A stretch of DNA of 42,494 bases from Alphaproteobacteria bacterium (GTDB lineage Bacteria; Pseudomonadota; Alphaproteobacteria; Micavibrionales; UBA2020): assembly GCA_016124645.1 (NCBI GenBank), contig WGNE01000048.1:1-42494 (forward strand), in the 5' to 3' direction. Below, piece by piece: positions 1-42,494 of the stretch. Under the pieces are notes generated by a model. The model was not told where the DNA came from, ran no database searches, and worked only from the letters and a program-made list of their open reading frames with translations. Position 1 is the first letter of the stretch. Each line of letters opens with the position of its first letter. Both the position numbers and the translations under genes were made by a program.

Positions 1-2
1 GC

Positions 3-932
3 GAGGACATGGAAAAGCTGCTCAGCCTGCTGGAAAAGAACCGCGATGCCGAGCTTCAGGCCTCCGGCGCGCCCTTCTGCGAGCAGTGGATCATCATGCA
101 GGACGGCGCGGGCGAGGTCGTTTCCGCCTGCAACACCATCACCTTCAGCGCGGTGCGGGACGCGCGGCTGTCCTCGCAGATGGACGGCACCACGCACCTG
201 ACATATATCTTCGCCGACCCGCGTTTCCGCTCGCTGGGACTGGGCGATTTCACGATGCGTCGCGCGCGGCACGAGGCGCGCAAGTTCGTGGCCGGAACCT
301 TCCCCAAGCGGCGCGAACCGGACGGGATCGACCTCATCCAGATCGCCGAGCAGAACGCGCCGCTGCAAATGTCCATACAGGAAATGCTGCTGGACACGGC
401 GGGCGCGAAGATCGACCAGTTTTACCGACGCAAATACTTCGAGATGCTGGGCTTTCGCGAGATATGCTTCAAATACACCCAGCTGCCTCTGGAGCCGCGC
501 CACATGGGCGGGGAGCCGGGGCTGGGCATGAAGCTCATCATCCGCGGCCTGCCGGGGCCCTCTTCCCTGCGCGGCATTCCCGAGGTGATGCGCGAGGTTT
601 CCTCGGAAGCGATGCGCTTTCACCTTTACAACTTCTTCGACCGTTCCGTCGCCGCCGGTCTCTACAGCGTGGACGAAGACCCCGACTGGGCGAAACAGGC
701 CGAAAAGCTGAAGGGCACGATCAAGGTCAAGCCGCGCATGGATTTCATGTCGCTGAACAAATCGACGTGGCGTTTCGTCGAAAAATACATCGAGGGCGAA
801 AAGTTCAACGCGCGCGACTTCGAGAACGGCCAGCTCGGCCGGCTCATCGGCATCCGCAACGTGCCGCCCCTCTCCCAGCGCCTGCGCCAGTCCCGCGCGG
901 AAAACACCGCCCCGCAGGACGCGGCGGAATAG
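3..932 (+). CDS. GNAT-like N-acyltransferase domain protein, probably 5'-truncated
   Basis: I see a GNAT-like core near residues 60-95: a hydrophobic strand, then RFRSLGLGDF, which resembles the acetyl-CoA pyrophosphate-binding R-x-x-G-x-G/A loop, followed by a basic helix. The C-terminal half (after about residue 180) has no motif I recognise and ends in a polar tail. The frame is open to the left edge. The first ATG (base 9) sits only two bases after GAGGA, too close for a normal ribosome binding site, so the true start is probably outside the window. The substrate is unknown. It may be an autoinducer-synthase-like or amino-acyl acetyltransferase, but nothing here decides that. The next gene is over 500 bases away, so this is the end of an upstream unit. 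Confidence 0.55.
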   Translation, partial: EDMEKLLSLLEKNRDAELQASGAPFCEQWIIMQDGAGEVVSACNTITFSAVRDARLSSQMDGTTHLTYIFADPRFRSLGLGDFTMRRARHEARKFVAGTFPKRREPDGIDLIQIAEQNAPLQMSIQEMLLDTAGAKIDQFYRRKYFEMLGFREICFKYTQLPLEPRHMGGEPGLGMKLIIRGLPGPSSLRGIPEVMREVSSEAMRFHLYNFFDRSVAAGLYSVDEDPDWAKQAEKLKGTIKVKPRMDFMSLNKSTWRFVEKYIEGEKFNARDFENGQLGRLIGIRNVPPLSQRLRQSRAENTAPQDAAE

Positions 933-1494
933 CCCGGCGAAAGCAATGCTTATGCCCGCGCCCGTCGTGGCAAGCGGGATTTCAGTGAAAGCCGGAGGAA
1001 CGGCAGGGCGACGCCATCGACCCCGCCCTCGCCGCTTCCTCGCAACGTTTTCCTAGAAGGCCTCAGGAAGTGGCGGGCGGCGCGCGTGCGTGGTAGAGGG
1101 CGGGCGCGGCTTCGGCGATGCCGCCCGCAAGCCTTTCGGCGGGCGGCGTGTCGCGACGCGCCTCGGCAGGCATTCGCGGGAGCGTGGCCAGCAAGGCGGC
1201 CTTCCCGGAATGGTGAAGCATGAAGCAAAACGGGCAATTGTCATCCTGCTGCCGTCCGCCTCCGTTTTTCCGGCCGCCGCCGTATGTTCGCGGTCATAAG
1301 GCCGAAAACGAGCAACAGGCGCAGGAGATATAACCGCGTGAAACCTCTCATCCCGCCCTTTTAGCTGGGCTTGCCGATGCGTGACAACAGCGAAAGCGCG
1401 GCATTTTCATGAAGCGTCAACCCCTGTTTTATGGTAGCCTTTGACCATATTGAAGTCCCGCGCCATGGCCGCTGGGCAAGCAAGGAATTTTTAC
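933..1494. other. Gene-poor intergenic stretch
   Basis: About 560 bases without a convincing gene. The short open frames on both strands are Arg/Pro/Ala-rich, of the kind produced by GC-rich DNA, and lack ribosome binding sites. I see no tRNA fold, strong terminator or clear sigma-70 promoter. The AT-richer part around 1400-1445 is the likeliest promoter region for the gene starting at 1495. Confidence 0.5.
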
Positions 1495-1866
1495 ATGAAT
1501 GATTTCGACCCCCACCGGGCCCGCAGCCCCTTCCCGATCATCGACGAGGCCCTGCGGCTCGACAGCCTGAGGCGCAAACAGGAGCGCCGCGCATGGCAAG
1601 ACGGCCCTCCCCGCGGCCGCGGCAGCGGCGGCATCCTCGTCAGCGCCTGGAGCGTCGCGGCGGGGCTTTTCGGGCTCGCCACGGGCATCATGGCCGCCGG
1701 CAGCGTGCACGGCATCGGCGGGCTGGGTATTTTCCTCAGCGGCATCGCCTGCGGCCTCATCGCGATGCTGACCGTGGCGGCAATCTGCTATTCCATCAAG
1801 GCCGTCCTTTCCCTTTTGAAAAAGCTGTTCCTCGGCGGCGGGAAAAAGGACGGGCCCGCCGGCTAA
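1495..1866 (+). CDS. Small two-helix membrane protein, function unknown
   Basis: A 123-residue protein. The ATG at 1495 is preceded by AAGGAA with a 7-base spacer; the longer in-frame start at 1441 lacks such a site. The N-terminal 50 residues are polar and Arg/Pro-rich, probably cytoplasmic. Two hydrophobic segments follow, around residues 48-70 and 77-103, and the tail is a Lys/Gly-rich patch. I recognise no family. It stands 72 bases before the YcxB-like gene on the same strand and could share its transcript, but nothing links their functions. Confidence 0.6.
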   Translation: MNDFDPHRARSPFPIIDEALRLDSLRRKQERRAWQDGPPRGRGSGGILVSAWSVAAGLFGLATGIMAAGSVHGIGGLGIFLSGIACGLIAMLTVAAICYSIKAVLSLLKKLFLGGGKKDGPAG

Positions 1867-1938
1867 TCTATTGTTAAGAGAATTGTACTAACCTGAAACG
1901 TGGCGATGCTGGCCTGCGCGGCGGAGGAGTACATATGC

Positions 1939-2517
1939 ATGCTCGTTAGGGTGGAATTGAGCGAGGAAGATCTTAAGCTGGGACTTCGCCGCGTCTATGC
2001 GCAACTGGGCCGGAAAAGTCTTTTGATCATCTACATGATCGCCGTCGCCATCGGCATTGCCGTTGACAAGCCCTTGCTTGCCCTGCTTCAAAAGCAGGCT
2101 TTCTACAAAAGCATGCCGGCGGGCATGCAGGAGTTCGTCGCCATCGCGCTGTTCGTTGCGATTGTCTTGCTCGTTTTCCGCTTTCTCCTGCGCTACAGCC
2201 CGCAGCGCCAATACTACCGGCCCGAAGGCATCCTGCGTTCCTCAAGGGAAATCCGCATTGATCGCGACGGCGTTCATCAGGACGGCAAGCATTCCACCTC
2301 CCTGACCCGCTGGGGCGGCATCATGAAGATTCAAGAAGACAAGGACTTTATCCTTTTCTACGTCGATCCCGCCGCCGCCTACATCATCCCCAAACACTTC
2401 TTCGCCAGTCCCGAGGACGCCGCCGCTTTCGCCGCCCAAGCCCGGGATTTCTGGAACGCCGCGAAACAGGCGGAAACGGTAACCGGCAGCAACGACAGTG
2501 CGGCAGGCGCCGCATGA
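1939..2517 (+). CDS. YcxB-like membrane protein
   Basis: A protein of 192 residues from the ATG at 1939, which has GGAGG upstream at 1923-1927; an in-frame ATG at 1900 would add 13 residues without a better site. Two membrane helices lie near residues 27-43 and 65-85. After them comes a soluble beta-rich domain with the YcxB-like C-terminal pattern: a 'DRDGVHQDG' turn, then a tryptophan-containing strand (TRWGGIMKI), then strands ending in a 'YIIPKHFF' motif. YcxB-like proteins are widespread, membrane-bound and functionally uncharacterised. The stop overlaps the start of the C13 peptidase gene (ATGA), so the two are very likely co-translated. Confidence 0.7.
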   Translation: MLVRVELSEEDLKLGLRRVYAQLGRKSLLIIYMIAVAIGIAVDKPLLALLQKQAFYKSMPAGMQEFVAIALFVAIVLLVFRFLLRYSPQRQYYRPEGILRSSREIRIDRDGVHQDGKHSTSLTRWGGIMKIQEDKDFILFYVDPAAAYIIPKHFFASPEDAAAFAAQARDFWNAAKQAETVTGSNDSAAGAA

Positions 2518-3867
2518 AATGGTACCTCCAGAATTTGCGGTGCGGGCTAAGAACCGCATTCTTCTTCCCGGCGCCGCAGCGCTTTATCGGTTCGTGGCAT
2601 GCCCTTATGGCGATTGCCGCCACCTTTGTTTTATCGCAGCTGGCGATGGAATTCGCCATAGACGGAACCGGCGGGGAAATCGCCTATTCCTGCGGCAAAT
2701 ATCTCGCTTGCCTGTTCAGCCTCACCCTCATCGCTTCCTATATTAGCGGATACGCGGCGCGCCAGAGCGACAGGATTCTCGATATCGCCGTCGCGTTTTT
2801 AAACAGTTATTATTTCATCTTTCTTGCATATGCCTTCCTGATCATTTCAGACCCTGACAGCTTCTATGAAAGCGGATCTGCGGCATCGTACCAAGAGCTT
2901 ATCCCCATATGGGCTTTTTTGGTCATGTTTCGTATCGTCAGCGACATCTGCAGCCCGGAACTCAAAAAACTCGTCGTTTCGGGCGTCATCGCCGCCGCAG
3001 CCCTCTATCTGCTGAACTCGCACGTTTATTTCAGCCGCATCTATTACGTCGAGGAACCGGAACCGCAAAGGGCGGCCTCCCCGCTGGACAAGATGACGAG
3101 CGAGGAACTGTTCAACATGCAGGCGGGGCTGCGCGCGCAAGGCCTGAAGGGGCTGAAGAAATCGAAGCCGGGGCAGACGGATATCTACGCCCTGACCCTC
3201 GGCGCCTACGGCTATCAGGACGTTTTCATGCGCGACGTCAAATACGTCGGCGAGCGACTGAAAAGCAGGCTCGGCGTCACGAACATCATCCCCATGCTCA
3301 ACAACCGCGCCACGGTGCAAACGACCGCCCTTGCCGACGCAACCAACCTCAAGGCCTACCTGAAGCAGATCGCCGCGCATTACATGCAGCCCAAGGAAGA
3401 CATCCTGCTGCTTTTCATGACCAGCCACGGCGGGGCCAAGACCGGGCTGTCGGTCAATCTGGAGTATCGCTATAGCCTGATGGACATCACGCCGCAAATG
3501 CTGAAGAAGATTCTGGACGACAGCGGTATCCAGAACAGGATCATCGTCATTTCAGCCTGCTATAGCGGGACTTTTATCCCCGTGCTGAAGGACGCGCATA
3601 CGATCATCATGACGGCGGCCGCCAAGGACAGGGTTTCCTTCGGCTGCTCGGACCAGGAAAACCTCACCTATTTCACGCAGGCGTACTTCATGAACGGCCT
3701 GTCCGAAACGACGGATCTGGCGAAGGATTTCGACATCGCGAAGGAGGCCGTTCAAGCGCGAAAAATCCGAAGGCATCAAAACCCACTCCAACCCGCAAAT
3801 CTTCATCGGCAGCAAGATAAAAGAGGTTCTGCGCAACTACAAAGGCGCGGCCCTCGCCCCGAGATAA
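2514..3867 (+). CDS. Membrane-anchored C13 (legumain/caspase-fold) peptidase, apparent frameshift
   Basis: About five membrane helices (roughly residues 28-46, 62-80, 88-112, 128-146, 153-168) precede a soluble domain from about residue 190. That domain has the clan CD dyad: His305 in FMTSHGG and Cys349 in ISACYSG, each after a hydrophobic strand. This fits the bacterial Peptidase_C13 family. After residue 416 the reading frame turns into Arg/Gln-rich nonsense. Removing one A from the run at 3761-3765 restores a family-like C-terminus (KTHSNPQIFIG and onward) that stops at 3865-3867, giving about 450 residues. Left uncorrected, the frame runs by chance into cytidylate kinase. Either the base call is wrong or the gene is mutated; both catalytic residues lie before the shift. 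It is translationally coupled to the YcxB-like gene. Confidence 0.75.
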
Positions 3868-3959
3868 CAACCACGCTTTTTTTATTGCGCAACGCCTTGT
3901 TTTTATTTGGTAAAATGAGGCGATGCTTTCTCTGGCGACGCAGGGCGTTTTCATATAGA

Positions 3960-4694
3960 ATGGCACGCATGTCTGAACAGAACAAAAAAGTCATCATTGC
4001 CGTGGACGGCCCCGCCGCCAGCGGCAAGGGCACCTTCGCCAAGGCGCTGGCGTCGCGGCTTGGCTATGCCTATCTCGATACCGGCTCGATCTACCGCGCC
4101 ATCGCCCATGAGGTGCTGGAACGCGGCGGCGATCCTTCGAAGGTCGAGGACGTGCAGCAGGTTCTGGACACCATCGAATATCCCCTGCCTGAAGCAATTT
4201 TGAAGAACCCCGACCTGCGCACCCCGCTGGTCGAGGACGCGACGCCGAAAATCGGCGCGATGCCCGAAGCGCAGGCCGCCGTGCGCGCCTATCAGGAAGC
4301 CTTCGTCAAGAACCCGCCCGGCAACGCCGGCGGCGCGGTGCTGGACGGGCGCGATGTCGGCACCTCCGTCTTCCCGAACGCCGACGTCAAGTTCTACGTC
4401 ACCGCCACGGCCGAGGAACGCGCGCGCCGCCGCTTCCTGCAGCAAAAGGACGCCAACCCCGGCCTGACGCAGGAAATGGTGCTGAAGGACATCAACCTGC
4501 GCGATGCGCGCGACATGAACCGCAAATCCTCCTCCCTGCGCGCCGCGGACGACGCGCATATCCTCGACACGACTCATGATACGGCCGCCGAGGCGCTTGA
4601 AAAAGGCGTCGCCATCGTGAAAGCCAGGCTCGCGCCGCCGACTGAGCCGCGCATTAAAAAGACCGGCGGCAAAAAATTTCGTTTCGGGCCTTAA
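3960..4694 (+). CDS. cmk: Cytidylate kinase
   Basis: This is a (d)CMP kinase, phosphorylating CMP and dCMP with ATP in pyrimidine nucleotide supply. Visible features are the P-loop GPAASGKGT near the N-terminus, LDTGSIYRA after it, the nucleotide-monophosphate segment LDGRDVGT, and the lid-like RDARDMNRKSSSL followed by ADDAHILDT. These are the standard Cmk landmarks, and about 240 residues is a normal length apart from a basic tail. The start is either ATG 3960 or ATG 3969; neither has a strong Shine-Dalgarno site. The sequence upstream reads in frame with the end of the peptidase ORF only because of the frameshift there, and the kinase itself begins here. Confidence 0.92.
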   Translation: MARMSEQNKKVIIAVDGPAASGKGTFAKALASRLGYAYLDTGSIYRAIAHEVLERGGDPSKVEDVQQVLDTIEYPLPEAILKNPDLRTPLVEDATPKIGAMPEAQAAVRAYQEAFVKNPPGNAGGAVLDGRDVGTSVFPNADVKFYVTATAEERARRRFLQQKDANPGLTQEMVLKDINLRDARDMNRKSSSLRAADDAHILDTTHDTAAEALEKGVAIVKARLAPPTEPRIKKTGGKKFRFGP

Positions 4695-4724
4695 CCGCCG
4701 ATTTCCATCCTGCCGGGGTTCCTC

Positions 4725-5210
4725 ATGCAAAAGATACTGGTCAGCGCGTGTTTTCTTGGCGAGGACGTCACCTATGACGGCGGTTCCAACTTTGTTGATC
4801 ATCCGTTGATGCAAAAATGGATAAAGGAAGGCCGCCTCGTCCGCGTCTGCCCGGAAATGGCCGGAGGCCTTCCGCAGCGACGGCCGCCCGCGAACATCAT
4901 CGGCCCCGGCGGCGGCGAAGGCGTTATCGACGGCGCGGCCCGCGTATTGACGGAGCATGGCGACGTCACCGAGCAGTTCCTCCGGGGCGCGAACAGGGCG
5001 CTCGAACTAGTGAAGCGGCACGACATCAAAATCGCCATCATGAAGGAAAAAAGCCCCTCCTGCGGCTCGCATGAAATCTTCGACGGCGAGGGCAAAGAGG
5101 TCATCCCCGGAAACGGCGTGGCCGCCGCGCTTTTGAAACAGCACGGCGTGACGGTTTTCAATGAAAACGAGCTGGAGAAAGTGGCGACGTTTCTGGAAAG
5201 CCTCGGCTAA
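4725..5210 (+). CDS. DUF523 (TudS/YbbK-like) iron-sulfur protein
   Basis: A 161-residue stand-alone DUF523 protein. It has the family signature SACFLG followed by TYDGG, then VCPEMAGGLP and KEKSPSCGS. The three cysteines (Cys9, Cys42, Cys113) match those that hold a [4Fe-4S] cluster in the thiouracil desulfurase TudS, the characterised member of the family. A desulfidase acting on a thiolated base or similar compound is therefore a reasonable hypothesis; the substrate is not readable. The gene is 30 bases after cmk and ends three bases before the converging NRPS-like gene. Confidence 0.85.
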   Translation: MQKILVSACFLGEDVTYDGGSNFVDHPLMQKWIKEGRLVRVCPEMAGGLPQRRPPANIIGPGGGEGVIDGAARVLTEHGDVTEQFLRGANRALELVKRHDIKIAIMKEKSPSCGSHEIFDGEGKEVIPGNGVAAALLKQHGVTVFNENELEKVATFLESLG

Positions 5211-5213
5211 AAT

Positions 5214-8135
5214 TTATGCGCCGGGGTCCAGTATCCTGCCCAGATAAATATCCAGCAAGGCATCATCCGCGGCCGGCACGACAATGCCGGAACCTTCAAG
5301 AGCCTTGTCCGTCCGCGCCATGTCGAAAGCGATGCCGGTCGCCTGAAACAGGTCCATGGCGCGGTATCGCTCGAAAATATCCCTCGGCATGCAGCGGCAC
5401 AGCGCCATGAAGGCCGCCGCCCCGTCGGCGGAGAGCAGCCCTTCCCTTTCGCGCGACTGCATCGCCGCCAGCCATTGCGCGCGCGGCAGCACGGCGACGG
5501 GCCTTTCCGCCCGCGCCAGCCCCGCAAGAATGGCCTTCAGGCTGAAGCCCCGCGTATTGGCGATGTGGAATGTGCCCGCTTCTCCCGCGCGGATGATGTG
5601 CGAGAGCGCCCGCGCCGCGTAATCGACCGGCGTGACGTCAAGCATCAGGCGGTCGTGCCCGCCCTCCGGCACGGCGCCGATCGAGAGCAGGCCGCGCACG
5701 AACATCGCGAGGAAGTCATGCGCCGAGGCCGCGCCGCTTCGCGTGTCCCCGCAGACGAGGCCCGGCCTATAGACGGAAAGCCCCGCCGCGAGCGCGGGAA
5801 TATGGTGCAGCAGCACCTCCGCCGCCCATTTGCTTTGCGCATAGCCGCCATAGACCGTCCGCGTTTCCTGCAGCGCATCGTCTTCGAAAACCCGGCCCGT
5901 GTTCCGCTCCGTCGCGACGAAGACGGAAAGCGTGGAAAAATAATGCAGCCGCTTTGGGGCCCCCTCCAGCGTCAGCCGCGCCGCCGTCGCCGTGCCGCAA
6001 AGGTTCGCCGGACGCAGGGCGGCATAGGGCAGCACCACGTTGACCGTGGCCGCACCATGGATGACCGTATCGAGCCCTTGCGCCAGCGCATCCCAGTCAT
6101 CCCGCGCAAGGCCGAAGCGCGACAGGGCGAGGTCGCCGCGAACGGGGGTGACGCGTTCTTGCAAATCCTCCGGCAGGCCGAGGCGCGCGCGGGCCTGTTC
6201 GTCGCTTTCCGCCCGCACCAGCGCATGGACGTGGGCGTCACCCTCTTCCAGCAGCCGCCGCAGCAACGCGCTTCCCAAAAACCCGGTCGCGCCGGTGAAG
6301 AAAACGTTTTGCAGCTTTGGCGCGGGTCGCGCGGCGGGCGCGGGCATGTCGAGCAAATCCCTGAAATCGCCGTCGGACATCGCGTCGCGGCGCAGCGCCT
6401 GCGCTTCCATGCCCGGCGATTGCAGCGCGTCGCGCACCGTTACGGGCGCGGCCAGCCATTGCGCCTGCGCTTGCAGCGTCTGGAAATCATAGACCAGCGC
6501 GGGCGTCAGGTTGACGCCCCGCCGCTCCGCCTCCAGCGTCAATTCGAGCGCGGCGATGGAATCGCCGCCAAGGGAAAAGAAGCTCTTGTCCGCGGGGATG
6601 CGGGTTTTCTTCAGCACCTTTTGCCAGGCGGCAAGCAGGTCTTCTTCTTCCTGCGTGACTGGCTTGAAGTCTTTCCCCTCCTCGCCATATGGCACAGGCA
6701 CAATGCTTTCAAGCGCCCGGTAGTCGATCTTGCCGCTGGCGGTCTGCGGCATTTCATTCAAAAATTCGAAGCTTGCGGGCACCATCCACGCGGGCAGGCA
6801 GGTCTTCAACGCCGATGACAGCACGGCGGCGGAGAGCGCCTGCCCCGGCGCCGGGCAGACGAAAGCCGCCAGAATATCGCGCCCGTTTTGCGACCGCTTG
6901 AGCGCGGCGGCGCGGGCGACGCCCGGCAGGCGCGCGATCCTGCCCTCGACTTCTTCCAGCTCGACAAGTTGGCCGTTGATCTTGACCTGCCGGTCCAGCC
7001 GGCCGAGGAATTCGATATCCCCGTTCGCGTGCCGCCGCACGAGGTCGCCGGTGCGGTAAATCCTCTCCCCGCAGCGCAGGACGAATTTCTGCGCCGTCAG
7101 CGCCGGGCGGTTGAGATAGCCATCGGCCAGCTGCCGCCCGCCGATGCAAAGCTCGCTCTCCTGCGCCTCCCGCCCTTCGGCGTCGAGGATATGATAGATA
7201 ACGCCCGGCAGCGGCGCGCCGATCAGCGGGCGTTCCCAGCTTTCGGGATCGCAGCGGCACAGGCTGGTGCAGACGGTCGCCTCCGTCGGGCCATAGACGT
7301 TGACGAGATTGACGCGCGCCGCCCAGTCGCGCACCACGCCGGGCGGGCACGGCTCCCCGCCGATGACGACGGTCTGCAAGGTCGCGGGCATCTTCGCCGG
7401 ATCCGTCACCCGCAAGAGCGAGGGCGGAATGTCCATATAGGTAATGCCGCGCGCGGCGACGATCTCCGGCAGGTTCGCGGCCAGCGCGAGCCGCTCGCCC
7501 GTTTCGATGCACAGGCAGGCGCCGGACAAAAGCGCCGTGCCGATATCGGAAACCGAGGCGTCGAAACCCGTCGAGAGATAGAAAAGAGAGCGGCTTTGCG
7601 GCCCCAGCCCGAAGGCCGCGATCTGCGCGCGCAGCATGAAGACAAGCCCGCGGTGCGGGACGACGACGCCCTTCGGCTCGCCCGTCGAGCCAGAGGTATA
7701 GATGACATAGGCTGTGGTTTCCGGCGACAGCGATACGGGCGTGAAGCGGGCGGCGGGCATGTCCTGCATCCGCAGCTTTCCCTCTTCCCGCCCGATGACG
7801 GTTGCGGGCGCGGCGTCCCGCAAAATGAAATCCCGTCGCGCGGCGGGCAGCGCGGGGTCGAGCGGCATGAAGGCGCGCCCCGCATACCAGCAGCCCAGCG
7901 CGGCCACCACATAGTCCGCCGATTTCGGCAGGGCGACGGCGACAATCCCCGCCGGACAGTCGGAAAGCGCGGCGGACACCGCCTGCGCGCGCGTATCCAG
8001 CTCCGCGTAGGACAGCGCCGCCTGCCCGTCCGTCAGCACGGCGGTATTGTCGGGGAATTGCGCGGCGATACGGCGGAATTCATCCGTAAAGCCTGTGAAT
8101 GCGGCGGTTCCGGTATTTTTTTGCGCCTGCACCAC
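5214..8135 (-). CDS. NRPS-like adenylation-carrier-reductase (A-PCP-R) enzyme
   Basis: A single-module enzyme without a condensation domain. Residue numbers count from a TTG at 8159. The adenylation domain covers about 25-480, with YTSGSTGEPKGV, NVYGPTEAT, YRTGDL and the PxTASGK lysine at 477. The carrier domain has FFSLGGDSIAALEL with phosphopantetheine Ser534. The terminal NAD(P)H-dependent thioester reductase starts at FFTGATGFLGS (about 621) and has a downstream Y-x-x-x-K pair (YAQSKW). By family knowledge such enzymes activate a carboxylic or amino acid, load it on the carrier and release an aldehyde or alcohol. Start: GTG 8135 or 8132, just past the methyltransferase stop (8142-8140), fits translational coupling; TTG 8159 has no ribosome site. 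It is the last gene of the minus-strand run. Confidence 0.85.
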   Translation of the reverse strand: MVQAQKNTGTAAFTGFTDEFRRIAAQFPDNTAVLTDGQAALSYAELDTRAQAVSAALSDCPAGIVAVALPKSADYVVAALGCWYAGRAFMPLDPALPAARRDFILRDAAPATVIGREEGKLRMQDMPAARFTPVSLSPETTAYVIYTSGSTGEPKGVVVPHRGLVFMLRAQIAAFGLGPQSRSLFYLSTGFDASVSDIGTALLSGACLCIETGERLALAANLPEIVAARGITYMDIPPSLLRVTDPAKMPATLQTVVIGGEPCPPGVVRDWAARVNLVNVYGPTEATVCTSLCRCDPESWERPLIGAPLPGVIYHILDAEGREAQESELCIGGRQLADGYLNRPALTAQKFVLRCGERIYRTGDLVRRHANGDIEFLGRLDRQVKINGQLVELEEVEGRIARLPGVARAAALKRSQNGRDILAAFVCPAPGQALSAAVLSSALKTCLPAWMVPASFEFLNEMPQTASGKIDYRALESIVPVPYGEEGKDFKPVTQEEEDLLAAWQKVLKKTRIPADKSFFSLGGDSIAALELTLEAERRGVNLTPALVYDFQTLQAQAQWLAAPVTVRDALQSPGMEAQALRRDAMSDGDFRDLLDMPAPAARPAPKLQNVFFTGATGFLGSALLRRLLEEGDAHVHALVRAESDEQARARLGLPEDLQERVTPVRGDLALSRFGLARDDWDALAQGLDTVIHGAATVNVVLPYAALRPANLCGTATAARLTLEGAPKRLHYFSTLSVFVATERNTGRVFEDDALQETRTVYGGYAQSKWAAEVLLHHIPALAAGLSVYRPGLVCGDTRSGAASAHDFLAMFVRGLLSIGAVPEGGHDRLMLDVTPVDYAARALSHIIRAGEAGTFHIANTRGFSLKAILAGLARAERPVAVLPRAQWLAAMQSREREGLLSADGAAAFMALCRCMPRDIFERYRAMDLFQATGIAFDMARTDKALEGSGIVVPAADDALLDIYLGRILDPGA

Positions 8136-8139
8136 GCCG

Positions 8140-8910
8140 TTACACCGGCTTTCGCGCAAGGCAGATAAAACGCGGGCTGTCCGCCGTTACCGCCGCGCCG
8201 GTGATATCCGCCATGGAGGCGGCATCTTCGAAACCGCAGCGGCGCAGCATCTCCTCTATATCCTCCGGCTTGTACATGCGCGTTTCGCCGGTGCGCTCCA
8301 CGCGCCGCCCGTCGGTATAGCTGTATATCCACCGCGAGCAACGCATCGCGCGGTCAAGGTCTAGCCGGTATTCGCGCACGAAAGTCACCCCGCCGCCTTC
8401 CGGCAGGGGCTTGCTGTAGGAAACGCTGTCGCGGAAATGCGTGATTTCATAGGCGGCGTTTGAATATTCGATGCCGCAGCGACCGCCGGGCTTCAGGCTG
8501 TCGAAAAGCCGCTGCACCATGCGGATGTTCGCCGCGTCGTCGTCGAAAAAGCCGAAGCTGGTCCACCAGTTGATGGCGGCGTCGCAGGGCGCGGGCGCGA
8601 CGAAGGTGAAGGCGTCGCCGACGTGGTAATCGCCTTTCGCATCCGCCTTGTGCGCGGCAGCGATGTAATCCGCCGACTGGTCGATGCCGGTGATGCGCAG
8701 CCCCTTGCGCGCCAGCACCGAGGACATGCGCGCGCTGCCGCAACACTGGTCGAACAGCCGGTCGCCGGGCTTGAGACCGAAGGTCTCGATGATGAAATCC
8801 GTCTCGGCATCCAGTTTGTCCTCATCATGCCAGTCTTCCGTAACCAGCGTGAAGGAGTCGTCGTAAAAATCTTTCCACCATGCGCTTTCCTGCAATCTTT
8901 TTTCCTTCAC
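8140..8910 (-). CDS. Class I SAM-dependent methyltransferase
   Basis: A 256-residue protein with a Methyltransf_25-like fold. Motif I is LFDQCCGSARMSS (residues about 52-64), the acidic ribose-binding residue lies in ITGIDQSADYI, and later segments are GDAF, AINWWTSFGFF and the LKPGGRCGIEYS post-motif. The substrate is not evident; the WWTSFGFF segment is typical of small-molecule methyltransferases. The gene starts one base after the asparagine synthetase stop, and its own stop lies next to the start of the A-PCP-R gene. It therefore very probably modifies the product or an intermediate of that enzyme. Confidence 0.8.
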   Translation of the reverse strand: MKEKRLQESAWWKDFYDDSFTLVTEDWHDEDKLDAETDFIIETFGLKPGDRLFDQCCGSARMSSVLARKGLRITGIDQSADYIAAAHKADAKGDYHVGDAFTFVAPAPCDAAINWWTSFGFFDDDAANIRMVQRLFDSLKPGGRCGIEYSNAAYEITHFRDSVSYSKPLPEGGGVTFVREYRLDLDRAMRCSRWIYSYTDGRRVERTGETRMYKPEDIEEMLRRCGFEDAASMADITGAAVTADSPRFICLARKPV

Positions 8911-8911
8911 C

Positions 8912-10819
8912 CTAGCCCCCTTGCAGCCCGAATTTCTGCCCGATGAAGAAGGCGGTCAGCATCATCATCAGCGGCGGTTCAGCCGCTATCCGTTCGGCCT
9001 CGGGCGCCGCGGCCAGCGCGTCGAGCCAGTCCCTCACCCTCTTCGCGTCGAAAAATCCCATGCGCGCGAAAGCGGCGGAGCGCAACGTGTCCTGCAAGCG
9101 CGCGTCGAGCGCGGGCGCGCGGCTGACGGGCGGCGCGATGAAAGGGTGCTTTTGGCGCTTGTACACGGCTTCCGTCAGCAGCGGGCGCGCCGCTTCGCGC
9201 AGCACGTATTTTTCGACCATGTCGCGGATTTTCAGGTGCATGGGCATCTGCCGCGCCAGCTCGAACAGCCGGTGGTCGAGGAAGGGCACGCGGCCTTCCA
9301 CCGCATGGGCCATTTCGCAACCGTCGCCCAGCGTTTTCAGGATATACCCCGCCAACACCATCTTCGTCCAGAGATAGGAGGACTGGTTGACGACGTGCCG
9401 CGCGGCCAGCTGGCCCCCGACATCGAAAGCCGCGACGACTTCCGCATAGACGTCGCGGTGGCGCATGGCCTCTGCGTAATCATCCGCCAGCAGGGCGGTC
9501 ATGCGGCGGCCGAGCGAGGCCTTGGCCTTCAGGAACGAGGGCAGGTAGCCCAGCGCCTCCTCCACGGCCTGCGTCGGCAAGGTCTCCCCATGCGCGAGGA
9601 AAAGTCCCGCAAGCTTGCTGTTGCTCTGGTAAAGCGCGGCGCGGCGCGGCTCCTGCGCGGCGTCGAGAGCGATCATGTCCTCGCGGAAATGGGGGTAGCC
9701 CGCCAGCAGTTCGTCCGCCCCTTCCCCGCTCAGCGAGACCTTGAAGCCCGCGGCGTGGATGGCGCGGTTGAGCAGGAATTTTCCCGCAAGGTGGCCGTTG
9801 ACGGCCATCCCCTCGCTGTAATAGACCGCATCGGGAATGTAATCCACCATGTCCTGCGCGGAGACCTCGACGGCGTGCAGCTCCGCCCCCATGCGCGCCG
9901 CCATCTCCCGTGCGACGGGGAATTCGTCGTAGCCTTCCTGCGCGAAGCGCACGGTGAAGCAGGTGACGGGCGCGGCGGAGAGTTTCGCCGCCGTCGCGGC
10001 GATTGCGCTTGAATCGATGCCGCCGCTCAAGTGAAAGCAGACCGGCACGTCCGAACGCAGGCGCAGCCGGACGGCGGTTTCGAATTCCCCGCGGAACAGC
10101 GAAATCCAGTCCGCGTCGCTGCGCGTGTCTTCCAGCGGTTCTTGCGGGTAGTCGATATCCCAGTATTTTTGCAGCGTCAGATGGCCGTTTTCGAAAACCA
10201 GCAGATGCCCCGGCTGCAGCTGGCGAACGCCCTCGAACAGCGTGCGGTCGGGCGGCGTGTATTGCACGCTGCAGGCATGGAAAAGAGCGTCGGCGTCCCA
10301 TGCGGCCGCAAAGCCCGCCGCGAAAATCGCCTTGGCTTCGGAAGCGACGTAGAGCGTGCCCGCCGCGTCCTGCGCGTAGCACAGCGGCTTGATGCCGAAA
10401 CGGTCGCGCGCGGCGACCAGGCGGTTGTTCTTCGCGTCATGCAGCACCAGCGCGAATTCGCCGCGCAGTCGGCTGGTGAAGGCAAGGCCGTATTGCTCGT
10501 AGAGATGCAGGGCGATCTCGCTGTCCGAGGCGGTGCGGAAGCGGTGCCCCTGCCCCCGCAGCTCCTCGCGGATTTCCTCGAAGCCGTAGAATTCGCTGTT
10601 GACGATGATATGGAGGGTTTCATCCTCGTTCGCGATGGGCTGCGCGCCGTCGTCGAGCCCGATGATGCCGAGCCGCCGGTGGCCGAGGCCCGTATGGCCG
10701 TCGGGGGAAATCCAGAAACCCTCTCCGTCCGGCCCGCGGTGGGCCAGCGCATCCGCCGCGCGTTTCAGCCGCGCGCGTTCGACAGGAAGAGATGAGGAAA
10801 GGCTAATGAGACCACACAT
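8912..10819 (-). CDS. asnB: Glutamine-hydrolysing asparagine synthetase (class B) homologue
   Basis: At 635 residues it has both AsnB domains. The N-terminal glutaminase begins MCGLIS, so Cys2 is the nucleophile, and keeps LAHRGPDGEG and LGHRRLGIIGL. The ATP-pyrophosphatase domain has HLSGGIDSSAIAA and SGEGADELLAGY. One departure: the usual NGEIYN loop that forms the oxyanion hole reads NSEFYG, with Gly replaced by Ser. Family members make asparagine or, in biosynthetic clusters, amidate other carboxylates or form beta-lactams. The start overlaps the upstream dehydrogenase-like gene by 17 bases. The setting argues for a pathway-specific amide-forming role rather than housekeeping. Confidence 0.88.
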   Translation of the reverse strand: MCGLISLSSSLPVERARLKRAADALAHRGPDGEGFWISPDGHTGLGHRRLGIIGLDDGAQPIANEDETLHIIVNSEFYGFEEIREELRGQGHRFRTASDSEIALHLYEQYGLAFTSRLRGEFALVLHDAKNNRLVAARDRFGIKPLCYAQDAAGTLYVASEAKAIFAAGFAAAWDADALFHACSVQYTPPDRTLFEGVRQLQPGHLLVFENGHLTLQKYWDIDYPQEPLEDTRSDADWISLFRGEFETAVRLRLRSDVPVCFHLSGGIDSSAIAATAAKLSAAPVTCFTVRFAQEGYDEFPVAREMAARMGAELHAVEVSAQDMVDYIPDAVYYSEGMAVNGHLAGKFLLNRAIHAAGFKVSLSGEGADELLAGYPHFREDMIALDAAQEPRRAALYQSNSKLAGLFLAHGETLPTQAVEEALGYLPSFLKAKASLGRRMTALLADDYAEAMRHRDVYAEVVAAFDVGGQLAARHVVNQSSYLWTKMVLAGYILKTLGDGCEMAHAVEGRVPFLDHRLFELARQMPMHLKIRDMVEKYVLREAARPLLTEAVYKRQKHPFIAPPVSRAPALDARLQDTLRSAAFARMGFFDAKRVRDWLDALAAAPEAERIAAEPPLMMMLTAFFIGQKFGLQGG

Positions 10820-11735
10820 CCGGCCCCGCAGCGGAGAAGAAGAGCTTTTTGGATTCGCCGCGGCGGGAAAGGTCGAAGACGGTCTCGAAACGGTCCAGTG
10901 CGAAGACGTCGCCGAAAAGATCGTCGATGCGCAACAGGCCGGCGGCGACGAGGTCGATGCCCGCCTGGAAATCGCCGTAGCTGACGGCTTCCAGCGTGAT
11001 GTCCTTCATGACGAGATCGTTGACGCAGAAAGTGACCGGCGCGCGCTGGCGGCTTTTGAGGATGATGCGACCGCCGGGCCTGACGGCGCGGACCATTTTT
11101 TCGAAGCCCTCGCTCGTCGCCAGCGTTTCGATGATGAAGTCACAGGAGTTTTCGGCCAGCGGCATCTCCCTGTCGCAGACGGAAACCTTCATAAAGCCCT
11201 TCGCATTCAGAATGCGCTCCGTCAGGCGGGAAATGCGGTTGTCGCCGTAGATGACGCCCGTTTCACCCGGCGCGATCACCGCGTTCAGCACGGCCATGGA
11301 TGCCGCGATGGGCTCCATATAGGCGCCTTCCATGAGCGAGACGTTGTCCGGCAGCCGATAGACGGCGGAAGCGGGCGCGACGGTGAATTCGCTGAAAGCG
11401 CCGTCAAGGTCGATGCCCATCATCCGCGCCCCGGCGTAGGACGGCAGGCCGTTTTTCATTTTCCGGTCGTCCAGCGGCAGGAAAGGCATGACGGCGACGC
11501 GGTCGCCGGGCGATATGCCGGAAACGCCTGCGGACACGTCTTCGACGATGCCTGAAAACTCGTGCCCCAGCACCAGCGGGTCTTTCGAGGCGATGCGGCC
11601 CGCGGCGACTTCCATGTCCGTGCGGCACAGGCCCGCGAGCGCGATGCGGATCAGCACCCCGGCCTCGTCCCCCGCCGCCGGAAGGTCGATGTCGCGAAGC
11701 GAGACGTTATTCCCGTTTTTGACGAGGGCTTTCAT
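10803..11735 (-). CDS. Zinc alcohol dehydrogenase-like (MDR) protein with degenerate cofactor loop
   Basis: This is a medium-chain dehydrogenase/reductase fold of 310 residues, short for the family's usual 340-360. The catalytic-zinc side is recognisable: Cys37 and Asp40 in LCRTDME, His58-Glu59 in LGHEFSG, and Glu141 in YMEPIAAS. The four-cysteine structural zinc lobe is missing; that stretch has only polar residues (about 85-108). The Rossmann glycine loop, normally G-x-G-x-x-G, reads YGDNRISR (163-170). It may still bind a dinucleotide, but that cannot be assumed. The aldehyde or alcohol from the A-PCP-R enzyme is an obvious candidate substrate. It ends inside the start of asnB. Confidence 0.75.
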   Translation of the reverse strand: MKALVKNGNNVSLRDIDLPAAGDEAGVLIRIALAGLCRTDMEVAAGRIASKDPLVLGHEFSGIVEDVSAGVSGISPGDRVAVMPFLPLDDRKMKNGLPSYAGARMMGIDLDGAFSEFTVAPASAVYRLPDNVSLMEGAYMEPIAASMAVLNAVIAPGETGVIYGDNRISRLTERILNAKGFMKVSVCDREMPLAENSCDFIIETLATSEGFEKMVRAVRPGGRIILKSRQRAPVTFCVNDLVMKDITLEAVSYGDFQAGIDLVAAGLLRIDDLFGDVFALDRFETVFDLSRRGESKKLFFSAAGPDVWSH

Positions 11736-11769
11736 GTTCTAAACCACCTGTACGCGACGGGCGGCGGGC

Positions 11770-12210
11770 TTACTTGCCGCCGAAACCGCCGCCCTTGCCG
11801 CCAAAGCTCTTTTTGGTGCGGGTCGTGCGCTTGGGCGTGGAGCCGCCCTTGCCGCCCGAATTGGAATTCTTGGAGCCCGAATTGACGGACGGTTTTCTGG
11901 CAGGCGTTGAAGACTTGGAGCCGGAATCGCCCTTGCCGCCGAAGGATTGGGTCAGGCTGTTGCTGTTCTTGCTTTTCCGCTTCGCGCCGCCGCCGCCCTG
12001 AATGGACTGCACGATTTGGGTGATATTGTCATCGACCACCTGCGCGATCTGCCCGGTCAGCAATTCGTCGAGATTGGCATAGACCGACTCGCGCACCGTA
12101 TCCTCGATCGCGCGGCGGATGGTCTTGTTCTCGATCTGCTGCATGCGGTCGGCGATGACCTTTTCGATCTTCTGCGCCAGCCGTTCGGCCAGTTCGTTCG
12201 CGTTTGCCAT
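11770..12210 (-). CDS. Small basic protein with helical N-terminus and Gly/Ser/Lys-rich repeat tail
   Basis: A 146-residue protein in two parts. Residues 1-72 are charged and heptad-like, predicted helical and possibly coiled coil, ending in IVQSIQ. Then GGGGA begins a low-complexity, strongly basic tail rich in Gly, Ser, Asn, Lys and Thr, in which SFGGKG occurs twice (about residues 89-94 and 133-138) and which ends GGGFGGK. AGAGGG lies about eight bases before ATG 12210, so the start is well supported. I recognise no family. It could be a nucleic-acid-binding or structural protein. The leader-like helix, glycine break and repetitive tail next to a SelO-like enzyme also allow a modified-peptide precursor, which is only inference. 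Confidence 0.7.
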   Translation of the reverse strand: MANANELAERLAQKIEKVIADRMQQIENKTIRRAIEDTVRESVYANLDELLTGQIAQVVDDNITQIVQSIQGGGGAKRKSKNSNSLTQSFGGKGDSGSKSSTPARKPSVNSGSKNSNSGGKGGSTPKRTTRTKKSFGGKGGGFGGK

Positions 12211-12273
12211 GAAATGAGCCCTCTTCTGCTGCCTTAACTGTCTAAAGGTATTCTAATGCCAAATTATGAATAA

Positions 12274-14190
12274 TTATTTGACGGATTGCTTTTCAAGTAA
12301 ACCCGTCAATTTTAGTATTACTCCAAGTGAGTATAACTTCGCTTCCTTGAAAAGCAAAGAACTTTCCCTAAAAAATGACGCGTCGAGCTCGCCTATGTCG
12401 CATTTATTACTTAAATATATAATTTTATTATCTTTTTTGCGGGTTAATTTAAGGCTTTGCCCGCCCTGTTCGAGCGTGATGGGACCCTTTTTCAAACCCG
12501 GATCACCGAAAAAGCGAAATCCCCGGCGGTAGCCGCCCTTCCCGTCCAGTTCGGTGAAGCTGTAGCCCTGCTGATACAAGTGTACATCCGCGATGCGCCC
12601 GGCGGGATCGCGACGGCAGGAAAGTACCAGCGCCCGCATGATCTCGTCCAGCGTTTCCGGCGCAAGCTGCTGGCGCTCGGCCAGGTGGAAGGTCACCGTA
12701 TGGGGCGGGAACATGTAGAAGCGGTCCTCGTTGACGACATAGGCGCGCGCTTCCACTTCCTTCATCCGCGCCTTCGTCGCCGCCGCGATTTTTGCGTGCA
12801 GCGCGTCGTAGCGGCGCACGAAATGCAGCGCGGCGATCTTGAGCAGGGCCAGCTCCTGCTCCGACGTCACGAAGTCGCCGCCGATCGCTTCCATGACCGC
12901 GTCGTGATAGGGCTGCTCCTCCTTCGTCAGTTTTTCCTTTTTGTCGCGGAAGCGGTTTTTCAGGCTCGTGTCGGCCATCGTGAAAACGCTTTCCTCGGCG
13001 AAGAAAGTTCCGGCGCGCTTTTGCAGCGGGTAGATGCGGAAGAAGGCGGAAAAATCGAACACCGGCAGCAGGGAGGCCTGCGCGTCCTTCGACGAGAAAG
13101 CCGCCATCTTCCGGTACGTCTTGCGCGCAAGCTCTGCCCAGAGTTCGCAGAGTTCCTCCACCTCCGGGCCGAAGCGCTTGCGGATGTCCGGCGCGGCGTC
13201 GAAGCCCATGAGGGTGATGAATTTTTCCTCCAGCCTGCACTTCATGGCCGTAAGCATCGCGTCCTTCAGCGCGTCATAGGTCACGCCCGCGCGGTTGAGC
13301 CGCTTGTCCTTCGCCACCGCCTCCAGCACCAGCAGCTGGCCCAGATGCTCGTAACCGAAATAGTTCTGGTGGTGCCAGCGCGTGGAGCTGTACTGCGGGG
13401 AGCGTCCCTTGGTCGCGCAGACCGTGTCGAAGTCGATGAGGTGCCCGGCGGGCGAGATATTGCCCGGCGACCACGTGCCGTGGACGAGCCTTTCCGCGAA
13501 CTTGTCCGCCTCCAGCAGGCCGAAGCCTTTCGCCATCTTCATCATCGCGGCCTTCGTCAGCGGCTTTTTCCGCTGGAAGAGATGCGTCACCCGGTCCAGC
13601 TCGCCGCTTGTATCGACGCGGATGATCTTGCCGCGCCGCACCGGCGCGTCGCGCCAGATGACGTCGCAGGTCTCGTCCATGTCCAGCACCGCCAGCACGG
13701 CGTTGAGCCCGTTGGCGAGCGCGCCCTGCAGCCCGTCGGCGATGAGCGTCTCCCACAGGCAGCGCTCCATTTCAAGGTAGCCGTCGGAAAACCTTTTCTG
13801 CTTCGATTTGGCCAGCGGCGTCTTTTCGCCCTTGATGTTGAAAATCTTTCCCGCGTACCACGCCCGGCCCGAGCCGCCGTTGCCCGACAGCGACAGGCCC
13901 AGCGGGTCGGCCTGCCGGTCAACGTAAGCGGTGCCGACGGCCTTTCCCTCCGCATTCTTTTTCTCGATGGTGATATTGAACCCGGCCTCGATCACCGCCG
14001 CCATTTCATGGAAGGACAGGCGCTTTTTGGGCGAGAGCAGTTTGTGGAACAGCGCCGCGTTGATATAGACCGCCTTGTATTGCCGCTTGCTGCGGTAAAC
14101 GGGCGTTTTCACGAAGGTGGACGCGCCCTGCCGCCCGACCGCGCCCGGGCGCTCCCGCAGCAGTTTTTCGAGTGTCTTCAAGGTCTGCAT
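12274..14190 (-). CDS. Divergent SelO-like (protein adenylyltransferase fold) protein
   Basis: A 638-residue protein. By eye it follows SelO/YdiU across two blocks. Residues 105-155: GGSGRAW, IFNIKGEKTPLA with Lys120 at the place of SelO's nucleotide-binding lysine, then SDGYLEMERCLWETLIADG. Residues 237-255: HGTWSPGNISPAGHLIDFD lines up without gaps with SelO's HGVMNTDNMSLLGLTLDYG. There Asn244 and Asp253 match the metal ligands, but the catalytic-base Asp is Gly243. A helical region with MGFD and RKTYRKMA resembles the next SelO segment. SelO transfers AMP from ATP to protein hydroxyls. Activity here is uncertain. The last 65 or so codons are in AT-rich DNA unlike the rest. The start overlaps the upstream methyltransferase-like gene by 13 bases. 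Confidence 0.6.
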   Translation of the reverse strand: MQTLKTLEKLLRERPGAVGRQGASTFVKTPVYRSKRQYKAVYINAALFHKLLSPKKRLSFHEMAAVIEAGFNITIEKKNAEGKAVGTAYVDRQADPLGLSLSGNGGSGRAWYAGKIFNIKGEKTPLAKSKQKRFSDGYLEMERCLWETLIADGLQGALANGLNAVLAVLDMDETCDVIWRDAPVRRGKIIRVDTSGELDRVTHLFQRKKPLTKAAMMKMAKGFGLLEADKFAERLVHGTWSPGNISPAGHLIDFDTVCATKGRSPQYSSTRWHHQNYFGYEHLGQLLVLEAVAKDKRLNRAGVTYDALKDAMLTAMKCRLEEKFITLMGFDAAPDIRKRFGPEVEELCELWAELARKTYRKMAAFSSKDAQASLLPVFDFSAFFRIYPLQKRAGTFFAEESVFTMADTSLKNRFRDKKEKLTKEEQPYHDAVMEAIGGDFVTSEQELALLKIAALHFVRRYDALHAKIAAATKARMKEVEARAYVVNEDRFYMFPPHTVTFHLAERQQLAPETLDEIMRALVLSCRRDPAGRIADVHLYQQGYSFTELDGKGGYRRGFRFFGDPGLKKGPITLEQGGQSLKLTRKKDNKIIYLSNKCDIGELDASFFRESSLLFKEAKLYSLGVILKLTGLLEKQSVK

Positions 14191-14972
14191 AGCATCCAGT
14201 ACTTCGCGTTGAGGACGTGTTCGCCGATGTGTTCGTTGCCGTAGTTCTTGTTGGCGTTCAAAATCGCCTGCACCGCCGCATTGTCTGCAAGCGTGGTTTT
14301 GAAGGCCGCGCGCAGCCTCTCGAAAACGGCCAGCGCGCTTTCGTTCAGCCCCGCCATGCCGTTATCGTAGAGCGTCGAGCTCGGGTACTGGCTGAAGACG
14401 ACGTGACGCGGGGCGAGCGCGGCGATGGCGCCGAGGATGCCGTCCCCCGCCGCCCGCTTCGCCGCTGCCAGCCGCGCCGGGTCTTTCGCCAGCAGGGTCC
14501 AGCATTCCCGCACTTTCTCCGCCGGCACATGGGTATAGGCGGCGGCCCAGTCCTGCACGCGCTCGCCTTCCGGCGCGTCCGCCTGCGCGCCCGAGAGGAT
14601 CATGTCGTCAATGATGTGGTTGGACAGCATGAAATCCGCGCCCTGCGGTATCGCGTCATGGCAGGCGTGCAGCGGGCGGCAGATCCATTCGATGCGCGCC
14701 TTCGGCAGCAGTTCGGCATAGCGGGGTTTCAGCGCGTCGATGACCTTTTGCGAGGAATCGATGACGTAAAGCCGCCCCTCGTAATCCACCCGCGCCAGCG
14801 CCCGCCCGATCTTGGCCGAGGCGCCGGGGCCAATTTCTATAACCGAGCGGGACGGCGAAAATTCGTAAAAACGCAGCAGGGAATACCAGAGATGGCCGAT
14901 ATAGTCATCCCAGGCCGCGTGGTCTTCCAGATATGCGCGCGGTATTTCTTCTTGCGTGTCGATGCCGAACAT
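14178..14972 (-). CDS. Methyltransferase-like Rossmann protein
   Basis: I start it at ATG 14972, preceded by AGGGGA at good spacing; the frame extends upstream to 15017 but only through the AT-rich promoter. The protein is about 264 residues. A SAM-binding pattern is visible: VIEIGPGASAKIGRAL (motif I), then LYVIDSSQKVI with the acidic residue ending strand 2, then a loop and MLSNHIIDDMILSG. Much of the C-terminal half is helical without known motifs. A class I methyltransferase is the best guess; the acceptor is unknown. It is first in the minus-strand run and overlaps the SelO-like gene, so the two are probably co-translated. Confidence 0.6.
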   Translation of the reverse strand: MFGIDTQEEIPRAYLEDHAAWDDYIGHLWYSLLRFYEFSPSRSVIEIGPGASAKIGRALARVDYEGRLYVIDSSQKVIDALKPRYAELLPKARIEWICRPLHACHDAIPQGADFMLSNHIIDDMILSGAQADAPEGERVQDWAAAYTHVPAEKVRECWTLLAKDPARLAAAKRAAGDGILGAIAALAPRHVVFSQYPSSTLYDNGMAGLNESALAVFERLRAAFKTTLADNAAVQAILNANKNYGNEHIGEHVLNAKYWMLCRP

Positions 14973-14995
14973 GATTCCCCTGCCTGCGCTAATAT

Positions 14996-15001
14996 AGTAT
15001 A
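14996..15001 (-). promoter_or_regulatory. Candidate -10 box in divergent promoter region
   Basis: TATACT on the minus strand lies 24 bases before ATG 14972 in a short AT-rich spacer between divergent genes. No good -35 box stands at 17 bases (TTGGAT is 20 bases away). The same spacer must also serve the sulfotransferase at 15042. Confidence 0.35.
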
Positions 15002-15041
15002 GATTTAATATGTACATGCATATCCAAGATAGAGAAAACGG

Positions 15042-15794
15042 ATGACATCACGCGCCATTTTTATCCATGTACCCAAAACGGGCGGAACCTCCGTCAACGC
15101 CTTCATGGCGGACCGGATCGCCCCCGCGCGCTATATCAAGCACATCGAACAGCACGATTTCGACGAAGACGGGTTTTTCGACGGCCTCGACTATGTCTCC
15201 GGTCATGTCAGGATGGGACAGGTGCTTCCCTTCATCCGCCGGGCCGACTGGTACATGTTTTCGGTCGTGCGCGAGCCGATGGAGCAGATATTCTCCCACC
15301 TCGCATGGACGAAGGACATGTCCGCCCCGACGGCGCGGCCCAAGCACGCCAACCACCCGGTTCCCACCCGGCAGAAGTTTTACGACTTCGAGACCCTCGA
15401 CATTTCCTGTCCCGACGCGCTCAGCGCCTTCGTGCACGGCAACGCGGAATACAGGACGTTTTTCGACAATTACCAGACGCGCTACTTCCTCAACGCCTGG
15501 CACGCCGCGCCGCTGACCTATTTCGAGTGCAAGATCGCGCTGGCCAACATGAAAAAACTCGACCTCGTCGGCACCACCGGGCAGCTGGGCGAGGTGATGA
15601 AGGCGGCGGCGCGCGACCTCGGGCTCAAGCCGCCCGCAAAACCCGTGCGGCACAACGTCAACGGCTGGCGCAAGCGTTACGGCATAGACGAGACGTCGCC
15701 CCTGCTGCGCGCCGCCCTCGCCGATTTCATCAAGTACGACGAGATTCTCCACCGCGAGGCGGCGGAGATGTTCGCCCGGCGCAGGAAGAAGTGA
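15042..15794 (+). CDS. Sulfotransferase family protein
   Basis: A 250-residue protein with the PAPS-binding elements of the sulfotransferase fold. These are the 5'-phosphosulfate loop at the N-terminus, FIHVPKTGGTSV (about residues 7-18), and the 3'-phosphate motif MFSVVREPMEQIFSHL (about 72-87). This type (HVPKTGGT, VxREPxxR-like) generally sulfates carbohydrates. The C-terminus is basic. Start ATG 15042 has only a weak AG-rich site upstream. It is transcribed away from the methyltransferase-like gene and stands 7 bases before the NadR-like gene. It is not adjacent to the capsule genes 11 kb away, so a shared substrate is only a possibility. Confidence 0.78.
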   Translation: MTSRAIFIHVPKTGGTSVNAFMADRIAPARYIKHIEQHDFDEDGFFDGLDYVSGHVRMGQVLPFIRRADWYMFSVVREPMEQIFSHLAWTKDMSAPTARPKHANHPVPTRQKFYDFETLDISCPDALSAFVHGNAEYRTFFDNYQTRYFLNAWHAAPLTYFECKIALANMKKLDLVGTTGQLGEVMKAAARDLGLKPPAKPVRHNVNGWRKRYGIDETSPLLRAALADFIKYDEILHREAAEMFARRRKK

Positions 15795-15801
15795 CGCGCG
15801 C

Positions 15802-16779
15802 ATGAAAAAGACGACAGGCATGGTCCTCGGCAAGTTCATGCCCCTGCACCGGGGACACGAGCTGCTGCTCAATTTCGCCGCGAATTTCGTCGATGAGCTC
15901 TACGCCGTCACCGACTGGCAGGAGGAAATCGACGGCGAAAAGCGTTGCGAGTGGCTGCGCCGCACCGTGCCGCAGGCGCAGGTCTTTTACCTTGAAACCC
16001 CCATGCCGCAGGCGCCCGAGGACCACCCCGATTTCTGGAACATCTGGCGAAGCGCGCTGCTGGGCGCCATGCCGCAAAAACCGGATTACGTCTTCGCTTC
16101 CGAGCAATACGGCTTCAAACTGGCCGAGGTGCTGGGCGCGACCTTCATTCCCTTCGACCTCAAGCGCGAAAGCGTCGGCATTTCGGCGACGCAGATACGC
16201 GGCAACGTCTATGACCAGTGGGATTACCTTTCCGCCGCCGCGAAGCGCGACTACCTTGCGCGGGTCTGCGTCTTCGGGCCGGAATCATCGGGCAAGTCCA
16301 CGCTCGCGCGGCAGCTGGCCGAGCATTACAAGACGACATGGGTGCCAGAATACGCGCGGCTCTTCATCAAAACCAAGGGCGACCCCGCACGGGAGGACAT
16401 GATCCATATCGCCCGCGGCCAGGCCGCGCTCGAAGACGCGATGGCCCCCGCCGCCAGCCGCTGGCTGTTCTGCGACACCGACCCGCTGGCGACGACGGTC
16501 TGGAGCCGCTGGCTGTTCGGCGAGAGCCCGGAGCCCCTCGCCGCTCTCGCGCGCGAACGGCATTACCGGCTCTACCTGCTGACGGACGCGCGCCTGCCGT
16601 GGAAGGGCGACGCCGTTCGCTATTTCCCCGGCAAGGGGGATGAATTCCTCGCCGACTGCGTCAAGACGCTGGAAAGCGAGGGCCGCGCCTATGCGCTGGT
16701 CGAGGGCAGCGGCGCGGCGCGGCTGGAAAACGCCGTGGCGATTCTCGAGGCCGCGAAGGAAGAGTTTTTCAGGCTATAG
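15802..16779 (+). CDS. NadR-like NMN adenylyltransferase / ribosylnicotinamide kinase
   Basis: Two domains as in NadR but without the N-terminal DNA-binding helix-turn-helix. The nucleotidyltransferase domain has HRGH at residues 16-19 and GISATQIRG (about 126-134, the ISxTxIR motif). The kinase domain has the P-loop GPESSGKST (159-167) and a DTDPLAT segment later. Together these make NMN from nicotinamide riboside and NAD from NMN in the cytoplasm. At 325 residues it fits a NadR lacking its repressor part, so a repressor role is not expected. It follows the sulfotransferase by 7 bases. Its stop overlaps the converging oxygenase gene by 6 bases. Confidence 0.85.
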   Translation: MKKTTGMVLGKFMPLHRGHELLLNFAANFVDELYAVTDWQEEIDGEKRCEWLRRTVPQAQVFYLETPMPQAPEDHPDFWNIWRSALLGAMPQKPDYVFASEQYGFKLAEVLGATFIPFDLKRESVGISATQIRGNVYDQWDYLSAAAKRDYLARVCVFGPESSGKSTLARQLAEHYKTTWVPEYARLFIKTKGDPAREDMIHIARGQAALEDAMAPAASRWLFCDTDPLATTVWSRWLFGESPEPLAALARERHYRLYLLTDARLPWKGDAVRYFPGKGDEFLADCVKTLESEGRAYALVEGSGAARLENAVAILEAAKEEFFRL

Positions 16780-17604
16780 GCGAAGATAATCCTGCAGCGT
16801 GCTGCCGCGCGAGAGGTTATCCACGTTCGGCGCCCCCCTGCCCGCTTTTTCGTCGCCGCGGTGGACGATCCTGAAATCGACGCTGAAGCGCGTGAGCCCC
16901 GACAGGTTGCGGCAGTTGCCGTGCAGATGCGCGGCGGAAAAGATGACCATGTCGCCCGCGCCGCATTCGAAAGAAACGGCTTTTTTCTCCGGCACCTTCC
17001 GCGTGGCGGCGGGATAGAGGGCGTTCGGCGTGCGGCCCTTGGCCACGCCGAAGCCGGTGCTTTCCCGCCAGACGCCGTAATCGAACACGCCGGAAGAATT
17101 TTTGACGGGTTTGCCGAAATATTCGGGATAAAAGAAGAAGCCCTGCGTGGGCCGGATGTCGAAAAGCGGCACCCAGACGTTGACCTGGCTTTGCGGGTTG
17201 GCGTACCAAGTATCACGGTGGACGGCATAGGCGGCCTTCGCCTGCTCGTTCAAAAACCCTTCGTGCAGGGCGATGCGAAAACGCACCGGGTCCCAAGACA
17301 GATTCTTCGCGCTGAAGCCAAGGCTTTCCGCCACGCGCGCAACATGCGTCGCGCCGAAACCCGGTTCGGCAACGGCCTGCTTCAGCCACTGGTAGGCGGG
17401 CAGGAAATCCTCCTGCGGACAATCCTCGTGCAGCGCCTCGACGCTCTCCGGCCCGTCGAAAGCCCGCATCAGCCGGTTTTTCGCCGCGCGCACGTAGGCC
17501 TTCGTCGCCGCATTGGCGGGCAGGACGTAAATATCGCCGTCGTAAAGGCTGCGGCGCAGCGCGGCGTTGGTCTTCGGCAATTGACGGCGGTATTCGAAAC
17601 TCAT
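16774..17604 (-). CDS. Fe(II)/2-oxoglutarate-dependent oxygenase (phytanoyl-CoA dioxygenase-like)
   Basis: A 276-residue protein with the facial triad of the family. His129-x-Asp131 (AVHRDTW) is followed by an NVWVPL strand, then a distal histidine at 226 or 228 (SAAHLHGN), and Arg239 (GLTRFSVDFR), the usual 2-oxoglutarate carboxylate partner. The segment GDMVIFSAAHLHG is typical of PhyH-type enzymes. The reaction is probably hydroxylation of a small molecule, and the substrate cannot be read. It is convergent with the NadR-like gene and stands alone on its strand. Its distance from the biosynthetic run means any functional link is conjecture. Confidence 0.75.
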   Translation of the reverse strand: MSFEYRRQLPKTNAALRRSLYDGDIYVLPANAATKAYVRAAKNRLMRAFDGPESVEALHEDCPQEDFLPAYQWLKQAVAEPGFGATHVARVAESLGFSAKNLSWDPVRFRIALHEGFLNEQAKAAYAVHRDTWYANPQSQVNVWVPLFDIRPTQGFFFYPEYFGKPVKNSSGVFDYGVWRESTGFGVAKGRTPNALYPAATRKVPEKKAVSFECGAGDMVIFSAAHLHGNCRNLSGLTRFSVDFRIVHRGDEKAGRGAPNVDNLSRGSTLQDYLRL

Positions 17605-17705
17605 GCGCTCCTCCGCGGCGAACGCCCGGCGGGCGACCCGCCGGTTTTATTGCGATATTCAATTATACGTCGCGGGACAGCTTTGGGCAATCGCAGACAG
17701 GACAG

Positions 17706-17742
17706 CAGCAAGACGCGCCGTTTTCAGGGGCGCGCCTTGCTG
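17706..17742 (-). terminator. Hairpin downstream of the coiled-coil gene, possible terminator
   Basis: The arms 17706-17719 and 17729-17742 pair over 14 positions around a 9-base loop. The single mismatch on the plus strand becomes a G-U pair in minus-strand RNA, which points to a minus-strand transcript. It lies 22 bases past the stop of the gene ending at 17764. There is no good uridine run after it, so it may only stabilise the 3' end. Confidence 0.5.
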
Positions 17743-17763
17743 TAGCCACTAACATCGATGTTG

Positions 17764-18345
17764 TTAATGAAAGTGTATCTGCTGGGATGTCTCGTCTTCT
17801 TTTTGCCGGCGAGACAAATCATTGACGGGTTTCTGCCAGTGGGCAGGCCCGTCCACTTCCTTCGCGATCGCATGCATCCTTGCCCTCAGGATGTTTTGCT
17901 GCTCAAGCTCTTTCTCCTTGCTTGTCGCAAGCAATACGTTTCTCGCGTCGGACTTGAAGTAATGCTGGATATCGATAAACGAGTTGTCAGGCTCTTTTAC
18001 CTCTTGAGCTTTGGGCAGGGAGTCCATGCAACCCACTTTTTCCGCCAGTTCCTTGATAGAACCGGCAAAAAGGTTCGTTTGCTCCGTAATGCCGTCAACC
18101 TTAAGCTCCAGATGGCGGACGGTCTTGGAAGCCTGGGCAGCCTGCCCATCGACGACCTCTACCTTCTTCTCAAGCCTGTGAAGCATATCGCTAAAGAACC
18201 CCGTTTGTTTAGCGATTGTTTCAAAGCCCGCCCGCAAGCGTTCAAACCCCACCCCGAGGACAAGACTGGTCCCCAAAGCTGCCACGGCGGCGAATACCGA
18301 TAACACGACAGACGCCGCCATTACTGTTTCTGCATTGAGAGTCAT
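17764..18345 (-). CDS. Membrane-anchored coiled-coil protein, function unknown
   Basis: ATG 18345 has AAAGG about eight bases upstream; the open frame continues back to 18471 but without a site. The protein has 193 residues. One membrane helix lies near residues 8-32 (VMAASVVLSVFAAVAALGTS and after). It is followed by a long heptad-bearing stretch with regularly spaced Leu/Val (about 35-110), then a polar charged tail ending in His/Gln. Topology and length resemble small Apolipoprotein-like or chemotaxis-linker coiled coils, but I recognise no family. It is divergent from the hydrolase-like gene across an AT-rich 278-base spacer and is followed by a hairpin. Confidence 0.6.
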   Translation of the reverse strand: MTLNAETVMAASVVLSVFAAVAALGTSLVLGVGFERLRAGFETIAKQTGFFSDMLHRLEKKVEVVDGQAAQASKTVRHLELKVDGITEQTNLFAGSIKELAEKVGCMDSLPKAQEVKEPDNSFIDIQHYFKSDARNVLLATSKEKELEQQNILRARMHAIAKEVDGPAHWQKPVNDLSRRQKEDETSQQIHFH

Positions 18346-18541
18346 ATTATTTACCTTTCTATATAACCCTATGGACCGAAGTATCCCGATTCTCTCTCCC
18401 ACCTTCTTACTATCATAGAGAATATTGCTTAAAGTCCTGTGATTTTTGCCTTGCATGAAAAGCAAATGCATTGGAATTTTATCTAAAATTAAAGCTTAAA
18501 TTTTGTGGATTTCGGACATGGCTTCAGGCCTGTCCGACGCG

Positions 18542-18556
18542 TTTTTCCCGGAAAAA
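18542..18556. promoter_or_regulatory. Quasi-palindrome upstream of the hydrolase-like gene
   Basis: TTTTTCC and GGAAAAA stand as perfect inverted arms around a single C. The element lies 29 bases before a consensus TATAAT box, just upstream of where a -35 would fall. It could be an operator between the divergent genes; the evidence is symmetry and position only. Confidence 0.3.
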
Positions 18557-18585
18557 GCATTGCTGAATAAATGCGAATATCACGC

Positions 18586-18591
18586 TATAAT
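18586..18591 (+). promoter_or_regulatory. -10 box for the hydrolase-like gene
   Basis: A perfect TATAAT 32 bases before ATG 18624. The best upstream partner, TTGCTG at 18560-18565, is 20 bases away, longer than optimal, so an activator or a weak promoter is possible. Confidence 0.45.
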
Positions 18592-18623
18592 GTCGGCTTG
18601 ACGACAATGCCAAGGCCTACGCC

Positions 18624-19781
18624 ATGTCCCGAAAAATCAGGAAAAGAAAAGTTTTCTACCTCAGCGGTTTCGATCCCCGCGGCGGGGACTTTTATTACAA
18701 CCTCTATCGTGACGAAGCCCTGAAGCAATCCGGCCGCGCCGGTGTGCCGATAACTGTCGGAGCGTCGGGAAAAACCGGCGAACATTGTTCGCAATGGAAT
18801 ATTGTCTGCGCCGACGACGATACCACGGTGGAAACGGATTACTGCTTTCTGCACTGGGAAGACATCATCAAAAAGCACTGGTTCCTGAAACCGCGCGAGC
18901 TGATCGCGGGATTTGCGCAATATTTCTGGCGTTACATGGCATCGGGCGCCTTCCTGAAAATACTCAAGCGCGCGCCCTTGATGGCGCATACCATTATTTT
19001 TCCGATTGAGTACCTTTTGCTGTCGCTGGTCATATCGGTACGGGCGGGCGCTTATATTGGAGAAAATCCCGGTTTCCATGCGGCAACGGCCGGTCTGCTG
19101 GCGGTTCTTGCCGGAACGTCGCTGTATGCCGTTGCCTTGCTGCTCGGACGACGTTTCAAGATATTCTGGCTGGCGCGGATTTTCATTTATTGCGGCAATT
19201 ACCCTTCCCGCCCGGCGGGAGACGACATCGACCTGCGCGCCGCCGCTTTTGCGGAACAGATTGCGCGCGCCGTCGCTGATGACCTCCACGACGAATACCT
19301 GATCGTCGGACACAGCCTGGGCAGCATCATGTTGATTGACGTTCTGGGCCACCTCTTGCGCAAGCACCCCGGTATTGCCGCCGGCGACAAATTATGCGTG
19401 CTGACGCTTGGCCACTGCATTCCCCTCGTCTCTCTCTTTCCGAAGGCCGGAAAATTCCGCGAAGACCTGCGGCTTGCGGCAAGCGCTGGCCTGCGCTGGG
19501 TTGACGCCTCCTCGCCGGTCGATGCCGTGTGCTTTGGCAGGGTATCTCCCTTTCTTGGCATCGAAGCGGCGGAACGTAAAAGCCATATCACGATGCTGCC
19601 TCCGCGTTTTCACCGGATGTTCGCGCGGCACGAATACATCAAGATCCTGCTCAACATGTTCCGGCTGCATTTCCAGTACCTGATGGCTTCCGACCTTGAC
19701 GCGGAATACGATTATTTCAAGATAACGGCCGGCGCGCAGCGCCTGCATGACCGTTTCGTGCCGCCGCCACGGTCGGCATGA
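18624..19781 (+). CDS. Membrane-associated alpha/beta-hydrolase-like protein
   Basis: A 385-residue protein starting near KRKVFYLSGFDPRGG, a first-strand and oxyanion-turn pattern seen in large hydrolases. Hydrophobic segments at about 120-137 and 150-173 interrupt the domain. The nucleophile elbow is LIVGHSLGSIMLIDVLGHLL (about residues 227-246), so the predicted nucleophile is the Ser in GHSLGS. A conserved acid and His are harder to place; HITMLPPRFHRMFARHEY near residue 320 is a candidate His region. I do not know the substrate; a lipid ester is plausible given the membrane segments. It has its own promoter-like TATAAT and faces away from the coiled-coil gene. Confidence 0.6.
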   Translation: MSRKIRKRKVFYLSGFDPRGGDFYYNLYRDEALKQSGRAGVPITVGASGKTGEHCSQWNIVCADDDTTVETDYCFLHWEDIIKKHWFLKPRELIAGFAQYFWRYMASGAFLKILKRAPLMAHTIIFPIEYLLLSLVISVRAGAYIGENPGFHAATAGLLAVLAGTSLYAVALLLGRRFKIFWLARIFIYCGNYPSRPAGDDIDLRAAAFAEQIARAVADDLHDEYLIVGHSLGSIMLIDVLGHLLRKHPGIAAGDKLCVLTLGHCIPLVSLFPKAGKFREDLRLAASAGLRWVDASSPVDAVCFGRVSPFLGIEAAERKSHITMLPPRFHRMFARHEYIKILLNMFRLHFQYLMASDLDAEYDYFKITAGAQRLHDRFVPPPRSA

Positions 19782-19816
19782 TCGTTATACGGTCCGTTTT
19801 CAGACCGCTGACAACA

Positions 19817-20983
19817 TCACTTTGCATTTCGCCGCTTTCCCGACCCCTTGAATATATTCCTGTTATGCACGGGCGGAGTATGGTTGACAAGCGGGTATAT
19901 CCACCCGACCAGGGGGTTGGCGAAACTGTAGGGCGTGCGCAATGCGAGCATGATAGGCGTCATTTGCGCGCCAAGATCCTTTTTGACCGGGTAGGTCGTC
20001 AGGCCGAGCTCCAGCCGCTTCGCGCCCAGCAAAATCGCGCTTTCTATAACGGCATTGCCGACATAAATGTACAGGCTGTCGTTCTCGGCCTCCGTGCGGC
20101 CGAAATACAGCCAGCGCAGCAAGTCGCCATCCGCCAGCAGCAGCGCATGTCCGACCAGCTTTTCCTGCTGGTAGAAAAGCAGAGCCTTGGAACGCGCGCC
20201 CATGCTGGAGGAAAGCCGCCTGTAAAAATCCGGCGTCAGAACCTCCCGCTGGAATTCAGCGGCGTGGTTATGAACCACCATCCACTGCGCGCAGAGCGTT
20301 TCAGCCAGATCCGCAAAATCGTCCACCAGTTCATGCCGGATGTTTTGTTCCTCGTTCCTGCGCAAGTGCTTGAGCAGCTTGCTCCGGTAATAACTTTTCA
20401 TTGACGACCGGTAGTCCTCGGGCGAAGACCATTGGATGTCCATATAGGTGTTCGGCAGGCTTTCAACCCAGTGATATCCGCGCTTTTCAAAATCCCGCTG
20501 CAAATGCGCGGCGTTGGGCTCGAAGTCGCGAATGACGATAAGCAGATGCTTTTCTTTTTTCGCCGTGGCCAGCAGCAGTTCGCTCAGCGCCTTGATGATG
20601 TCCTGTTCCGAAACGCCGGCATCAACGGCGAAAGGCGGGCTGTTCACGGTGATCGGCGCGCCGCACTCCAGCATGCGCAGCTTGAAGAAGTTGGGAAATA
20701 CCCGGCGTATTCCGGCCAGCGCCTTTCTCAACCCGGCAGGCGCGAAGATGGCGATATCCGTGGTGATCGAATAAAAACTGGTCAGCGCCACGGGCTTTTC
20801 CGCATCGTCGTAAAAAAGGACATGCCGGTAGGAGAAGTCATTGAGTCCCGATTTTTCGATGAGCTCCCAAAACTCCCAGGAGAGGCTGCAGGAATGCTTT
20901 CCGGTCAGGTCATTCCACTGCTGTCTGGGCACGTCCCTGATCGAAGCGAAGACCTTCGTTTTTATCGTTCTGCTTTCATTCAT
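19817..20983 (-). CDS. FemAB/GNAT-type acyltransferase domain protein
   Basis: I start it at ATG 20983; the frame goes back to a TTG at 21028 but without support. The protein has about 388 residues. The second half has the GNAT-like arrangement of the BioF2/FemAB-like group: YYRSKLLKHLRRNEE (about 215-229), LVGHALLLADGD, LYIYVGNAVIESAILLGAKRLELGLTTYPVKKDLG. The N-terminal half is a matching beta/alpha lobe. Such proteins transfer amino acids or acyl groups to cell-envelope molecules. It stands at the edge of the capsule locus and is divergent from the SDR/kpsS pair, so modification of an envelope polymer or lipid is a reasonable guess. Confidence 0.65.
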   Translation of the reverse strand: MNESRTIKTKVFASIRDVPRQQWNDLTGKHSCSLSWEFWELIEKSGLNDFSYRHVLFYDDAEKPVALTSFYSITTDIAIFAPAGLRKALAGIRRVFPNFFKLRMLECGAPITVNSPPFAVDAGVSEQDIIKALSELLLATAKKEKHLLIVIRDFEPNAAHLQRDFEKRGYHWVESLPNTYMDIQWSSPEDYRSSMKSYYRSKLLKHLRRNEEQNIRHELVDDFADLAETLCAQWMVVHNHAAEFQREVLTPDFYRRLSSSMGARSKALLFYQQEKLVGHALLLADGDLLRWLYFGRTEAENDSLYIYVGNAVIESAILLGAKRLELGLTTYPVKKDLGAQMTPIMLALRTPYSFANPLVGWIYPLVNHTPPVHNRNIFKGSGKRRNAK

Positions 20984-21127
20984 CAGGTTACCGTAACGTC
21001 GCGCGCTGCCCAGAGAAGCGAGCCGCAAGAAACGGCCCGCCGAAAGACATTTGCATAATTGAACATAAGTTTCAAGCAGATGAATGCATTTTTTACCGCA
21101 TATGCTATAAGAGCGGTGGATTTACGC

Positions 21128-22153
21128 ATGAATGGAAAAGCAATGCCCGCAACCGGGAAGACCATACTGGTGACAGGCGCGACAGGCTTTATCGGCGGGC
21201 ACCTCGCCGAGCGGCTTGTCGGCGAGGGCCGTTCTGTCCGGCTGCTGGTCAGGGACCGCAATAGACTCTCCGCAGCATTGCGGCAGGGCGTTGCGGATAT
21301 CGTTGAAGGGGATCTTGCCGACATCCCTGCCCTTGAACGCGCCGTGCGCGGCGTATCGGTGATCTACCATTGCGCGGCCAACGTCAGCACTTGGGACAAG
21401 GCGGAAGCCTATCACGCGGCCAATGTGCAGGGCGTGGAAAACCTGCTGCAAGCCATTGAGAAAGAAAACCCGGATCTTTCCCGGCTGGTGCATATCTCCA
21501 CCGTGGATGTCTATGGCTTTCCCGTTGAACCCTGCACCGAGCAATGCAAGACAGCAGAGAGCGGCTTTGGCTACGGCGACAGCAAGCGGCTGGGTGAGGC
21601 GCTGGTTCAGGACTTCTGTTCCGCCCACCATATCCCCTTTACTATTATCCGCCCGGCCAACGTGATCGGCCCGCGCAGCCAGTTCATCAGCCGGATCGGC
21701 GACGAGCTGAAATCGGGCGTCATGCTGACGGTCGATGGCGGCCGGGCCAATGCGGGCTTCGTCTATATCGACAATCTCCTCGACTATCTTGTCTGGGCGG
21801 CGGGCGCGGAAAAAGCCATTGGCCAGCGCTACAATGTCCGCGACGGTTATGACGCGGACTGGAAAGGCTTCCTCACCGTTTTTCGCAAGGCCATCAAGGG
21901 TCGAGGCCTGATCATCAACCTGCCGTTTGGCGCCGCGAATGCCGCCGCGCGGGCGATCGAGGGCTTTTACCGCCTGTTCCTGCCCGGGCACGAGCCCTTG
22001 TTGCATCCGCTTATCGTGCGCATCTTCGGCCGGACCTGCGGCCACAGCGCGGAAAAAATCCGGGCTGACAGCGCCATGCAAAGCAGTGTCGGGTTCGATG
22101 AAGCCATGGAAAAATCCATCCGCTGGTTTCTGGAAGGGAAACCCGCCGGATGA
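21128..22153 (+). CDS. Extended SDR, NAD-dependent epimerase/dehydratase-like
   Basis: The ATG at 21128 has GGTGGA seven bases upstream; ATG 21143 with GGA nearby is also possible, while the frame's earlier TTG at 21059 is unlikely. The Rossmann start is ILVTGATGFIGGHLAERL. The later segments VYHCAAN-like (VIYHCAANVS), the Ser in HISTVD, and the YGDSKRLGEA pair (Tyr-x-x-x-Lys) give the catalytic triad. IIRPANVIGPR follows. Near the end is a hydrophobic segment around residues 290-310. The substrate could be a sugar nucleotide or a lipid or steroid-type ketone, as in the 3-beta-HSD branch. It overlaps kpsS by four bases (ATGA), so it belongs to capsule biosynthesis. Confidence 0.78.
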   Translation: MNGKAMPATGKTILVTGATGFIGGHLAERLVGEGRSVRLLVRDRNRLSAALRQGVADIVEGDLADIPALERAVRGVSVIYHCAANVSTWDKAEAYHAANVQGVENLLQAIEKENPDLSRLVHISTVDVYGFPVEPCTEQCKTAESGFGYGDSKRLGEALVQDFCSAHHIPFTIIRPANVIGPRSQFISRIGDELKSGVMLTVDGGRANAGFVYIDNLLDYLVWAAGAEKAIGQRYNVRDGYDADWKGFLTVFRKAIKGRGLIINLPFGAANAAARAIEGFYRLFLPGHEPLLHPLIVRIFGRTCGHSAEKIRADSAMQSSVGFDEAMEKSIRWFLEGKPAG

Positions 22154-23418
22154 AGACGGACAAGCATTTTGTTTTCCTTCAGGGAATGCCCTCGGGCTTT
22201 TTCAGCAAAATCGCGCATGAGCTTTCCGCGCGGGGATGCCGGGTGACGGGGTTCAATTTCTGCACCGGCGACCTGATTTTCTGGCGCGGGCCGGCGACCG
22301 TCAATTACCGCGGCAGCTTTGCGAACTGGCCGGATTTTATCGCGGATTATTTCGACAAGAACAAGGTGACCGACCTTGTCGTTCTGGGCGACCAGCGCGG
22401 CTATCACAAGCAGGCCGTCGAAGCGGCCCTGAAATCGGGCGTCCGTGTGTCGGTGACGGATTTCGGCTACCTGCGCCCTGATTGGCTGACGCTGGAACGG
22501 GACGGAAAAAGCGCCAATTCCCGCTTTCCCAAGGATGCCGAGGGCGTCTTCAAGCTGGCCGCAACCCTCCCCAAGGCCGATCTGGGCAGACGCTATGCCG
22601 ACAGCTTCTGGAAGATGGCCAGGGGCGACCTTCTCTACAGCTTCAGCAATGTCTTTTGCGGCTGGCCCTATCCGCGCTACCGCCCCAGCGATGAGCGCGC
22701 GCATCCCCTCGTCTATTTTCCGGCCATGGGGTGGCGGCTGCTGCGCGCCAAAGGCCACAAGCGCAGCGGCGACAAAAAGATGCAGGCGCTTCTTGAGAGA
22801 AAATCGCGTTATTTCGTGTTTCCGCTGCAGCTTGACCATGATTACCAGATCATCGCCTACTCGCCTTTCGAAAACCTTGGCGAAGGCATAAGGACGGTGC
22901 TGGAATCTTTCGCCGCGCACGCGGAATCCGGCACGCGCCTGCTGGTCAAGGTCCACCCATGGGACCCCTGTCTCAAGAACTGGAAAAAGCTTGTCATGCG
23001 TCTGGCGCGGGATCTTGGCATCGAAGACCGCGTGGACTATTTCGACGGCGGCGACCTTGACGCGATGATCATGGGGGCCGCCGGCATGATTACCGTCAAC
23101 AGCACATCCGGCATCCGCGCCTTGCAACTGGGATGCCCCGTGAAAACGCTGGGCGATGCGATATACGACATGCCCGGCCTCACGTCCCAAAACGCGCTCG
23201 ACGATTATTGGGGCGATGCCCGGCCGCCCGATCCGGCGCTTGTGGACGCGCTCATCAATGCGATGGCGGCCACCATCCAGATACGCGGCGGCTTCTTCAT
23301 CGAGCCCGGCATGAGCGCCGCCGCCCATGCCGCCGCCGAAAGGCTCTATAACGAAACCGTCGGCTTGGCGGGCATCCCCGCAGGCGACGAGACAGAGGGC
23401 CTGAAAACAGCTTCCTAG
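22150..23418 (+). CDS. kpsS: KpsS-like capsule polysaccharide Kdo transferase
   Basis: It opens with HFVFLQGMPSGFFSKIAHEL, followed by GFNFCTGDLIFW, NYRGSF, VVLGDQRGYHKQAV and DFGYLRPDWLTLE. This order is the KpsS/LipB pattern. By family knowledge KpsS adds beta-Kdo to the lipid (phosphatidylglycerol) acceptor to begin the poly-Kdo linker of ABC-transporter-dependent capsules. KVHPWDP and NSTSG in the second half are also family-like. It has 422 residues. No KpsC partner is in the window, although both normally work together. The gene is on the strand opposite the main capsule run and converges with the GT4 gene with a 3-base gap. Confidence 0.88.
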   Translation: MKTDKHFVFLQGMPSGFFSKIAHELSARGCRVTGFNFCTGDLIFWRGPATVNYRGSFANWPDFIADYFDKNKVTDLVVLGDQRGYHKQAVEAALKSGVRVSVTDFGYLRPDWLTLERDGKSANSRFPKDAEGVFKLAATLPKADLGRRYADSFWKMARGDLLYSFSNVFCGWPYPRYRPSDERAHPLVYFPAMGWRLLRAKGHKRSGDKKMQALLERKSRYFVFPLQLDHDYQIIAYSPFENLGEGIRTVLESFAAHAESGTRLLVKVHPWDPCLKNWKKLVMRLARDLGIEDRVDYFDGGDLDAMIMGAAGMITVNSTSGIRALQLGCPVKTLGDAIYDMPGLTSQNALDDYWGDARPPDPALVDALINAMAATIQIRGGFFIEPGMSAAAHAAAERLYNETVGLAGIPAGDETEGLKTAS

Positions 23419-23421
23419 CGC

Positions 23422-24585
23422 TTACGCAGCCTTGTCCATCTCTTTCAGGAAGGCGTCCACCACGGTGAAATGGTTTTTCCAGACCGGGGCGGCATAGCCT
23501 TGAATGCGCGCGCATTGCGCCTGATAGCGGGCGCTGGCGGCGGGCGCGTATTCGAGGATCATCCGCTTCCACCCCAGACCATCGACGGGGTCCAGATATT
23601 CGGGTATCTCCCCCGCGAACTCGCGGAAAACCGGCAGGTCCGATGCGATGGCGGGCACACCCATCATCAACGCCTCTATCAGCGGCAATCCGAACCCTTC
23701 CGTAAAGGAAGGGAAAAGCAGGGCGCGGGCATGGCGCAGATAGGTCGCGAGCTCGACATCGCTGCAACGCGGCTTTTCTATCACGAAACCCTTCAAGGCG
23801 TCGCAGCGGTCAAGCATGTCGATCACCTGCTCGCACTCCCAGCCGCGCTGGCCGATGACGACAAGCTTTGGCGCCGCGTCTCCCAGCTCTTCCACCATCC
23901 GCCGCCATACATGCAGCAGGAACAAGTGGTTCTTGCGCGGCTCGATCGTGCCCAGCGTTACGAAATACGGGCCCTGCAGCAGGGGTTCCTCACCGGGCGG
24001 CGGCAGGCTGCCGGGCGCCAGCGGGGCGACGGCGCCGGGCGGCAGCGGCCATCCTTGCCGGGCGGCAAAATCCTCGAGAGCCGACTTGGTGGCGGCGGAG
24101 CTGATGATCAGCCCCCTACCCGCCGTCACCATGGTTTCCAGCCGCTTGCGATGTTTTTCGGCTTCGCCCGGACGGCAATATTCTGGATGCGTAATCGGGA
24201 TGAGATCGTGCAAGCCGAAGAAAGCCCGCAGTTTTCTGCGGCGCACCTCCCTGCCATAGCTTGGGTGATCCAGTCCGTCGTGCCCGACATGGAGCAAAGT
24301 GCCGGAAGCCGTATTGCCCGCCCAGCTCTGCGCGTAGCCGCGCGCCAGACAGAGCCATATGCGCGCAGGAAGCTTCAGCCCGGGCTTGCGCAACGCCGTA
24401 AAGACGCGCTGAGAATCCTCCGCATCCAGCACGACCCAGCGGCCCGCAAAGCGCACCAGCGCGCGGGTATGGGCGCCGTATTTCTCTATATAGGCAAGAA
24501 TGACGCGGTCTATGCCGGTGGGCATCCACCCGCGCAACGCCCGTCCGAAAAGCCGGGTAACATCAAGGATGACTTCTTGTGTCAT
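23422..24585 (-). CDS. GT4-family glycosyltransferase
   Basis: A 387-residue GT-B enzyme. The C-terminal nucleotide-sugar domain has YFVTLGTIEPRKNHLFLLHV (about 214-233), LVVIGQRGW, then FPSFTEGFGLPLIEALMMG, which holds the E-x(7)-E motif, and IASDLPVFREFAGE. The N-terminal domain opens with an LDVTRLFGRAL/PTGIDR pattern like the second half of the large glycosyltransferase further along. The donor could be GDP-mannose or GDP-rhamnose from this locus, an inference. It is the last gene of the minus-strand capsule run, 10 bases after the export lipoprotein gene. Confidence 0.85.
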   Translation of the reverse strand: MTQEVILDVTRLFGRALRGWMPTGIDRVILAYIEKYGAHTRALVRFAGRWVVLDAEDSQRVFTALRKPGLKLPARIWLCLARGYAQSWAGNTASGTLLHVGHDGLDHPSYGREVRRRKLRAFFGLHDLIPITHPEYCRPGEAEKHRKRLETMVTAGRGLIISSAATKSALEDFAARQGWPLPPGAVAPLAPGSLPPPGEEPLLQGPYFVTLGTIEPRKNHLFLLHVWRRMVEELGDAAPKLVVIGQRGWECEQVIDMLDRCDALKGFVIEKPRCSDVELATYLRHARALLFPSFTEGFGLPLIEALMMGVPAIASDLPVFREFAGEIPEYLDPVDGLGWKRMILEYAPAASARYQAQCARIQGYAAPVWKNHFTVVDAFLKEMDKAA

Positions 24586-24595
24586 GCGCGGCCCG

Positions 24596-25780
24596 TCAAA
24601 GATGCATCAGCCTGTTGATCGAGAAGACCGACGTAAAGAGGATATTCATGAACTTCTGGAATTCCACGGCCGGCGCGTCCGCGATGTAAATAATATCCTT
24701 GTCGCGCACCGGAAAATTCTGCGCGATCAGGAAAGAACCCGGGTCCTTCAGGTCGAGACGGTACACCACGGGCACCTTGCCGTCCGCGTTGTGCGGCAGG
24801 GGCTTGCCGTCGTCGTCCTCGACGGCCGCCGGGTCTTCGAAACGGAAGATGAATATCCCCTGCGGATCCGCCAGATCATCCGAAAGACCGCCAATCCGGC
24901 CTATCGCCTGCGACAATGTGATGCCCTTCGCCTCGAAGTTGATCTCGGAGCTTTGCCCCGTGCGGGTCTGTCCCGTCGCGCCCATGGCCGTGAAGCTCAA
25001 GGGCTGGTACAGTGCGGTCACGACGTCGCCGGCGTTCAGGTAGATGTTTTGCTTGGGGTCCCGCGTGATCGAGGAAAGCGGCATGGATTCCGCTTTCCCG
25101 TTGCGGGTGATCTGGATTGTCATCTTATCGAACGCCTGCCGCACGCCGCCCGCCATGGCCAGCGCATCCAGCAAGCGTTCGCCCTTGGCGGTCAGCTGCA
25201 TGCGCGTACTTTGCCCGACTTCCCCGACGACGGTCACGTTGGAAGAAAAATTATGCGCCACCTGGACAAGCACCTGCGGCTGATGCGCCTTGTTATGGAG
25301 GCGTTTGACGATTTCGGTCTCGATCTGATGCGGAGACTTGCCGGCCGCCTGTATCTGGCCCGCAAAGGGAACGTCGATCTTTCCATTCCGCTCCACCATT
25401 TGCGGAGGAAGCTTCGTCACCGGCGTCATGAAAAGCGCGGAGGGCTGGGCTTCCCAGATAACGACGGACAGCAAATCCCCCGCGCCGACGGAATAATCCG
25501 TCGCCTGATCGTCGCCGAAAACTTCGGAAAACAGGGTTTTTTTCCGTGCCTCGGAAACGCGGCGCGCCACGTCATCGTTTATGTCGATGATCTTCACCGA
25601 GGAACTCAAGAGGCTTTTTGTTTCGACCTGCATCTTGTCCGGCCCTGAAGACGGCAGGAACGTGGGCGTGCCGGAGCACCCGGCCAGACTGGCCGTGCCA
25701 GCCCATACGAGCATAAGCCGCAGAGCGCGCCAGAAAGAACAGGGCTGTTTTACTTTAACGCCGGAACCTGGGTTGTTCAT
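24596..25780 (-). CDS. Outer-membrane polysaccharide export lipoprotein (Wza/KpsD type)
   Basis: I start it at ATG 25780, giving about 394 residues, because a lipoprotein signal follows: basic start, hydrophobic VWAGTASLAGC with the lipobox Cys at 35. The frame extends upstream to 25861 with no clear signal, so the start is open. The mature protein has the Poly_export pattern (SVGAGDLLSVVIWEAQP), then V-x-V-x-G-x-V SLBB-like segments (SSNVTVVGEVGQSTRMQL), and a C-terminal helix region. The length is Wza-like rather than that of the 560-residue E. coli KpsD. With KpsE it would form the periplasm-spanning exit for capsule. It is separated from rmd by about 140 bases with a candidate promoter. 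Confidence 0.85.
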   Translation of the reverse strand: MNNPGSGVKVKQPCSFWRALRLMLVWAGTASLAGCSGTPTFLPSSGPDKMQVETKSLLSSSVKIIDINDDVARRVSEARKKTLFSEVFGDDQATDYSVGAGDLLSVVIWEAQPSALFMTPVTKLPPQMVERNGKIDVPFAGQIQAAGKSPHQIETEIVKRLHNKAHQPQVLVQVAHNFSSNVTVVGEVGQSTRMQLTAKGERLLDALAMAGGVRQAFDKMTIQITRNGKAESMPLSSITRDPKQNIYLNAGDVVTALYQPLSFTAMGATGQTRTGQSSEINFEAKGITLSQAIGRIGGLSDDLADPQGIFIFRFEDPAAVEDDDGKPLPHNADGKVPVVYRLDLKDPGSFLIAQNFPVRDKDIIYIADAPAVEFQKFMNILFTSVFSINRLMHL

Positions 25781-25837
25781 ATTCCCGTGCCATGACTCGC
25801 AATTAGGTCCCCGCAGTCTTCTCAACGGGGGTATTTC

Positions 25838-25866
25838 TTTATGCATAGACTTGATTTTCAATACAA
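25838..25866 (-). promoter_or_regulatory. Candidate promoter for the export lipoprotein gene
   Basis: On the minus strand TTGTAT (25866-25861) and CATAAA (25843-25838) stand 17 bases apart in an AT-rich gap between rmd and the lipoprotein gene. This is the only sizeable gap in the capsule run. Each box matches its consensus only partly. Confidence 0.28.
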
Positions 25867-25922
25867 CTTTCCCGCAGTAAACTCAAGTGAACCGCTCATT
25901 TATTTCCTTAACGTCGCCAACT

Positions 25923-26843
25923 TCAGCCCTGCATCGCAGCACTTTGCCCCAGCATCCATCGGAGCGTCTCATTCAGTGGGATATCGGATACCTCTCCCAC
26001 CATCGCCACCAGCCTGTCACGGCTGCCCAGAAGCCGCTTTATCTCGTTTTGCCGGACGAAGGCGGGGTTGACCCTTACCTCGAAATCATGGCCCGAAATC
26101 CCCCGCACCATGTCGAGCACTTCTTGAAGCGTATGGGCCTTGCCGGAACAAATGTTGAAAGTGCCGCCCGCGGCCGTTTCGCATTCCAGCAGCCGCCTGT
26201 AGCACTGCACGACGGTGCGCACATCGGAAAAATCGCGCGCGACATCCAGATTGCCCAGTTCGATCAGCGGCGCGGCGCGCAGGACATGGCTCACGATCTT
26301 GGGCAGCAGGAAGTTTTCCGCCTGTCCGACGCCGGTATAATTGAACGGGCGCGTGATGATGAGCGGCAGGCGGCCGGCATATAGTTTCGCCATATATTCC
26401 ATGGCAAGCTTGCTGACAGCGTAATCATTGGCGGGCGCGGGCGGCGTATCCTCGTCCAGAACGCCGCCGCCCGCGTTGCCGTAAACGCTGGCGCTGCTGG
26501 CCAGCAGAACGGACCGCGGGGCTTGACCGGGCTGGCCCAACGCCTCCAGCAGGTTGCGGGTGCCCATGATATTGGTGCGGTATATTTCGTCCGCGTCGCC
26601 ATGCGCCACGAAAGAAATGGCCGCGAGGTGCGCCACCACATCCGGCCGAACCTCCTTCACGACTTTTGCGAGCCCGCCCGCATCGGCAAGATCGCAAAGG
26701 TGCATTGCGCCGACGCCGGGGATTTCAGTATCCGGCTCCTTGAGCGCAAGCCCCGCCACATCGTATCCCGCGCCGGAAAGTTCCTGTGCCAGATACCTGC
26801 CGGTAAATCCCCCTGCTCCGGTAATCAGCGCGCGTTTGGCCAT
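25923..26843 (-). CDS. rmd: GDP-4-keto-6-deoxy-D-mannose reductase-like SDR
   Basis: A 306-residue extended SDR. The Rossmann loop is ALITGAGGFTGRYLAQEL, a Ser is in LASSASVYGN, and the catalytic Tyr-x-x-x-Lys is in NDYAVSKLAMEYMAK. ITRPFNYTGVGQAENFLLPK matches the Rmd/GDP-sugar reductase pattern. With Gmd two genes upstream, it probably reduces GDP-4-keto-6-deoxy-D-mannose to GDP-D-rhamnose. A GDP-6-deoxy-talose or other epimer product cannot be excluded. It lies 18 bases after the sulfotransferase pair. Confidence 0.75.
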   Translation of the reverse strand: MAKRALITGAGGFTGRYLAQELSGAGYDVAGLALKEPDTEIPGVGAMHLCDLADAGGLAKVVKEVRPDVVAHLAAISFVAHGDADEIYRTNIMGTRNLLEALGQPGQAPRSVLLASSASVYGNAGGGVLDEDTPPAPANDYAVSKLAMEYMAKLYAGRLPLIITRPFNYTGVGQAENFLLPKIVSHVLRAAPLIELGNLDVARDFSDVRTVVQCYRRLLECETAAGGTFNICSGKAHTLQEVLDMVRGISGHDFEVRVNPAFVRQNEIKRLLGSRDRLVAMVGEVSDIPLNETLRWMLGQSAAMQG

Positions 26844-26861
26844 GTGCTCCCGCCTTTCCGT

Positions 26862-28028
26862 TTATCCGGTTACTTCAATGTTAAGGACAGCCGGCTCAAA
26901 ACCGATGTTTTCGAGCCATGTGACGTTTTCCTGCACGAGTGTCAGGACGAGTTGGTATGTTCCCGTGTTTTCCGGCGCCTGTACCTGCATGCTCAACGGC
27001 AATTTTTTACCGGGCATGATCTTTTCCGTCGGCAATGGTGTGCGAAGGCCGTTGAAGGTCAACATCTCGCCGGAGGATTCCAGCCAATGGTAAGACGCCG
27101 TGAGAGGGCGCAGCCTGTCACCGACCCATGCCGCATCATCTGCATTGACGATCTCCACATCGATACGGGATTTCGATCCGGCTGCCAGGCTTTCCGGCGC
27201 AACGCCGCTAACGAAGATGTTTCCCTTAACCTTCGTCATAGGGGCTATGTACCCTGTTTCTTCATGCTTTTGCCATTCCACCACGGCCGGGACATCCCCC
27301 GAGGAATGCGCATCATTGTCCTGCATCGATGCTTTCCATGCGCGTATTCTCTCATGCAGGCGCAAGTCCAGCCGGTTCAAGGCGACGATACGCTTTCTTA
27401 AGGAAGGCGCCAGCTGCCGGCTATCCGGGCGGTCGCTCGTGACGTTCCTGCGGTTAATCTGTTCCGAGGCGGGAATGCGTATCAGCCGGGCTATATCGGC
27501 GATAAAACGCGGCATATCCTCGTATATGCCGACGACATCATATTGTCGGATCGCGGCAAAGGCGTTTTCGACTTTTTCATCGTCGGATTGCGGATTTGCG
27601 GAGAATATCCGGCAGAAATGTTCAGTCGTGTAGTTGCTTATGTTTTCCGCGCCGGGAAAATCCGCACCGCCCTTCCCCTCCAAAAAGAGCTTGGCTCCCG
27701 AATACTCGGACGGCGTGCCCGCTTCGTTGCTTACGACGAAATAAAGCCAGGAGATGACGCGGTCCACCGGCTCGCGCAGGCAGGTCATGTACTGATAGCG
27801 CGGATCAAAACCTTCACCGGGAATAAAAGAGACATGGCTGGAGATGATCGAATAGTCGCCCCCGTATGCCCGGATTAATTCACGATGCTGCCCGCCGCCG
27901 GCCAGCGGTTGCGTTATGCACCCCGTTCCCAGCGCTTCCGTCAGCCAGGAGTTGACGGCTGTTCCGGCCGTCTTGGGGATATGGTCGAAGATGACGCGTC
28001 CGGGGAAAGCTTTAAGGCTTTTCATCAT
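26862..28028 (-). CDS. Sulfotransferase with C-terminal Ig-like module (first type)
   Basis: A 388-residue protein. The N-terminal sulfotransferase domain has the PAPS 5'-loop FDHIPKTAGTAVNSWL (about 14-29) and the 3'-phosphate motif CLREPVDRVISWLYF (about 83-97). Residues 269-388 are a beta-sandwich-like module with YHW, NGLRTPLP, PGKKLP, VQAPENTGTY and LVLTLVQENVTW. Similar modules occur on bacterial glycosyl- and methyltransferases, probably for substrate or partner binding. The sister gene next to it carries the same module on a different sulfotransferase domain. It overlaps that gene by ATGA. It probably sulfates the capsule polymer. Confidence 0.78.
   Translation of the reverse strand: MMKSLKAFPGRVIFDHIPKTAGTAVNSWLTEALGTGCITQPLAGGGQHRELIRAYGGDYSIISSHVSFIPGEGFDPRYQYMTCLREPVDRVISWLYFVVSNEAGTPSEYSGAKLFLEGKGGADFPGAENISNYTTEHFCRIFSANPQSDDEKVENAFAAIRQYDVVGIYEDMPRFIADIARLIRIPASEQINRRNVTSDRPDSRQLAPSLRKRIVALNRLDLRLHERIRAWKASMQDNDAHSSGDVPAVVEWQKHEETGYIAPMTKVKGNIFVSGVAPESLAAGSKSRIDVEIVNADDAAWVGDRLRPLTASYHWLESSGEMLTFNGLRTPLPTEKIMPGKKLPLSMQVQAPENTGTYQLVLTLVQENVTWLENIGFEPAVLNIEVTG
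26865..27224 (-). repeat. Duplicated Ig-like module, copy 1
   Basis: Encodes residues 269-388 of the first sulfotransferase. It aligns without gaps over 120 residues with copy 2 at 28058-28417; I count about 55 identities by hand. The best-preserved part is the C-terminal 60 residues, and DNA similarity is also visible there. Confidence 0.75.
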
Positions 28029-29188
28029 TCATTCCGATCGCGCGGCGGGCGCTGGTCGTTCCTGACCTTCACTTTGAGGACGGCCGGCTTGAAGCCTTCG
28101 TTTTCAAACCAGCTGACGCTTTCCTGCACAAGCGTCAGAACCAGAGTATATGTTCCCGCCTGAGGCGGAGCTTCCACGGACATCCGGGCAGGCGACGTCT
28201 GGCCGGGGAATATTCCCTCCTTCGGCAAGTCGGTCCGAAGCCCGTCAAAGATCACGGGCTTTCCGAAAGCGGTCACCCAGTGGTAGGACAGTTTAATCGG
28301 CAGAACGGGATTGTTTCTCCACGCGCGGTCAGTGGCGTTTATGATTTCCACCTCTATACCTGTTTTTTCGCCGACGGACATGGGAGCGACGCGCTTTGGC
28401 GCCAGCATCCGCCCGTTGAAATCGACCAGCTTGAATTCCTCTATTAAAAGCTCTTCCGGCGGAAGATCGCTGTTTACAATCCGTTCCAGTTCCTGAAACC
28501 AGCCAGGTGTATAAAAGCGGAAATCTTCGATCTTGCGCGTGTCGCGAACGCCAAACTGGTGGGAGGTGACGATCTCCTTGTCCATGACGGTTTTTTTGGC
28601 GATATTCGCGATGATATCCCGCAACCGTTGGCGGTCTATATCCTCTCCAAGGCCGAAAAACGTCAGGGCCTGCACAAGCATCTCTTCGGTATTCTTGGTC
28701 AGGTTTTCATAGGGCACCATGAGCTTCTGGATTCCTTCGTCTTCCGGCTCCACCCACTTGCGCACGAATCTTTTATAGTTATATGCCTTCGTCATTGAAA
28801 AGCATTTGAAATGTTCGGGCGTATCGGCACCGCCGGCCCTGACATAAAGCTCGAAATCGGAAACGACGGCGGGCAGGAACGCCCTGTATTGCACCAGATA
28901 GCGCGCGCCCGCCACCTTGGGGATATTGAATTTAAAATCATGGTTCTTGCAATAATGCACTTCTCCCTGACTAGCGCATAATTCGTTGTCGCAGCAATTC
29001 GCCATATTGTAGTGCCCCATGCCGCGTTCCTTGGAGTAGTGCGGGCAGTAAACGAAGCGTTCCCCGATATATTTCTGCAGAATGCGCGTCAACAGATGAT
29101 GACCGCTGCGCGGCCAGCTGACGCCGACAACGTAGTTGATGGACGTTTCAAGCTGAACCTCTTGCATGGCGTTGTGACGACCCGTCAT
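28025..29188 (-). CDS. Sulfotransferase with C-terminal Ig-like module (second type)
   Basis: A 387-residue protein preceded by AGGATAAGGAAG. The N-terminal domain has a different P-loop from its neighbour, VVGVSWPRSGHHLLTRIL (about 20-37), of the classical WPRSG type. Later come Cys-rich ANCCDNELC, VPYENLTKN (about 170) and an RDTRKIEDFRFYTPGW region. Residues 258-377 are the Ig-like module shared with the neighbour, followed by a polar tail. Two sulfotransferases with the same accessory module suggest sulfation at two positions or on two sugars. Start 12 bases after gmd; overlaps the next gene by ATGA. Confidence 0.75.
   Translation of the reverse strand: MTGRHNAMQEVQLETSINYVVGVSWPRSGHHLLTRILQKYIGERFVYCPHYSKERGMGHYNMANCCDNELCASQGEVHYCKNHDFKFNIPKVAGARYLVQYRAFLPAVVSDFELYVRAGGADTPEHFKCFSMTKAYNYKRFVRKWVEPEDEGIQKLMVPYENLTKNTEEMLVQALTFFGLGEDIDRQRLRDIIANIAKKTVMDKEIVTSHQFGVRDTRKIEDFRFYTPGWFQELERIVNSDLPPEELLIEEFKLVDFNGRMLAPKRVAPMSVGEKTGIEVEIINATDRAWRNNPVLPIKLSYHWVTAFGKPVIFDGLRTDLPKEGIFPGQTSPARMSVEAPPQAGTYTLVLTLVQESVSWFENEGFKPAVLKVKVRNDQRPPRDRNE
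28058..28417 (-). repeat. Duplicated Ig-like module, copy 2
   Basis: Encodes residues 258-377 of the second sulfotransferase. See copy 1 for the alignment. The catalytic domains in front of the two copies are not alike, so only the module was copied. Confidence 0.75.
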
Positions 29189-29200
29189 CTTCCTTATCCT

Positions 29201-32874
<3,674 letters not shown>

Positions 32875-32906
32875 CAAAGCCCCCTCGCGTGATGTTCAAT
32901 GCTGTT

Positions 32907-33458
32907 TTATACATGGCGATTGAGCGTTGCTTTCAATTTCAGGTAAATATCCTGCGTTTGCGGAGAAATGCATTTCAAGGTTACCGGATCCGATTGCCCG
33001 ATATCTTTTGCGCCGCCATACCGCCTGATAAGCCAGCCCAGAACAGGCCACTGCGTTTTTTTATACTGCCTGACGAACCAGCCCAGAACAGGCCAGCGCG
33101 CGCTTCTATAAAGCCTGACGAACCAGCCCAGGACGGGCCACTGCGTTCTCCTGAATTGCCGGATCGCCGCATCGAATTCCGGGAGCCCGGTGCGGCATGC
33201 TTTTCCCTCCCGGGAAAAACGCAGCTGCGCCAGAACACCCATTCTCGAAAAACCTTCTTGCAGGCGGCCTTGGAAGTATTCCAAGCCCTCGGGGTCGGGA
33301 CCGCGGTTCAAGATTGTTCGGTAAGCCGCATAGATAAAGTCTTCGTCATCCAGAACCAAGAGCGACCGCAGGGTCATTTCGGCGAAGTCGTCGGAGGCGC
33401 TGACCCCGAGAACCTGGGGCGCCATGTCTGCTTTCATGTCGGATATCTTCTCGCTCAT
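32907..33458 (-). CDS. DUF4214 protein with Trp-rich 15-residue tandem repeats
   Basis: A 183-residue protein. Residues about 36-85 form a DUF4214 unit (DFIYAAYRTILNRGPDPEGL, YFQGRLQEG, VLAQLRFSREG), a domain often found in exported or glycan-related proteins. Residues 101-145 are three repeats of 15 residues with the core WPVLGWFVR (last copy WPVLGWLIR). Each repeat is Trp-rich and amphipathic with flanking Arg/Lys, so it could insert into or lie on a membrane. There is no signal peptide. It overlaps kpsT by ATGA, inside the transporter part of the capsule operon, which suggests a role in export or in linking glycosyltransferases to the transporter. That role is inference. Confidence 0.72.
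   Translation of the reverse strand: MSEKISDMKADMAPQVLGVSASDDFAEMTLRSLLVLDDEDFIYAAYRTILNRGPDPEGLEYFQGRLQEGFSRMGVLAQLRFSREGKACRTGLPEFDAAIRQFRRTQWPVLGWFVRLYRSARWPVLGWFVRQYKKTQWPVLGWLIRRYGGAKDIGQSDPVTLKCISPQTQDIYLKLKATLNRHV
33024..33158 (-). repeat. Three tandem 45-base repeats within the DUF4214 gene
   Basis: Units 33024-33068, 33069-33113 and 33114-33158 are in frame, each encoding a 15-residue block with WPVLGW. The DNA is also similar (AGCCCAG/AACCAGCCCAG followed by AACAGGCCA-type cores), so the array arose by tandem duplication and could vary in copy number between strains. Confidence 0.85.
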
Positions 33459-34108
33459 CCGGTCACTTCCTTGTAATACGCGTAAGCGGAATCAATGGTG
33501 TCGAAGCAGGTCAGTTTTCCCCCCTTCAGGACGACGGCGCGGGTGCAATACTCGCGGATGTTTTTCGCCTGGTGGGAGACGAGGACGCAGGCGCGGTCTT
33601 TGCGCTTGACGAACAGCTCGTTCTCGCACTTGGCGTGGAAACGCGCGTCGCCCACAGAGATGATTTCATCGATAAGGAAGCAGTCGAACTCCACCGCCAT
33701 GGAAATGGCGAAGGCAAGACGCGCGCGCATGCCCGAGGAATAGGACTTCACCGGCTCGCGCATGTACTTGCCGAGTTCCGAGAAATCTTCGACGTATTCC
33801 CGCCTGTCACGGTAATTCAGGCCATAGACGCGGCAGATGAATTTAAGGTTGTCCAGTCCGGTCAGGTGGGACTGGAACGCCCCCCCGAAAGCCAAGGGCC
33901 ACGAAAGGCTCATGCCGCGGTGAACCTGCCCGTCCGTCGGCATCTCGGCGCCGCTGAGAATGCGGATAAGCGTCGATTTCCCGGAGCCGTTGGCGCCCAG
34001 AATGCCGATTTTCTCGCCGGGGTTGATCGTCAGGTCGATGCCGTCGAGAACGGTGTGGTAGCCGCCGCGCGTCTTATAGACTTTTCTGATTTGTTCCAGC
34101 TTGATCAT
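33455..34108 (-). CDS. kpsT: Capsule ABC transporter ATP-binding protein
   Basis: 217 residues, the KpsT size. Walker A GANGSGKST (38-46), a KSYSSGMRARLAF signature (121-133) in place of LSGGQ, Walker B FDCFLIDE (141-148), and a switch His in VLVSHQ. It powers export of the finished polymer across the inner membrane with KpsM. The start shares one base with the kpsM stop (TGATG), and its end overlaps the DUF4214 gene. Confidence 0.95.
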   Translation of the reverse strand: MIKLEQIRKVYKTRGGYHTVLDGIDLTINPGEKIGILGANGSGKSTLIRILSGAEMPTDGQVHRGMSLSWPLAFGGAFQSHLTGLDNLKFICRVYGLNYRDRREYVEDFSELGKYMREPVKSYSSGMRARLAFAISMAVEFDCFLIDEIISVGDARFHAKCENELFVKRKDRACVLVSHQAKNIREYCTRAVVLKGGKLTCFDTIDSAYAYYKEVTG

Positions 34109-34890
34109 CAGGGCTCCAGCTTCCGGCTGGTGTCTTCCAGCATCATCAGGCCCACCAACGTCATCACCATATTCACCACGATAAGGTACATGGGGCTCTC
34201 ATATGTTGCGACGGCGTTGCCGAAATAGCCGTGGCGGATCATCTCCATACCATGCACCATGGGCACCCACAGCACGGCTTCCTGCGCATGCGTCGGCAGC
34301 CAATCGACCATGAAGAAAATACCGGAAGCCATCTGTATGGGATACTGGACCGCCTGCCAGATCCTCTCGAAGGCCTCGAAACGCTCGGACATGGCGCACA
34401 TAATGAAGCCCAGCGCCATCCCGAACCACCCCAGCAGCAGCCAGCCTTGCAGGAGCAGAATGATATCCGCGGGCCATTCCATCACCCCTGTCAGGCAAGC
34501 GACGATCGTCAGCAGGGCGAAAGAGACAGTCGCGCCGACCAGCTCAAGCAGCCCCCTGGACAGCACGAGGTCAAGAACCTGGACATTCCGGTGATACGTC
34601 AGGCTTGAGTTGACGATGACCGCCGTCATGGAGCGGCTGGACGTATTGCGCCACAACGCGAGAGCCGAAAACCCCGTGACGGCGAAAGCCACGATGGGAA
34701 TGTTGTTCAGCATATTCAGCTTGACGAAATACCAGATGGCCGTAACCACAAGCGTGTAGAGCATCGGCTCCAGAAAAAGCCACAGCAGGCCTATGTTGTG
34801 CCGTCCATACCGCGTGATGACTTCACGCAGCAGCAGCGCGCCAAGGACGCGCCCCTGAATGGCCATAGATCTGCGAAGCGATACGCGCAT
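34108..34890 (-). CDS. kpsM: Capsule ABC transporter permease
   Basis: A 260-residue ABC-2 type permease with about six membrane helices. An N-terminal cytoplasmic stretch with REVITRYGRHNIGLLWLFLEP precedes helix 1, the usual interface with the ATPase. GMALGFIMCAMSERFEAFER and MASGIFFMVDWLPTHAQ follow. The ribosome site AGGAG lies in the last codons of kpsE, 10 bases upstream. It forms the inner-membrane channel with KpsT. Confidence 0.93.
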   Translation of the reverse strand: MRVSLRRSMAIQGRVLGALLLREVITRYGRHNIGLLWLFLEPMLYTLVVTAIWYFVKLNMLNNIPIVAFAVTGFSALALWRNTSSRSMTAVIVNSSLTYHRNVQVLDLVLSRGLLELVGATVSFALLTIVACLTGVMEWPADIILLLQGWLLLGWFGMALGFIMCAMSERFEAFERIWQAVQYPIQMASGIFFMVDWLPTHAQEAVLWVPMVHGMEMIRHGYFGNAVATYESPMYLIVVNMVMTLVGLMMLEDTSRKLEP

Positions 34891-34900
34891 AATCCGTCAA

Positions 34901-36001
34901 TTACTCCTGATGTTCCCTGATGCCCGCGATCATCATGGCCAGCACGCCCCATGAAACCATGCCCAGCATGAACACCCCGAAGACCATATACAGCCTGCGC
35001 GGTTCCATGGGTTCGTCGGGCTTGCTCGGCGCGGAGATGCGCTCCAGATATTGCTGCTTGCGCTGGGCGTCGTTGCGCGCCTGTTCAAGGGAGCCGAGCG
35101 CCAGAGAAAGCATTTTATCGGCGAATTCCTTTTCCAGCTCCAGCCGCTTGAATTCAGTGGCCTTGCTGGCAAGCGAGCTGTCGCCCTCGCCCGCGATGCG
35201 TCCCGACGTATCTTTTATTTCGCGCTGCAGCAGCCGGTTGCGCTCGCGCAGCGAAGGCAAGGCCGGGCTGTTTTTTGCAACCGTTTCCAGCTGGATAATC
35301 TGGGACTTGGTTGAAATCACTTCGTCCTGCAGCTTGCTGATTTGCTGCAAGGGGATGGAGGCTTGCGCTTCCGGGTCGATGACGCTGTTCTCGTTACGAT
35401 ACTTCGCCAGGGCGAGCGCCGCTTTCTTGTCCTGCGCCTCGGCGTCTTTCACCTCCCGTGTGGAGAACTCGATCAAATCCTGCTGTCCGCGCTGATTGAG
35501 CTTGTTTATGAGATCTTCGCTTTTATCGAGAAGATATTGGTTAATGCGATAGGCGTCTTCCGCGCTATAGGCCCGCGTCGTCAGCGTGGTAATGGTCGAG
35601 GATGAATCGACCTCCACATCAAAAATATGCTTCTGGTAGTACTGGAAAAAGTTTTCGAAGCTGTCGTCCCAGTCCAGGCCCGGAAACCGGCTGAGTATAT
35701 CGATCGACTTGTCGGAATACAGCTGCTTGACATGAAGGTCCTTGTCCAGCCCCGTCAGCGCATCGCGCGATTCAATGAAGCCCTTGACGGCGTAGGAACC
35801 GTCCTGCGACCGGGAAAATCCCGCGCCCTGAAACAGGTCTCCCAGAAGGGACGTGTTGACCTGCTGGGGACTGCGCACGACAAAACTGCTTTCCGAGATG
35901 TAAACATCCGAAGCGATCAGGCCGTAATACACGGCCGCCAAAAGCGTCGGCACGACGACGGTCGCAAGAAACAGCTTGTTAAAGAAAAGCTTGATAATCA
36001 T
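34901..36001 (-). CDS. kpsE: KpsE-like capsule export inner-membrane protein
   Basis: 366 residues with one membrane helix at each end (about 10-30 and 336-357) and a large periplasmic coiled-coil region between them. The Wzz-like opening has SDVYISESSFVVRSPQ, and the C-terminal part has a PDEPMEPRRLYM proline segment before the last helix. This is the polysaccharide co-polymerase type 3 layout of KpsE. It links KpsMT to the outer-membrane Wza/KpsD-type protein. It overlaps manC by ATGA. Confidence 0.9.
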   Translation of the reverse strand: MIIKLFFNKLFLATVVVPTLLAAVYYGLIASDVYISESSFVVRSPQQVNTSLLGDLFQGAGFSRSQDGSYAVKGFIESRDALTGLDKDLHVKQLYSDKSIDILSRFPGLDWDDSFENFFQYYQKHIFDVEVDSSSTITTLTTRAYSAEDAYRINQYLLDKSEDLINKLNQRGQQDLIEFSTREVKDAEAQDKKAALALAKYRNENSVIDPEAQASIPLQQISKLQDEVISTKSQIIQLETVAKNSPALPSLRERNRLLQREIKDTSGRIAGEGDSSLASKATEFKRLELEKEFADKMLSLALGSLEQARNDAQRKQQYLERISAPSKPDEPMEPRRLYMVFGVFMLGMVSWGVLAMMIAGIREHQE

Positions 36002-37416
36002 GCTGTAACCTTCAAATCTCTGTCATTGTTCCGGGGGGCGTCGGTTTCGGCCGCGCGGCGGTGAATACCGCTTTGCGTCTGGATCATCACAAGCGCGCAA
36101 GTCCCGGTATTCGCTATGCGGCAAGCGCTGCCCGCAGGTATGCTCATGGCTTCTTTTTCCGCCGGCGCCGCCGCATCGAGAGAAAAAACCCCCTTCCCGC
36201 TCACCACCGCCAGATGCCTGTTTTCTTCCGGTCTAGGTTGAAAGACGTGCTGGACACCCGGTTTGATGACGATGCGCCTGACGTCGAACCCCTCTCCTGC
36301 TTCAAGGATGGTGGAGGTTCCCCAGGCAAAGTCCTCGACGCGGTGCCGGATATGGCTGTCGTGTCCGCTCGCCTTGAGTCTGGCGTAAATATGCCTGACG
36401 TCCTGTGAGCGGTCTTTATTGACGACCAGCAAGGCGTCGGCCGTATCGATGATGGCAAGGTTGTCAACGCCGACCAGCCCGACAACCCGCCCGGAGCTCC
36501 AGACGTGACATTGCGAAACGCCGTGAAGCAGGGCCTGTCCCTCGACGCGGTTGCCGTCTGCGTCCGCCTCGAGCAAGTCTCCCATCATGTTCCAGCAGCC
36601 GATATCGTTCCAGCCGATATCGCAAGGCACCACCGCCACGCGCCGCGATTTTTCCATGACCGCATAGTCAAGCGAGTTTTGCGGCACGGCGGAGAAACTT
36701 GCCGCATCCAGAACGCAGGTCACGTCACTCGCGGATTTGTGCGTTTCCGAGAGGGAAAGACAGGAACGGACCGCGTCCAGGATTTCGGGGCACAAGGCCT
36801 GCATTTCCCGGATCATGGCCTCCGCCCTGAAGCAAACCATGCCGGAATTCCAGTAAAACCGGCCGGTTTCAAGATATTCGCGCGCCGTTTGGGCATCCGG
36901 TTTTTCAACAAACCGCAGCACGTCATTGCCTTCGGCTTCGATATAGCCATAGCCGGTTTCCGGCGCATGCGGGCTGATGCCGAAAGTGACGATCATGCCA
37001 TCCACCGCCAGTGCCTTCGCCCTTTCGACGGCCCGCTCGAACGCGGCCTGATCGGAGATGACGTGATCCGCCGCAAGGACAAGCAACATCGCATCGGGAT
37101 CCCGCTCCACGGCCAGAAGCGCAGCCGCCGCGACGGCGGGAGCCGTATTGCGCCCCACGGGTTCGAGAATACAGGTGCCGGATGCCGCTTTTTGCGCAAG
37201 CTCCGCAATCTCGCCCTCAATCCTCGCGAAAAAAGCCTTGTTGGTCACGGTGATGATTTCACTGACGTCCGGCATCCGCATGGCGCGCAGATAGGCTTTT
37301 TGAAAAAAGCTCAGCCCGTCGCCAAGGCGGATGAAAGGCTTGGGATGCAAGTCACGCGATACGGGCCAGAGCCGTGAACCGGAACCGCCGCAAAGTATGA
37401 CAGGGGTCAATGACAT
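35998..37416 (-). CDS. manC: Mannose-1-phosphate guanylyltransferase (ManC type, modified cupin)
   Basis: 472 residues, the bifunctional ManC/AlgA length. The N-terminal nucleotidyltransferase has PVILCGGSGSRLWPVSRDLH with KPF, VLAADHVI, GYGYIEAEG and FVEKPD. It makes GDP-mannose, the substrate of Gmd. The C-terminal cupin should carry phosphomannose isomerase activity, but its metal-ligand run, usually Q-x-H-x-H-R-x-E-H, reads QPRPEENRH, so isomerase activity is doubtful. VVSGKGVFSL follows. The mannose-6-phosphate source would then lie elsewhere. It overlaps kpsE by ATGA and starts 26 bases after the AONS-like gene's stop. Confidence 0.88.
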   Translation of the reverse strand: MSLTPVILCGGSGSRLWPVSRDLHPKPFIRLGDGLSFFQKAYLRAMRMPDVSEIITVTNKAFFARIEGEIAELAQKAASGTCILEPVGRNTAPAVAAAALLAVERDPDAMLLVLAADHVISDQAAFERAVERAKALAVDGMIVTFGISPHAPETGYGYIEAEGNDVLRFVEKPDAQTAREYLETGRFYWNSGMVCFRAEAMIREMQALCPEILDAVRSCLSLSETHKSASDVTCVLDAASFSAVPQNSLDYAVMEKSRRVAVVPCDIGWNDIGCWNMMGDLLEADADGNRVEGQALLHGVSQCHVWSSGRVVGLVGVDNLAIIDTADALLVVNKDRSQDVRHIYARLKASGHDSHIRHRVEDFAWGTSTILEAGEGFDVRRIVIKPGVQHVFQPRPEENRHLAVVSGKGVFSLDAAAPAEKEAMSIPAGSACRIANTGTCALVMIQTQSGIHRRAAETDAPRNNDRDLKVTA

Positions 37417-37442
37417 GAAACCGTACCTTCCCGTAACCTCAA

Positions 37443-38771
37443 CTAAACAAGCCCCTTCAGGGCATCGACCGTGGCGGCGATCTGCCCTTCCGTATGCTGG
37501 CTTGTCACAAAAAAGCGCAAACGCGCACTGCGCTCTTCAACCGCCGGGGGAATGATGGGCTGAACATTTATCCCCCGTTCAAACAACTGGTTGGAAATCT
37601 TGGCGGCCTTGAGCGAGTTCCCGATAAGCACCGGCACGACGGAATAGCCCGCGGAAAGACCCGTATCCAGATTGCATTCCTTCGCAAGCCGCAGGAACTG
37701 TTTCGCCCGCGCGCGCAGTCCTGCGGTCATCGCCGGTTCTTCCTGCAATATCTTCAACGCCTCGAGCGAGGCCGCCGCCAGCGGGGGCGAGATGCCGACG
37801 CTATAGACAAAGCCGGGGCTTGCATATTTCAAATGCTGGACCAGCGCGCTTTCACCGCAGATATAACCGCCGCAGCCTGCCAGCGTCTTGCTCAGGGTGC
37901 CCATCCAGATATCCACCGCGGCGCCCTCGACGCCGAAGTGCTCGCCCAGCCCCCTGCCGTTCCGCCCCAGCACGCCCAGAGAATGGGCTTCATCCACCAT
38001 CAGGAAGGCCTTGTAGCGGTTCTTGATGTCGATGAAACGCGGCAGGTCCGGTATATCGCCGTCCATGCTGTAAAGCCCTTCGATGACGATGAGGACACGC
38101 TCGAACCGGCCGCGTATTTCAGCGAGGATTTTATCAAGCGCGGCGAAGTCGTTGTGGGGAAAGGAGCGTCGCGCCGCGCCGGACAGCCGGGCGCCTTCCA
38201 GAACGCTGTTGTGGATCAGGGCATCGTGGATGACCAGATCCTTGGGGCCGAACAGGTAGCCGATCGTCGTGACGTTCGTCGCATGGCCGCTGACGAAGAC
38301 GACGCAATCCTCGACGCCGTAGAAGGCGGCCAGTTCTTCTTCCAGCTCGCGCTGTATGGGACGCTCGCCGGCGACGAGGCGGCTGGCGGAAGCCGATGTG
38401 CCGTAACGGTCTATCGCGTCCTTGGCGGCCTTGTTGACCCTCGGGTGCCCCGCAAGCCCCAGATAGTTATAGCTCGAAAAATTGATGAACTGACGACCGT
38501 CGATCTGCGTGGTCGCGCCCGCCGTGCCCTCATGCACCTTGAAAAACGGGTTGGCCAGCCCCAGACGCTTTGCGGCAACCTGCGGCACAAGCATTCTTTC
38601 GTAACCGGGAAATTTGTCAAAACGGCAAAATGCGTCGTCAGCGCGGGGGAATTCCGGCGCATCCTCCGCGGAATGCTCTGCCGCGGCGGCGTCCTGCCTC
38701 TTGCGTCCCCTGAACCGCTGAAGGATATCCGTGCGCTCTTTCCCGGAAAGGCCGGCCCTGGTCTTTTTCAT
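37443..38771 (-). CDS. AONS-family PLP acyltransferase (RkpG-like)
   Basis: 442 residues of the alpha-oxoamine synthase family, which condenses an acyl thioester with an amino acid and loses CO2. The PLP lysine is Lys295 in GTLSKTLAGCGG; Asp260 and His263 are in MVDEAHSLG; NFSSYNYLGLAGHP and GTSASASRLVAG lie at 97-135. The first 80 residues are an extension with basic and charged sequence beyond the usual start. In Sinorhizobium meliloti rkpG, an AONS homologue, stands next to rkpA, a fatty-acid-synthase-like gene, and both are needed for K-antigen. The same pair here suggests an aminoketone lipid made from the PKS-bound chain. It overlaps the PKS gene by ATGA. Confidence 0.85.
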   Translation of the reverse strand: MKKTRAGLSGKERTDILQRFRGRKRQDAAAAEHSAEDAPEFPRADDAFCRFDKFPGYERMLVPQVAAKRLGLANPFFKVHEGTAGATTQIDGRQFINFSSYNYLGLAGHPRVNKAAKDAIDRYGTSASASRLVAGERPIQRELEEELAAFYGVEDCVVFVSGHATNVTTIGYLFGPKDLVIHDALIHNSVLEGARLSGAARRSFPHNDFAALDKILAEIRGRFERVLIVIEGLYSMDGDIPDLPRFIDIKNRYKAFLMVDEAHSLGVLGRNGRGLGEHFGVEGAAVDIWMGTLSKTLAGCGGYICGESALVQHLKYASPGFVYSVGISPPLAAASLEALKILQEEPAMTAGLRARAKQFLRLAKECNLDTGLSAGYSVVPVLIGNSLKAAKISNQLFERGINVQPIIPPAVEERSARLRFFVTSQHTEGQIAATVDALKGLV

Positions 38772-41700
38772 GATATAAGCCGCCCTTTTTCCAAAGAGCG
38801 CTCCCGGACCTCTTCGATGGTTTCGGACAAATCCTGCTCCGAAACCTCGCCGATATGCTGCGCGGCCATCGCACTGACCAGATCCTCGATGTTGTCCGCG
38901 TTATCCGCCGTTTCCTCGCCGCAGAGCTTATCGGCGATGCGGGCGCTGATGCGTTCAATATTCGCCTGATCGTCGCTCATCGCCATCGCCGGCAAGCTGA
39001 CGCCAAACCTTTGCTCAAGGGCGATAACGAGCTCCACGGCCATGAGAGAATCCATTCCCAGCTGTTGCAGCGGCCGCGTCAGGTGAACACGCTCATAGCT
39101 GACGCGCAAAATTCCGGCGACTTCCGACACGATGATGTCCTGAACGATCTGCTGGACTTCCTGCCGGGGTTTTCCCGCGATCAATTCAAGGATATCGTCC
39201 GTTTCATTGGCAGTTTCCCCTGCATCCATGAAATGGCGCAAAGCCTCGAAACGGGGCCCGGAAGCCGAAGGCAGGAATCTTCCCAACGACAAGAGGTTGA
39301 AATCGGCGATGGCGATGTGCGGCCGCTTCTCCGCGAGGATGGAAGGCAGCAACGCCAGCGCCTGCTGCACGCTCAAGGGCGCCGCGCCGAGACGGCTGGC
39401 CAGATTTTCCTTTACCGCATCGTTGCGGGAAAGATAGCCCGCATCCCCTATCGGCCCCCAGCTGATGCAAGTCGCCGGCAGGCCGGACGCTTGCCGCCAA
39501 GAAGCCAGCGCTTCCAGATAGGCGTTCGCCGCCACGTAATTCCCCTGCCCCGGATTGCCGATCAGCGTGGAAATGGATGAGTACAGGATGAAATGGTCAA
39601 GCGGAAGCCCGGCCGAAAGACTGTGCAGGTTCCACGCGCCGAGCGTCTTCGGTTGTAAAACCCTGGAGAATCTCTCCTCTTCCATATTCGACAGCAACCC
39701 GTCGTCGAAGACGGCGGCGGCGTGCACGATGCCTTTCAGGGGCGGCAGATCTTTCTTGATCGCGGCGAACACGACCTCGAGCACGGAAAGGTCGTTCACG
39801 TCGCAGGCGAAGACATGCGCCTGCGCGCCCAGCGCTTCAAGCCTTGCCACGGCCTCCGCCGCGCCCGGAGACTCTTTCCCGCGGCGGCTCAGCAAGACAA
39901 GTGATTTCACGCCCAGCGTCGCCAGACGGCAGGCGGTTTCAAGGCCAAATCCCTCAAGCCCGCCCGTCACGAGGTAAGAAGAATTTGCGTCTGCAAGACC
40001 GGGCGCGCTGGCGGCCATTGCGTTATCCTGTTGCTGCACCGGCACGCGGGCATCGGCCAGATCGACCACGACTTTCCCGATATGCCGCGATTGCTGCATG
40101 TAGCGAAAGGCGTCGGCGACGCGCTCCGCCGCGAATGTTTTGTACGGCAAGGGCGTCAGGTCGCCGGAATCGAACAAGGCCATGACTTCGCCGAAGACGA
40201 CCGGCGCGATGTGCGGCTGGCAGACAAGCAGCTGGTCTGCGTCTATGCCGAAGTAGCTGATGTTGTTCCTGAACGGCGCAAGGCCGATGTGGGTATTCTC
40301 GTAAAAGTCGCGCTTGCCCAGCTCGAGGAAACGGCCGAACGGCTTCAGGACGCGCAGGTTGCGGCTGATGGCTTCCCCGGAAAGCGAGTTCAGAACGACG
40401 TCGATGCCTTCGCCGCCGGTAATCCCGAGGATGTCGTCCGCGAAATCAAGGCTGCGCGAATCCAGAACGTGGTCGGCGCCCAGCAGGCGGACGAAGTCGC
40501 GCTTTTCCTCCGTGCCCGCCGTGGCGAAAATCTCGGCGCCCAGATAGCGGGCCAGCTGTATCGCGGCAATGCCCACGCCGCCGGCCGCGCCGTGAATCAG
40601 GATGCGCTCGCCCGGCTGCAGGTTGGCAAGGCGCTTGATGGCGTAATAAGCCGTGAAGAAAGTGGTCGGCACTGTCGCCGCTTGCGCAAACGTCCAGCCT
40701 TCGGGCTTTTTGGTGACCGCGCAGGCCTTCGTCACGACATGGCTGGAAAAACAGCCCGCACCGAAGCCCATGACTTCGTCGCCGACGCTGAATTCCCCCG
40801 TCTTCGCGCCGACGCGCGTGATGGTGCCCGCGAATTCAAGACCAAGCGTGGCGCCGGCAAAGCCGTTCTCCACGGCTTCGTCTGGCAGCAGGCCCATCGC
40901 ATACATGATATCGCGGAAGTTCAGGCCGACGGCCGCAGGGCGGACCTCGATCTCGTCCTCGCCGAGTGCCTGCTCCTCTTTCGGCAGCCACGACAGGTTG
41001 CGCAGATGCCCCGGCACGGTAAAATCAAGCTGGAAGCCCGATGCGCCTGCCGACGTTCCGGCGTTTTCCTGTGCATCGTGCTGGAGGCGCAAGGCAAAAC
41101 GCGCATCGGCGGACAGCACGATTTCCCTTTCATCATCGGGGAACAAAAGCTCCGCTTGCAGCCGTTCCACGGCCTCGTCCGCGCGCACGTCGCAAGCCAT
41201 ATCGATAAGCGTGCAGGAGCAATCGGGCACCTCGTTCATGACGACCCGTCCAAGCCCCCACAGGGGCGCGGCGGCCGGATGGATCGCCCAGTCCCCGCGC
41301 GGTTCCGTGACCAGCGCGCCGCCGGAAGTCACGAACCACAGGCGCGGCTTTCCGTTCCCCTGCGCTGCGACGGCCTGCACCAAGTGCAGCGCATCCATGC
41401 AGCGTGTATCGTCATTGGTCGGCAAGGCGGGTTCCGCCGCGTCATTCATTGCACCGAAGAACACGACATGCTCGACGGCGTTCATCTCTTCCTGCGCGCG
41501 CTGCAACAGCCGGGTCATTTGCGCGGCATCGCCGGAGCCCTCCGCCTGCACGAATTCGACGGCCTGCCCCTGCGCCGTTAACCGGGCGGACAGACGTTCC
41601 GCAAGGCTTGCCGACAAGGTATCGCCGCCGCCCAGCAGCAGCCATGTCGAAGGCGCGGGAGCCGGCGTTTGCACAATGCTTTCCGGGTTGCTCGCCAGCA

Positions 41701-42494
41701 GCAAAAACGACCCGGTTTCCGTTTCCCCGTCCGCTTGCTCGATAAACTGCCCGACGTCATCGAACCCCTGCGTCTTGAGCAGGGCTTCCCACATGCCGGG
41801 CGCGCGCAGGCTCGAAGAATAGCCGGCACCCGTCGTCCGCCACCATGCCGGATCGGGCCCGAAGGTAAAATCCGCGACATAGCTGGGGTGCCGCTCGGCC
41901 AGCACAAGACGCCCGCCCTTCGCCAGAAAACGGCGCAGAGCGGCCGCCGTCGCCATGACGTTCGGCGCGCGGTGCAGATAATGATTGACGATGACCACGT
42001 CGTATTCCGCGGGCAGCATGGTCTCCGCGGAAAGCGTCACATCCTCCGCATCAAGCGAAGCGACGGTGACGAAGGGGTGCCCGTGATATTCCGCCTTGAG
42101 CACGGCATGCCGGTCCGCATCCGCCTCGGCAATCACGTAATCGACGCGGTTTTGCGGCAGACAGTCTTTCAGGTCATGCGGCAAGCTGTTCGCTGTTCCG
42201 GCGATCTCCAGGATGCGCAAACGGCGGTTTTCAGGCCAATCGACGGCGGCGGCGCGCAGCATTTCCCGCAAGGCATGATTGATGCCGCTGTAGGAAGGCG
42301 CGGCGCTGAACAGCATCTCCGACGCGTAAACCCCGTGCGCGGGCTGCAAAAGCGCCGGTGCGGACGCCTCGCCGCAGAACGCCTCCGTCAGGTTTTCGCC
42401 GGTCCGCCTCGCGCTCAGCAATGCCGGAAGAGCCTCGGGGAAGTCCGCGAACAAGGCGCTCAGGATTTTTTCGGGCGCGGGCGGCGCGTCCGCC
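38768..42494 (-). CDS. Reducing PKS/fatty-acid-synthase-like protein (RkpA-like), 5'-truncated by window
   Basis: The frame is open to the right edge, so N-terminal domains (ketosynthase, acyltransferase, dehydratase expected) are outside. In the 1241 visible residues the order is: a methyltransferase-like domain (about 65-250) whose SAM glycine motif reads LRILEIAGTANS, a structural half of a ketoreductase (about 265-450), an enoylreductase (about 480-800; GLNFRDIMYAMG, LIHGAAGGVGIAAIQLA), a ketoreductase (about 830-1010; YLVTGGLEGFGLETA, YSSIST, GNYVAANAYLEAL), and a carrier protein with LGMDSLMAVEL (about 1150). A fully reducing module like this makes a saturated acyl chain. With the AONS-like gene it resembles rhizobial RkpA-RkpG of K-antigen biosynthesis. 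It is probably the first or second gene of the long capsule operon. Confidence 0.88.
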   Translation of the reverse strand, partial: ADAPPAPEKILSALFADFPEALPALLSARRTGENLTEAFCGEASAPALLQPAHGVYASEMLFSAAPSYSGINHALREMLRAAAVDWPENRRLRILEIAGTANSLPHDLKDCLPQNRVDYVIAEADADRHAVLKAEYHGHPFVTVASLDAEDVTLSAETMLPAEYDVVIVNHYLHRAPNVMATAAALRRFLAKGGRLVLAERHPSYVADFTFGPDPAWWRTTGAGYSSSLRAPGMWEALLKTQGFDDVGQFIEQADGETETGSFLLLASNPESIVQTPAPAPSTWLLLGGGDTLSASLAERLSARLTAQGQAVEFVQAEGSGDAAQMTRLLQRAQEEMNAVEHVVFFGAMNDAAEPALPTNDDTRCMDALHLVQAVAAQGNGKPRLWFVTSGGALVTEPRGDWAIHPAAAPLWGLGRVVMNEVPDCSCTLIDMACDVRADEAVERLQAELLFPDDEREIVLSADARFALRLQHDAQENAGTSAGASGFQLDFTVPGHLRNLSWLPKEEQALGEDEIEVRPAAVGLNFRDIMYAMGLLPDEAVENGFAGATLGLEFAGTITRVGAKTGEFSVGDEVMGFGAGCFSSHVVTKACAVTKKPEGWTFAQAATVPTTFFTAYYAIKRLANLQPGERILIHGAAGGVGIAAIQLARYLGAEIFATAGTEEKRDFVRLLGADHVLDSRSLDFADDILGITGGEGIDVVLNSLSGEAISRNLRVLKPFGRFLELGKRDFYENTHIGLAPFRNNISYFGIDADQLLVCQPHIAPVVFGEVMALFDSGDLTPLPYKTFAAERVADAFRYMQQSRHIGKVVVDLADARVPVQQQDNAMAASAPGLADANSSYLVTGGLEGFGLETACRLATLGVKSLVLLSRRGKESPGAAEAVARLEALGAQAHVFACDVNDLSVLEVVFAAIKKDLPPLKGIVHAAAVFDDGLLSNMEEERFSRVLQPKTLGAWNLHSLSAGLPLDHFILYSSISTLIGNPGQGNYVAANAYLEALASWRQASGLPATCISWGPIGDAGYLSRNDAVKENLASRLGAAPLSVQQALALLPSILAEKRPHIAIADFNLLSLGRFLPSASGPRFEALRHFMDAGETANETDDILELIAGKPRQEVQQIVQDIIVSEVAGILRVSYERVHLTRPLQQLGMDSLMAVELVIALEQRFGVSLPAMAMSDDQANIERISARIADKLCGEETADNADNIEDLVSAMAAQHIGEVSEQDLSETIEEVRERSLEKGRLIS

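Follow-up and report, generated by a model that had tools for sequence, protein, structure and literature searches.

A conserved gene set in three bacterial phyla that may link carrier-protein reductive chemistry to a NadR-like kinase/nucleotidyltransferase

The window analysed here, a whole stretch of 42,494 nucleotides from an alphaproteobacterial genome, may well encode an apparently undescribed pathway in which up to six enzymes would make a small metabolite from an amino acid by reduction, amidation, phosphorylation and nucleotide coupling. The conserved unit consists of a dehydrogenase (ADH), an AsnB-type amidotransferase, an A-PCP-R protein and a NadR-like kinase/nucleotidyltransferase; a methyltransferase and a PhyH-family dioxygenase are frequent but optional members. 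All six families are present in the window:

5214-8159, minus strand: A-PCP-R, a stand-alone NRPS-like reductase (Pfam, NCBIfam and motifs; clade of 27 relatives)
about 6729-8078, about 6453-6641 and about 5238-6308, minus strand: its A, PCP and R subdomains, respectively
8140-8910, minus strand: class I SAM methyltransferase with the family motif NWWTSFG (Pfam)
8912-10819, minus strand: AsnB-type glutamine-dependent amidotransferase with Cys2 and the ATP-binding loop SGGIDSS (Pfam, NCBIfam)
10803-11735, minus strand: probable zinc-type medium-chain dehydrogenase, the first gene of the operon (ADH_N)
15802-16779, plus strand: NadR-like bifunctional protein, nucleotidyltransferase (GKFMPLHRGH, ISATQIR) plus P-loop kinase (GPESSGKST)
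16774-17604, minus strand: PhyH-family Fe(II)/2-oxoglutarate dioxygenase with HxD, H and R ligands

Read on the minus strand from 11735 to 5214, the operon runs ADH, AsnB, methyltransferase, A-PCP-R. As the first-pass annotation had described, the four genes touch or overlap on one strand: all four reading frames are open, neighbours abut or share at most 20 bases, and the domains were confirmed. The A-PCP-R frame was taken to start at a TTG codon at 8159, overlapping the methyltransferase stop, and GTG codons just past this stop, near 8135, are equally possible starts. Its product (P0001) matched the Pfam families AMP-binding (3e-65), PP-binding (2e-12) and NAD_binding_4, of the thioester-reductase type (2e-50), exceeded the cut-off of the NCBIfam thioester reductase model TIGR01746 and, again in agreement with the annotation, contained no condensation domain in the Pfam search. 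Its motifs are intact, with FFSLGGDS in the PCP (phosphopantetheine serine) and both TGATGFLG (NAD(P)H) and YGGYAQSK (YxxxK) in the R domain. It is the sole NRPS-type protein found in its own genome, the second match being a 29% identical adenylating enzyme. The AsnB protein (P0003) begins with Met-Cys (MCG), matched Asn_synthase (8e-81) and GATase_7 in Pfam, and scored 441 bits against a cut-off of 267 for the NCBIfam asparagine synthase model TIGR01536; its place in the cluster suggests that it acts on a carboxylate other than aspartate. P0002 is a class I methyltransferase of a family with the NWWTSFG motif in common, and P0004 matched ADH_N (4e-22) in Pfam. Residues C37, H58, E59 and E141 of the ADH are invariant across copies, and its glycine motif is G[ND]NR[IF] in most of them and GxGR[IF] in others. 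This unusual motif was dropped as a distinctive trait, as it shades into GxGRIA in Myxococcota and Cyanobacteriota.

The four-gene pathway proposed earlier, comprising activation and reduction, amide formation and methylation, is still the natural reading of these genes, but it is incomplete: the view that they form the whole unit was rejected, since the NadR-like and PhyH genes, the former core and the latter frequent, accompany the set elsewhere and lie close by here. In the window both are found 4-6 kb past the four-gene interval with four genes between, a separation that counts against our preferred explanation. One protein encoded between the two halves (12274-14190, minus strand; 638 residues) had no Pfam or NCBIfam match. 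The PhyH protein was confidently modelled as an Fe(II)/2OG dioxygenase: its predicted structure (pLDDT 91.5) had PtlH as the nearest fold, a double-stranded beta-helix (probability 1.00, TM 0.54-0.57), and H129, D131, H228 and R239 were invariant in 17/17 aligned copies. In one genome, G027, methyltransferase and PhyH dioxygenase are fused in a protein of 506 residues (L036 1066-2586).

A search of 55 related genomes recovered A-PCP-R relatives at 42-50% identity, in operons ordered ADH-AsnB-[methyltransferase]-[PhyH]-A-PCP-R-NadR, the bracketed genes being missing beside the cluster in some genomes. Within the alphaproteobacterial order of the window, 16 of 142 genomes carried an A-PCP-R; a set of 385 genomes of the class, with two candidates scored per genome, yielded no full-length A-PCP-R outside this order, only A-domain matches. 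It was further present in 9 of 284 genomes of Myxococcota, the phylum to which Labilithrix belongs, and among 292 genomes of Cyanobacteriota, the phylum that includes Obscuribacterales, a protein of this clade was found together with its gene company in G436, G528 and G542; five unrelated cyanobacterial A-PCP-Rs lacked that company. Two loci, L179 and L180, show the order ADH-AsnB-methyltransferase-PhyH-A-PCP-R. The recurrence of these genes in three phyla (that of the Alphaproteobacteria, Myxococcota and Cyanobacteriota), largely in a constant order, puts the cluster beyond chance. A common or plasmid-borne cluster was rejected, the top plasmid matches being only about 35% identical. In a maximum-likelihood tree the 27 cluster A-PCP-Rs grouped together (100/100) to the exclusion of ten others, and within this clade the myxococcotal proteins were a single group (99/96). 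Pairwise distances of ADH, AsnB and A-PCP-R were correlated with r of 0.87-0.92, which partly reflects shared species history. The lower value for NadR against A-PCP-R (r 0.60) counts against our explanation.

The NadR-like gene is closely tied to A-PCP-R. Within the order it occurred in 16 of 142 genomes, namely 15 of the 16 with A-PCP-R and one other (hypergeometric P of about 4e-18, kinship ignored). The only A-PCP-R genome lacking it is G027, where A-PCP-R is cut by the contig end, and the only NadR-like genome without A-PCP-R is G470, with a nucleotidyltransferase part. Outside the order it was present in 10 of 12 cluster genomes: linked in G437, G893, G965, G1066 and G1071, unlinked in G528, G542, G878 and G1004, and split in G1019. 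In G436 and G834 no NadR-like gene was found, which counts against our explanation; the last steps may be dispensable there or these MAGs may be incomplete, and, many genomes being drafts or MAGs, gene absences are weak evidence. In seven alphaproteobacterial genomes, forming one clade, the A-PCP-R frame continues into a NadR-type kinase domain. The myxococcotal genome G1019 has a kinase with the P-loop GPESAGKST fused likewise, and its nucleotidyltransferase is a lone 189-residue protein. Because these fusions sit on separate branches of the tree, at least two fusion events likely occurred. In genus g3 the P-loop has gone from the stand-alone NadR and is intact in the fused kinase. Read most simply, these arrangements would mean that the pathway requires a functional copy each of the kinase and the nucleotidyltransferase. 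G028 has a stand-alone NadR-type kinase of 183 residues (L025 11496-12047) immediately behind A-PCP-R and ahead of a full NadR-like gene, an arrangement that could mark a step leading to, or following from, the fusion found elsewhere.

To which substrate this machinery is applied was approached through the A domain. The ten-letter code, for which motif anchors rather than a structure were used, was DASD[IV]GV[VI]CK in the readable copies and conserved across phyla, with Labilithrix differing (DAADIGVIC). The code for Glu and Gln is DAQDLGVVDK, and the Arg consensus has Asp278 (PMC12283262). Since the cluster code agrees with the Glu/Gln code at 7/10 positions and likewise with the Arg code at 7/10, the substrate is likely an alpha-amino acid with a polar side chain; that both codes fit equally well is an ambiguity that counts against our explanation.

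We infer the chemical steps and their order as follows. The A domain would adenylate the polar alpha-amino acid and load it onto the PCP, the R domain would release it with NAD(P)H as an amino aldehyde or amino alcohol, and the ADH would set the oxidation state. AsnB would convert a carboxylate to a carboxamide and, where present, the methyltransferase would methylate and the PhyH dioxygenase hydroxylate. The NadR-like kinase would then phosphorylate the alcohol, and the nucleotidyltransferase domain of the same protein would couple the phosphate to a nucleotide. This logic would be akin to the conversion of choline to phosphocholine and CDP-choline, and hence to Kennedy-type activation (a kinase, then a nucleotidyltransferase, on an amino alcohol), although the protein families differ. 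In its full form, as a new pathway class of distant phyla in which an alcohol or amide made by A-PCP-R from an amino acid is phosphorylated and nucleotide-coupled by a repurposed NadR to a nucleotide-activated or NAD-like compound, we put the proposal forward tentatively. Our explanation of the cluster is favoured by the syntenic operon in the order and by the recurrence of its gene company in Myxococcota and Cyanobacteriota, as well as by the co-occurrence and kinase fusions of NadR, the NadD and PnuC pattern described below, the conserved A-domain code and the lack of such company for the five unrelated cyanobacterial A-PCP-Rs.

The NadR-like protein could instead be a conventional enzyme of NAD salvage that happens to lie beside the cluster, for instance supplying cofactor for the R domain and the ADH. 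True NadR proteins are its best solved relatives and, like NadR (NMN adenylyltransferase/ribosylnicotinamide kinase), NadR-like proteins have two domains with the GKFxPxxxGH, ISxTxxR and P-loop motifs, so that both active sites are represented. However, the protein of the window scored 221 bits against the cut-off of 341 for TIGR01526, which was exceeded in none of the 55 genomes. Where solved NadR proteins have WEYGR in the kinase, the NadR-like proteins have PEYAR or a close variant, and M, F or I stands in place of the Tyr of SDY; these alterations of the kinase pocket may change the substrate. A salvage enzyme is also hard to reconcile with the near-complete lack of the gene in cluster-free genomes of the order and, as a difference from NadR, with its tie to A-PCP-R and the detachment of the kinase and its fusion to A-PCP-R in some genomes. 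Since canonical NadD was found in 11 of 12 cluster genomes (the exception being the window's own incomplete genome) and PnuC was absent from 11 of 12, a role in NAD salvage seems unlikely, and we regard this explanation as improbable; the genome context likewise speaks against activity on nicotinamide riboside and NMN.

Regarding the product, the first-pass annotation had expected a small aldehyde, alcohol or heterocycle. The lack of a condensation domain agrees with this, and known A-T-R systems with reductive release and no condensation yield such free compounds; the kinase would then act on an intermediate or in self-protection, and no nucleotide would be involved. The two cluster genomes without a NadR-like gene would fit as well. 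Against it, G1019 retains a separate nucleotidyltransferase despite its fused kinase, and g3 retains the nucleotidyltransferase domain though the attached kinase is dead. Because the NadR-like enzyme belongs to the conserved unit, a phosphorylated or nucleotide-linked product would be likelier than an aldehyde or heterocycle in free form, and we hold the free product to be rather unlikely. NadR-type enzymes couple AMP with a ribosyl carboxamide ring. Such chemistry, together with a carboxamide that AsnB could supply, would also suit an NAD-like dinucleotide cofactor whose carboxamide-bearing ring is built from an amino acid, and the conserved set has no transporter or resistance gene, as suits an internal metabolite; it has no phosphoribosyltransferase or other ribose-attaching enzyme either, which leaves such a cofactor a long shot. 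The product might finally decorate the capsular polysaccharide whose genes occupy a later part of the window: glycosyltransferase and capsule-export genes are found at about 20-37 kb, and NDP-activated groups are typical donors. Distant copies of the cluster have no flanking genes in common, and this use appears very improbable.

Other features of the window were noted in passing. A polysaccharide locus, mostly on the minus strand (24596-37416), encodes an export protein, KpsM-like and ATP-binding transporter subunits, glycosyltransferases and nucleotide-sugar enzymes. Next to it on the minus strand (37443-42454) are encoded a polyketide-synthase-like protein (methyltransferase-like, ER, KR, ACP) whose start lies beyond the window edge and, directly after this protein within the same interval, a BioF/serine-palmitoyltransferase-type alpha-oxoamine synthase, a pair reminiscent of the RkpA/RkpG capsule genes of rhizobia. 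On the plus strand (2514-4694), a C13-type peptidase domain and a complete cytidylate kinase share a single open frame; the linker between them resembles out-of-frame sequence, so that this may reflect a frameshift or an error of assembly.

When known systems were compared with the cluster, the solved R domain nearest to that of A-PCP-R was that of MxaA, which carries out reduction to the alcohol. MxcG was the best NCBIfam match, yet it reached only 485 bits against a cut-off of 2300. Lys2, valdiazen-type A-T-R proteins, the glycine-betaine reductase ATRR and the terminal module of MxcG share the A, PCP and thioester-reductase domains, and ATRR makes an amino alcohol, choline (PMC11050029). 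Unlike reductases of the Lys2, ATRR and MxcG type, the A-PCP-R described here forms its own clade, has AsnB, ADH and NadR-like partners and in some copies bears a C-terminal kinase fusion. Both AsnB domains are intact, as in asparagine synthetase, the XrtA/PEP-CTERM amidotransferase and the hydroxyamidotransferase 7ylz, but in contrast to these the AsnB of the cluster is a family of its own, with 47-55% identity across the order, and stays under the cut-off for the named EPS subfamilies. The first-pass annotation had not recognised the combination, and we likewise found no published cluster matching it in the open-access papers searched.

Co-occurrence and repeated gene fusion would tie reductive carrier-protein chemistry to a NadR-like enzyme, and a few purified enzymes would suffice to test the connection; to our knowledge, such chemistry had not been linked before to a NadR-type kinase/nucleotidyltransferase. 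NadR-like genes in genomes of this kind may be misannotated as NAD salvage genes, and the occurrence of the set in three phyla suggests a metabolite of general role.
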